Made by a program: the position numbers and the translations under genes | The notes under the pieces: model-generated | What the model was told of the DNA's origin: nothing | The model's input: only the letters and a program-made list of their open reading frames with translations | Databases searched by the model: none | Assembly: GCF_032118995.1 (NCBI RefSeq) | Contig: NC_092663.1 | Span: 8,432,001-8,496,000, forward strand | Direction: 5' to 3' | Source: Asterias amurensis | Taxonomy: Eukaryota; Echinodermata; Asteroidea; Forcipulatida; Asteriidae | Length of the DNA stretch: 64,000 nt | Shown: piece by piece, positions 1-64,000 of the stretch | How positions within the stretch are numbered: position 1 is the stretch's first letter | Layout of the letters: every line of letters starts with the position of its first letter

Positions 1-245
1 TTGAGGATGATGTCGCGAATCGGTAAAGTGTACAGCGTAAACCACTGCGGGCCGAGTACCGACCCCTGTGGCACAGAGTAGTTCAAAACAACAGGGTCGG
101 ATATCGCAGTGCCAATACATACATGCTGAGTTCTGTTGTGGAGATACGATTTGCACCATGCTAGGGCTGTGTCCTCTATGCCAATCTGTCTCTGCATTGC
201 TTTTATGGCATCACATAGTTCTCTAACCAGGAGCAGAGCTGTGTC
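1..245 (-). mobile_element. CR1-like LINE fragment (reverse transcriptase part)
   Basis: The reverse complement of 1-183 matches the reverse-transcriptase part of the LINE at 49615-53663 almost base for base; position 1 corresponds to about 52455. It covers the stretch around the 'PQGSVLGP' motif. Homology weakens after about 183 and seems to end near 245 with an internal deletion. The fragment is cut by the window edge, so its full length is unknown. Confidence 0.85.
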
Positions 246-631
246 TTGAGAGAGTTGCGACAAGGAGGGACCACTTTTCTTTGGTCACGTGGTTGCTGGG
301 CGCCATGTTGTCTCCAAACGCAGCACAACCCAATGGGCAGACTAGTCTGGCACCCCGTGTTCGGCCATGCGTTTCTTGGGAACAAAATGGCTTCTTATCG
401 CAAGTTGTCGCAACTCTCCCAATATACGGCTCTGACCAGGAGTGCGTTTTGGCGACCCCAAACAAGTCAACAAGTCGGTTACCGTTTGGTCTGAACAGCA
501 TCGTCACACCGCGTTTCAACCTTGAACACGCGAAAACGCTCAACCGATGACCAAAGCTCAATCTGCTTCTGGTTGTGGTCGCCAAAACGCACTCCTTTGT
601 TGGCAAATTAACCTCGGGCTGTGACGTAGAC
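246..631. other. No gene seen; imperfect inverted repeat
   Basis: This stretch has open frames on both strands but none resembles a known protein. A perfect 20-bp inverted repeat (438-457 with 577-596) brackets a weaker inverted similarity, which suggests a decayed foldback repeat rather than a gene. Confidence 0.4.
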
Positions 632-647
632 TTGTGGACAAGTCGTT

Positions 648-811
648 AAATCGGCCCCACGCGCTGAGATAGTGGTCTCGCGAGATCACTGCTCTCGCGC
701 GAACTGATGGCTCCCCGATTTCGACTCCTAAATCGGCCCCACGCGCTGAGATAGTGGTCTCGCGAGATCACTGCTCTCGCGCGAACTGATGGCTCCCCGA
801 TTTCGACTCCT
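648..811 (+). repeat. 82-bp tandem duplication within the left TIR
   Basis: Two adjacent copies (648-729 and 730-811) of a unit containing 'GTGGTCTCGCGAGATCAC' and 'CTCTCGCGCGAACTGATGG'. The right arm at 4155-4287 has only one copy, so the duplication arose after the arms formed. Confidence 0.9.
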
Positions 812-1140
812 CATTAACGACTTGTACAAGCTGACAGCGGTTTGTGCACCTCCTATGGGCACTTCAGCCGAAATCGTACGGACGCATCTGATTGGTCGAT
901 GTCGTTAAACTATGAATATTCAACATGTATATGCTATCAAACAGTACACCCTGTGTTGGATGGGTTCGGGAAGTCACATGTATGAATGAACGATCAACAA
1001 AACTGTCAGCGTGTGAATTTATATGCCTACACTACCTAGACGTCGTGTGTGTATGGTACTTTTGAGTACGGATTTTTATCGGGAACTTTGACGTGCATAT
1101 TAAATAAATAACTTAGTCTGAACTTGGTCTGTCATCAATC

Positions 1141-1317
1141 ATGGACTTGGTTGATAAACTTGAAGAACAAGATATAGAAGCAGCCGTCAAAAAGCCAGTT
1201 TTCTCAAGGCATGCAACATGCAAGAGATCCGCTCACGTCGACGACAGGTCGCATGGAAGAAGTATGCATGCCAACACACACACACTGCACACAGCGTGTA
1301 TTGATGCAAGGCAATGA
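1141..1317 (+). CDS. Small unrecognised ORF inside the TIR element
   Basis: An ATG-initiated 58-codon frame beginning MDLVDKLEEQDIEAAVKKPV, rich in Lys/Arg/His, without a recognised domain. It could be a decayed or first coding exon of an element-borne gene, or chance. About 0.9 kb downstream a separate short frame near 2226-2320 reads PYYESWEKLAEMDLHWSED, also unrecognised. The evidence for function is weak. Confidence 0.15.
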   Translation: MDLVDKLEEQDIEAAVKKPVFSRHATCKRSAHVDDRSHGRSMHANTHTLHTACIDARQ

Positions 1318-3048
1318 CACTTTTGTAAACAAATGATTTGCACCAAAAAATCAGAACAGGTGAGCTTGCTGTTTAGTTTCTTAAACTACTAATAAATAAA
1401 CTACTAATAAATAAACTACTAATAAATTTGCGTTGACAAATAATATATTGCAAAAATCTACCTCCTTGGAGTTACCGGTAATTTGGTTTTTGAGGCTTCT
1501 TAATCTTATGAACAAGTTTTATTTTTAAGTAAAATTTAACAAAAACATGTGTTACTGTTCATATAACTCAATTGTTCCACCATTATGAAGATAGTTTCTA
1601 CCACCATGGTAAACAAAATTGAACATAATTAATGTTTTTTTAGAAAACAATAACAAAACATTTAAAAAAAATTGTTTAAAAAGTTTAAACACTAAAACTT
1701 AGATAAGATTTGAAACTACATAAGAGTCTTTATTTGTGATGGTGTTGCCTCAAACCTCACTTTAGCCCGTAAATAATAGGTAGGTTTTATTAGCTGCATG
1801 TTATACCAGCAAACACGTGAACGTGAAGGTCTAAAAATTGTGTTGTTAGGTGATGTCACCACTTTGGGCTTAATTCATGCTCACGTAAGACGTCTGCACA
1901 GAGAGGTACCTAACGTGAAAAACGATAACTTCATGTGTGAATTTAACACCACAATTTTCTGACATTTTCATGTTAACGTATTTGCTTGGGTAACATGCTA
2001 AACCTCCCTAATGACATAGACAATAAGTATTAAACTATCATACTGCGGATAGTATTACACAATCAACATAAGTTCAGGTCAACATTGTTTGTTTCTTTCT
2101 TTTCTCCACAGGGTCACATGGCAGCCTGACAGTGCAAGGGAAACACTCGTGTTTAGGAGGAAGGAAGTTCATTCCACCCCTACCCCTTAGCTGCTGTCAA
2201 AACTGTGAAAGTTTGATCTCCTGCCTTACTACGAGTCATGGGAAAAGTTAGCCGAGATGGATCTGCATTGGAGTGAAGATTTGTACGCAAAAACTGATAC
2301 AATTCAAGACACTCATTAAATTACTCTGGTGCCTGATTTAGAAAGAAATTTAACCTAAATGTAACACGAGCAGCCCAGTTCTGCAAACTTTGAAGTCTCT
2401 TTTAAAATATGCATGTGGGATTTCTGTAAGCAGCCCATTACAACAATCTAACCGAGAAAGAAACATGGCTGCGAATCACATGATGTCATGCATCGTCAGT
2501 TACTTGCAAAGCTGCAGCCGATTTCACGAAACGTTAATTATAGGGTTTGCATGTTACAGTGCAAGGCTGGGACTCAACCTAAGTCGTAAGATTAACACAA
2601 GTTGGAAAGAGTTTGTTGAAATCGAAGGCAGGTCTATTTGATCAGTCATAGACATTTCAATCAAAATATGCACCAAGGTTCTTGACTGATGTGGATGGTG
2701 CATTCTGAATGGTTCCAAATGTAAGAATGACATTCATACTGTGCAATTGTCAAAAGTTATTTTGCTCATTTTAGTTGAAATTTATTCCAAAGCACAGACT
2801 GAGAGGGTTTGATAATGTATATAGGCTAGGCGGTTGTGCAACATAGGTAGAAAACCTGTGTAAAATGTTCAAGTTAGTTTCCCCTATCCACTGTTATTAA
2901 AAATATTTACGGTCTTCTAGCGGTGTCCGAACACACAAAATTTCCCATAACAGGGGGTTCATTAGTCCCAAAATGAAACAGGTTTAATCAATCCGTACAT
3001 GTGATACGATAGTTTGAAGGTTCATTGATCCGAATGTTCACTGGTCCT

Positions 3049-3114
3049 AATAAGGTCCGATAGTCCGAATCGACGATCGAACCTTAGTGTCAATTCGGAC
3101 TATCGGACCTTATT
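3049..3114. repeat. Perfect 22-bp inverted repeat in a TTCGGACTATCGAACC-rich patch
   Basis: Arms 3049-3070 and 3093-3114 are exact reverse complements ('AATAAGGTCCGATAGTCCGA' plus two bases). Variants of 'TTCGGACTATCGAACC' continue to about 3190, forming a short degenerate array inside the TIR element. Confidence 0.8.
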
Positions 3115-4154
3115 GTCAATTCGGACTATCGAACCTTCGGACTATTGAACCTTGGGACTAACAAACCTTCGGACCATCGAACCTTTGGACTTTCGAGCTG
3201 TAACCCTTCTAGCACCCGCCTAGTTAGTAAATTGTTTGTAATAAAGTGTTTAGTAATAAACAGTTTTTGCATAATCCTTGGTCACCCACTATATTCATAT
3301 AGCAACCTGGAGGTGCAAGGGAAACACTCCACATTTTCTTTAATTATAGTTTCTACCATCAATATCCATCAGTGTGAAGGTATTTTTATTGTTTATTGCT
3401 CAATTCAATTTATTTATTTCAACCACTTGTTTGCTTTTGTTGATCGATTTACCAATAAATTTATTTCTTATTTTTTGATAAGGCAAACTACAATTTGAGT
3501 CACTGTTCCTTTTTTGCATTTCATTGTGTTTTTATACCCCTATTTGACCCTTATATTAATTGTTATGATTGCCCTGTGAAACTTGTCCACAAGACTCACA
3601 TATCAAACTTCCACATGTCGACCATGGTTTTCAAAATCGCTTTTTAGATGAAAACTTAAACAAAAACATTTGTCAGTAAACAAAAAAATAATTTTGGGAC
3701 TGGAAGTAATACAAAACTGTTTTTTAGGTCGCAACTTTTCCAGCTTTCATGATTAAAACACATTTTGATTGGTAATTATTTGACATAACGTACTGTCCAG
3801 TGACTTATTTATAGCAAGTTTGAGTTATAGACAGTCCGAGCAGAACACATCGGGTTAAAGGACTGCATTGGACCTTTACCATTGACCGTGGGCATTATTT
3901 ATTTGCATGAGGCAACTCACGGATACTACACAGATAATAATTATAGTAATGCATTTGAAGATGATTTTGTAAGTTAGGCCCTAATCAACTAATAAAGTAG
4001 TTAAATCAAAATAAAAAAGATTCACAGATGCCCTCCGGTTCAAGTTTTACAGTATTAGAAACTATTACTACCATCTTATAAAAGTGGACTCGTCTGCATG
4101 ATTGTCTCCGCGGCAACAGTGAAGGTATACCGCGTTCGTACTTGAATACATGAA

Positions 4155-4287
4155 TACGTACCGCTGTCAGCTTGTACAAGTCGTTAATGAGGAGTTGAAA
4201 TCGGGGAGCCATCAGTTCGCGCGAGAGCAGTGATCTCGCGAGACCACTATCTCAGCGCGTGGGGCCGATTTAACGACTTGTCCACAA
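4155..4287 (-). repeat. Right terminal inverted repeat of the 632-4287 element
   Basis: Reverse complement of the left arm, from the 'CCGCTGTCAGCTTGTACAAG' side inward to 'GACTTGTCCACAA' at the outer edge. It carries the same central 'CTCGCGAG' palindrome. Confidence 0.85.
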
Positions 4288-4441
4288 TTCTAGCTGTGAC
4301 GTTGCAAATTTAGCCATTTTGAAATGGTGAACACAGCACTATGACACCATTTTATATGAGTAAATTTGCCTGTATACACCCAAACCACACCAGTGCACTC
4401 ATCATAGGGTCCCCCATATCTCAACAATGCCATCAGAAAGT

Positions 4442-4656
4442 TTATATATCTCTTTTAAAAAGTCGAATGACGCCCTCTTGGTGCAGTTTTGACCAGAGAA
4501 AGCGTTCGTTATCCACGTCGTGAGAGCCGGTCGAGACGTCCGTGTGCTTCACGAAGCTCGTATCGTAGTAGTGCATGGTGAATCGGGGATCGTAACCGAA
4601 TCCGTAGATTGTCACCTCGTCACAGAGATGGAGGGCAAGAAATACTGTCATAGCAC
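4442..4656 (-). CDS. ST6GALNAC-like: Gene A exon 7: motifs S (end), III, VS and stop
   Basis: The terminal coding exon, 215 bp. It encodes [20 protein letters not shown], then HYYD (motif III) and SHDVDNE (motif VS, His-x4-Glu), ending [10 protein letters not shown] and a TAA. Acceptor TTTTTCACAG. The next feature downstream is the TIR element ending at 4287, so the 3' UTR is short or runs into it. Confidence 0.93.
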
Positions 4657-7600
4657 CTGTGAAAAAAATAGGCGTGGGAGATTATTTACCGAGTTTTCCC
4701 GAAGTAAAACGGATTTTCCCGAAGTGTAACGAGTTTTCCCGAAATAGAACGAGTTTTCCCCGAGGTATGTCAAGAAAGACCGGAAACCTCCGAACTTAAC
4801 ATCAGAAGAACATTCGAACCTGTAGATCGTTAACTTGTCGCAGGTACAGCGGGAAAGAAATACAGTCATGGCAACTGAAATGGATGAGCAAATCATCCGC
4901 GCATCAACGAACTTTATCCCGAAATTTTGCGAGTTCAAACGGACTTATCCGAACATTTTACGGAAACCTCCTAACTCTAGAGAATGTCAACTCTTATACA
5001 CTGAGAAGGTGCAAAGAAAAGCCGGTCTCCACTGAAATGTGCTGTGCATGTTGTCGCAAAAATATTTTAAATAAAAAAAAGAACACCTGAAAATATTATT
5101 TAGAGCGTATGCCAATATTTGCTCCGAGTACCGAGTGACTACGGAAACTCCCGATGAAGCACATTTTATAAGGATGAGTAGAACATTGGTCTTATGGGCC
5201 TACCTGTGGTTGGTCTGTACGATATTGCATTCAAATATTCAGCAAAGACATAACGGAAGAAGTCAGGATGCACAATCTTTACTTTGGTTGGATCCACATT
5301 GGGTTTTTCTAAGTGGCTGAAAGAAAACAAATGAACAAATATTCTCTCTTAGCAATTTTCACAAATGCTGCTTGGCACAATAAATAGTTTTGAAACAGGT
5401 AACCTGTCAAAACGCCCAGTTGATTTTGTTGTTTAACTGGTTCCCTGAAGAATTCTGCTCGGTCTAGATAAGGAATATGTATTGTTTAGCATGTTTGTAC
5501 ATACAGAAGTGTTCGTTTCAATAATGCCTATAAAATTTCTGTATACGCAGCCAAAGTTTTTTGTTCCAGAAGGAACATCCCGCGCCCCCCAAAAAATAAA
5601 AAAGTGGTTCACATCATGCTATTGAGAAAAAGAGCTTTTAGTGAGAGAATACTGTAAGTATTTCTTCACATACAACAAAATGTTTAAAGGCAGCGGACAT
5701 TATTGGTAATTACTCAAAATAATTATTAGCATAAAACCTTACTTGGTAACGAGTAATGGGGAGGGGTTGGTAATATAAAACATTTTGAGAAACGGCTCCC
5801 TCTGAAGCGAAGTGGTTTTCGAGAAAGAAGTTATTTTCCACGAATTTGATTTCGAGACCTCAGAATTTGATTTTGAGGTCTCGAAATCAAGCATCTGAAA
5901 GCAAACAACCTCGTGTGACAAGGGTGTTTTTTTCTTCGGTCAATATTATCTCGCAACTTCGACGACCAATTGAGATATACAAATCACAGGTTTGTAACCT
6001 TATGCATATGGTGAGATACAGCAAGTGGGAAGACTGGTATTTGACAATTACCAATAGTGACCAGCGCCTTAAGAGTGAATGTACGGAAGTGTAGATTCGT
6101 GTATTAGGATGTACGAGCCAAAGTAGTCCAGAATCTACACTTTGGAGTCTGTTCGCTGACTTATTCCTCAAATCGATGTACTTGTTCAACGAAGTTTGGT
6201 CAACTGTTTTGAAAAAAAATTGAAGCATTTTATCTAGTACTGTTATAATTACTATACTGTCATTGTTTATTTTTTTTTTCATTGGTATTTCCATTCATTA
6301 AACAAATACTTGAAATTATTAATGAATTCCTAATAATAATAACAATAATAATAATTAACCATTGACAATTACCAATAGTGTCCAGTGTCTTTAAAAGTAT
6401 TTCCAAGAATTGTTTGCTTGGATGAGATTTGCTCGATGTGACAATTCCGGAAATGGCCTGCAGAGATTTAAGTCACGTTCTCGTGCGGGAGGTCCCTATA
6501 TCCATGTACCCGCCGCCTTCAAAATTGTGGTCCCGCGCGCGTGCGAAACAGGTTGGGGGGCGGGGATGCAGAACATCACAAAACAATAGTTTTCTGAGAT
6601 TGGCACGGGATTGGGACTTGAGTCAAGTCTAAGCTTCCTTTCAGTCTAGAACCAGTGTCGTATTAAGAAAGTTTGTCCCCCGTAGATTATGTGCCCCCCC
6701 CCCCCCCCCCCAATTGGGAAATTAACACGGGCTGATGGAGGATGATTCAAAAGAGGACGCCATCAGAAAAGGTTTGTTTACACAGTTCGCCGTGTGGAAA
6801 AAAATCTGTGACTACCAACAAATTACCACTTAAAACCAGGTACGTTAGAGGACAGCAGAACAACGAGCCACCAATCAGAATTGAGATATGGGGCTTCTTA
6901 AGCTTTATAACCCCTTTATAACGTAGACCTATAACGAGGGTTGACTGTCGTATAAAAGGTTCATAAAGGGTGTGTTCGTTTAGCTTCCCTGGGTCGACCC
7001 CGGTGTGTGGAGGTTTTTTTTTTCCAGGACGAACGTGTGCAGATAATTACCCACGTTCGTCCTGGGGAAAAAACCCGCCACACACCGGGTTAGACCCAGG
7101 GGAGCTAAACGAACGCACCCAAAGTCGAACAACTTGAACTGCACTTACTAAAGCTCTATTCCGAACGACGTGTATCTAGGTGTGTCTTCTTTGTTGAGCA
7201 TATTGAACGCGTAGTTCATGTCGTACGTTTTGAACATCGTGTAGATGTACGTTGCATCCTGTGAAACAAAAATGAAACAAATTGACGATTCAACCAAAAA
7301 AGATGTGATCGAATTATACCTCTCATCAATTTCGAAACGAATAACCTGAAAATTCAGAAATCCGTGCAACGACACACTGTTTTTCTTTCAAAACGAAACA
7401 ATGGGCCGACACGTGGCTGTGTGTAACTGATGTAAGGCCTTTTCCAAATCCCGGCTGATAGGCTGCGGGCTTCGTTTGAAATTGAAGCACCGTGCAAAAA
7501 AAAAAACTACTTCAAAATCAACGACGATAGCGACCCGAAAATGAAAATGCCCCATAGGCAAATAATAAGTTTAGTTTTTAAACTGGAAAAATTGTCAGGT

Positions 7601-10600
7601 ATTTCTTTTTATTTTAATGTTTATTAAGATAATAAATGTTAATAAATTGCACATCTTCACAGCAATGTACCAATGCGCTTCACACTGTCACTTAGGACTC
7701 ACAAAACTATTCCAGTAATCTTTCTTTGTAGCCCTTGGCTGCCGTTGGGCTCATAAGGCTTATTCGACCACAATATTTCAACATCTTTCATGTACCCGTT
7801 GATACCTGTGGGTAAAAGAGAAGCAAATACACATGTATAGGAAAGCATCTTGCCCAAAGACACAAGTTAGTGTTTCGAATGAGACTCGAACCTACGACTT
7901 GAGCCACCTTAACTTGAACCTGGTGCACTAGACCTTTTGGTCATGACCAATGTGGCAGAAGGTTATGTACCAAAAAAAAGTTTGCTCTCTTAGTAATTAC
8001 CTTATCAGAAACGTCTCTTACGCTCATCGACTCCGGGAAGAAAATATAGAAATTCGTTTTCTTCCCCACGTCTTTTTCAAATTGTCCTGACGAGATAGCT
8101 CTGTTCAGTCTTAAAAAGAAGAAAAAAAAGAAGAAAAACAAATTTCTTAGTATTATACGCTCGGTTTGAATGTGATATCTTTCTCAGGTTTCCTCAATTT
8201 CAATACTCACAGAAAGGGACCAGTCTATGTTGTGGGAGACGTTTGAACGCTAGGTGGCAGCAGACTTACTAGGTAAAGTTCCACTTAAGTAATACATGGT
8301 AAGTCTGTTGCCACATAAGTTCCCCATTGAAAAGGATCACAATCAACTTATCTAGATAATTATAACAAATGATGCGGCATCTTTCGTTTTCAATTGTAAC
8401 CAAACCGAGGCTTAAAGAAAAACAGTCAGGTCCCTCCACAGGAAATGAGAGTTAGAACTGTGTGTACATACAGTGAACCTAGCAGAGATGTTCAATTAAA
8501 CCTAATTCAACCAAAGGACTCAGCAGTCTGGTCCCTTCACATGAAATGAGCGTTAGAACTGACATTGTCACTCTGTGTTCAGGTAATTTGACAAAGATGT
8601 TCCATACCAATTGTAACAAAACCGAGGCTAAAAGGAAAACAGTCAGGTCCCTTCACATGGAATGAGAGTTAGAACTGTGGCACTGTGTCATGGAACCTGA
8701 CGGAGCTGTTCCATTAAACCAAATGCAACCAAAGCGAGGTTGGAAGGACACAACAGTCTGATCCCTTCACATGGAATGAGAGTTAGAACTGTGGACTGTA
8801 TCAGGGAACCTGACGGAGATGTTCCATTAAACCAAATGCAACCAAAGCGAGGTTGGAAGGACACAATAGTCTGATCCCTTCACATGGAATGAGAGTTAGA
8901 ACTGTGGATTGTATCAGGGAACCTGACGGAGATGTTACATTAAACCAAATGCAACCAAAGCGAATTTGGAAAGACACAACAGTCTGATCCCTTCACATGG
9001 AATGAGAGTTAGACCTGTGGACTGTATCAGGGAACCTGGCGGAGATGTTTCATTAAACCAAATGCAACCATAGCGAGGTTGGAAGGACACAACAGTCTGG
9101 TCCCTCCACATTGAATGAGAGTTAGAACTGTGGACTGTAACATGAAACGAGCGTTAGAACTGATTATTGTCACTCTGTGTACAGCGAACCTGACAAAAAA
9201 AAGGTTCCATTACACAAAAGGAAACCTAACCAAAGCTGAAAGAACAACCCAGTCTGGTCCATTCACGAAATGAGAGTTAGAACTGATATTGACTCTTTGT
9301 GTAGGCCTGCAGGGAACCCGACAAAACATGTTCCTAACCGAGGCTGAAAGGACAACCCAGTCTGGTCCATTAACATGAAATGAGAGTTAGAGCTGTGGGA
9401 CTGTACAGAAAACCTGACGGAGATGTTCCATTAAACCAAATTCAACCAAACCGAGGTTGGAGGGACACAAACGTCTGGTCCCTCGACATGAAATTAGCGT
9501 TAGAACTGTCATTCTGTGTGCAGGGAACCTGACAAAGATGTTCTACTACACCAAATGCAACCCATCTCAGGCTGAAAGGGAAAAAATCGAGTATTGTCCC
9601 TTCACATAGAATGACAGTTAGAACTGCTTTTACCTGAATACATAATCGTGGCTGTCAATTTCCGGGCCGGCTCCCGAGTCTTTAAGGATACCCCCACAGC
9701 CCACCACGGCGCACCGTAGACACTGCTTCCTCGTCCCGTTGGGGTGGGCCGAGGAATTGCTGAACTTAGGATGACCAAGAATCTTCTGAAACACTATTAT
9801 TGCAAAAATGCAGATTTAGAATTTGAGGTCTCGAAATCAACCATCCAAAAGCACACGAATCGTGTGACAAGGGTGTTTTTTCTTCCATTATCATCTCGCA
9901 ACTTCGATGACCGATTGAGCTCAAATTTTCACAGGTTTGTTATTTTATGCATATGTTGAGATAAACCAAGTGAGAAGACTGGTCTTTGACAATTGGCCAG
10001 TGTCTTTAAGAGAAATGTTTGTGGACTACAGTGGATGGACATCCCTTTGTTCTGTACACAAATGAAAACCCTATTCTTCAAACACTGTGAGGACGTGTGT
10101 AAATCCACATAGTGTTCCAAGCCCATTTTGTGTCCCAAGACTTCTTTTGTTTATCAGGTCCACACTTCGTATACTATGTAACGGTAAAATACACACACAA
10201 TCCAATCACACGTGTTTGTTTTTGGTGTATACCGAGTACTTCTCTTTGTTCTCCCATTGATTTGACATGATTTTCAGACGTCCCCCATTGTTTTTGTACA
10301 CAAAATCTACCGAGAACTGTCCTCGATCCGTCATTTTCCCTGATCCCGTTTGTTAAAGTCCTCCGTAATCAATAGTAGACATGCCCACACCCAAAGCGCC
10401 ATCATGTATCGTAGGAGGTCCTGTTTTCCCTAAAATCGTGGCAAATCTTTTACCTCTCTGTGCGCGATGTAAACAGTCCCTAGATAAAAGTTGTGTGGTT
10501 TTATTTTCCAAGCAAAGAGTCTCCTCTCCCTTGACCAAAACTTAGAAACACGTAAGGCTCCACTGGTTATTTGCACTTATAAATGCAAAAAGTTTGGTAT

Positions 10601-13096
10601 TTTAGGCATTTCTACAAGGTACAAAATTATGTCATAATGTCATTTTTGGAGATTTTTATTTTTAAACCCTCATATCAATATTATTATTAATATTGAAATT
10701 TAAACATCAGCTTGCTGATTCAACTAATACTGTTTATTAATACGCTTTATTATAAATACTAAGAAAGAAAAAAAAAAAAAAAAAGTCAGATTTGAAAGCC
10801 AGTAACTATTCACACTTGTTTTTATTTTTTTATTATTTTTTGCAAGTTACCATGGTAATTTTTAAAATTTAATAAAAAAATATTTTGACTAAAATTAAGA
10901 CAACTGCTGGCTATAGAGTCATACACAGAGTCTCAAAGAACACTTGTAGTCGCTGTAGATGTTTCTTCCATGTATGGCTTCACCGGGAAACCATACTTTC
11001 TCGTTTGCCGTGAAAACAGGAAAAACTCAAAACAAAAGGGGCCGGTGTGTGGTGTGAACATTTCAATGTCCATCAAGTTTTGATATATGTTTGCATACTT
11101 CATATTAACAAATGAAGATAATTAGGGCATCGGTTGATATATGGCATCATTATTTTTTTCCCAATTCAAAGAAAAAGGCATAATACCGTGAAAACTGGTA
11201 AGACGAGGATACATAACTTACGTTGTTTACTCTCTTTTTTGTAGCCGAACGGCAGGCCGTACTTCGCCAGGCTGTCGAAGTTTCCCGAGTCCTCTTTGTC
11301 CAGAAACACTTTAATGTTTGGCTTGAATCTTTCCTTAAACCACTTTGAATACAGTGCTATTGAAGAAACTCTCTTTGGACACGTCTATTGTTTAAAACAA
11401 AACAACATGTGTTTTTTTAATTTTTATATCAACTGTGGCTTTTGTTTAAACACAACTTCAAATGATTATATCTTTTTAAAAGGCATTAGGCCTACCTTTT
11501 AACCATTTTTTCGGTATTGCCTTTACTTGTGGTGTTATAGTGTAGCAACGACTCCTATTGTTTTTACACATTGCTTGAATTTGAGTCGGTTTTGTTCAAC
11601 AATGTATTATATTTCTAGCTGTATTTTTGCTTATCTTTTTAAGCTTAATGTTAATGTTAACAAGCAAAAAATGTCTGTACAGCGTTTTGAGATTTTTAAT
11701 GTAATAAAGAATATAAGCCTATTATTATTATTATAATTATTATTATTATAAGTTGAACGTCACCTCCCTTTCTTTACATTAATTGGTATTTGGCGTTAAA
11801 TTTTGTTGTTGTAATACGAGAAATCTAATAAATGATCAGTGCAAAACTCATTGCTATATAAGACTGCGGAATTATTATTACACGATATATTACGTACACG
11901 ATAGGTGAGATTTTTTGTTAAAGGGTCTATGTACTTTTTGTGGGACAAAAAAACACAGTGTCCACAGATTTGCACTAAACTTACACAGGTTGAAAATAAT
12001 GACAGTAAAAAGCTTCCCTGAAAATATTACTTGCTGAAGTGCTGTCGTTTTTGAGAAATGAATAAAATAATTTTCGTCTCAGTGATCATGAGACGAAAAT
12101 TATTTTACCATGTAAAAACGTATTTTCATGACATTGTTTTACTCATTTCTCAAAAATACAGCACCTCAGCAACTAATATTTGTAGGTAAGCTTTCTACTA
12201 TCGTTATCTTCAAACGGTGTAAGTTTAGTGTAAATCTGTGAAAATTGTGCTTTGTGTTACAAAAAGTACCCAAATCCTTTAATGCGTGTGGCGGCAATAC
12301 GTTTCCATATAATTATATTCCCCAGCAAACATGGAAAATTAAAACATTTTGAAAATTAAAGGATAAACAAGAACAAAGATATTACAATAGCTTTAAGTAA
12401 AACACAAACATGTTATATCAGTATTAAAGCAAATTACTGAGGAACCTGGCTTGGTGAGCAGATTTATGTATAGGAAACAGCCGGATCCAGTGCTTAAACC
12501 AATGGAAGCGAGGATAAATTAATGCTGATTCAATGGAAGGAGCACTCATTTTGAGACGAAATTCAATGAGCTTGGTGATTTTGGTTTGGTTAAGAACTAC
12601 GATCAAATCGATTTGTGCACTTTATGTTATACAGAATAATGGAATTTACTGAGTGATACAATAAGCCCAGAATCTAAGTAAACACAAACATGTGTCCATG
12701 TTTGCATGTTATTATTATCTTTAATATGATTCATAAAATCAAACTCACCGATTCTTTATAGTTGCGATTTTCCATGAAAGGGTGTTTCACCAATGCTGCT
12801 TTGGCCCTCCGTGCTCCAGCAGGGATGGGTCTCTCCGCGCGTTCCGCCCCCACCAACTGACCCCCAGCGTTCTTCTCATTGTAAGGAAGAATGGCGGGTC
12901 CAGGGAGCGACCCCGTCGACCGGGAAACACCGCCGATGCCTCCCCGTGATGCGATCCCAGAGAACACCCGACGGAGCTCCACGTCAACGTGGGTTACTTG
13001 GGCGAGGAGCGCTAGGACACCGTACAATACGAGCAGTGAGACCAACCCAAGTACGGCGGATCGGGTGAATCTTGCCGTGAACAGTCTTACAGCCAT
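4442..13096 (-). CDS. ST6GALNAC-like: Gene A: ST6GALNAC1/2-like sialyltransferase (GT29), seven coding exons
   Basis: Predicted to transfer sialic acid from CMP-Neu5Ac in alpha-2,6 linkage to O-linked GalNAc, in the Golgi as a type II membrane protein. Coding exons, 5' to 3' on the minus strand: 12749-13096, 11222-11384, 9634-9793, 8001-8109, 7149-7258, 5204-5316, 4442-4656. All junctions are GT/AG and phases agree across the gene (1218 nt, 405 aa). A signal-anchor lies at about residues 13-33, followed by a stem. Sialylmotif L is at about 197-242 ([23 protein letters not shown]), motif S at about 313-350 (HPDF, RPTTG, CDEV), motif III is HYYD at 363-366, and motif VS is His380-x4-Glu385. Cys198 and Cys346 are placed for the conserved disulfide. 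The 'VVGCGG' and 'HYYDTS' variants point to ST6GALNAC1/2 rather than ST3GAL or ST8SIA. Length is close to vertebrate ST6GALNAC2. No break is seen. Untranslated exons are not located. Confidence 0.93.
4686..4765. repeat. Short tandem repeat, ~18 bp unit
   Basis: About four degenerate copies of 'CGAGTTTTCCCGAAGTAAAA'. Related pieces occur at 4915-4965. The repeat lies between exon 7 and its relic duplicate. Confidence 0.75.
4790..4874 (-). pseudogene. Relic duplicate of gene A exon 7
   Basis: Inside the last intron of gene A, a second copy of the exon 7 start reads [19 protein letters not shown] and keeps an acceptor ('CATTTCAG') in the right phase. Similarity fades after the CDEV/CDKL region, and motifs III and VS are absent. 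If spliced to exon 6 it would replace the catalytic C-terminus with unrelated residues. It is most simply a decayed tandem exon duplication. Confidence 0.75.
5204..5316 (-). CDS. ST6GALNAC-like: Gene A exon 6: start of sialylmotif S
   Basis: A 113-bp exon encoding [20 protein letters not shown] and ending [12 protein letters not shown] and RPTTG are family hallmarks. Acceptor TTCTTTCAG, donor GTAGGC, leaving in phase 1. Confidence 0.92.
5684..6072 (+). mobile_element. TTAA-flanked MITE (AGGCAGTGGACACTATTGG family), intron 5 of gene A
   Basis: Begins TTTAAAGGCAGCGGACATTA and ends with the inverse sequence 'CAATAGTGACCAGCGCCTTAA'. About 389 bp, non-coding. Other copies are at 13516, 22435, 46485 and 47575. 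Confidence 0.85.
6359..6396 (+). mobile_element. MITE end fragment
   Basis: A solo end of the same TTAA MITE family ('CAATAGTGTCCAGTGTCTTT'). It may be the remnant of a second insertion or of an internal deletion. Confidence 0.6.
6694..6711 (+). repeat. Poly-C tract
   Basis: A C homopolymer of about 16 bases inside intron 5 of gene A; the surroundings have no recognisable gene. Confidence 0.8.
6968..7120. mobile_element. Palindromic MITE, 153 bp, next to gene A exon 5
   Basis: A nearly perfect inverted repeat beginning 'GGGTGTGTTCGTTTAGCT' and ending 'AGCTAAACGAACGCACCC', with 'CACACCGGG' and 'ACGAACGTG' in the stem. It lies about 28 bp from the exon 5 donor and would fold into a long hairpin in the pre-mRNA. 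Confidence 0.85.
7149..7258 (-). CDS. ST6GALNAC-like: Gene A exon 5: linker between motifs L and S
   Basis: A 110-bp exon encoding [20 protein letters not shown] and ending FGIEL. It aligns with the 'DVRYLHFLEGTRDYEWLEAL' stretch of vertebrate ST6GALNAC1. Acceptor TTTCACAG, donor GTAAGTG, leaving in phase 2. Confidence 0.9.
8001..8109 (-). CDS. ST6GALNAC-like: Gene A exon 4: sialylmotif L, second half
   Basis: A 109-bp exon encoding [18 protein letters not shown] and the following FFPES segment, the donor-binding part of motif L. It enters in phase 2 and leaves in phase 0 at a GTAATT donor. Confidence 0.93.
8391..9632. repeat. Minisatellite, ~113-bp unit, intron 3 of gene A
   Basis: About eleven degenerate units of roughly 100-120 bp, each with 'CCCTTCACATGGAATGAGAG', 'TTAGAACTGT' and 'AACCTGACGGAGATGTTCC'. 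The last partial unit runs into the splice donor of exon 3: the first intron bases after GTAAAAGC read 'AGTTCTAACTGTCATTC', which is the unit in reverse. Confidence 0.9.
9634..9793 (-). CDS. ST6GALNAC-like: Gene A exon 3: sialylmotif L, first half
   Basis: A 160-bp exon. It contains two N-glycosylation sequons (NSS, NGT), the motif-L cysteine and [11 protein letters not shown]. The acceptor used here ('AATAATAG') is the one that keeps phase 1 from exon 2; a second AG eight bases further in would break the frame. The donor GTAAAAG directly adjoins a minisatellite, and decayed MITE sequence begins about 20 bp upstream of the acceptor. Confidence 0.9.
9813..10010 (+). mobile_element. Partial TTAA MITE in intron 2 of gene A
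   Basis: Carries the inner part ('TTTGAGGTCTCGAAATCAAC') and the right end ('CCAGTGTCTTTAA') of the 13516-13900 family. The left end is missing. It starts about 20 bp upstream of the exon 3 acceptor. Confidence 0.75.
10011..11221. other. Rest of gene A intron 2; no further gene
   Basis: AT-rich intron sequence with a poly-A run near 10769-10786. No open frame with recognisable similarity and no structured RNA was noticed. Confidence 0.6.
11222..11384 (-). CDS. ST6GALNAC-like: Gene A exon 2: CPK...KWF module
   Basis: A 163-bp exon entering in phase 0 and leaving in phase 1, with acceptor 'CAATAG' and donor 'GTAAGT'. It encodes [19 protein letters not shown] and ends [11 protein letters not shown]. 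The stretch aligns with the pre-motif-L region of ST6GALNAC1/2 and with gene B exon 2, which has exactly the same length and phases. Confidence 0.92.
11918..12282. mobile_element. Hairpin MITE, TTAA-flanked, 365 bp, intron 1 of gene A
   Basis: Starts TTAAAGGGTCTATGTACTTT and ends with inverse 'AAGTACCCAAATCCTTTAA'. The arms carry 'GTGTCCACAGATTTGCACT' and its inverse. The centre is a perfect palindrome around 'ATTTTCGTCTCA...TGAGACGAAAAT'. Related half-copies occur near 20805, 48800 and 58795. Confidence 0.85.
12749..13096 (-). CDS. ST6GALNAC-like: Gene A exon 1: cytoplasmic tail, membrane anchor, stem
   Basis: Encodes residues 1-116. The start is the ATG at 13094-13096, with G at -3 and +4. 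[12 protein letters not shown] is a short basic cytoplasmic tail; a roughly 20-residue hydrophobic anchor follows, then a Gly/Arg/Pro-rich stem. The exon ends NRNYKES before a GTGAGT donor in phase 0. Gene B exon 1 ends DPAYKQS at the same phase, which supports common ancestry although the stems barely align. GC content is clearly higher than the surrounding DNA. Confidence 0.88.
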
Positions 13097-13515
13097 TACT
13101 CACATATGATTATTTTTTTCTTATTATAGAAGGTGTGATTCAAGTCGGAAAATAACATCAGTTTTATCAAAAGAATATAAAATATCTTTCAAAAAAACAC
13201 ATTGATAAGATTACTATACTGTAATGGATGTGCAGTTTCGATGGACTTTAGCACTTCCTTGTTTACCTTTTGGTGCCACAGTGCAAACAGCATAAAATTG
13301 ACATAAAATCAATGGGCGGACTTTGGATAGGGGAGGTTATTCTAACAAAGGCATTTCATACGTTTACATTTCAAACCTACACATTTCAGAACGAATCGTG
13401 AAAAACTAAAACAACCACCTTTTATTAATGGACGGGATAACGAGTATTTGGGGGGGGGGTTGGTCACCCTAGCTTGCATTATTACACGGGGGTCTGGTGA
13501 TTCTTTTACCAATGG

Positions 13516-13900
13516 TTAAAGGCAGTGGACACTATTGGTAATTACTCAAAATAATTATTGGCATAAAACCTTTCTTGGTGACGAGTATTGCGGAGAGGTT
13601 TATGGTATAAAACATTGTGATAAACGGCTCCCTCTGAAGTGCCATAGTTTCGAGAAAGAAGTAATTTTCCACGAATTTGATTTCGAGACCTCAAGCTTAG
13701 AACTTGAGGTCTCGAAATCAACCATCGAAACGCACACAACTTCGTGTGACAAGGGTTATTTTTCTTTCATTATTATCTCGCACTTTCGATGACCGATTGA
13801 GCTCAAATTTTCACATGTTTGTTATTTTATGCATATGTTGAGATACACCAACTGTGAAGGCTAGTCTTTGACAATTACCAATAGTGTCCACTGCCTTTAA
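13516..13900 (+). mobile_element. TTAA MITE, full-length, upstream of gene A
   Basis: Flanked by TTAA at 13516-13519 and 13897-13900. The termini are 'AGGCAGTGGACACTATTGG' and its inverse; an inner 'GATTTCGAGACCTCAAG' inverted pair lies mid-element. No coding capacity. It is the best preserved copy of the family here. Confidence 0.9.
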
Positions 13901-14269
13901 AGCCATTGGACACTTTCGGTAAACAGTATTGTCCAAGGCCCACACTTCGTGTATCACAACTTATATGTAAAATAACAAACCTATGAAAATTTAGGCTCAA
14001 TTGGTCATCGGAGTTGGGAGAAAATACCGGAAAAACCCACCCTTGTTTCCTTACGTTTCGCCGTGTTAAGACATGTGTTTAAAATAAATCCGTAATTCTC
14101 GATATCAAGAATTGATATTGTTTTAATGTTTTCTCAAAAAGTAAAGCATTTCATGGAATAATATTTTAAGAGAAGTCTTTCACCATTACCTTCTGTAAAC
14201 CCTGTAAGTTATTTGTAAATCTGTGAACTTTAAAAAAAATTCTGTTCCGAAAGTGTCCAATGGCTTTAA
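13897..14269. mobile_element. Second TTAA MITE family, back to back with the first
   Basis: Begins TTAAAGCCATTGGACACTTT and ends with inverse 'GTGTCCAATGGCTTTAA'. It shares the TTAA at 13897-13900 with the preceding element, so one inserted into the target-site copy of the other. Confidence 0.85.
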
Positions 14270-15744
14270 ATGAATGTTACAGAATTGGCAAGACAAAAAC
14301 TCGTCTTTTTAGATCACAGATTTACATAAAAATTACACGGTCTAATGATGATGATAGTAGAAGAAAACAACCCTTGAAATATTTCTGTCTGAAGTGCCAT
14401 ATTTGACGAAAAAATATATAAAACTAATTTCCCGTGTGCAGTTAATCACTCAGTGAGCGTTTTATATTTAAAAAAAATCCTTTCAATGTCATGCAAAATG
14501 TGTATCGGTTTTCACTCTTTTCTCGTGACCCAGATAGCCATCGATCTAAAACTTCAACAGGTTTGTAATATTATTGTAGGTGTATGGTTAATGGGTGCTA
14601 ACATTGCCAGCAACTTTTTTGTATGGCAAAAACAAATCATGTAATGTTCCAGGCAGAGGCGTTGATTTGACCCACATTTTACACAAACTATCAGAGTAAA
14701 CTAATCTCTAATAATTGGGGGAAAAAGTTGTTGGGCCACATGTTTGGGAAGGCAGTCGCCCCTATTTATAACCGCCCCCTTGGCAGTACAAGGTTTTGTA
14801 CACAAAACCATTGGAAACCTTTGTTTGTTTTACTTATTATGCGAAAAATGTATTTCCGATTCAATAATTAGGACATAGATCAATGATTAAGTGGGAATCA
14901 ATATTGAAATCGGTGATACCACCAGCGTACTAGCAATGGCGTGCAGCATGCCACTTCCGCGTATCTGTCGACATTATGCACGTGACGTCGTTTACATAGG
15001 GTGCTCTCGTCTAGAGTTCAAAACAAGGTAGCCTGAACATCTAACGTCACACTTCGAGGCTCGTGAATAACGCCAGAGAATGGGAAACTTTAGACTATCT
15101 GCCAATCACCAAGAGAGGGCGCTCTTCACCAGGTAATGTCAACAACTTAGGAATAGGAGAAGCATGAGTGACGGTCACTGACAGCAAATACCTTGTGTTT
15201 TGCGTGTTTTTGATTTTGTATTTAGATTTAGCCTAACTGTATTTTGTTTTTCATAACACAATGCCAGCATAAACCAAACTGTTCTGGACCAGGGCGTACT
15301 GGACACGAGTTCCCCAAGGATAACAAGCAGTGTGCATGAGTTTTTGTGAGTGTTTCTTCTAGGGTAATTAGCAAAAATATCAAAATGCTGACCTACCAAA
15401 AATTGAGAAGAAATCTGAAGTTTAGTTGTATGACAATGTATCTGATTTAATTTTCAAGAGGCTGAGAGACTTCTAAATATTTTTTTAGTATTTTTGAATT
15501 TTTACCATTGACCATTGTTTGCTTATAGGAGTTGTGCACCCTTACCTGGTAGGTCTGCTGCCCTCTAATGGCAGAGCTTTCAAAAAGTCTCCCATTGCCT
15601 CTAGCCTAGGTCAATCCCCGTCTATAATAACCTTTCACCTACATTCATTTCACACACAGTCGAATCTAACTTGCCAACATTATATGCAAGTACACGTACT
15701 GTACACAATAAACATGTGGACACTACATCAGACGACCGGAGGTG
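14270..15744. other. No gene; repeat-like
   Basis: 14284-14640 resembles a further MITE half ('GATCACAGATTTACATAAAA'). From 14640 to 15744 nothing is recognised on either strand. Confidence 0.45.
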
Positions 15745-15839
15745 AGCTTTACATATCTGTGTTTTGATTGGTCCGAGGTGATGTCTGTCAGCTGCACCCA
15801 CATCACCTCGGACCAATCGAAACAAAGATATGTAAAGCT
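15745..15839. repeat. Hairpin, 40-bp arms
   Basis: Arms 15745-15784 and 15800-15839 are near-perfect inverted copies ('TTGGTCCGAGGTGATGT' and inverse) around a 15-bp loop. Probably a small MITE. Confidence 0.85.
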
Positions 15840-15926
15840 AAGTCACTGCACGTTTTTTCCGATGACATCATTTGAATTGTATCAAATGAAAACACGGGTT
15901 CTACTAAACAACTACCTTTCTTTATT

Positions 15927-15993
15927 CTTGCGGATAAAGACAGGGGATCGGTCTAAAAAGGTAACCGACTGGTCCCCTGTCTTTGTCCGCAAG
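15927..15993. repeat. Short hairpin next to the DIRS element
   Basis: 'CTTGCGGATAAAGACAGGGG' pairs with 'CCCCTGTCTTTGTCCGCAAG' across a roughly 20-base loop. It lies just outside the left end of the DIRS-type element. Confidence 0.75.
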
Positions 15994-16025
15994 ACAGGCA
16001 CTGGTCTCCTATAAATACTTCTAAA

Positions 16026-16240
16026 TTTCTCAATTAAACGAAATGTAATAGAATGAAATTGAAGTTTAATTTTGATTCTACCGAGTAACCACTAGCACTG
16101 AAGGACTTACGTGAGATTGCACCTGCCACCGGTATTTCGTCGTCACACTTGAGAGAGTTCTTTGTTAAAAGGAAACCTCTCCCTATATAAGTGAGCCCCA
16201 AGGTTCACACCCCAGAGCATTTTTGTAGACAATACAAATG
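16026..16240. repeat. DIRS left terminal inverted repeat
   Basis: Contains 'CACCTGCCACCGGTATTTCG' and 'CCCTATATAAGTGAGCCCC', both present in inverse at the right end. The outer portion differs from the right end, as expected when each terminus has its own extension that is templated by the internal complementary region. Confidence 0.88.
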
Positions 16241-16318
16241 AGCTTTTTGCAGTTCATTGGGAGGGAGTGTCAAATATTAATATTTGTAATGACAATAGTC
16301 ACCCTAAAGAGGGAGGGA

Positions 16319-16447
16319 GCGTAAGTCCTTCAGTGCTAGTGGTTACTCGGTAGAATCAAAATTAAACTTCAATTTCATTCTATTACATTTCGTTTAATTG
16401 AGAAATTCTACCTCATAACCACCTAGCACTTCGGCCTTACGTGAGAT
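16319..16447. repeat. DIRS internal complementary region
   Basis: The first half is the inverse of the outer left end ('AGTCCTTCAGTGCTAGTGG') and the second half repeats the outer right end ('CATAACCACCTAGCACTTCG'). Together they spell the joined termini, as in the circular-intermediate model known for the family. Confidence 0.88.
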
Positions 16448-16566
16448 GTTTGGAGCCATCACAAAAAGGTCAAAGAACAAAAGGTAACAACGTAACGTAC
16501 CGTCTCAATGACATATTATTTATTCAGTGAAACATTACAAGCTGATCGTCCGTTTCAAATAAAACA

Positions 16567-17568
16567 TTACTTATTCTGTGAAAAAGCAGAATGACTGAGT
16601 ATACTCTCAGCAAAACAATTATACTCCCCTGTATCCACTACAGATTTATCATAAAACTTAGCAAACGTCGATGATCTCGACCATCCTGCAGCTTTCATGA
16701 TTGTTGCAAGTGGTACACCTTTCCTTGAAGCTGCACTACATGCAGCTGCCCGTGTACTGTGGGCGGTAAATTTGTCCGTCCTTATACCTGCATCTGAAAG
16801 TCCTAGCTTTATCCATCTGTCTATCGTTTCTGACCCCACTGCTTTGTGGGGTGGTACATAACTTAGAAAAAGTTTCTTTTCTCCACCTCTGACAGATTTA
16901 GTTTTCTCAAGATAAACTTTTAAAACACTCATAGCACAAAGTAAATGATCATGAGGGTAAGCAATTAAATCAACTTCTGCAAGAGGTTTACCAACTCTAC
17001 TTGTTTTGGTAAGTGCCTCGATAGTAAATTTAACAGAATTTGCCCTAACTTAGGCTGAATTAATGTTCATAAAAGATAGTGTCTGACAACGTTGCCCCGA
17101 TGTAAGGGCAGTAAGAACTACCAGTTTCATAGTAAGCTTTTTCAACGAGAGTCCCTCATTAGGACCGAGAGTTCTTAAATAGTCCAGCACCACAGTCACA
17201 TCCCATGTATGTGAGTATCGAGCCTTTGGTGGTCTCAGATTGAACACCCCTTTCATCAGTCTCTTAACCAATGGATGAGAGCCCACTGTGACGCCCTCAA
17301 GCGTCGGGATCACTGCCGACAAGGCACTTCTGGTAATGTTTAAACTGCTGTATTGGCTGCCTGACAAAAATTGTTTTGTCAAAAAATCCAACACTTTCAC
17401 CAAAGTTGGTCGAATCGGATGAGTTTCCGTCCGAGCGCAGAACTGAATCCATCTGTCGAATGCCGACTTGTAGCACTTCTTTGTGCCAGACCGCCATGAT
17501 GCGATGATAATTTGGGAAGCTGGTCCCGATACACCTTGCTGTCGGAGCGCCTCCCTGATAAGGAACAT
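16567..17568 (-). mobile_element. Tyrosine recombinase region of the DIRS fossil
   Basis: Tyrosine-recombinase features include 'TAHSTRAAA' (His-x-x-Arg box) and 'GWSRSSTFAKFYDK' with the candidate nucleophile Tyr. An N-terminal SAM-like region 'SWRSGTKKCYKSAFDRW' precedes them. In life this enzyme would integrate the circular cDNA. Confidence 0.85.
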
Positions 17569-19283
17569 GCCATCAACCTCAGACGATCCCGTAGCGGATG
17601 GAGTCTATTTGAGAAGGGAAGCGAAAGCAAATCTTGTTGAAAAGGCAAGATAATGGGGTTTCTGACAAGTAGTTTAAGCATTGTCGGGAACCATGATTGC
17701 GTATGCCATAAAGGCGCGATCAGTATACCGATCGCCTCGTCATGCTCAATCTTAGTGAGTACTTTGTTTATTATGCTAAATGGCGGAAATGCATAAAAAC
17801 AGTCATACGTTGACCAGTCTGAAGTGAATGCGTCTGTGTGAACAGAGGCTGGGTCAGCTCGCCACGAAACATACGGTAACAATTGGCGGTTCAACCTCGA
17901 TGCGAAAAGATCCACATCAGGCTTAGGGAAAACTGTTATGATCTTTGAAAAAATTGTGGGGTTAAGTTTCCACTCGAGATCATCCCGAAATTGTCGGGAT
18001 GCCGTGTCTGCCAGAATATTTTGCACACCAGGGAGGTGTGAACTGGACAGCCAAATTTTCCGTGCCATGCACCATAGCCAAATCTCCCTAGCTAATGAAT
18101 GTAGCAGTTCGGATCCCGAGCCACCAAAGTGTTTTAGGAAAGCAACCACCGTGATGTTGTCAGATTTAAGGTGGATTGAAACACCGTTTTCTTCTGAGAA
18201 GAATGATTGCAATGCTAATGAGCAAGCCTTTAACTCAAGCCAATTGATATGATGAGTGGCTTCACATTTTGACCATCTGCCGCCTGTTGTGCGACCGTTG
18301 AAATGTGCACCCCAGCCCAAGCTGGAAGCATCAGTTTCTATTACGTAATTAGGCTCATGTCTATGGATGGGAGCAAAAGTTATTGGCAGTTCATTTATCC
18401 ACCAATTTAAATCACAAATACCTTCTTTGGTAATGCTCATTTTTGCTTCAAAATCGCCATTATGTTCTGATAATGCCAGGTTCTTTTGGTTTTCTATTGT
18501 TCTTCTAAACAATGGCCCATACGGTACCGCCAGTTCACACGAAACCAACAGACCGATTATCCTGGCAACGTCTCGAATTGTCGGAGACTGTTGGCGTAAA
18601 AGTTTACGGATTGAGTAAATAATGTTCTGTACCTTTGCAGGTGGGACAGAGATAGTCATTTGATCTGAGTCTAAATGAAATCCCAAAAAATTTATCTGTT
18701 TGGTTGGGGTAAGAATTTACTTTTTGTAATTTATTGTAAACCCTACCCCATTGGTGAGAATGGTTCGGGCTCGAACATTGCAACAGCATTCCTGAAACGT
18801 CCTTCCAATAAGAAGGGAATCGTCAATATAGTCACACGATTCATGGCCCCTTAACCTCAGTGAGGCAACCAGTGGTTTCATTACTTTCGTAAACACACGT
18901 GGGGCACTAGCTAAACCAAATGGTAGACAGGTAAACTCGTATATCGCATTGCGCCAAGTGAAACGCAAAAACTTCCTTTGCTCAGTGGCTATAGGCACTG
19001 CAAAGTAAGCATCCTTAAGATCTATAGAGGCCATATAGCAATGTGGCCGTATCAGTTGAATTGCCGTGCGGATAGTTTCCATTTTAAAATGAAAATACTC
19101 CACAAATTTGTTAAGCCCCTTCAGATTTATTATAGGGCGAGACGAACCATCCTTTTTTGGCCGAATGAAAATATTCGAAATAAATTCACCTTCGACGTGG
19201 TTCGTTTTTACTATTGCTCTTTTATCGAGCAATTTGGCAATTTCAGAGGTTATAATTTCAGCCTCGTGTGGTTCACACTGCAA
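17397..19283 (-). mobile_element. Reverse transcriptase / RNase H region of the DIRS fossil
   Basis: RT motifs include 'PIINLKGLNKFVEYF', 'SIDLKDAYFAVPI', 'LPFGLASAPRVFTKVMKP' and 'YIDDSL'. The RNase H part has 'ETDASSLGWGAHF' and a 'SDN' box. The frame overlaps the start of the recombinase region, as is normal for the family. Confidence 0.88.
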
Positions 19284-19424
19284 ATCCCTTGGAATGCGTG
19301 TTTGGTATGGCCTTTTAGTGAAGCCATTGGGCTATATGATATGCGAGTTTACCTGCCATAAATAATTTCGCAACTTGATTTTGAGTATTATCACATTTGT
19401 GCTCACTCACCGTTTTACAAGGTT

Positions 19425-20631
19425 TTACTTGGTTGCGGTTTGTTGCCGTGTTTCTGCTGGCTTTCTCTGTTGCCAGCGTTTTGGGCGAAAGGAGTTTCCC
19501 TGACGCGTTTGCCTGCCACGATGGGAAAAAGTCTTGGCATTTCCCCTTTGCCTGCCGCGATCCGATTTCGGACCGGCAGAAAAATTACCACGTTGACCAA
19601 ATTTTTGGCCAAGCTTATTAGTTTCCTGAATATCTTTGCACTTTTGAGACAAATTGTCCCCAAACAGGAGCCCGGTTACGGGCGCCTGCGCAGAGCAAAG
19701 AGTGGAAAACTGTTGGTTTAAGTCGGGCTTTATGAGTTCTCTTCGCCGGAAGTTCAACTCGGTGGTTGCATGGCCAATTATGGCCAATGCATCCAGTAGG
19801 TTTGTTACCAAAACCTTGTGATCCAGGCTTTTATTGGTGCTCATTAGAGCCTCAATGCAGGTTACAATAGGCACCATGCCTTTCAGCGCCGCCTGATGCT
19901 CAACCTTTTGTAACTTGATGTCCATTGATCTTGTCTTTGATTGCAAAGAATTCCAGATTTCTGGATTAACTCTGGTACAATCAAGTTCTGGAATGTTACA
20001 TGGTCGCTTGAAACTATTAAGTTTTTTCTGCAACCTTCCCTTCTGATGATTTGTGTCGGAGTAACTTGCTGATAACACCGGCCAACTTCTCGTCAACTTT
20101 GGCACCTGTATCCTCTTCGGAGTAGAATTGCTCTACTACGCTGAGTACCCCGGCTGATGAATTATCACCAGCGTCGGGTTTTAGGAGGTTGTTGATGAGC
20201 TGGTCAGTCGCAAGAGAGTCATCACTCGATGTGCATGCCCCTTGGTCTTCCGCTGGCGTAACATGGTCGACCTTCTGTCGTTTCGCAGAGCTTGAACTCC
20301 CCAGCGAGGCCAACACTGTAGACTGTAGGATCTGCATTGCGTCTGCCATGGTTGTCATCTGCTCTTGTAGAGACCCAAACTCTTGCCGAGTGACCCCGGC
20401 GTTTGATGATTTGTTGGTCATTTTCTTTGGCTTCGGCTTTGCCTTTCCACCCGATGGATTACCACCGGAGGCAGAGATCGAAGTAGACGGGCCAGCAGTT
20501 GACACCGTGCTGCTTAACTCGAAGTCCGAAGGGTCGTCGAGTAGGCCTAGAATATCTGAAGATAGTTGTGTAGACATCGTCGAATTATACCGGTCACAAA
20601 AATGCACTGGGGTGTGAACCTTGGGGCTCAC
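19425..20631 (-). mobile_element. Gag-like region of the DIRS fossil
   Basis: Starts just inside the right terminal repeat. The N-terminal half is Ser/Gly/Lys-rich; the C-terminal half is basic (RGRQRGNAKTFSHRGRQTRQ), consistent with nucleic-acid binding. Assignment rests on position and composition. Confidence 0.65.
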
Positions 20632-20747
20632 TTATATAGGGAGAGGTTTCCTTTTAACAAAGAACTCTCTCAAGTGTGACGACGAAATACCGGTGGCAGG
20701 TGCAATCTCACGTAAGGCCGAAGTGCTAGGTGGTTATGAGGTAGAAT

Positions 20748-21213
20748 TAGCATGTTTGGTATTAACTTCCCGAGAAGAAAAGTATCAACGTGTTTTGTAA
20801 CTTGTGTTGCTCATTTCTCAGGGGCTGCGGCGCCTCAGTTTGTGGTATTTAGGGGGAGGCTTTCTACTGTCATTGTCTTCGGACCCTGTAGGTTTCGGGT
20901 GTGAATCTGTGGACATTTTGAAAAAGAATATATCCTTGTTCTTGTGTATATATTGTTTGTGTATTTGCTTTTTACTTGCCATCTTTTGTTCTAATATTTA
21001 CTGCAATTTTAGAGTGTTTTATGTATAGTATATAAATGTGTACTTTTCTGTTAGGGCACATCTTTTTTTGATGACAGTTTGTTTTACTTTTGCCCTTCCC
21101 TGGACGCCATGTTCTTGTTTTATTGTTTGTCCGAAGAATTAAAATAAATAAACGTTTTGCCTGTTCAAAAACACTTTTAATTAAAATCACAGTAGATTTA
21201 AGATTATGTTCGT
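20748..21213. other. No gene; MITE half near 20805-20920
   Basis: 20805-20920 is a diverged half of the hairpin MITE seen at 11918-12282 ('TTTCTACTGTCATTGTCTTC', 'GAATCTGTGGAC'). Nothing else is recognised. Confidence 0.5.
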
Positions 21214-21320
21214 TTTAAAGGCAGTGGACACTATTGGTAATTACTAAAAACAATTATTGGAATAAAACCCCACTAGGTAACGAGTAATGGAGAGAGGTTG
21301 ATAGTCAACAGTATTGGAAA
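21214..21320 (+). mobile_element. Partial TTAA MITE (left end only)
   Basis: 'TTTAAAGGCAGTGGACACTA' starts the copy; similarity to the 13516 element is lost after about 21320. Confidence 0.75.
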
Positions 21321-21834
21321 CATTTTCGAATAATTGGAAATGGGTGGATTTAATTTTTGTCTGCTTATATTATATGAACAAGGTATACAAGTTGTTTTGT
21401 TCATGTAAAAAAAAACAATCTAGTTCTTTATGTTAGTTTCTATCTCAAGATGCACTTTTGTTTGTCAGAAAACTTGAATTCCTATTTATTTTTGAGATGA
21501 TTATGAATTTCTTTGAGAAAAACACAAAGTAAACATATCTCAACAATTGTTTTTAAATTTGAGCAGTAAATATATTTATTTGACAAAATGAAGCAAAATC
21601 TTTACATGACTCAATTGTTTATTGAACAAAAATTACCCAGCTCAGGTTGAACTATATTAAAGCCAAGGCAAAGGCAAAGTGATAGAGAAGACAACATAGC
21701 TTCCCCTGAATACTCAACCAACCCCTACGTTACACTATACACAGAAAGCAAAGGTAGGGGACATACATTTTTATATTCAAGTACGCGCTAATCCTCCAAT
21801 CAGATTGGCAGAATGGAGTGGTGATAAAAACCTA
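21321..21834. other. No gene seen
   Basis: AT-rich sequence without recognisable coding or repeat structure. Confidence 0.5.
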
Positions 21835-22062
21835 TATTGCACGGCTAATATCACTACCATGCGTCTTGTGTGTTCTATGTCACGCGCCAAGTTTGCTTGA
21901 AGATAAATACGTTATCACACGCGCGCTCGTGGAAATACGGAAAATATAGCGCGTCTGCGTCCCATATCCAACTCGGCCTTCGGCCTCGTTGGATATGGGA
22001 CGCAGAAGCGCTATATTTTTCCGTACTCCACTCGCGCTTGTGTGATAACTTATAATATAGAG
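21835..22062. mobile_element. Hairpin repeat, copy 1 (empty site)
   Basis: The core 21908-22052 is a long palindrome: 'GTTATCACACGCGCGCTCGT' and 'CCCATATCCAACTCGGC' pair with their inverses around 'CTTCGG'. The whole 21835-22040 segment recurs at 33430-33940, where another element has inserted. Confidence 0.85.
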
Positions 22063-22434
22063 AGGTTTCGCGTGACGTCACAATCGTCAGTTTTTGACAC
22101 CCGCCGCCATGTTGAGTACTATTATCAGCTGGCCTGTAATTAACATAACGCATAAACGGTGCAAACATCAAACCAAAGCAGTTCATGTTAAATGTAAATC
22201 GTAAGCCAGGAGACCGCGAATATTTTTTTCGGCAACCATCGATTATTTGGCACCAAGCGGGGCCTAGCAAAGGCTGGCAAACAATCTGAACCTGAATTTG
22301 CTTGTTTTGTTACGGATATGTAGACACACAGAAGCATAGAGCAGCCAAGATAACATTGACTTAATTTTTTTATAGTCTTTTGAGATGACACTTGAGTTTT
22401 GAACTTCCATTTCAGTCCCAAGTATGTTTTTGCT

Positions 22435-22799
22435 CAAGGCACTGGACACTATTGGTAATTGTCAAAGACCAATCTTCTCACTTGGTATATCTCAACATAT
22501 TTGTATGCAGAAAATAACAAACCTGTGAAAAGTTGCGCTCAATTGATCGTCGAAGTTACGAGGTAGCAACAAAATAAAAAAGTCGTGTGCTTTCAGATGG
22601 TTGATTTCGAGACCTCAAATTCAAAATCTGAGTTCTCCAAATCAAATTCGTGAAAAATTACTTCTCGAAAATTACGTTACTTCAGAGGGAGCCGTTTCTC
22701 ATAATGTTTTATTTTATCAACAGCTCCCCATTACTCGTTACCAAGTAAGGTTTTATGGTAATAATTATTTTGAGTAATTGCCAATAGTGTCCACTGGCC
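22435..22799 (-). mobile_element. TTAA MITE family copy, inverted
   Basis: About 365 bp, reverse orientation relative to 13516-13900, with both ends present ('CACTGGACACTATTGG' and 'CCAATAGTGTCCACTGG'). The terminal TTAA is degraded. Confidence 0.85.
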
Positions 22800-23031
22800 G
22801 TATCGTTGTTTTCTCTCTAACTTCACTCTCTTAAATTTAATTTTGACTTGCTTAGAACATCTTTGCTTTCTTCAATCTTGTCCTTTGTATATTGAAGTTT
22901 TTAAATGTGTACATGACATGTACAAAATGTTTTTCGGCGGACTTGCACTGATGGCACCGTTCAGATAAGACGTGCACCAACGGAGCTCCGCATTTACACG
23001 CATTTACACACATCCATACTACAGCTTGACC

Positions 23032-23776
23032 ATGGGACCGAAGAGGAAAGGGCCGAGGGCCCCGGCCAACGTGGAGCCAAACCAAGCTACATCGGGTGAG
23101 GACAGTCCGGACATCGACGACAGCAGAAAACAATCTGGAGCGGATTCATCGGACTTCAAAATTTTCGTCCGGGCTACACTTAACAAACTGGTGGAGGGGC
23201 AACGCCTTTTAGAGGCTCAACTTGGGGCCTCCATCGAGTTCAACAGCGAGAGGATCACCACACTCGAAAAAAAACAAAACGGAATTGGAGGGATACATCA
23301 GCGGTTGGAAACAAGAAGTCGGCACCTTAAGAGACCAACTAGACCGCCAACAGTCCGAAATTAATAAACAAGAACGTTTTTCGAGACGCAATAACTTTCG
23401 TGTTGTCGGAATGGAGAGAGTCGAAGGGGAAAACTGTCTCGAAAGAATTGAAGACCTGCTAATCGACAAGTTCCACTGGGTCGACGCACCAAGAATAGAG
23501 CGAGCTCATTGGGACGGTCAAGACAGAACCGGTAAGCCAGCCCATATTCTGGTTAAAATGCTGTCATACAGGGACAAAATTACAGTACTAAAATCCCATC
23601 GCTCTGCATTGGAGGGCCTACCCCTGTTCGTAGTTGACGACCTCACGGCGAAGGATAGAGCAGAGAGATACAAATGGAAAACGGAGGTGAAGAAACTGTA
23701 CGACCGCGGAACAAAGTTGCGTTTCTTTGCGGGTTTTTGGCGTAACTCTACGGGAGCTCAACACAAGTTTGACTAA
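23032..23776 (+). CDS. LINE ORF1, L1-type nucleic-acid-binding protein, one frameshift
   Basis: The start is ATG at 23032 in a good context ('ACCATGG'). The N-terminus is basic (MGPKRKGPRAPANVEPNQ). A coiled-coil-like segment follows, then an RRM-like region (RRNNFRVVGMERVEGENCLE) and a C-terminal domain (RIERAHW, ILVKMLSYRDK) like L1 ORF1p. The frame shifts once, at the A-run near 23267-23276, so this copy does not encode an intact protein. ORF1p of this family binds LINE RNA in cytoplasmic particles. Confidence 0.8.
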
Positions 23777-24472
23777 AAAAAAAACATCGTTTTTTCACGA
23801 ACAATAATTTAGTTGTGGAGCCATATCCAGACCTACATTTCCAGTAATAAGGTATCTTGATGTGTTGAACTTTTTCAGAGGTGTATGGTCCTTAAATAAG
23901 TTATAAGTTATATATTCATTTGCTGTTCACGTTTGGTTTATAATATAATCTCTTTTTGCTTTGGTTTTTCTTATAATCTGGTTAGGGTAGTTTGTTTTCC
24001 CTCGTTTTTCTACCTATCTGCCTGGTTTGCGTTAAACGTGGGTTTCAGTCCGTATTGCTACCCTTTGTTCTTATTTTTTTTATTTGCGGAGTTCCCAGGG
24101 GTCTTTTCTATGGCAAATTCCATCTAGCTTTGGTTTTTGGACGGGTTCATCAGTTACGTCACGGGTCCTTTTTGGTCCATGGGGGTGGGGTTGGGTTTGG
24201 GTTAGTGGTTTGGGGGAGGGTTTTTTGTCCAACCTTGTTTTTGGTTTTTTTCTGCCAGTGGCCCTTTTTTTGCTGGTTTGGGGGGGGGGGGTTTGGTAAT
24301 GTAAAAACCCTGGAGGAGGAAATATTCAGTACTAGTAAAACCTTTTTTTCTGTACAGTCAAAGCTTTCGTGTATACGATATGTAGAGAATGTTAAGGCTA
24401 TTGTGTTGGTTACATGGAATGTCAGCTTTCTTTCTATTATTGAGTTGCCTCTACTATTTCAAAGGATTGTAG
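23777..24472 (+). other. Inter-ORF spacer of the LINE
   Basis: About 700 bp, T- and G-rich, with G-runs around 24180-24295. No conserved frame. Confidence 0.6.
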
Positions 24473-25975
24473 ATGATTAACGGTCAAAGTACTTATATAA
24501 AGCAACGCCAGCTCCTATCCATAGCCTCTATGAATTGCCGTGGTTTGGCTGATCACACAAAAAGGAGGGATGTTCTGCATTTTTTGAAATCTAAGAAACA
24601 TTCCATTTATTGTTTGCAGGACGTCCATTGGGACAAAAATATTGAGAGTAGAGTAAGAGCTGAATGGGGGCTGGAATGCTATTTTAGTTCTTTTAAAAGC
24701 AATGCTAGAGGTGTGGCTATTTTGTTTAACAATAATTTCGAGTTTTATGTCCATAGGTCTTGCAACGATCCTAATGGTAATTTTTTGGCTTTGCATATTG
24801 AAGTGAGTGACATGAACATCACCTTGATTAATATTTATGGTCCAAATAAGGATGAGCCTTTTTTCTACGATGGTATTAGCAATACTATTAACACTTTTGA
24901 TAACCCCCACACGGTTATTTGTGGGGACTGGAACTTGGTTTTGAACGATAGTATTGATTGTATTAACTACGTGAATATCAATAACCCGTTAGCAAAGAAA
25001 AGAGTTCTCAGTCTTTGTGGTGAGCATGATCTTACTGACCCCTGGCGTATTCAGAATCCTACTACTGCTAGTTACACTTGGAGGCGGCATGATTCAGTGA
25101 AGCAGTCTAGATTAGACTTTTTTCTCATTTCTTCAGAAATGAACTCTAAAGTCACCGGTTGCGATATTAAGCCAGGGTATCGTACAGATCACTCCTTAAT
25201 AGACATTCAGTTTGACTTCAATCAAATGGATAGAGGGCCAGGTTACTGGAAATTTAACAATTCCCTTCTTTCTGATACGGTGTACGTTGATCAAATTAAA
25301 AATGCTATTAAAAAGGTTGTAGAAACTTATGGAGCCTTTCCCTATCTGCATTCCAACTTGGTTCACATCCATCCAAATGACATCCATTTTACTGTTAATG
25401 ATCAGCTCTTTTTCGAATCGCTATTGTTGGAGATTAGATCAAAAACAATCTCTTACGCTTCGTGGAAAAAGACAAGCAAAAATAAGAGAGAGTCCCACAT
25501 TGAGACAGCGATTCAAAGTCTTTCTTATCAAATTTCTCAGGGGGACTTAACAGTCACTGAAGAGCTTAAGTCAAAACAAACTGAGCTTATTGATCTGCGT
25601 AAAAAGAACATGGAGGGTGTTCTTATTCGATCTAAGACCCGCTGGATAGAAGAGGGTGAAAAACCATCACGGTATTTTTTTAACATGGAAAAACGCAAGA
25701 TGATTAATAAAACTATCAGTTCTGTTGTCAGAGATGACAACACTTATGCTAGTTCCTCCGGTGAAATCCTAAAGGAGTCTAGGCTTTTCTATAAAAAACT
25801 TTACTCTGAGGCTGAAAACTTGAACGACAGCAATTTGAGCTCCGTTTTTAATGGAGTTCCAGTTCTCTCGGATAAACAGCGGGAGAGTCTGGAAGGTCCT
25901 TTGTCATACCATGAACTCCTAAATGCCCTAAAGGGGAGCAAAAATGACAAGAAAGGGCGGACAATCATAATTTTT
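24473..25975 (+). CDS. LINE ORF2, N-terminal part: AP endonuclease and start of RT
   Basis: About 500 codons remain open. Endonuclease motifs: 'SIASMNCRGL', 'IYCLQDVHW', 'INIYGPN', 'ICGDWNLVL', 'RLDFFLIS' and 'RTDHSLI'. The linker 'KTRWIEEGEKPSRYFFNME' leads to the start of the RT domain (LLNALKGSKNDKKG), where similarity stops. The role in the family is to nick target DNA for target-primed reverse transcription. This frame ends in the inserted element, so no working RT can be made from it. Confidence 0.85.
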
Positions 25976-26346
25976 CTGGCAGCTTGCCGTTTAATATGAA
26001 AGTTAGTCAGAGCTTGTGTCAGTCAGGCCAATCAGGAATAAGTAAGCCTAGTAGTTTAGTGTACAACTTGGCAAACTCTAGTCAATATTCAGGGTATTCC
26101 ATACATAACAGGGATGGGGCATTGAGTAGGTTAGGAGGGACATCATCTTCAATAGAACTGGGTGGTGCCCAACTTTCAAATGCAGGGTGCAAAATAAGTA
26201 CAGTAGGGAGCAGTTGCATGTGGGGGTCCATTGATTGCACAGCGGGCTCTTGAAGCATACCGATGGCGGATAACATGCAGCATATGAATTAACCATCAAC
26301 TCCCTTGAATCCATTGATATCGGTTTGTAGCGAATTGGGCGAGGGC

Positions 26347-26540
26347 CTACCGCTAACCTTAAAAATTTAAAGATTATTCATAGCGAGTTTGTGGATTTTG
26401 CTGTGATCTTACAAAGAAGAGTGACCCTATAGTAGTACAAATAGCCTACCGCTAACCTTAAAATTTTTAAGATTATTCATAGCGAGTTTGTGGATTTCGC
26501 TGTGATCTTATAAAGCAGAGTGACCCTATATTAGTACAAA
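26347..26540 (+). repeat. 97-bp tandem duplication
   Basis: Two copies of a unit starting 'GCCTACCGCTAACCTTAAAA' and ending 'GTACAAATA', about 90% alike. Confidence 0.9.
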
Positions 26541-28357
26541 TAGCGGTCAAGACACAATAATTCTTGCTGGCTGTAAACGAGGGGGGTTTTATAATATGGA
26601 AAGATAATAAACACAGGCGTCCAATTACTTCTATACATTACATGGACCTCTGCATTTTTGACTTATGTAGCAGTGTATTTGCGAGCTCATCTCCATAGAA
26701 CACATAGAGTTATTGAAATAGTGTCAGATCGTACGCACAGAGAGCAGCAGCTCGTCCAATAAGGGGGGATGGCGCACTTTTAGAACGAGGCAGCAATTAA
26801 CACCAGTTAGATCATGGGCATAATTGACGATGAATTATGGGCATTGCACGTCACAGCACCATGTGTTAATCAAGCTCTAGAACAAAGTGTACATAAAGAA
26901 TAGAAGGGCAATACCAAGTTTCATTATGACCTTTCGGAATGATTGATCATTATTAGGCACTAATGGCCAGTTTCCATAAATCAAGGGGTAGCCTATTGCA
27001 TAATATTAAAATTAAAGACCTTTGCATCTTCTTCCATTTGTACATACGTATCTGGTATTTCATATGTTTAATGAATAGGGTGGTATAGATGGCCTTAGCT
27101 TTCGATCCAAACCGGACCCAGTTCAGAGGCATAAAACAAGTACAAACAAATACATATCCATTCATAGAAAAAGAGAGGGGAAATGGATTAAAGGAAGAAA
27201 GAAGCGGGAAAGAAAGAAGCGGGAAAATAACAGCCAATCAAAGTTTCTATTTCAGAAACAATTGGTGGCTATGAACCAATACGAGTAGAGTGGCGAGGAC
27301 AAAGGAGGTTTCATATGAAAGGATGGATTACTGGACCATAAAAGTGGTAAACGCATCGTTCGTTAACAATGCAGGGAAACATGAAAGGGTAGAATTAGAG
27401 AACAAGTTGCATCGTGATGCAATTAACAATGGTCAATTAATAGAGAAAAGCAAGATCAAAAGTACGATGGTATTAAAAATAGGTATGAGGGACCTGTGGA
27501 AAAAAGGGGGGTTACTTACATGAGAAAGTTATAGCTGTAACAAATATATAGGAACAACTTTAAAAAATTAATTTATACTTGAGTTACAGAATATAAACAA
27601 CATTATAGTTCTCAAGCAGAAGTGAAGTGGGGGTAACGGGAATTTATTTAACACCAGTGTTTATGTTTAGTCCAAAGGACTTGACTGTCTTGAGTTGGTG
27701 AATCCAGTGTGATTCTCTATGCTTGCAGTTATATTTCATATGTTCATAAATTGCACAAATGGGAGGATCCCAAGGGTAGTTTCATTGTTTCTAAGATGAA
27801 AGAGGATTGTAGACGCTTGGACCCTCGGCAAGATTCAAGATGTTCCATTACATTTCCAGTGCTGAGCAGTCCGGTTAGTTTTTACCGCCAGTCTGCAAAA
27901 TATTGAATTATTCGGTTGGGTCCTGAGGCGAATTAGAATAAATCTGCTTTATACTTGTTAAGTATAAAGAGTTACACGGTTCAATGGTTTGGCGGGAACA
28001 TTGAATAGGACTGGGTGCGGTACCCAGGGTAAGGCTTATCTGGCTATGCTATCAATATACACATTAAAGCTTTGTTAATTTAGTCTTTTTTTAGTCGTTA
28101 TATAGTTTAAGTATCATCGGTAACAGTAGCAGCTACCATAGCTTAGCAGGGAGGTCAGTACTAGCTTGAACCTGAAAGCGTTGATTTGCATAGATCAGGT
28201 GTACGTTTCCAATATCGGTTGGTTTTTCGTATCTGGCGGTCAACACAGCACTGATGTTCCATGGCAATGACACGTTGTGTCGTAAAAATGTCGGTACAAA
28301 ATGTAACGAACAATGGAGGCGGGCTAAACCGTAAAGCTTACGTATTTGAACAACAAA

Positions 28358-28790
28358 GGCGCATGATTAAAAATTATCAGTTGATCCGGTTATTCAAGTT
28401 ACAGGGTGTAATTATTGTCAGTGAAGACGAAAATTCGGTCGTTACAAAAAGTAACAAACATTATAATGTGGGACTAAACGTACAGAGTATGTACATGAGA
28501 TGAGAAGACGCATGATTAAAAATGATCGAGTGATCCGGTTATTCAAGTTACAGGGTGTAATTATTGGCAGTGAAGATAACAATTCGTAAAGTGGTTACAA
28601 AAAGTAACCCATTATAATGTTGGATTAAAATGTAACAGAGCATACACATGAAATGACAAGATGCATGATTAAAAATAGGTTCAATTACAGGGTGTAATTT
28701 TTACAGTGAATACAAAAATGTTCGATGCAAACGTAGAAGAGTGTGAAGATGAAAAGAGAAGATGAATGATTAAAAAGGAATCAGTTGCTC
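28358..28790 (+). repeat. ~145-bp tandem repeat, three decaying units
   Basis: Each unit has 'GCATGATTAAAAAT', 'TTACAGGGTGTAATT' and, in the first two, 'GTTACAAAAAGTAAC'. The units decay in order, and the third is shortened. Confidence 0.8.
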
Positions 28791-29585
28791 CGGTTGCAGC
28801 ATAGCTTGCAGACATCTTCATCCGGTTGCAGCATAGCTTGCAGACATACCATATTTGACTTATATGACCTTTATTAAAGTAGCATAGTTAATGTTTAAAG
28901 TATAATCAGCATATGAAGCTCTGCTGTTAAAAGCAGCATTCTTGGTTGCCCTTTTCGGTTATTCTGAGGGTGAGTGAGTTTACAACTCACGATGGCATAT
29001 TCCCGGGCGTTGCGTATTGGTGATATTTCCTTTAATCAGGAAGGGAATTTGCAAGTAGTTCTAAGATATTCAAAAACGGATCAAGTGGGTAAAGTTCAAT
29101 CATTTCTATTGACAGGAATGCCAATACTTCACCGTTTGTACATTGAGGGGGGACCCTATGTCAGCCAGACAAGTCAATCACATCTTAAAGTAGGGATTAA
29201 GGCCTTCAGGTAAACCCCACACCCTTTTCAGTTCATAGTTGCAGGATATGTTTGGGGTTCGGGAGGAACAAATCAAAAGTATGGGGAGATGGAAGTCTGG
29301 AGCACTTGAATCCTACATTAGGCCAGACTTAATGTTTTCAATTGTCTAAAAGGGGGTAGCTTGTAGCAAGGTCATAAATAAGCAGTGTAGACAACCGCTT
29401 CTTTAATTAGCATATTGCCGTTTAAGATAAATAATCATTTACAAGATTGGTGAATGTTGAGTTGGTTGTTAACAAATTGTGTACAACATTTTCAACTACA
29501 TACAAGACTTTGACAAGATAAAATATTGGTCAGAACAGATTACCCAGGCTGTTTTTCTTTGAATTTGTTTTTATACAGATGTTTA

Positions 29586-30165
29586 TCGGGGACAGTATCA
29601 TTCGCCACAGCAGCGGCACAGTGGTGGTACAGTGAAATGGAAAGGCGTGTCTGGGGCACGCCTGGACGGCTGGGACTAGGCTCAGGAGATACGGCAAAAG
29701 GCGAGGTCCCGACGGCAATAGTGTTACATCTAAGGATCAAAGATATCTTGAAGGAAAATTCGGGACAGATAACACTTAGGGTAAAAGGGAGCCTAAAGAT
29801 GTTCATCAATCCGATGCAAGAACGTGGGTACCGGGACAGTATCATTCGCCACAGCAGCGGCACGGTGGAGGTACAGTGACATGGAAAGGCGTGTCTGGGG
29901 CACGCCTGGACGGCTGGGACTAGGCTCAGGAGACTCCTGGCAAAAGGCGAGGTCCCGACGACAATAGTGTTACATATAAGGACCAAAGATATCGTGAAGG
30001 AAAATTCGGGACAGATAAGACATAGGGTAACAGGGAGCCTAAAGATGTTCATCAATCCGAAGCAAGAACGTGGATACCGGGACAGTATAATTTGCCACAG
30101 CAGCGACACAGTGGTGGTACAAGTGACATGGAAAGACGTGTCTGGGGTAAAGAGAGCCTAAAGGT
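29586..30165 (+). repeat. ~245-bp tandem repeat, about 2.4 units
   Basis: Copies start near 29588, 29831 and 30079 with 'GGGACAGTATCATTCGCCAC' and share 'GAAAATTCGGGACAGATAA'. Their position after the recombinase remnant could correspond to the direct terminal repeats of an Ngaro-like element. The long open frames read across them are by-products of repetition. Confidence 0.85.
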
Positions 30166-30284
30166 AATTAGGAACATCCTACCCAACACACGGTTAATTT
30201 GGTCAGACATTTTGTTAAGGGTGAAGTATCAAGGTAAAGTTAAAGGAGGGCAGAAAAACGCTGCACTTGGGATTTAAATATGTA

Positions 30285-30361
30285 TGCAAAGAAGATACTT
30301 CGGGAGATGCAAAAGGAAGATACTTCGGGAGATGCAAAGAAGATACTTCGGGAGATGCAAT
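30285..30361 (+). repeat. Short tandem repeat, ~23 bp unit x3
   Basis: Three copies of 'GAAGATACTTCGGGAGATGC'. Confidence 0.9.
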
Positions 30362-31480
30362 TAGAGGGCGCCATTCTACTGCAGGCAGCCATTTTATATA
30401 GCTCCTGCTTTTCCCGTAATTTTTCACCCTTTTAAGTCAACGTGTTTTATTATAAGTGTTCTTCTAGTCACCATCATCAAGTTAAATGTCTTGTGGACCA
30501 CTGGGATTCTTCTCAGCCTGTGAACTGTTTGCTGTTGATGTGAAATTTGTGTTCTCTATTTGATGTTCCCATGAATAGATACACTGTAGTGTATACATTA
30601 ACAGGTATGGATGGCCATTGAGAATTGTCCCGTTCCCCATATCATTGTGCCTTGACCACTACTTTGCTGCATTGCCACAGTTGAGTAAACCTTTCATGTG
30701 CACCGATATTGAGCACTAATAAGACGTTTCAACATACAAAGGTGATACTAGAATGGAAATAGCTGGGGTACGTGCTCTGCTACTATGCCTTCTGTGTGTC
30801 CTTTCTACTGGGACTACTACAATCCAAAATGGCGCCTTTACCGAACAATTTACCACCCAGAAACATGATTCATTTGGTTCCATCAAAATTTATCAGACGG
30901 GTTGACACTCGGAGAAAGTTTTGTAAAAAAGAAAATTAAAAAAAAAAAAAAAAAAAAGGGGGGTGTTTGGGCAAATTTTTATATCAAAATTTGCTTTGGC
31001 GGTAAGTTTAGGTTGTTCCTATAAACAAGGAGCTAATAGGCATTGTAGCCTGTGAGGAAGTGGTAAATTCATTTATGTGAATTGATATGGATAAATATGG
31101 TGGTAATAAAATGATGTGATTGTATATAAAGAAGTAGATTAATTTGGTACCTTCTTGGCAACTCGCTGGAAGTGGGAACCTCATTGACCCGGAGTTTTCT
31201 CCAGTCAATGAGTGCATTTATAATTATAATAATTGTAATTAGTCTGGTACCTTCTTTGGCAAATCGCCGAGAAGTGGGAACCTTTGCGGATTGGAAATTT
31301 ACCGTTCGCAAAGTGAGGGATTGGGACCCTTTGCGAATTGGTCGCAAAGTGTATTATAATGGGAACTGGTATACTTCTTTATGAGTGTGGATATCACTGG
31401 ATGGAATTAAATAAAGGGAAATCCCTTATATAATTATGAATGGGCGTTTTACCACCGAATTCAGAGTACGGAATAAATTA

Positions 31481-32426
31481 ACTCTAGGCAGAGTTCACTA
31501 CAACAACAAATCCTTGTGTCTGTGTATATTTATCAGGTGGTAATCAGAATATTATGGTCGGTAACAAAAAAATTAACTATAAACACTGGGCCAAAAAGGG
31601 TGTGAACTTCGTGTGTGACATTTTTGACACGCAAGGTGTGGCTCTTTCTCTTGTGGCATTTCAAAGGAAATTCAGGGTCAGAACAAATTTTTTAGAGTAC
31701 GGGGGCGTGGTCAATGCAATCAAACATTCCTTCCGTAATGTACTGAATGGAGAAACCACAGAAATTGCTCGCCCTTTTTTACCATTTAATTTTGAGACTT
31801 TGTTGATGGATATAAAGGGCTCCACCCGTCTGTACAGTGTTTTCACCTCCAGCAAAAAAGTTGTGCACAAGTTTATTGTTAAATGGGAAGAAAAAATTGG
31901 CGTGATTTTTCCGATTCCTCAATGGCACATTTTCTGTGGTTTACCCTTTAACTGTACATGTGACACCAAGTTACGTTGGTTCCAGTTTAGATTGGTGCAT
32001 AGAATTCTGGGTGTAAATTCCTTTCTTTCTAAAATTGGTCGGAAGAATTTTAATCTGTGTACTTTTTGTAAAAGGGAAGAAGAGACACTAGTCCACTTGT
32101 TTTGTAATTGCAAGGTGTCTCTGTATTTTTGGCGTCAGATAAAACACTGGTTGACTAATACACTGAACATTGACATTAATTTTGACAACACGACTAAGCT
32201 GTTTGGTGTCCTTAATAGAAAATGGTCTGCTCTCAATTTAATTCTCATTCTTTGCCGTTTTCATATTTATCGGATGAAGATGAACGACAGAAAGCCTTCA
32301 TTTGTTCTTATCAAAAAGGAAATAAATCATTATTTTGTAATGGAAAAAATTATCTTTGTTAAGAATAACAACTTAGATAAGTTCAATACCAAATGGGAGC
32401 CTTTTGTATTGCTATGTACCAACTAA
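31481..32426 (+). CDS. LINE ORF2, C-terminal part
   Basis: Open for about 315 codons to TAA at 32424-32426. It begins near NPCVCVYLSGGNQNI and includes 'NKKINYKHWAKKGV', 'FQRKFRVRTNFLEY' and the zinc-knuckle-like 'CTFCKREEETLVHLFCNC', all typical of the L1/Tx1 ORF2 C-terminus. It follows directly on the inserted element and precedes a 147-bp 3' UTR and poly-A. Confidence 0.82.
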
Positions 32427-32604
32427 ATGCCTTGCATAATCATCAAACTTCCTGTTTTTGCAATTTGCCATTTCTCTCTTAGTATCGTTCTATAAGTAGT
32501 GGGTTTTACCAGTAGTTTGTGTAGCTTTGTACATTGAAGAAACTTGAATAAATTTCCCCCTCCAGGGAAAAAAAAAAAAAAAAAAAAAAAAAATGTTTTT
32601 CGGC

Positions 32605-33427
32605 CTCTGGCCGTGAACATTTTAGTTTTATTGTGAATAAACCATCTAAAAATAAATCAAATCCCTATGCCAATGCATTTTGTCAACTTGAATCGCCCCC
32701 TTCAGATAGTTGAATCTAAAATATACCAGAGTGCCGATGAAGGAAAGCCAAATACCGCACCACCATTGCCGAAAACAAGTCCTACATTTTGCTAAAATCC
32801 CAGTTTCGATTTGAACAAAAATAAATTGTTTTCTACAGTGGTGGTACCGTGATTGTGGTAGGTAGTTGGTCCATGTCCACGTCCATACAAAATAAATAAT
32901 GTTTCGCAATAAGTGCGGCTTCAAGAGTAAAACTGCAAAGTTTGTTTACTTTCACGAGCAAATTTTCCTCATGTGCACCTCAGTCACCCATCCAATATGA
33001 CTGTATAGTGCATCAATGGATCTAAATGAGCTCAGAGTAACGGTACTTAATAACATCTGGATACGACACTGCTGAGAAAAGTTCAATGTTTGGAGACCAG
33101 TCGGCAGGTTTGAACTCTGGATCTTTGTAGTTTTAACAATTGTTGTTTTAACGAATGAATTCGTTAGTATTTTTCTCACATATCGACCGGCGTTGACTTT
33201 CATTATCCGGAGTTAATATTATGTGCTTGAAGTAATTCAATTGTTTTACCAAATTAAATACTGAAAGAAAACCTTCACCAAATATTTGTCTATCGGAGAA
33301 AAAAACAAGTTTCTCGGTTCAAACGTGCGTCTGCTGTAGCGAGCAGACGACGCGTTACCAACAAAAATAGTACTCAACATGGCCGACGGCGCGCAAAACG
33401 AACTTTTTGCGGGATCACGCAACCTCT
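32605..33427. other. No gene seen
   Basis: Unique-looking sequence between the LINE and the next repeat. Frames on the minus strand have no recognisable similarity. Confidence 0.5.
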
Positions 33428-33429
33428 CT

Positions 33430-33945
33430 ATTGCACGGCTAATATCACTACCATGCGTCTTGTGTGTTCTATGTCACGCGCCAAGTTTGCTTGAAGATAA
33501 ATCATAGATATAGAACAGAACAACTGGATCGGCCGCGCGTACATACGCGGGTTCTGGCATGGGGGCCGCCATTGCCTAGCTCCCGTGTACATTTTTTGTG
33601 CGTTGCCGTCAGCACGTGACTTTTTGCCGTCAGCACGTGACATAGCGCGTCAAAGGCCCATCTCCCGTGTTCATTTTTGCGCGTAACATTTCGAACGTGA
33701 AATTTTTATCGCGTCCATGGCGAACCAAAACTTGTTCTACACAGGCAATGGCGCGTATGTACGCGCGGCCGATCTAGTTATTTTAATTCTATATCTATGA
33801 GATAAATACGTTATCACACGCGCGCTCGTGGAAATACGGAAAATATAGCGCGTCTGCATCCCATATCCAACTCGGCCTTCGGCCTCGTTGGATATGAGAC
33901 GCAGAAGCGCTATATTTTTCCGTATTCCACTCGCGCACACAAGCG
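33430..33945. mobile_element. Hairpin repeat, copy 2, with a nested insertion
   Basis: 33430-33502 and 33808-33940 together match 21835-22040 nearly base for base, including the palindromic 'ACTCGGCCTTCGGCCTCGTT' centre. The copy is split by the element at 33503-33799. Confidence 0.88.
33503..33799. mobile_element. 297-bp MITE with 8-bp target duplication (hAT-like)
   Basis: Terminal inverted repeats 'CATAGATATAGAA' and inverse, extended inward by 'GATCGGCCGCGCGTACATAC'. The target duplication is 'AGATAAAT' at 33495-33502 and 33800-33807, confirmed by the single copy at the matching empty site near 21898. The 8-bp duplication suggests hAT; the tip sequence is not the usual CAGNG. Confidence 0.9.
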
Positions 33946-34645
33946 AGTTGAAATGTACACTTTTTGATGCTTTACCATAAAATTATTACACATCGAGAAA
34001 ACTGTTTGGTTTTGATTTCTTTGCAATTTGACGAGCTTTTAACAACACTTTTTTCATTGATTCAAACACTGACCCAACAGTAGCCGAAAACCTAGTGTTT
34101 GTTTCTACAAACACTATATGTAGTTTTTTATTATAACTATTAATACAACTCTAAACCTATTATATTATTTACAAAATTATGATCCAGCAACCTATCAATG
34201 AAAAGCATGGGATGTGAAATGGGATGATAGCTTACCTTGGTATTCAATAGCGACGCGACAGTCGACATTCGGGCCTGAACTTTTCCTATGTGTGTGCATA
34301 ATGCCTGGCAACCATTATGAGAGCTCTATGCTGGGATTGTGGCAACACGATCGACCGATAGGACGTGCCACATCCGCGGCTCAGTTCGTTTGTAGCATGG
34401 CTGGTAATTGTAGCATAATGTTTATAATAAAGTAACGTTTTTAGCACAAAAAACACACACATTTTGATCGATATGTGCATCATCAGTTTGAACATTTTGT
34501 TAGAGAAAGAGTCAAAGAAATTAGTGGGACAGAACAGAAAACAAAATAAAAGTTCACAGATTTACAAATAACTTAATTACACTACAGGGTTTATAGAACT
34601 TTGCAAAGTATTTGAAACAGTTTGATATAAAATGCATATGATTTA
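33946..34645. other. No gene; part of an MITE-like region
   Basis: 34555-34600 ('TTCACAGATTTACAAATAAC') is the inverse of sequence inside the 13897-14269 MITE. Otherwise unremarkable. Confidence 0.45.
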
Positions 34646-34837
34646 AGTAGAATGTAATGATCCACACAAGTATCACTCGAAATCATTTGCGTGGTTTTCT
34701 TTTTACCTCGTCGACTATAACACGGTCGGCCATTTATTGACTCCCATTTCTAATTTACGAGCGTGTTAGTTCGTAAAGTAAAAGGAAAACCACGCAATTT
34801 CGAGGCAAGTTTGTGTGGATCATTGTATTCTACTTGT
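34646..34837. repeat. Imperfect palindrome, ~60-70 bp arms
   Basis: 'AATGATCCACACAAG' and 'GCGTGGTTTTC' on the left pair with 'CTTGT/GTGTGGATCATT' and 'GAAAACCACGC' on the right, around a central spacer near 34710-34765. Confidence 0.8.
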
Positions 34838-35531
34838 AAAAAAAATTCTAACCATATGTGGGCCTTTGAATTCTCATGTTCAAAAACGCACATGGCGTCT
34901 TGTGTATCGTTTCTTTATATGGAGGGGGTGTTTTTGACAGCGGCGGCGCTACGGGGGGGGCACGGGGTGGGGGCAAATGCCCCCTCCCCCCCCCAGTTAT
35001 TTGTTTTGCCCCCCCCCCAGTTTTTTCCCCGATGGCGGAAATTGAGTTTCATCCCAAACCATTGCACCCAATTTTGTTACAATGTTGTTTGCGCTGGAAA
35101 TAATAAACTCAATTTCATCCATTATTAATTAGCTGGCACCATACAAAAAAAATACACTTTCCATCTCCGGCAATGTTAATAAAATGTGGATTTATTTATC
35201 TGTACAAGCTTGTGAACTTGCTATAAATAGAAATGCAATGGCCGGCCCAAAACCGCAGCCATTGTACACGCAGTTTCGCTCAACACGTCACATGCACACA
35301 CAGTGCGCATGCACACAGTGCAAAGTATTATTTCTTGAGTGAATACAAAAGTTAGTTAAAATAGATATTAGAAAGTTTGTGTAAAGTATAAAGTTTGTCC
35401 GCTTCTCTGTTTTATTTTATATGCCTACAATTATATTATACTTATATACGTATGGTCTTAGCTATTTATATTTATATAGGGTCCCCCCAATCCTAAAAAA
35501 AAAAAAAAAAAAAAAAAAAACGTTGTAGTAC

Positions 35532-36216
35532 GCACGAGCTTAGCCTTGCTCAAGGCAGTCGCATTATTCGCTCCGAAAAGACGCCGCTGTAAACCCACCC
35601 GTATACCCTGTGCGTGGTGCGTGCGATCACACCGCATGACCCACCCGTATACACACTGTCACATCGTACGAATACTGTGCACTCGTACCACTAACCGCAT
35701 GCGGAGGCCGTCAGGCCGACAGCCTTGTCGGGTCTGTAACTTCCGGGTTTAATGTGTTGTATTGAAAAATTTCCACAAGTGGAAAAAATTGGGGGGGGGG
35801 CTCTCGGATATGCTTGTATGTAGCACATGAATATGTATATCTTTCGTCAGACCTATCAGACAACACAGGATGTGAGGCAAATGAATTATTCATTTTGACG
35901 TCCAATCACGCACGCCTATCATGCTCGCTGAGCGTCCGTGGTGGTGGTGTGTGATGTAGACATGTCTCGTCTTTCGCGGTCATTATGGTAATGAGCTGAC
36001 CGTGGGAACTCTTCGCTTATTATAGTGATGAGGTCAGTGGCTTCAACACAGACCCTACAAGGCTGTCGGCCTGACGGCCTCCGCATGCGGTTAGTGTACG
36101 GGGGCATCGTGTCGTGCGATGTTACGCACAGTGAATACGGGTGGGTTTTTATACAGCGGCGGTCTTTTTTCGGAGTGAATAATTCGACTGCCTTGAGCAA
36201 GGCTAGCACGAGCTAA
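35532..36216. mobile_element. Foldback element with ~200-bp inverted arms
   Basis: The left arm 35532-35745 and right arm 36045-36216 are inverted copies ('GCCTTGCTCAAGGCAGTCG', 'CCGCATGCGGAGGCCGTCAG'). A 300-bp centre contains a G-run and a 'GGTGGTGGTGT' tract. Frames read from the two arms give the same peptides simply because the arms are copies. Confidence 0.85.
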
Positions 36217-37880
36217 ACATATCAGTACAATAAACAAATTCAAATAATTAAACTCGTATACAGTGTATTCCTAAGAATGTGTTAGTCTGTAATGATTTAT
36301 TCCACATGCACCTAGCGCTGAATGTAGACACCGCAACAAATATGACCCACCCAGATGTAGAACAGTTCGGTACAAACAAAGTGCAATTCCTCAAATCGTT
36401 AACCTTTTAAATGCCTTTAATATAATCATTGTGTATTAATAATAATTGTGCCTACTGGGTTTTTACCAATGTATTTTTGACAATGTATATAATAATAAGA
36501 AGTTCTTGTTTAATATCCTTATCTTTGTTAATTTCTACTTGATGTAATTTTATTTTTTAACATATGATGTTGACATGTGCAGTTCAGTTTTTATCTGCGA
36601 GACATGTTTTAATAAACCATTTTCGAATTGAAGTGAATTAAATTCTTTTAGGGCATGAAATAAACAAAACAAACACTATACAGTATCAAATATTTTTGTG
36701 TAAAGGTATTCCGGTTTCTTGTCTCAAACACTTTCGTAAAAAGCAACGTCATTTCTAAAATTTCTAAAGTTGCAAACACAGGTTTGTGTACGTGTACAAG
36801 ACCGAAGCGTGACAACAGAACCTATAGGCACTGGGTGAACCCTTATCCTTTAACCAAAGAATTGGGGAACACCATTATCGATTCGTCAGCAACGAAGAAA
36901 GGGGGATCCATGACGCAATGACCAAACTGTGCTATGTATGTATTAAAGATACGATGAGGGCATGCGGGCATGCGGGCATGTGGGCAGGAGACTAGACTCC
37001 GTCCATCGCACGTGTACAAAACACAGCATGTCCCAACAAAGTCTACCGAACAAGCATCACATACTTCGTATTGAATTGTTATTGCAGATTGAGTATGCAG
37101 TATCGCAAGAAACACTGGATAAAATGGACTACCCTCATAATTCATAATGTCTTGTATATAGTAATGGATGTATATCCATAATTTGTTCGATGTACGCATT
37201 CATGCCACTCTGATGTCGTCTGATGACGTCGTCTAGATTTCGGTAATCGGTTATCGTTCTACCTCCATGGCTATACGTGAAATAAAGTCTGGTTGTCCTA
37301 CATGGGCAAACGAATTAATTGCCTCATGCATTGTTAAGTGAGGGGTACTATCATCAAGAAAAGTTGACATTAAATCGTACTTGTTTGCGCGGTAGCCGCC
37401 GTTTTGTTATTCACTTGCCTTGACACAAACTTTGTGTTTGTTTTTGCCGTGTGTGTGTTCAGTTTGTAGTCTGAGAAATAGTGTGATCGCCAGGGAACTA
37501 GACCCTATCGTTATACGTAGGATGATTCGTCCGAATGGCGTGCACCATTCACGCAGGTGAAACGCGTCAAAATTACTACTGTAGGCCAACTAGGCGGTTT
37601 CAACTATTGTTTAATATTATCTGAACAAACAACACACTAATAAGATGACAACTTTGTATTTCTTTACAACTGCATAGGCTCATTAAGATTAAAAACTATT
37701 AATACCACTTCCCTCACGGTTCATGTACGACACCCCCTCGCAAGAAAATGGTTTGGCTCAAAGCTGTGCTCATTTTATGCAAATTAGGTATCACGTGACC
37801 CCCAATGCAGCCCTCTGATTGGTCGAGAGCCCCAAAATCCGGTCGCGGATTTACCTGGTTAGACGAGGTGCACTACTCCA
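36217..37880. other. No gene seen
   Basis: AT-rich sequence. A minus frame at 36843-37199 (118 codons) has no recognisable similarity and is probably chance. A short 'GCATGCGGGCATG' repeat occurs near 36960-36980. Confidence 0.45.
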
Positions 37881-38017
37881 GGGGTCGATTTCACAAAGAG
37901 TTAGGACTAGTCCTAACCTAGGAGATATACAAATTGCATGGATAGTCCTAAGTTAGGACGAGTAACTGGTCCTAACTCGAGATAAGACTAGTCCTAACTC
38001 TTTGTGAAATCCACCCC
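37881..38017. mobile_element. 137-bp palindromic MITE (AGTTAGGACTAGTCCTAAC family)
   Basis: Begins 'GGGGTCGATTTCACAAAGAG' and ends 'CTCTTTGTGAAATCCACCCC', with several internal 'AGTCCTAA' palindromes. No coding capacity. Similar short palindromes are familiar from invertebrate deuterostome genomes. Confidence 0.85.
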
Positions 38018-38169
38018 TGTGCACTTATCGAAAAGAGAAGGGGTTCTCCCCTGTATTCCTGGCTGTGGCTGCTGTATGCGCCGTAGCACCTTGCAAACCC
38101 TTAGAAGGTGCCAAATAAATGGGTCTCAGAATTCATCACTGTAATAACCCATCTTTCTGAAAGTTTGTA

Positions 38170-38278
38170 TATAAATTATACTCAGCGCCTTGAGTACCTT
38201 GTTTGGTAGATACGTGCGCAATATAAGACTTCGATTTTATTATATAAATTATACTCAGCGCCTTGAGTACCTTGTTTG

Positions 38279-38330
<52 letters not shown>
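38170..38330 (+). repeat. Two LINE/SINE-type 3' tails and (TTA)n
   Basis: Two copies of 'CTCAGCGCCTTGAGTACCTT', the first followed by 'GGTAGATACGTGCGC', the second by about 16 TTA units. 38237-38330 recurs at 40812-40905 on the far side of the R4/Dong-like LINE. Confidence 0.85.
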
Positions 38331-40811
38331 GAAGTTTATTTTATGCTATCTACGATACATCCTACAGAGCCGGATCCAGACTATGGATCTGAGGCGCTAA
38401 AGGGGTGATGTTATTTAATGGATAGAATTCTACGTAGTATGTGAGCTGTGCCGAGGAGTGCAATCTTCTGGACTAAGTTGATGCTTATGCTGCCAGGGAT
38501 ACGTTCAATGAATTTCTCCAGTCCTTTCTTTACTAGTCCCAGAGCTCCGATGACCACTGGGATTGTCTCGGTCTTCATACTCCACATTCTGCTAATCTCG
38601 ATCTCAAGGTCTTTGTATTTAGACAGCTTCTCGGCAACTTTAATTGAGGTGTTTCGTTCGGAAGGTATTGACACATCAATTAGTATACACCTCTGGTCTT
38701 TCTTGTCCTTGATGATGATGTCGGGTCTGTTGGCTTTAATCTCTTTGTCAGTATGGATTGGCATGTCCCAGAGGATGGTGACTACATCATTCTCTGTGAC
38801 CGTTGTCGGCTGATGTTTGTACCACTCCCCTGTCGTCTCTATGTTGTAATGCCTGCAAATTTTCCAGTGAAGGTACGCCGCTGTCTTATTGTGTCGATGA
38901 ATATACTCCGTCTTCGCCAGCTCTGGACATCCAGAGATAATATGGTCTACGGTTTCTTCATATTTTCCGCATATCCTACATTGTGGGTCTATTCCATCTT
39001 TGATGATGCGATGGTGAAATGATCTGGTGGCGAGACTCTGGTCTTGGGCGGCAATGATAAGGCCCTCCGTCTCTGCTTTCAGCCCGGTGTTTTTAAGCCA
39101 TTGGTGTGTCTTCAGTTGGTCAACATCTGCTTCTTTCGTCCTTTTTGGATACTTCCCGTGCATTACCTTGTCTTCCCAGGTTTTCTGTAGTTGTTCATGA
39201 CCCTTGGTTTTTGCTGTCTTCTTTACTCGCTTTGTATAGATAGTTGTTGCTTCATTATCTGATGGTGTGATTTCTGAGTAGTCAAGTTCTCTTTTGAATT
39301 TTACTGCTTCTTTTTTGATGGAGTAGAGCTTTTTCTTGTCATCATGTTGTTTCACTATTTGGAGGAGTGGGTCATTAGTTTTCGTCAGATAAGCATCTAG
39401 ACCGATTGTGGAGGTTTTGAAGGTCAGTTCAAGCTGGATCAGGCCACGTCCTCCAGTTGATCTTGGCAGGTACATCCTGTCAATGTCTGCTTTTGGATGG
39501 TGCATCCTGTTCATGGTCATTATTTTTCGTGTCTTTGCATCCATCCTCTTAATCTCCGACAGTTTCCAGTTGATGATATTGAAACTGTACGATACTACAG
39601 GTATTGCAATGGTGTTGATAGCTTCAAATCGGTTGGCTGCATTAAGTTCACTCTTCAGTATCATCCGCACTCTTCTATAATACTCTTTCCGGACCTTCTC
39701 CTTCATGGCTGAGTGTTGTATGCCGTTACCTTCATTTATTCCAAGGTATTTGTATGTACCCTCTTGGTCCATCTCTTTGATTTTAGTGACAGTGTCAATG
39801 TCTAGGTCTGTTGTTTTGGTGAGTTTTCCCCTTATGAATGTGGCTTTGGCACACTTATCGAGTCCGAACTCCATCCTGATGTCGTCACTGAAGGTCTTCA
39901 CAATGGTGAGCAGACCTTTTTGCTGGTTGTCATCCTTGGAAAATGTCTTGAGGTCATCCATGTAGACAAGATGGTTAAGTTTGCCATTTTCGGATGTGTA
40001 TCCGTAACTACTGTTGTTCAGCAGGTTGCTAAGTGGTGCTAGCGCTAAACAGAAAAGTAGTGGTGATAGTGAATCTCCTTGGAAAATCCCGCATCTAATG
40101 TTAATCGGTCTTGATGTTAACGACCCTTCTGCATGGTGGAGATTCAAGGTGGTTTTCCAGTTCATCATGCTTGCTGTGATGAAGTTGACAGTAGTTGGAC
40201 ATATTTTGTAGATTTCAAGGCATTTTCTTATCCAGGAATGAGGTACACTATCAAATGCCTTCTTGTAGTCAATCCACGCTGTTGATAAGTTTTTTTTCTT
40301 AAATTTGGCTTCTTCCATTACGGTTTTGTTGATTAGTAGCTGGTCTTTGCAGCCATAGCTTCCTTTCCTACACCCTTTCTGTTCTACTGGTAGCAAGTTG
40401 TTTTCATCAAGGAAGCTGTACGTCCTCTCTGTTAGGATGGAGGTGAGGATTTTGTACATTGTGGGCAGGCAGGTGATTGGTCTATAGTTCTTAGGGTTCC
40501 GGGTCTCTTCCGACTTTGGAAGCAGGAATGTAGTTCCCCGTGTCAGCCATTCGGGGCATTTCTCTGGGTGTTTGACTATGTCGTTGTAGGCCAATGCAAG
40601 ATCTTCGTGGATGCTAGGCAAGTTTTTGATCCAGAAATTCGCAATTCCGTCTAATCCCGGTGCCTTCCAGTTATTGGTTTTATTGATAGCTGCAGTGGTC
40701 TCAATGGTGTTTATATCTGACCATTCTTGGCTCGTTACATCTGTGTATTGGTCCTGTTGCTGTTGGATCCAGGTAGCTCGGACGTTATGCATTTTGTTGT
40801 TTTCAAGGATC
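38331..40811 (-). mobile_element. R4/Dong-like LINE with restriction-like endonuclease, 5'-truncated
   Basis: About 2.48 kb, 3' end at the low coordinate, flanked by direct repeats of up to 94 bp (38237-38330 and 40812-40905) that end in (TTA)n. Dong elements are known to favour TAA/TTA repeats, which fits this location. The body is uninterrupted, so the insertion is probably recent. Confidence 0.85.
38419..40811 (-). CDS. RT and restriction-like endonuclease of R4/Dong-like LINE
   Basis: About 795 codons without a stop. RT motifs: 'WKAPGLDGIANFWIKNLP', 'NYRPITCLPTMYKILTSI', 'AWIDYKKAFDSVPHSW', 'GDSLSPLLFCLALAPL' and the catalytic 'YMDD'. After the RT come the CCHC-type knuckle 'CRICGKYEETVDHIISGC' and the PD-(D/E)xK-like 'RPDIIIKDKKDQRCILIDVS', the order known for R2/R4/Dong-type LINEs. 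The true N-terminus is lost by 5' truncation. The frame stays open through the flanking (TTA)n, giving a meaningless poly-Asn extension to about 41485. The stop is TAA at 38419-38421 or very near it. Confidence 0.85.
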
Positions 40812-40853
40812 TTATTATATAAATTATACTCAGCGCCTTGAGTACCTTGTTTG

Positions 40854-41286
<433 letters not shown>

Positions 41287-41287
<1 letters not shown>

Positions 41288-42126
41288 ACGTGGAATCTTT
41301 CTTTTCGGACAACCAACTGGACTCCCGAAGAAACCGGCAAAAGAAATAGAGGGCGACAAACAGAACATGGATATATATAAACTAAGTACATAGGGACATG
41401 CGCAGGATAGCAAAAATGGAGAATTGGTGAATATCGGCTTTTCTCCTGCAGTGAAGTGAAAAGGGCTGGACAGACCAAAACGCACATCTTCCCTTCAAAC
41501 CAATTACGGGAAACATGACATGTTTTGCTTTGTGTTTCCACCGTTGATATTGACGTGAAAGCGAGTGTTTAAATGATCGATTTTGGTGCGCGAAACAGAA
41601 AAAACACACGCAGCTGCTGGCAGTCGCCAAACTTCACCTCCAGTTTTTTGTGTCCAGTATTCAATCAATATTGCTCTTATAGTTTCACTATACGCCTATG
41701 AGCAGAGACGGATTGCGAACTATTGTATCTCTACCAAACCTAATGGGATTACTCGGAAATTAAGGGCGTTGCAAGGACAGTGTTTTACTCTGTATAAATA
41801 ATGAGGTTCGTTCCGCTGTCGACTTCACGAAATTATTGCCAAAAATTATTTTGGTATGTTCTTAAAATCGGTCTGCATTACGGTACGAGAACATAACACG
41901 TGCAAATTGTCATAGCATACTCTGATTGCGGCAGCAATACGCCTATTTGAGTTGGAATGAATAACTATCCATGGTATTTATTAATCCGTCCTCGATTGGA
42001 TATCACTGACATGTCGTAACGAGTCGAATCGGAAGGAAGAGTCGGATCGGAAGGAAGACGCGGATCGTCAGGAAGACGCGTCTCTGGTGAGTGTGTATCT
42101 TGAGATCTAGACTCCGGCCCTCAAGT
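41287..42126 (+). promoter_or_regulatory. Upstream region of gene B; short GGAAGGAAG-bearing repeats
   Basis: No recognisable gene. 42019-42080 has degenerate tandem units 'TCGGATCGGAAGGAAGA' and 'GACGCGGATCGTCAGGAAG' just before exon 1, probably 5' UTR or proximal promoter; the GGAA cores could be Ets-type sites. No TATA box is evident. Confidence 0.35.
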
Positions 42127-42525
42127 ATGGCATCATTATTCAGACATCGACGGCTGTACCTTGCCCTAGCGGTTCTCTCGATCTACGGTGGGATAATGTT
42201 GGTGTTGAAAGTCCTCAAAACATCGAACGGTGGAGAGGTTTTAAACTCTCTTCTACACCAGTCTAAACTGGAGGTGGGTCACTCAGATCGATCGCAACAG
42301 GCGTTCAAATTAGGAACAATCAACAATACTGCGATCCATTTAAACAATGTCAGTGGCCCTCAGGGGGATCAGATAAGCAAGAAAGAGGTTGTTATTGAGA
42401 ACGAGGCAAAATTAAAGAGACAACAAGAAGAGAACGAGGCAAAGTTGAAGAGAGAGCAAGAAGAGCTAAGAGTCAGAGAGCTCGAGAGGATGCCATTCGT
42501 AAGAGATCCAGCATACAAACAGTCG
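42127..42525 (+). CDS. ST6GALNAC-like: Gene B exon 1: tail, membrane anchor, coiled stem
   Basis: 133 residues. ATG at 42127 has A at -3 and G at +4. MASLFRHRR is the basic tail and about residues 10-28 the signal-anchor. The stem has two N-glycosylation sequons (Asn66, Asn74) and a charged coiled-coil-like stretch at about 92-117 built from two 11-residue units (NEAKLKRQQEE, NEAKLKREQEE). It ends DPAYKQS before GTAAGT. An upstream in-frame GTG at 42091 is not a credible start. Confidence 0.85.
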
Positions 42526-44694
42526 GTAAGTTATACTTCATTGAGTCAAATTCAATTTCTTTAAAAGGATTTATTTGTACAATTTTATATACAAATCTGC
42601 GGAAATGTCCTTTATCTAATATCGATGTACAAGGTAGAAATTTACTCTACAAACCTATGGGAATGTCCAACATCCACTATCGATGTGTACAAGGTAGAAT
42701 GTAGGCCTACAATATCCAATATCTAAGGTACAAAAGCTATGGCATTGTCCAATATCCAATATCGATGTACAAGGTAGACATTCACTGTACAAAAGCTATG
42801 GGAATGTCCAATATCCAATATCGATGTATTACAAGGTAGACACCCATTGTACAAAAGCTATGGGAATGTGCAATATCCATAAGGTAAACCGCATTCGCTG
42901 TACAAAAGCTTTGAGAATGTCCAATATCCAATATCTATGTATTAATAATAATAATAATAATAATAATAGTAAAAATTTATATAGCGCCATATCCATCGAA
43001 AACAATGCTCCATGGCGCTAATACAGAGAAACATTAAAAATTTAGATAATCAGCAAAAACAACAAGATATAAAAATAAGTTCAAAATCAAGCAAACAATG
43101 ACAAGCAATTAAAGAAATGAACAATAAACAATGGAAAAGTATAAAATATACAATAGTATGCACAATTTAAAACTGCAAAGAGATTGTACAAACAGACCAG
43201 CTGTGACCCAATAAAATTGTAAAATGAGACATTCACTAAAACTCCAGGGAAATGATAATTAATTACAGAATGGAAAATAAGTGCTACAAGAGACCTTAAA
43301 TGAATAATAAAAAACACAACTACTTGAACAATAAACAGTTATAAAAATGCCTTTCGAAAGAAATGGGTTTTTAGCCCGGATTTAAAAACATCAATACTTG
43401 CTGTTTCCCTGAGACACAAATTCAGCTGGTTCCACAAGTTAGGGGCAATGGCGGAAAAAGCTCTATCCCCAAAAGTACATAATCTGGTATTGCAGTGTTG
43501 TAGTCTGGTTTTATCACATGATAACCGTGTGTGTCTACGTGAACATGAGCTAGTAGTATGCAGTAATTTACAGAGATAGTCAGGGGCTAGACCATTTAAA
43601 CATTTATGAACTAGAAGACACACTTTATACATGATTCTATAATTTACCGGAAGCCAATGTAGCTTCATGAGTACAGGGGTTATATGCTCGAATTTTCTGG
43701 TTCCTGTGAGAAGCCTGGCAGCAGAATTTTGCACTCGTTGTAACGGTGCCAGTGTGGACTGGGGTAAACCTGCAAACAAGGCATTGCAATAATCTATCTT
43801 GGACATGACTAGCATTGTTATAACTTGCTCAGTGACAGAATAATTCAAGTATTTCTTGATCTTACTGATATTATGCAGATGGTAAAATGCATTGCGAGAT
43901 ACCTCACGAATGTGACTTTGCATGTTTAAGTTACAATCAAAGATGACCCCAAGATTTTTCAACTGTTTTGATGATTTTACAAGGTAGACACCCATTGTAC
44001 AAAAGCTATGGGAATGTGCAATATCCATAAGGTAAACAGCATTCGCTGTACAAAAGCTATGAGAATGTCCAATATCCAATATCGACGTACAAGGTAGACA
44101 TTCACTGTACAAAAGCTATTGGAATGTCCAATATCCAATATCTCTGTATGACAAGGTAGACACCCATTGTACAAAAGCCATGGGAATGTTCAATTTCCTA
44201 TATCAATGCAATGGTCGACATTCACTCTACAAACATATGTGAATGTCAAAATATCCAATATCAAACCAACTTTACTGTCATTTTAGAATTAAATATGTTG
44301 ATTGTGGTGTTAATTACGCCATTGTACCTGTGGTTGTATAGAAACTTTATATACAAATTCGTTCTTTAAAAAACTACTAGGAGCATTGCAAGCAAAAACC
44401 TTTATTCCAAAAGGGTTTTCAGCTGTAACCATCTTTTAATATTATGCATGAACCTTTGAACATTAAATTTGTACACTTGCGATAGCTACGCACACCTCTT
44501 AACCCTTTCCGCATTGTGTCTTGATTTAAAGGTTTGCCCAAAGACTGTTTCTTCAGTGACAAAGTATTCCAAATGGTTCCGGGAAAGATTCATTCCTGGG
44601 ATTAAAGTTTTCATTGACAAGGAAGACCTTCGCAGAGTGGATGAACTAAAAGTATATGACCTCCCATTCGGGATCAAACGGTCAGACCAGGCAT
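42127..44694 (+). CDS. ST6GALNAC-like: Gene B: ST6GALNAC1/2-like sialyltransferase, 5' exons only
   Basis: Paralogue of gene A on the opposite strand; same predicted role (Golgi GalNAc alpha-2,6-sialyltransferase). Coding exons in the window: 42127-42525 (399 bp, phase 0) and 44532-44694 (163 bp, phase 0 to 1). Exon 2 matches gene A exon 2 in length, phases and sequence (CPKTVSSVTKYSKWFRERF against [19 protein letters not shown]). No exon with sialylmotif L or S is found up to 64000, so the catalytic part lies past about 19 kb of transposons or has been lost. A 50-bp minisatellite grows out of the exon 2 donor. Whether the gene works is unknown, but both exons are open with sound splice sites. 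Confidence 0.85.
42600..44275 (+). repeat. ~60-bp minisatellite in intron 1 of gene B, split by a LINE
   Basis: About ten units with 'GTACAAAAGCTATGGGAATG', 'TCCAATATCCAATATCGATG' and 'ACAAGGTAGACA' occur at 42600-42940 and again at 43978-44275. They were one array before the LINE fragment at about 42941-43977 inserted. Confidence 0.88.
42941..43977 (-). mobile_element. CR1/L2-like LINE, 5'-truncated, in intron 1 of gene B
   Basis: The minus strand encodes a LINE C-terminus of about 215 codons (LKNLGVIFDCNLNMQSHI, KIDYCNALFAGLP, HITPVLMKLHWLPV, FGDRAFSAIAPNLWN), ending near 43339. The 3' UTR and a (TTA)n tail run to 42941. It resembles the C-terminus of the 49615-53663 LINE but is a different subfamily. 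Confidence 0.85.
44532..44694 (+). CDS. ST6GALNAC-like: Gene B exon 2: CPK...KWF module
   Basis: Encodes VCPKTVSSVTKYSKWFRERF and ends VYDLPFGIKRSDQA, leaving in phase 1 at 'GCAT|GTAAGTAG'. Acceptor 'TGATTTAAAG', with a modest pyrimidine tract. If the intron is retained the frame stops two codons after the donor. The last 43 bp are the founder unit of the array at 44652-46470. Confidence 0.88.
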
Positions 44695-46470
44695 GTAAGT
44701 AGTATATGACCTCCCATTCAGGATCACACGGTCAGACCAGACATGTAAGTAGTATATGACCTCCCATTCAGGATCAAACAGTCAGACCAGGCATGTAAGT
44801 AGTATATGACCTCCCATTCGGGATCAAACGGTCAGACCTGGCATGTTAGTAGTATATGACCTCCCATTTGGATCAAACAGTCATACCAGGCATGTAAGTA
44901 GTATATGACCTCCCATTCGGGATCAAACGGTCAGACCTGGCATGTTAGTAGTATATGACCTCCCATTCGGGATCAAGCAGTCAGACCAGGCATGTAAGTA
45001 GTATATGACCTCCCATTCGGGATCAAACGGTCAGACCTGGCATGTTAGTAGTATATGACCTCCCATTCGGGATCAAACAGTCAGACCAGGCATGTAAGTA
45101 GTATATGACCTCCCATTCGGGATCAAACGGTCAGACCTGGCATGTTAGTAGTATATGACCTCCCATTCGGGATCAAACGGTCAGACCTGGCATGTTAGTA
45201 GTATATGACCTCCCATTTGGATCAAACAGTCATACCAGGCATGTAAGTAGTATATGACCTCCCATTCGGGATCAAACAGTCAGACCAGGCATGTAAGTAG
45301 TATATGACCTCCCATTCGGGATCAAACGGTCAGACCTGGCATGTTAGTAGTATATGACCTCCCATTTGGATCAAACAGTCATACCAGGCATGTTAGTAGT
45401 ATATGACCTCCCATTTGGATCAAACGGTCAGACCAGGCATGTAAGTAGTATATGACCTCCCATTCGGGATCAAACGGTCAGACCTGGCATGTTAGTAGTA
45501 TATGACCTCCCATTTGGATCAAACAGTCATACCAGGCATGTAAGTAGTATATGACCTCCCATTCGGGATCAAACGGTCAGACCTGGCATGTAAGTAGATG
45601 ACCTCCCATTCGTTATTAAAAGGTCAGACCAGGCATGTAAGTAGAATATGACCTCCCATTCGGGATCAAACGATCAGACCATGCATGCAAGTAGTATATG
45701 ACCTTCCATTCGAGATCAAACAGTCACACCACGCATGTAAGTAGTATATGACCTCCCATTCGGGATCAAACAGTCAGACCAGACATGTAAGTAGTGTATA
45801 CCTCCCATTCGGGACCAAACGGTCAGACCAGGCATGTTAGTAGTTTATGACCTCCCATTCGGGATCAAACGGTCAGACCAGGTATAAAGTAGTGTATGAC
45901 CTCCCATTCGGGACCAAACGGTCAGACCAGGCATATAAGTAGTTTATGACCTCCCATTCGGGATCAAACGGTCAGACCAGGTATAAAGTAGTGTATGACC
46001 TCCCATTCGGGACCAAACGGTCAGACCAGGCATATAAGTAGTGTATGACCTCCCATTCGGGATCAAACGGTCAGACCAGTCAAGTAGTATATGACCTCCC
46101 ATTCGGGACCAAACGGTCCGACCAGGCATGTAAGTAGTTTATGACCTCCCATTCGGGATCAAACGGTCAGACCAGACAAGTAGTTTATGACCTCCCATTC
46201 GGGATCAAACGGTCAGACCAGACAAGTAGTATCTCCCATTCGGGATCAAACAGTCAGACCAGGCTGGTAAGTAGTATATGACCTCCCATTTGGGATCAAA
46301 CGGTCAGACCAGGCATGTAAGTAGTTTATGACCTCCCATTCGGGATCAAACGGTCAGACCAGACAAGTAGTATATGATCTCCCATTCGCATGTAAGTAGT
46401 ATATGATCTCCCATTCGGGATCAAACAGTCAGACCAGGCATGTAAGTAGTATATGACATCCCGTTCTGCA
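44652..46470 (+). repeat. 50-bp minisatellite made of exon 2 end plus splice donor
   Basis: The first unit (44652-44701) is the real exon 2/intron 2 junction of gene B: 43 coding bases ('GTATATGACCTCCCATTCGG' through 'CAGACCAGGCAT') followed by 'GTAAGTA'. About 36 further units follow head to tail with no spacer. By reading, about half keep GTAAGT at the donor position; many others read GTTAGT. Variant units ('CATTTGGATCAAACAGTCAT') recur in alternation, suggesting higher-order amplification. Because 50 is not a multiple of three, reading frames rotate between units. Confidence 0.95.
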
Positions 46471-46484
46471 ACTGCTATCTCACC

Positions 46485-46847
46485 TTAAAGGGGCGGTACA
46501 CGTTTGGTAATTACTCAAAACAAATATTAACTTAAAAACTGACATGGTAACGAGCATCGGAGAGCTGTTGGCAGTATAACAATTGTTGGACAATTGTTGG
46601 ACAATTCTCTCTAAAGTAACGTAGATGTTGAGAAAGAGGTAATTTCTCACTAAAATATTAAAATACTTCTAGCTAGAAGTCATGCCTTATCTGAAAGGGT
46701 TGTTGTTCTTTCACCATTTTCTCACAACTTCAAAGACAAATTGAGCCCAAATTTTCACAGGCGAGTTATTTTATGCTCTATATGATGGGATACACCAAAT
46801 GAGAACATTGGTCTTTGACAATTACATAACGTGTACAGTGCCTTTAA
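46485..46847 (+). mobile_element. Diverged TTAA MITE
   Basis: TTAA at both ends, 'AAGGGGCGGTACACGTTTGG' at the left and 'CGTGTACAGTGCCTTTAA' at the right. It lies directly after the minisatellite, in intron 2 of gene B. Confidence 0.8.
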
Positions 46848-47182
46848 GTTCCTATGACTTAACAATTAAAATTATGATTAAACATTAATTTACAAAATTA
46901 ACAGTCAGAGAAAAAAAGACAATACCAACTTTTAAAAACAACCTTCAACGCGTCCTACTTATACAAGGTCATCATCTTGAAGGTTGGGCGACCTTTCTAT
47001 TGTTTTATACACGTGTCCTGGCAGACAGATGTTCGTGTTTTGTTATTGTTGACACAATTATTTATTTGTTACTAAAAGTTCTAAAAAGCAACTAAGACAA
47101 CGGTTAATTTTCTACTAAATAATATGCAGCATACAAGCACAGAAAACAGAATAACCCAAACAAAACTGCTAACACTACCTCT

Positions 47183-47420
47183 TTAAAGGCACTTTATACG
47201 TTTGGTAATTGTAAAAGACCAGTGTTCTCAATTGCACAACTTTATAAGCTTTCAGAATATGAATAATAAAATGTTTCAGCTGAAGCCTTCTTGAGTGTGA
47301 ATTTACATATTTCTAAGAAACTAGATTACTTCAGAGGGAGCCGTTTCTCACATTGGTTCATTTATACTTTTAACAGCCCTCAATTGCCCTAAGCGACATG
47401 ATACGATGTGAATTTGTAGT
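47183..47420 (+). mobile_element. Partial TTAA MITE
   Basis: Left end 'TTAAAGGCACTTTATACGTT', inner 'CTTCAGAGGGAGCCGTTTCT'. The right end is missing. Confidence 0.65.
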
Positions 47421-47574
47421 CCATCCTTATAGAACTGGACAAGTTGCACCTGCTTCTGGCAACTAGAGTTGACAAGTTAAAAGGATAATATACACAGACG
47501 GTATCAATTCATAACTTTCTCATTTAGCTGCGTGCTAATTTAAACAAATAAAATCATCTTTACTTTAAAGGCAG

Positions 47575-47942
47575 TGGACACTTTTGGTAATTGTCACAGA
47601 CTAGCCTTCACAGTTGGTGTACCTCAACATATGCATAAAACAACTAACCTGTGAAAATTTGAGCTCAATCGGTCGTCGAAGTTGCAAGATAATAATGAAA
47701 GAAAAAAACACCCTTGTCACACGAAGTTGTGTGCTTTCTGATGTTTGATTTCGAGACCTCAAATTCTAAACTTGAGGAAAATTCGTGGAAAATTACTTCT
47801 TTCTCGAAAACTACGTCACTTCAGAGGGAGCTGTTTCTCACAATGTGTTATACTATCAACCTCTCCCCATTACTCGTAATCAAGAAAGGTTTTATGATGA
47901 TAGTTATTTTGAGTAATTACCAAAAGTGTCCACTGCCTTTAA
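47575..47942 (-). mobile_element. TTAA MITE, full-length, inverted
   Basis: TTAA at 47575-47578 and 47939-47942; termini 'AGGCAGTGGACACTTTTGG' and inverse. Same family as 13516-13900. Confidence 0.88.
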
Positions 47943-48237
47943 GCAATATATTTTTAAAAGATTTATAATGTAAGTTTTAAATTTGACGCTGGAATACCTT
48001 ATACTGGCTTTCCCCATCAGTTTTTAATTAATAATTGGGTGTTTGTATCAGATCTTTACATAATTAATAAACGACTACACTTAAAATTAGAAAGTAAACA
48101 AACAAGCCAAAATGCAAAAGTCATTCTACGTAATTCAACCACATCTGCCTCATCACTCCATATTACATATTTATTAGCTGTTCCGATCCAGTCGGAACAG
48201 CTGTTGTTTTCGTCGAAATTTTTATTTTTTTTCTTAT
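47943..48237. other. No gene; terminal hairpin-like motif at 48175-48203
   Basis: AT-rich. 'AGCTGTTCCGA' and 'TCGGAACAGCT' form an 11-bp stem just before the Helitron-like copy 1. It may be the edge of another repeat. Confidence 0.45.
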
Positions 48238-49439
48238 TCTTTGTTTCTGCCTAAAACCCATAGCATTTGTACACGTTTTTTTCTTTAAGCCTAATCTCCC
48301 AAACCATAATACGAAAGAGTGAGTTTATTATACCAAATTGTATCTTAGAACATAAGCTTTACTCTAAATGTAAACAAAAATAAGAATCTTAATTAATTAA
48401 CCACGTAATCTTCATTTGAATATAACTGGATGTAGTCGCTTCCATGTTATTGTTAAATATTATCTTTGGTAAATCCCATACAGTATGTACCTATCATGAG
48501 TTGTGACTTCTTGAGATGAGTCGACGCGTTTGAATATAACTGGATGCAGTCACTTCCATGTTATTGTTAAACATTCTCTATGGTAAATGCCATACAGTAT
48601 GTAACTATCATGAGTTGTGACTTCTTGAGAGGAAGTCTACTCATTCTGTTTCCCTACCATCGTTCAGGACCCATAACAATCTAACCGAGTTCCGGGCCCA
48701 TATACTTTGCACGCGACAAAGTACGAAGGTTTAGGGATTTCGTTCAAACGAACGTGCGTAATTGAATAGGGGTTTTTGACGACGACGACACACCATCGTG
48801 TCCACAGATTTACACTAAACTTAAACAGTTTGAAGATAATGATAGTTGAAAGCTTCCCTTAAAATATTACTTGCTGTGGTGTTGTAGTTTTTGAGAAATT
48901 AGTGAAAAAACTGTCAACGTATGACTGGGACCGAGTTGGTTTGGGACCGAGTTGACCGGTGTCATGACAAAAACTGTCCGCTGGCAATAAATGTCCGCTG
49001 AGCATGCGCAGTAGACCCTGGACACTATTTGGCATGTATTACGTGACAAATAGTGTCCGCCCAACTAAAAGTGTCCGGGCGCCGTGCTGCACAGTGCTGA
49101 TTTATATTAAAAGTAAATACAAGCCAAAAAAATAAAATAGACGAACAGAACACTCAAAAGTATGTCAAGATTAGTATCTTATCATGAAAACAGTGCAGGT
49201 TTAAAAAGTACGAATTGTGAAAGTGCTAAAATGTTCTTACGAATTATTTACAATAAAATACAACGAAGAAAGCGTTCAAGTAAAGACAAGCTAGGTTTTG
49301 CGTGTCTAAAAATATTATGTTATATACAAATTACACTAAAAATTAACCATTTACAAAAATACATGGAAATATAATATAAACAACTCTGAAAAGTATTACA
49401 ATATACAGGCGAAATACGAAAGATAAAAATAGTACGATA

Positions 49440-49614
49440 TAATTAAAATCAGAAATAGACATTCATGATTAAAAACCTGTCATTTAGAACACGAACAGCT
49501 GTGGGGTAAAAACTCTGCAAAGTACGGTTGGATCTAGGTTTAATTGAACGGAAACGGATCTTAGACCGCATGGGCTGAAAGAGGGAATGTGCTGGGTGAA
49601 ACTGGTCATCTACT
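49440..49614 (-). mobile_element. Old LINE 3' fragment (part 1) carried in unit 1
   Basis: Minus-strand similarity to a LINE C-terminus (HPAHSLFQPMRS, RSNRTLQSFYPTAV). It continues at 53668-53915 beyond the younger LINE and is repeated whole at 54419-54830. Confidence 0.75.
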
Positions 49615-49840
49615 TGTTTCATGTTTGACTGAGCGCCTGACAGCGGCCACTCAAATCAGCTCTGTGTTTGTTTGCTAATTTCTTAGTATATTGCTCAATT
49701 TGTGTTCTTATTCTTATACAACTGGATTTGTTACTACACCTGGAATCTACAGGACTTTTTCTGTGTATCCTGGAGTCATCTGAATTGTGAAAATAGTGTT
49801 TTTCTGTTAGAAATTTTCACTGTCTCAGCTGAGAATTCTG

Positions 49841-52800
49841 GTGTATAAAGCTTACACACACTTACGTGGCTGCATCCTGTGCAGTCACCCACCTAGTCCA
49901 TGGACATTGTTCTCCCATCTGGGGACAATGGAGGTAAGTATCCTTTTCATTCTCTCCCTGCTTGCTAGACCATTGTACTGTACTGACTCATCTGTGGTCA
50001 GCTTTGTTCCATCAGCATCAATTGTGTCTGGTGCTTGCATTCTGCCAAAGACACATCTAGGCCTCATCCACCATCGAAGATATCTGAAATGCCCTGTTTC
50101 TTACTATGACAACTCCCCAGCCACTTTTCATTTGGAAATTGTGATTTTTGGTGACATTGCTGTAAATCCCGGCCCTGAAGGTGTAAATAACTCAAATTCA
50201 GCAGAAGCTAGTCCAAACTCTGCAAATTCCTACTCACGGAACAAGCTTCTCAGTCTCCGCTATGCCCCATCCACACGTGCTACAACTCTGCTGCCTTCCT
50301 GTATATTATCATTACAGAACCTTGGCCTTTTTGTAAATCCCAGCACTGTTTATCGACCTACACATCGTGGTAAAAAAGCTGGTCGCCGTAGAACTGTTCA
50401 TAATCCCCCTGTACCCGAAGTTACACTCCCTTCTGTTCCAGTACCAGTGACTACTGCCAAATCTCAACTCAGCCTTTGTGTTCTAAACACACAGTCCATC
50501 TGTAACAAGTATGACGATTTTGCTGATTTTTTTCTGCAAAAAGATCTGGACCTTGTTGCCGTTTCAGAAACATGGCTGAGACCAGACGACAACTTAACAT
50601 GTCGTCAGTGTACCCCTGCTGGCTACTACTTTCATCACATCCCAAGACCTCACAAGACTGGTGGAGGAGTTGCAATACTGTACAGATCTACTTTATCTGT
50701 CTCTGTGAAAAATAATGACGTCCAGTACACAACTTTTGAATCTCTTCATGCTGAAGTTTCCGGAAACTCTAAATCTGTTCGCCTTGTCATTGTATACAGA
50801 CCTGAGAGGGATTCAAACGGCCAACATGTGACTTTCTCAAGTTTTCTAAGGGAGTTTGAGAATTTGATTTTGGAATATCTGCTTCATCCATCGGAAATCA
50901 TCATCACCGGCGACTTTAACATTCATGTTGATGACATCCATAACACCAATGCAAACCAGTTTAAGCATCTGCTTCAAGCTTTTGGTCTCACCCAGCATAT
51001 CCAGGAGCCGACTCATCGTCTCGGTCATTGCCTGGACCTTGTCATAACTCGTGAAATCTCCCCACCAATTGTCTCAAACTTTGTTATTCTACCTGGATTA
51101 TCTGACCATTATGCAGTCATGTGTAACTTGAGTCTGTGCAAGCCCAAAGTCCCAACCGTCACTATAAAGAGCCGACAATGGAAACATGTGAATCCTCCCG
51201 AAGTGTTCCGCGACATAGGCACTCATTTAGCAAATCTAGAAGTTGATCATGACTGCTTGGATTCCTATGTCAGCCAATATGAGAGTACAGTCAGTGACAT
51301 CTTGGATAAATACGCACCTTGGATAACGAGATCAGTCAAGGTCCGAACTGAAGTCTCCTGGTTCAATGATGATATTCGTACAGCGAGAAAGATCTGTCGT
51401 CAACTGGAGCGGAAGTGGCGGAAAAATGGCAAATTGGCAATACAACGACAAGAATATCGCAACCAATGTAAAGTAGTTAGGAATTTGATCAACCAGGCAA
51501 AGATCATCCATTATTCATCTCAAGTACAAGAATCCTCAGGAGATCAAAAGAAGCTCTTCAAGATAATTGGTAAGTTGTTGCTCAAACCCAAAACCCCTGT
51601 CCTTCCATCCACCTACAATGACCAGGACTTAGCAAATGAGTTCCAGAAATTCTTTGTCACCAAGATTTCAGACATCCGCTCATCATTTTCATCAGTCCCT
51701 TACAACGTGCCGCAGACATTGCCACATCTTCAACCAGAGTGTAGATTATCTGTGTTTGAGCCTGCCACTGTTGCTGAGATTCAAAGGGTTATTATGAAAT
51801 CTCCTTCAAAATCCTGTGAGCTGGATCCAGTATCAACATCCATGATAAAGCAAAACATTGACATATTTGTACCCTACATCACTAAGCTTGTAAACGAATC
51901 TCTCAGTTCCGGTTGTTTCCCCGATAGCCTCAAAGTTTCCTACATCAGGCCGCTCATCAAGAAACCAAACCTGGACAAGGAGATATTCAAAAACTACAGA
52001 CCGGTTGCAAACTTAAAATATCTTGGAAAAGTCATCGAACGAGTAGTGTCATCACGTATTTCTGATCACATTCATACTTTCAACCTGTCCGACGTATTCC
52101 AGTCAGCATACAAGCCTTTCCATGGGACCGAGGCTGCACTAGTCCGTGTGAGCAACGATATTCTCTCTTCTATGGACAATGGTAACCTTACAGCACTAGT
52201 CCTGCTAGACTTGAGTGCTGCTTTTGACACTGTTGATCATAACATCCTTCTCTCTCGGCTCCAGAATCACCTTGGCATAGAGGACACAGCCCTAGCATGG
52301 TGCAAATCGTATCTCCACAACAGAACTCAGCATGTATGTATTGGCACTGCAATATCCGACCCTGTTGTTTTGAACTACTCTGTGCCACAGGGGTCGGTAC
52401 TCGGCCCGCAGTGGTTTACGCTGTACACTTTACCGATTCGTGACATCATCCTCAAATTTAATCTGAATTACCATGTGTACGCAGACGACACTCAGCTATA
52501 CATCACGTTTAAATCTTCTCAAGAAAACGCCAATGCATCTATTGCAAGACTTGAGAAATGCATCCAAGAGATTCGACGTTGGACACAACAAAACTTCCTG
52601 AAGTTAAATGATGATAAGACAGAGTTCCTTTTATTTGGGTCACGTCAACAGTTAACTAAGGTTTCAGTGCCATACATCTCCATCGGTGATGCTCGGATAG
52701 CTCCCTCGCTGAAAGCTCGGAACTTAGGGGTTATTTTTGATTCATCGATGACACTTCAGCCACACATCAACAATATTGTTCGTTTATCATCATATCACAT

Positions 52801-53328
52801 CAGGAATATAGGTAAGATTCGCAAGTACTTGGACAAAAGTGCCACTGAAAAGGTCATTCACGCATTTGTTACTTCTCGTCTTGACAACGGCAATGCTCTT
52901 CTCTACAGTCTTCCTAACAACCAGATTTCCCGACTTCAACGGCTCCAAAATACTGCTGCCCGCATTGTGACACTGTCTAGAAAATCCTGTTCTATCACCC
53001 CATTCTGAAACAACTACACTGGCTCCCTATCTCTCAACGAATCATCTTCAAGCTGATGCTCATTGTCCACAAAGCTCTAAATGGCAAGGCTCCCCACTAT
53101 ATTTCTGAACTGCTTCAAGTTTACACTCCATCAAGGAATCTTCGATCAAGTTCCATGCTTCTCCTCATTGAACCCAAGTCTCGACACTCATGGGGTGACA
53201 GGTCTTTTTCTGTAGCCGCGCCACGCATCTGGAACTCTCTACCACTTAATCTTCGATCTTGTCTTTGTACCGCAAAATTCAAGTCTCTTCTCAAAACTTA
53301 TCTTATGTCACAGGTTTTCAATGACTAA
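49841..53328 (+). CDS. CR1-like LINE polyprotein: 2A-like site, AP endonuclease, RT
   Basis: The frame 49841-53008 is open (1055 codons), and the last ~100 codons continue in another frame at about 53010-53328 after one small frameshift near 53005. The N-terminus has a hydrophobic stretch (VSILFILSLLARPLYC; possible start at MEVS, 49928) and then 'FGDIAVNPGP', a 2A-like sequence with break point Gly-Pro at 50171-50176. Endonuclease: 'SLCVLNTQSICNKYDD', 'VAVSETWL', 'IITGDFNIHVDD' and 'GLSDHYAV'. RT: 'NYRPVANLKYLGKVIERV', 'LLDLSAAFDTVDHNILL', 'SVPQGSVLGP' and 'YADDTQLY'. The C-terminus has 'WGDRSFSVAAPRIWNSLP'. The gene drives target-primed reverse transcription; this copy needs no more than the one shift explained to look intact, so it is young. 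Confidence 0.88.
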
Positions 53329-53416
53329 TTTTGTTGTGTCTGTTTTTCTTTGTGTTGTGTTTTTGTTTTGTTTTGTTTTGGTTTACTGCGCCTTGAACAA
53401 CCGCGCATTACAAGTC

Positions 53417-53915
<499 letters not shown>

Positions 53916-54418
53916 CAATAAGTGTCCGCTGAGCATGCGCAGTAGACCCTGGACACTATTTGGCATGTATTACGTGACAAATAGTGTCCGCCCAACAAAA
54001 AGTGTCCGGGCGCCGTGCTGCACAGTGCTGATTTATATTAAAAGTAAATACAAGCCCAAAAAATAACAAACAGAACACGCAAAAGTATGTCAAGATTAGT
54101 ATCTTATCATGAAAACAGTGCAGATTTAAAAAGTACGAATTGAGAAAGTGCTAAAATGTTCTTACGAATTATTTACAATAAAATACAACGAAGAAAGCGT
54201 TCAAGTAAATACAAGACATGTATAATAAATTACAACGAAGAAAGCGTTCAAGTAAAGACAAGCTAGGTTTTGCGTGTCTAAAAATATTGTTATATACAAA
54301 TTACACTAAAAATTAACCATTTACAAAAATACATGGAAATATAATATAAACAACTCTGAAAAGTATTACAATATACAGGCGAAATACGAAAGATAAAAAT
54401 AGTACGATATAATTAAAA

Positions 54419-54830
54419 TCAGAAATAGACATTCATGATAAACCTGTCATTTAGAACATGAACAGCTGTTGGATAAAAACTCTGCAAAGTACGGTTGGAT
54501 CCAGATTTAATTGAACGGAAACGATTCTTAGACCGCATGGGCTGAAAGAGGGAATGTGCTGGGTGAAACTGGTCATCTACTATAGAGAGGGCTCGTTTTT
54601 TAACTCGAGAGAGATACATACAGTTCATCAAGTGATGGAAGTTGGCAACCTATGATTTTACTAGCGGTGCGAACGATCCGGCTGATACGCTTCCGGTCAT
54701 CGGCTGTTGCATTGCCCCACCAAACGATCATTGATTGTGTCAAGACACTCTCAATCACCGCTCGGTAGAACTTCAACAGAAGTGGCTGACTGACATGGAA
54801 GCTTCTCAGCCGTCTTTAGAAAAATAATCT
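54419..54830 (-). mobile_element. Old LINE 3' fragment, unsplit copy in unit 2
   Basis: Holds the same segment without interruption, including 'YLSRVKKRALSIVDDQFHPA'. It serves as the empty-site reference for the 49615-53663 insertion. Confidence 0.8.
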
Positions 54831-55424
54831 TTGCAATAAGTGTCCGCTGAGCATGCGCAGTAGACCCTGGACACTGGTCCGGGCGCCGTGCTGCACAGTG
54901 CTGATTTATATTAAAAGTAAATACAAGCCAAACATATAGACGAACAGAACACTCAAAAGTATGTCAAGATTAGTATCTTATCATGAAAACAGTGCAGGTT
55001 TAAAAAGTACGAATTGTGAAAGTGGTAAAATGTTCTTACGAATTATTTACAATAAAATACAACGAAGAAAGCGTTCAAGTAAAGACAAGACCGTCAAAAG
55101 TATGTCATGGTTAGTATTTACTATTTTACTTAATAAGTAATTAAAAAGTGCAGGTTAAAAGTACGAATTGTGAAAGTGCCAAATGATCATAAATAATACG
55201 AATATTATATTCAAACACAAGCAGGAAAGCGTTACAAAAAAATAATAAATAAAACTAAAACTAAAAGGTTAAAAAGGCACGCTATGATGATGCACGCTAA
55301 CCGCGGACACTATTTAGCAAGCTTCCGTAAGCAATGTGACGTCGTGGACGCTTGACCAATCAGAACACAATAAGCTAATGAGCGGACACTTATTGCCAGC
55401 GGACAGTTTTTGTCATGACACCGG

Positions 55425-56104
55425 GCTCGTTTCAGGCGACGAGCGTAGACGACGAAAATAGACCGCCCGGGATTTGGAATGATTTACGGGTAAAGTCACC
55501 TTGTTTGCGCCGAGGACCAATTGCCTAAACTAATTCCAGTGTTTCGCGTTACTTTCGGAAATTAGACCATGATCGACAAACAAAAACTCTTGGACAGGAA
55601 TACAAAAGCAGAGATTTTATTATGCTGATCGTTTCTCTGGTGGTTGAGTGGCTCAGTTTTATAGAGCTGCTTATAATAAACAGGCAAAACATTTTGCTTT
55701 ACAAAATTGCAGAAATTGAGCAGAACACCTGGATTCACAACTTGAACATGGGGCATGAGTTAAGCTGCTTTTTGTGTAAAAAGCTATTATGTAGTTTGGT
55801 CCTGGGCCAATGGCTTTTAAAGGAAAGAATCGCAGCGCTTACGTAATCAGGGAACTGTGCTTACGCTAAGCGTATTTTACAGCTTAGAATGGAATGTGTT
55901 CTTCACGTCACAATTCGCATCAAAAAATTTGTACAGTTGACTAATTGTGCTCAACTCCTGCGAAACTTTCACTGCGAAAACAGTGACTTAAAAATTTGAT
56001 TTGCGTTCGCAGGAAAAACCGTGCTTTACTTGAGACAAAAGTACGCAGGGGCGACTAGTGTGCTTTAGTGTTAAACTCGCGACTACAAATTATTATTTGA
56101 GTCG
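55425..56104. other. Helitron copy 1 body resumes; no gene
   Basis: Matches 59040-59735 of copy 2 nearly throughout ('TTTCAGGCGACGAGCGT', 'GCAAAACATTTTGCTTTA'). Frames present in both copies diverge, so no coding function is supported. Confidence 0.7.
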
Positions 56105-56755
56105 CGACTATTGTTTTTCTCTACTCCGTTATAATCGTGTCCACACATCGACTACAAAATTTGTCCCGACTACCTGTTTGGTGAACCAGTTGTGTTGGTT
56201 ACTACTATTCGCAACATAATTAATATTGCCCTTGCTGCATAGCGGCACAAATCTTGAGAATCCGTACTTTATCTCGACAAGTGTCATAGTTAGTTTTGAA
56301 GTGCGACTAGTCGAGTAGTAAATTTCACTAGTCACATCCATTCGCAACATAATTAAAAATTTGTCCCGACTATATTGGTGAACCAGTTGTGTTGCTTACT
56401 ACTATTCGCAACATAATTTATATTGCCCTTGCGGCATAGCGGCACAAATCTTGAGAATCCGTACTTTATCTCGACAAGTGTCGTAGTTAAATTTGAGGTG
56501 CGACTAGTCGAGTAGTAAATTTCACTAGTCACACCCATTCGCAACATAATTAATATTGCCCTTGCGGCACATAGCGGTACAAATCTTGAGAATCCGTATT
56601 TTATCTCGACAAGTGTCGTAGTCAGGTTTGAGGTGCGACTAGTCGAGTAGTAAAATTCACTAGTCACCCATTCGCAACATAATTAATATTGCCTTTGCGG
56701 CACATAGCGGCACAAATCTTGAGAATCTGTATTTTATTTCGACTAGTCGAGTCAT
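56105..56755 (+). repeat. ~185-bp tandem repeat, about four units
   Basis: Units share 'TTCGCAACATAATTAATATT', 'AATCTTGAGAATCCGTA' and 'GCGACTAGTCGAGTAG'. Copy 2 has only one unit (about 60205-60395), so the array expanded in, or was lost from, one copy. Confidence 0.9.
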
Positions 56756-57529
56756 GATGGGAACTTGCTTAATGAAAAAAGATTCAGTAATCTGCTGAAG
56801 CATTGATTTCAGCGCTTACGTCAAGCGAAATAGACTGCTTATAGCAGGGATTTCTTTTGTTTGTGTGCTTCCAAGCTCGCACATTATTTTCCAAGCTTGC
56901 ACATCACAGTAAGCGGAAAATGGTGATCGTAAGCGCAGACTTTGGTGGTCATAAGAACCATGTAATTTTGCCCTGTGAGTAGGTTTGGTAAGGCCTATAC
57001 TTCAAACATGTAAAGTCAAAAAAGATTGTTAGTACATGAGGGGAAATCTTGTGAAACTGGTCCAATTTGACTCTGCTTCGCTGCGTAAGCAAAGAATTGA
57101 CACACATCAGAAGCGCGGATATTATCGCTTACATAAAGCATATTTCACAGCTTAGCAGGGATATTTTTGCTTGTACGCGGTGAAACTTATCATATGTAAT
57201 CTTTGCTTTGAACTAGTTGCACAGATATTTCAGCTTGACATTTTATGACAGTTTTGGTCTCTGCGACGTACACATACAAATACAGAGTCAGATACAGACA
57301 TTACGGTGCAGAAATCGTGCAATTGAAATGTCTCATAAGGGCGCCCCCTATCGGCAGGAGTAGGAAAATAAAGGAGTATCTTACAAATTAATATGTGTTT
57401 TTAAACACGTAAAATAATATCAAATGGAAACATTAGGATGTTTAGCTTAATTCCTATCATAAAACATATTAAGATTATTTATTAATTAACCACCAGTGAC
57501 CCTCATTTGCATATTAATTAGGAAATCTT

Positions 57530-58165
57530 TGCAGCATCCTATCTCAAGAACTTCACGGCCGACTTTTCAACTGTTTGTTCTTTTCAACTCCTTGGGGGTT
57601 GGATATTAATTTGAAAAAACTGTGACCTCAAGTTGACCTCTACTTCCGCGTCAACCGGAAGTGTCACCATATCTCAAGAACTATACAGCAGATTTTCAAA
57701 ATATTTTCAGTTATAAACTCCTTAGGCATAAAATATTAACTTTAAAAAACCGTGACCTCAAGTTGACCCATACTTCCTGGTCAACCGGAAGTGGGACCAT
57801 ATCTCAAGAACTATACAACAGATTATCAATTTTTGTTCAGTTATAGACTCCTTGGGCATTCAAGATTAGTTTGAAACAACTTTGACCCCATGTTGACCTT
57901 TACTTCCGGGTCAACCGGAAGTGAGCCCATATCTAAAAAAGTACAAAGCTAATGTTCAAACTTCAAGTACTAGTCAACCGATTTTAAACTTTTTTTCAGT
58001 TTTAGACCCCTTGGGCATTGGAGATTAGCCTTAGGTTACCGTGACCCCATGTCGACCTCTACTTTGGGGTCAACCGGAAGTGGCACCATAACTCAAGACA
58101 CTATTCAACATTTTCAAACTTTTTTTTCAGTTATAGGCTCCTTGGTCATTTTAGCACATAATCCA
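57530..58165 (+). repeat. ~110-bp tandem repeat with CTTCCGGGTCAACCGGAAG (copy 1)
   Basis: About five units, each with 'ACCATATCTCAAGAACTA', 'TTTTCAGTTATAGACTCCTT' and a palindromic 'TTCCGG.TCAACCGGAA' core. Arrays of the same kind sit at 61140-61790 and 62870-63560, always just before a Helitron-like 3' end. Confidence 0.9.
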
Positions 58166-58794
58166 AGCAAAAGAACACGGAACAGCTTTGTGTTTGTTCA
58201 CAAACACCTAATGTCTAGTTATTATTATTCTTTGTTTCTGCCTAAAACCCATAGCATTTGTACACGTTTTTTCTTTAAGCCTAATCTCCCAAACCATAAT
58301 ACGAAAGAGTGAGTTTATTATACCAAATTGTAGCTTAGAACATAAGCTTTACTCTATTTGTAAAACAAAATAAAAATCTTAATTAATTAACCACGTAATC
58401 TTCATTTGAATATAACTGGATGCAGTCGCTTCCATGTTATTGTTAAATATTCTCTTTGGTAAATGCCGTACAGTATGTACCTATCATGAGTTGTGACTTC
58501 TTGAGATGGGTCTACGCGTTTGACTATAACTGGATGCAGTCACTTCCATGTTATTGTTAAACATTCTCTATGGTAAATGCATTTCAGTATGTACCTATCA
58601 TGAGTTGTGACTTCTTGAGAGGAATCTACTCAAGTCTCTTTTTCTTGTTTTTCTACATACGTTCTGGACCACAGCGCAGTGTCTGTTTCTTCGTTTCCTA
58701 ACCGAGTTCTGGACGTACACGAAGGCATAGGGTTTTCGTTTAACGAACGTGCGTATATAAATAGGGGTACGTTTTTGACGACGACGACATACCA

Positions 58795-58910
58795 TGGTGT
58801 CCACAGAATTACACTTAACTTAAACAGTTTGAAGATAATGACAGTTGAAAGCTTCCCTTAAAATATTACTTGCTGTGGTGTTGTAGTTTTTGAGAAATTA
58901 GTGAAAAAAC
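58795..58910 (+). repeat. MITE-like half inside Helitron copy 2 (also 48800-48910)
   Basis: 'GTGTCCACAGAATTACACTT' and 'AAAATATTACTTGCTGTGG' match the arm of the 11918-12282 hairpin MITE. A following 78-bp segment (58905-58981 region) is tandemly duplicated in copy 2 only. Confidence 0.75.
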
Positions 58911-59735
58911 TGTCAACGTATGACTGGGACCGAGTTGGTTTGGGACCGAGTTGACCGGGTTCGTTTTTGAGAAATGAGTGAAAAAACTGTCAACGTATGA
59001 CTGGGACCGAGTTGGTTTGGGACCGAGTTGACCGGGTTCGTTTCAGGCGACGAGCGTGGACGACGAAAATAGAACGCCTGGGATTTGGACTCATTTACGG
59101 GTGAAGTCACCTTGTTTGCGCCGGGGACCATTTGCCTAAACTAATTCAAGTATTTCGCTTTCTTTTCGGAAATTATACCATGACATACAACAACTCTTTG
59201 GCAGGAATGCAAAAGCAGCGATTTTATTATGCTGACGTTTCTCTTGTGGTTGATGAGTGGGTCATTTATATAGAGCTGCTTATAATAAATAGGCAAAACA
59301 TTTTGCTTTATAAAAATGCAGAAATTGAGCAGAATACCTGGATTCACGACTTGTACAAAATGAGGAATGGTATTTGCTGTGTTTAAATGCTTTTTGTGTT
59401 TTAAAAGCTATATGTTGTTTGGTCTGGTCCTGTGCCAATGACTTTTTAAAGGAAGAAACGCAGCGCTTACGTAATCAGGGAATTGTGCTTACGCTAAGCA
59501 TAATTAACAGCTTAGCAGGGAATGTGTTCTTGAGCGTCACAATTCGCAACAACAAAATTGCTACAGTTGACTAATATTATTGTGCTCAATTCCTGTGAAA
59601 CTGTCGCTACAAAAACAGTGACTTAAAAATTTTGATTTGCATTCACAGGACAACCGTGCTTTATAATTAGTTGTGCAAAAGTAGGCCGGGGCGACTAGTG
59701 TGCTTAAGTATTAAAGTCGTGACTTCAAATTATTA

Positions 59736-60145
59736 GAGAGGTTTCGCAAGCGTGCGGATACAGATACAGATACGGATATAATAACCATAACCGTTCACAT
59801 CAGCCATGTGTTGAATTTTGTTTCGCAAACTATAGGTATGTTTCACTTGAGTGCGCTCGCATTCATCATGAGTGTTTTTCTGACATATGTATGACCGTTA
59901 GAGACCCCATGTTTTATACACTACATTTTCTCATCTTTTTGCTTGCAAATGACTAAACAAATTCTATCTATATCAAGCACGATGTGAAAGCTATTCCGTG
60001 GGAAATATTTTTGGAAATATAAGCTCCCGTATCATGTACGAACGTATATGCAAAATACGATAGTCGCGGATACGCGTCACTTGAACACACACAGTGTCGA
60101 CGTATCGGTATCTGTATTTTTATCTGTACACTTGCGAAACCTCTG
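59736..60145. mobile_element. 410-bp MITE, TATTA target duplication, nested in copy 2
   Basis: Termini 'GAGAGGTTTCGCAAG' and inverse 'CTTGCGAAACCTCTG', with inner 'GATACAGATACAGATACGGA'. TATTA flanks both sides (59731-59735, 60146-60150), and the empty site in copy 1 near 56090 has a single TATTA. Superfamily uncertain. Confidence 0.85.
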
Positions 60146-60204
60146 TATTATTTGAGTCGCGACTACTGTTTTTCTCTACTCCATTATAATCATGCCCACA
60201 CGTT

Positions 60205-61139
60205 GACTACAAAATTAGTCCCGACTACCTGTTTGGTGAAACAGTTATGTTGCTTACTACTAATTGCAACATAATTAATGTTGCGCTTGCAGCACATTGC
60301 GGCACAAATCTTGAGAATCCGTAATTTATCTCGACAAGTGTCGTAGTTGGGTTTGAGGTGCGACTAGTCGAGTAGTAAATTTCACTAGTCACCTAGGCCT
60401 ATCATGATGGGAACTTGCATACTGAAAAATCCCGTGCGAATGGGCCCAATATGCTCTGCTCTGGAAACAAATATTATTCATTGCTAAGCAGAAGCAGTGT
60501 TTTCTGCGCTTACGTCAAGCGAAATAGACTACTAAGCAGGGATTTATTTTGTTTGTGTGCTTCCAAGCTCGCACTTTGTATTCCGTGCTTGCACAGTAAG
60601 CAGAAAATGGTGATCGTAAGCGCAGAGTTTGGTGGCCGTTAAGAGTTAAGCGAAATCCACTCGTGCTAAATCAACCATCAAACCACTGACCAAATACAAG
60701 GATTTTATCCTAAATGTATTTTTTTGTGACATGACATTGGACTCCTAAATTACTGCATTAAACTCAAGAAACCAACAAATCAAACAATCCTGAGTCAAAT
60801 ATTATTTTTATTTACATTTATTAAACTTTTTAATTGAACTTTTTGAGATAAACATTTCAACTGAACATTTGACTAGTAATAACATCTCCTCTAGTAAACA
60901 GACCACTCATATTACATACCGCCCTCTAGTGACAGTAAACAATATTTAATGGAAGACAACAATAGCAATTTTGTAAACACTTTTTGTTTCAGCCTATTCT
61001 CCTAAACCATAACTTGAAAAGAGTTATATCATATATCAAATTAAAGACTAGGACCTAAGCTTAATTCCTCATGTAATTTTGTTTTTAGATTCTTGATTAA
61101 CTAACCACGTGACCCTCATTTGCATATTTAATTGGGAAA
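60205..61139. other. Rest of Helitron copy 2; no gene
   Basis: 60205-60395 is a single unit of the ~185-bp repeat. 60500-60640 matches 56810-56960. 60650-61139 has no counterpart I can place except a partial repeat of the element's head near 60985. Confidence 0.5.
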
Positions 61140-61790
61140 TCTTTGTAACACCATATCTCAAGAAGTACCGGGCCGATTTTTAACCTGTTTTTAAACTGAA
61201 CATTTGACTAGTAAAAAGGAGATGTTGATAGTAAGACCTTTCATCTTACAAACCGCCCTCTATTGACCAGTAAAATAATTTAATATAAGAAAACCAAAGC
61301 ATTAGTTTGTAAACGTTTTTTGTTTAGGTTATCTCCCAAACCATAATACGAAAGAGTGCGTTTATTATACCAAATTGAAGCTTAGAACAAAAGCTTTACT
61401 TAATTTTTTTTTTTTAATTCTTAATTAGTTAACCACGTGACCCTCATTTGCATATTTAATTGGAAAATCTTTGTAGCACAATATCTCAAGAAGTACAGGG
61501 CCGATTCTTACCCTGTTTGTATCTAAAGACTCCTTGGGGATTGGAGATTAATTTGGAAAAACCGTGACCTCAAGTTGACCTCTACTTCCGGGTCAACCGG
61601 GAGTGGGACCATATATGAAGTACTATACAACCGATTTTCAAACCTTTTTTAGTTTTAGAACCCTTAGGCATTAAAAATAAACTTTGAAAAACCGTGATAT
61701 AAAGTTGACCTCTACTTCCGGGTCAACCGGAAGTGGCACCATAACTCAAGACAGTATTCAACATTTTCAAACTTTTTTTTCAGTTACAGA
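61140..61790 (+). repeat. ~110-bp CTTCCGG-type tandem repeat (copy 2)
   Basis: About four units ('TACTTCCGGGTCAACCGG', 'ACCATATATGAAGTACTATA'), interrupted near 61200-61440 by a second partial copy of the element's head region. Confidence 0.82.
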
Positions 61791-61871
61791 CTCCTTGGTC
61801 ATTTTAGCACATAATCCAGGCAAAAGAACACGGAACAGCTTTGTGTTTGTTCACAAACACCTAATGTCTAG

Positions 61872-63758
61872 TTTGTTATTATTATTATTATTATTTGTTT
61901 CCGTCAAAAGCCCATAGGTTTAACCAGGGCATTTTGTTATAGCCATAAATCATACTTGGCTTAGTATAAAAGAGTCAGACCATATATCATATTAAAGCTT
62001 AGGTCTTGAAGTTTCAGTTAAATGTAATTTGCATAAATTAAATAATTAATTAACTAAGTTATAACGACATGAATATTTAATTAGCCAATCTTTAGACTGC
62101 CATATCTCACAAACTATTCGTCCGATCGCAATTTTTTTTTCAATTTTGTACTTTTTGGGTACTGTATAACTACTCCATGGCCTTAGAATCCGGACGACGT
62201 CACCATGACGTCATGTATTGCACGTTTTGTGTCTGTGCACAAACACAATGGCTCTTCAAATGTCAACATTTAAATGGTCAAAAACTAAATAACTTCAGAA
62301 ACATTTATCTGTTTGTGTTCTAAATTTGATATTTTGTGTCAAAAAATATACTGATTCTAAAAATAATGGTTTCCGTCCATTAAAACCAATCAAGGGACGT
62401 CTATCATTAACGAATAAATTAAAATCTTGCCGTCATGGGTACAACGTAGTACTGCTGGATATAGTCACTAAACTGGGTGCAGTCGCTTTCATGTGGCTGT
62501 ACACTTTCTCTATGGGTGGGTGCAATACAGTGTGGACCTGTTTGCATTGAGGACTTACTTGAGGGGAGTCTACGACGCTGTCCTGATGTTAGACCATTGT
62601 ATTCTTTTTTTTCTAACCGTGTTCTGGACATACTCCATTGGATTTGTACACAACCAATAGGCATACATTGGAATCCTACGATGGTTCAGGGTATTCGTTA
62701 AAACGAATGTACGTTCTAATAGGTTTTTTTGTGAAAGGCATTGGATTGGGGTAAGTTACACACCATCGTGTACCTTATGAAATTTGTTAGTACGAAAAAC
62801 ACAATTTTAAAACTGTGACGTCATCACGTGATAATTTATGATAATTAGAAGCTTTAATGAGTTTTTCTTTGCAGCACTATATCTCAAGAAGTGAACGGCC
62901 GAATTCAAAGTTTTTTTCAGTAATATACTCCTCAGGCATGATAGATTTGCATTGGGTAACCGTGACCCCGATTTGACCTCTACTTCCGGGTCAACCGGAA
63001 GTGGGACCATATCTCAAGAGTTACACAACCGATTTACTTTTTTCTTCAGTTAAAGACTGCTTAGGCATTAAATTTTGTTGAGGAAAATTCGTGACCCCAT
63101 TTTGACCTCTTCTTCCGGTTAACCGGAAGTGGGACCATATCTCAAGAACTACACAACCTATTTTCAAACTTTTTTCAGTTGTAGACTACTTAGACATTAA
63201 GTATTAACTTTGAAAACTGTGACCTTGTGTTGACCTTTATTTCCGGGTCAACCGGAAGTGGGATTATTTCTCAAGAACTATACAACCGATTTTCAAACTT
63301 TTTCAGTTATAGACTCCTTAGGCATTAAATATTAACTTTGAAAACCATGACCCCCATGTTGATCTTTCTTCCGGGTCAACCGGAAGTGGGACCATATCTT
63401 AAGAACTACACAACCGATTTTCAATCTTTTTAAGTTTTAGACTCTTTAGGCATTCAAAATCGAGCTTGATTTACCGTGACCCAGTACAGGTGTATTGACC
63501 TTTACTTCCCGGAAGTTGGATCATATCTCAAGAACTACACAACCGATTTTTTAACATTAATTAAATTTATTTTAAATAATGACCACGAAGCCATGTTGAC
63601 CTTAAATTCTAATTTTAAAGCTCATTTCGATTCAGTATGAGATAAAAGACAAGGTAATCACATTTCATAAAGCTGTTATGTATGGGTTTTGTTAAAGCAT
63701 AGAATACTTTTATTAACAAAACATTCTGGAACAGCTTTGTGATTGTTCACAATCTCTA

Positions 63759-63759
<1 letters not shown>
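61872..63759 (+). mobile_element. Helitron-like element, copy 3 (diverged, shorter)
   Basis: The head 'TTTGTTTCCGTCAAAAGCCC' follows copy 2 directly; the end has 'TTGTGATTGTTCACAATCT' and CTAG at 63756-63759. The interior 62410-62770 is a diverged version of 58400-58800 ('TTAAAACGAATGTACGTTC' against 'TTTAACGAACGTGCGTA'). Confidence 0.6.
62870..63560 (+). repeat. ~110-bp CTTCCGG-type tandem repeat (copy 3)
   Basis: About six units of 'TTCCGGGTCAACCGGAAGTG' plus 'GACCATATCTCAAGAACTAC', the longest of the three arrays. Confidence 0.9.
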
Positions 63760-63801
<42 letters not shown>

Positions 63802-64000
63802 TTTGTTTCCGCCTAAAACCCCATAGCGTTTGTACGGCGTTTTTGTTTAGGCCCCTACTCCTAAAGCATTAGGATAAAATAGTTAAATCATATATCAAAT
63901 TGAAGCTTAGAGCCTAAGCTTTATTCTAATACAAAATTGTAAAAGTTCTTCATTAATTAACCACGTGGTCTTCATTTGAATTTTTAATTTGTAAACTTGA
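63760..64000 (+). mobile_element. Helitron-like element, copy 4, cut by the window edge
   Basis: (TTA)n then 'TCTTTGTTTCCGCCTAAAAC' at 63800, followed by the usual head sequence ('ATATCAAATTGAAGCTTAGA'). Confidence 0.65.

Follow-up and report, generated by a model that had tools for sequence, protein, structure and literature searches.

The DNA analysed here, a 64,000-nt stretch of the Asterias amurensis genome (contig positions 8432001-8496000; the window), lies in a region rich in GT29 genes. In the genome (491.5 Mb, 23 contigs), at least 115 matches to Pfam PF00777 were found at E ≤1, and a cluster of them at C16:8348828-8518944 is located on the contig of the window. Six neighbouring ST6GalNAc-like GT29 genes could be recognized in this cluster, on both strands. 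Gene A is found on the minus strand (~4445-11381 of the window, first exon not located) and gene B on the plus strand. Gene B carries a 50-bp minisatellite at the end of its second exon. The features are listed below, in window positions unless contig positions are given; the slash in a donor marks the exon end.

42127-42525, plus strand: coding exon 1 of gene B, 133 codons, by eye encoding a membrane anchor and a stem; ends in phase 0 at donor TCG/GTAAGT
44532-44694, plus strand: exon 2 of gene B, 163 nt, with five paralogous exons and an in-phase join to exon 3
44651-44700, plus strand: unit 1 of the array, identical to the consensus (wrap-around alignment)
44695-44700, plus strand: donor 1, CAT/GTAAGT, by sequence the sole array donor joining exon 2 to exon 3 free of a stop
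44700-44702, plus strand: TAG in the frame of exon 2, kept when any donor past donor 1 is used
44701-46466, plus strand: 36 later copies and a 19-bp stub; 18 GTAAGT, 9 GTTAGT and 9 without GT
46484-46848, no strand assigned: short element with ~45-bp terminal inverted repeats beginning CTTAAAGG, separate from the array
contig 8503268-8503424: exon 3 of gene B, beyond the window
from contig 8504349: exon 4 of gene B, tentative end
near contig 8517623-8517733: later exon of gene B
near contig 8518756: last exon of gene B

The identity of gene B was derived from the genome-wide Pfam search and from its joined exons. Exons 1-4 could be joined in frame, as seen in the joined translation, and matched Glyco_transf_29 with 90.3 bits (cut-off 23; E 1.8e-25). 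Their best PDB relative was 6apj, ST6GALNAC2 (E 6.8e-15, best of 8). As judged from its sequence, gene B is a GT29 sialyltransferase gene, and the predicted enzyme is ST6GalNAc-like, an assignment made by best PDB match. No Pfam family was matched by exon 1 alone (searched in frame from 42124 as a stretch that also took in some of the intron) or by exon 2 alone, and the single PDB match of exon 2, to a ribosomal structure (E 0.66), was judged to be due to chance. A motif regular expression for exon 3 gave no match within the 64-kb window, since exon 3 starts at contig 8503268, outside the window.

Open frames and conserved motifs are seen in the later exon and in the last one, as in exons 1-4. 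In the DNA examined, all of it outside 8506001-8509000, an exon that should lie between exon 4 and the later one did not turn up. The Pfam match over exon 4 continues through a TAA past the assigned exon end, and the stretch bearing this TAA is taken to be intron. Because of the missing exon, the tentative end of exon 4 and the TAA, the integrity of gene B is established only in part. Intron 2 of gene B has a length of 26,573 bp, and the corresponding introns of the five paralogues measure roughly 0.35, 0.6, 1.4, 1.8 and 2.9 kb, as estimated from match positions.

The surroundings of the array contain several other repeats. The short element at 46484-46848 lies 17 bp past the array end and resembles a TTAA-type DNA element by eye. 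Within the stem-coding part of exon 1 of gene B, 33 bp are tandemly duplicated (42397-42465); an 18-bp tandem repeat is located at 42021-42080, ~50 bp upstream of the start codon. Intron 1 contains two arrays of one ~60-bp unit (42728-42941 and 43996-44264), which flank a minus-strand frame at 43339-44115 that appears by eye to be a reverse-transcriptase fragment; they look as if a single array had been split by an insertion. Long, near-pure TTA microsatellites were observed at 40857-41286, 53417-53669 and 63760-63800 (143, 84 and 14 copies), the first two in or near the ends of long frames at 38411-41494 (minus strand) and 49811-53008 (plus strand), both resembling reverse transcriptases by eye. 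Two stretches of ~735 bp, 10 kb apart (48228-48959 and 58219-58958), are identical in 671 of 755 aligned columns, and each holds a two-copy 114-bp tandem repeat. Elsewhere in the cluster, L063:181-1143 and L063:1838-2800 form a perfect direct duplication (963/963 bp identical), each copy of which contains the last exon of a neighbouring sialyltransferase gene; this is either a recent event or an assembly duplication.

Exon 2 could be compared with its relatives in the cluster. A genome search with its 54-residue peptide gave 12 matches, all on one contig. Five were the paralogous exons, with identities of 39-61% and E between 4e-15 and 5e-7; the others were exon 2 itself and six weak ones within the array. 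When the sequences were read, the donor was found 7 codons and 1 nt past a common PFG motif in all six genes, with GTAAGT at this position in five of them and GTAAGA in one. The paralogous exons, sharing donor position and phase, indicate that exon 2 is a real exon. In a TRF scan of 143.5 kb of the cluster (rows with ≥2.5 copies, period ≥10 and ~≥100 bp), compared with a set of 31 homology-placed exons, 30 of them within the scanned DNA, only 2 of 26 rows touched an exon, and both belonged to the 50-bp array. In the scanned DNA, TRF detected no tandem array closer than 100 bp to any of the exons placed for the five paralogues, all of them downstream of the first exons.

TRF placed the array at 44651-46388 (35.4 copies, score 2671), and by wrap-around alignment its end was moved from 46388 to 46466. 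The array at 44651-46466 thereby comprises 37 head-to-tail units, with only 29 bp left of unit 36, and ends in a 19-bp stub. Unit 1 matches the array consensus at 50/50 positions and consists of the final 44 nt of exon 2 followed by GTAAGT, so that the array begins within exon 2 and runs across its donor. If the unit is instead taken as 44653-44702, intron GTAAGTAG and exon TATATGACC adjoin and share the two bases AG (by eye). An earlier reading of the locus, made from the sequence only, had described the first unit as the true end of exon 2 with its donor, followed by about 36 head-to-tail copies. The first part is borne out by the five paralogous exons and the in-phase join to exon 3, and the second by the 36 copies found, one cut short, plus the stub. 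The start given there, 44532, is the first base of exon 2 (44532-44694) and had to be corrected to 44651 for the array itself.

Copies of the array at unrelated loci, named in the sequence-only reading as evidence that would speak against it, did not appear. All 28 matches in the 491-Mb genome to a 31-base core of the unit (≤3 mismatches) lay within the array, the reversed-pattern control of this core gave no match in the genome, and the ten genome matches of a 200-base array query were likewise all in the array. Together with the paralogous exons and the identity of unit 1 with the consensus, the single locus lends good support to the proposed birth from an exon-intron junction. Among the 37 units, 24 distinct types could be distinguished. 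In units 1-19, identical pairs were found at lags 1-5 in 1/18, 3/17, 3/16, 4/15 and 1/14 cases, and at lags 6-9 in 4/13, 3/12, 1/11 and 1/10 cases. This recurrence at several lags apparently fits a duplication of blocks of a few units. On average, 2.4 positions separate units 2-19 from unit 1 and 5.3 separate units 20-37 from it, when gaps are scored and the shortened unit 36 is kept (Mann-Whitney p 0.002, calculated as if units were independent, which they are not). Due to this lower divergence, the exon-side half of the array looks younger.

The repeat units carry consensus donors. With unit 1 included, 19 of the 37 units have GTAAGT, 9 have GTTAGT and 9 are without GT, one of the latter with GCAAGT. 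The estimate that about half of the copies keep GTAAGT proved accurate (18/36 copies, or 19/37 with unit 1). Seventeen downstream 9-mers are identical to that of donor 1, and for all these CAT/GTAAGT sites, including donor 1, the predicted U1 duplex has an energy of −7.1 kcal/mol. Unit 33, with CTG/GTAAGT, is predicted to pair more strongly than donor 1 (−10.7 kcal/mol) and the GTTAGT sites more weakly (−3.2 kcal/mol); values between −3.0 and −5.1 kcal/mol were obtained for the nine sites that lack GT. The line of U1-type donors described behind the exon is thus present, made up of 17 identical 9-mers, one site predicted to be stronger, nine weaker ones and nine without GT. GT is present in 18/18 of units 2-19 and in 9/18 of units 20-37. 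As every full unit repeats the final 44 exon nt, local context hardly separates the donors. Unlike local context, distance from the upstream 3' splice site can tell them apart: use of donor 1 gives an exon of 163 nt, donors 2, 3 and 5 give 213, 263 and 362 nt, and the last donor gives 1910 nt.

Exon 2 is entered in phase 0 and left in phase 1, and consequently the bases over donor 1 read TGT AAG TAG. Since exon 2 sets the frame into the array, every downstream donor keeps the TAG at 44700-44702. The sequence-only reading had assumed that a later donor would usually shift the frame or meet a TAG, because the frame rotates with each unit. The TAG was correctly foreseen, but "usually" and the rotation do not apply: the frame entering the array is already fixed by exon 2, and the same TAG is always met. 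From the sequence, use of a later donor adds at least 50 nt, with the TAG two codons past the donor 1 position, and gives a predicted product of 133 + 54 + 2 = 189 residues that lacks the catalytic motifs. Each donor after donor 1 is, by this reading of the frame, a poison donor. Stop-bearing mRNAs of this kind would be expected to be degraded by nonsense-mediated decay.

Signs of selection were looked for in the variation among units. Four of 32 distinct substitutions fell in the donor hexamer (3.84 expected; 36 of 37 rows, unit 36 omitted), and 2 of 10 distinct deletions touched it. Over all 37 rows, variability per cell was 0.108 in the hexamer and 0.070 in the rest of the unit. The donor bases vary as the other positions of the unit do, so that selection for or against donors is not seen. 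Within the limits of a small test, the mutation pattern argues as much against a U1 platform being maintained as against decoys being purged. The presence of GT in 18/18 exon-side and 9/18 distal units could be read as selection, although the distal half is also more diverged; the loss of GT follows this divergence gradient, in which selection near the exon could be hidden. Genome-wide, three GTAAGT with gaps of 24-54 bases occurred in 3364 matches, compared with 3588 for the reversed control, so that there was no excess of such triplets; among the matches listed, most came from one array region on contig C1.

RNA structure was considered as a mechanism. A 22-mer hairpin that includes the donor is possible at each junction, with a predicted energy of −4.4 kcal/mol. 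Folding z-scores of three two-unit stretches were −1.42, −0.16 and −1.58, and the mean predicted accessibility was 0.39 for the 37 array donors versus 0.38 for 13 other GTAAGT in the window. For donor 1, the predicted accessibility was 0.34 with and 0.21 without the array. On the basis of the z-scores and the equal mean accessibility, RNA structure was rejected as a mechanism.

Combining these results, we favour, with a probability of about two in three, a minisatellite that was seeded by duplication of the exon 2/intron 2 junction, has grown in the intron and is tolerated, with splicing from donor 1. As the sequence shows, the seed was a tandem duplication of this junction in a GT29 (ST6GalNAc-like) gene; growth within the intron probably proceeded through the copying of several units at a time. 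In all likelihood, donor 1 is still the site at which exon 2 is spliced. Exon definition would be expected to give the advantage to donor 1, and perhaps to a few donors right after it. Leakage to later donors would result in the 189-residue stub or in mRNA lost to nonsense-mediated decay, and such leaky unproductive splicing perhaps accompanies the tolerated array. As all later donors are unproductive, the array would be at most a weak sink on the productive splicing of one of six paralogues, and it appears to evolve much like neutral intron sequence. Among the roles that had been suggested for it, simple tolerance fits best. In studies of duplicated donors, the donor nearest the 3' splice site reportedly can win when several strong donors are occupied; were this to apply here, the array would be more harmful than tolerated.

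An unlikely alternative is that the array acts as a rheostat, in which its length, if variable, sets the fraction of splicing from donor 1 and hence the dose of sialyltransferase. All 18 downstream GTAAGT donors reach the same TAG, 17 of them have the 9-mer of donor 1 and one is predicted to be stronger (−10.7 versus −7.1 kcal/mol), the 44 exon nt borne by full copies leave little context to separate the donors, and the exon-side units look more recently amplified. However, the donor bases are without special constraint, and GT is gone from 9/36 copies. If the rheostat did exist, every added unit would be an extra U1 site that diverts exon 2 to a stop-bearing product, and array length would tune the output of one member of the sialyltransferase cluster.

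It is also improbable that gene B is dead or dying from splicing disturbed by the array, with the loss tolerated thanks to neighbouring paralogues. Such a fate would be in line with the many equal donors, of which only the first is productive, and with the similar genes clustered nearby, but exons 1-4, the later exon and the last exon are open with conserved motifs, and these frames have stayed open though the units are ~5-10% diverged from unit 1.

A U1-binding platform was also proposed in the sequence-only reading. A form of it in which the donors recruit U1 snRNP and shield the long intron 2 from premature polyadenylation (telescripting) is very unlikely. Telescripting is an established process, intron 2 is far longer in gene B (26,573 bp versus roughly 0.35-2.9 kb in the five paralogues), and its portion within the window contains 16 AATAAA and 24 ATTAAA. 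The proposal is nevertheless left unsupported by the unconserved hexamer, the loss of GTAAGT from half of the copies and of GT from distal units, and the lack of a genome-wide excess of GTAAGT triplets. Moreover, the sites are located at the intron start, where donor 1 already recruits U1. Within the array, AATAAA occurs 0 times (1.9 expected) and ATTAAA once (2.0 expected), counts that say little because the array is a single unit repeated.

It is hardly credible that the array was produced by misassembly, or that a satellite of separate origin captured the end of the exon. Nothing found at this locus points to either; given the perfect 963-bp duplication in another part of the cluster, errors in the local assembly are conceivable in general, but all 28 core matches lie at the gene B locus, 24 unit types among 37 would be unlike a stuttered assembly, and donor position and phase agree with the five paralogues.

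The 9-mer of donor 1 recurs in 17 copies, and these eighteen donors are also preceded by almost identical 44-nt stretches of exon; what sets them apart is chiefly their distance to the upstream 3' splice site. Nature thus offers here a rare chance to learn whether 5' splice-site choice is decided by exon definition or by donor position. With every downstream donor running into a single stop codon, the proportion of productive transcripts is simply that spliced at donor 1, which ordinary RNA-seq could show.

The human IFI6 minisatellite has a 12-bp repeat unit, and its later donors add in-frame codons. By searches of open-licence literature, it appears to be the nearest known parallel. A tandem repeat at an exon end with donor-bearing units is common to IFI6 and gene B, but gene B has a 50-bp unit, 37 units and a stop from every downstream donor. 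Frame-keeping by later donors, a trait of IFI6 that is perhaps not a defining one, is absent in gene B owing to the TAG; because a stop follows every downstream donor, the gene B array represents a variant and not the strict IFI6 pattern. In IFI6, two downstream repeat units act as donors and three mRNA species are formed (PMC4526556). A comparable use of donor 1 and the next few donors in gene B should fit exon definition.

In a report on intron gain in a potato RdRp gene, a tandem genomic duplication copied splice signals, as in gene B (PMC4974935). There a new intron was made, whereas in gene B an existing junction was copied and an existing intron lengthened. Indeed, gene B does not have a new intron absent in its relatives, as the donor is found at the same position and phase in 6/6 paralogues. 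With ordinary intronic minisatellites and VNTRs, the gene B array shares the head-to-tail arrangement, the mixed unit types and the signs of block duplication; unlike them, its seed is the end of a coding exon together with its donor.
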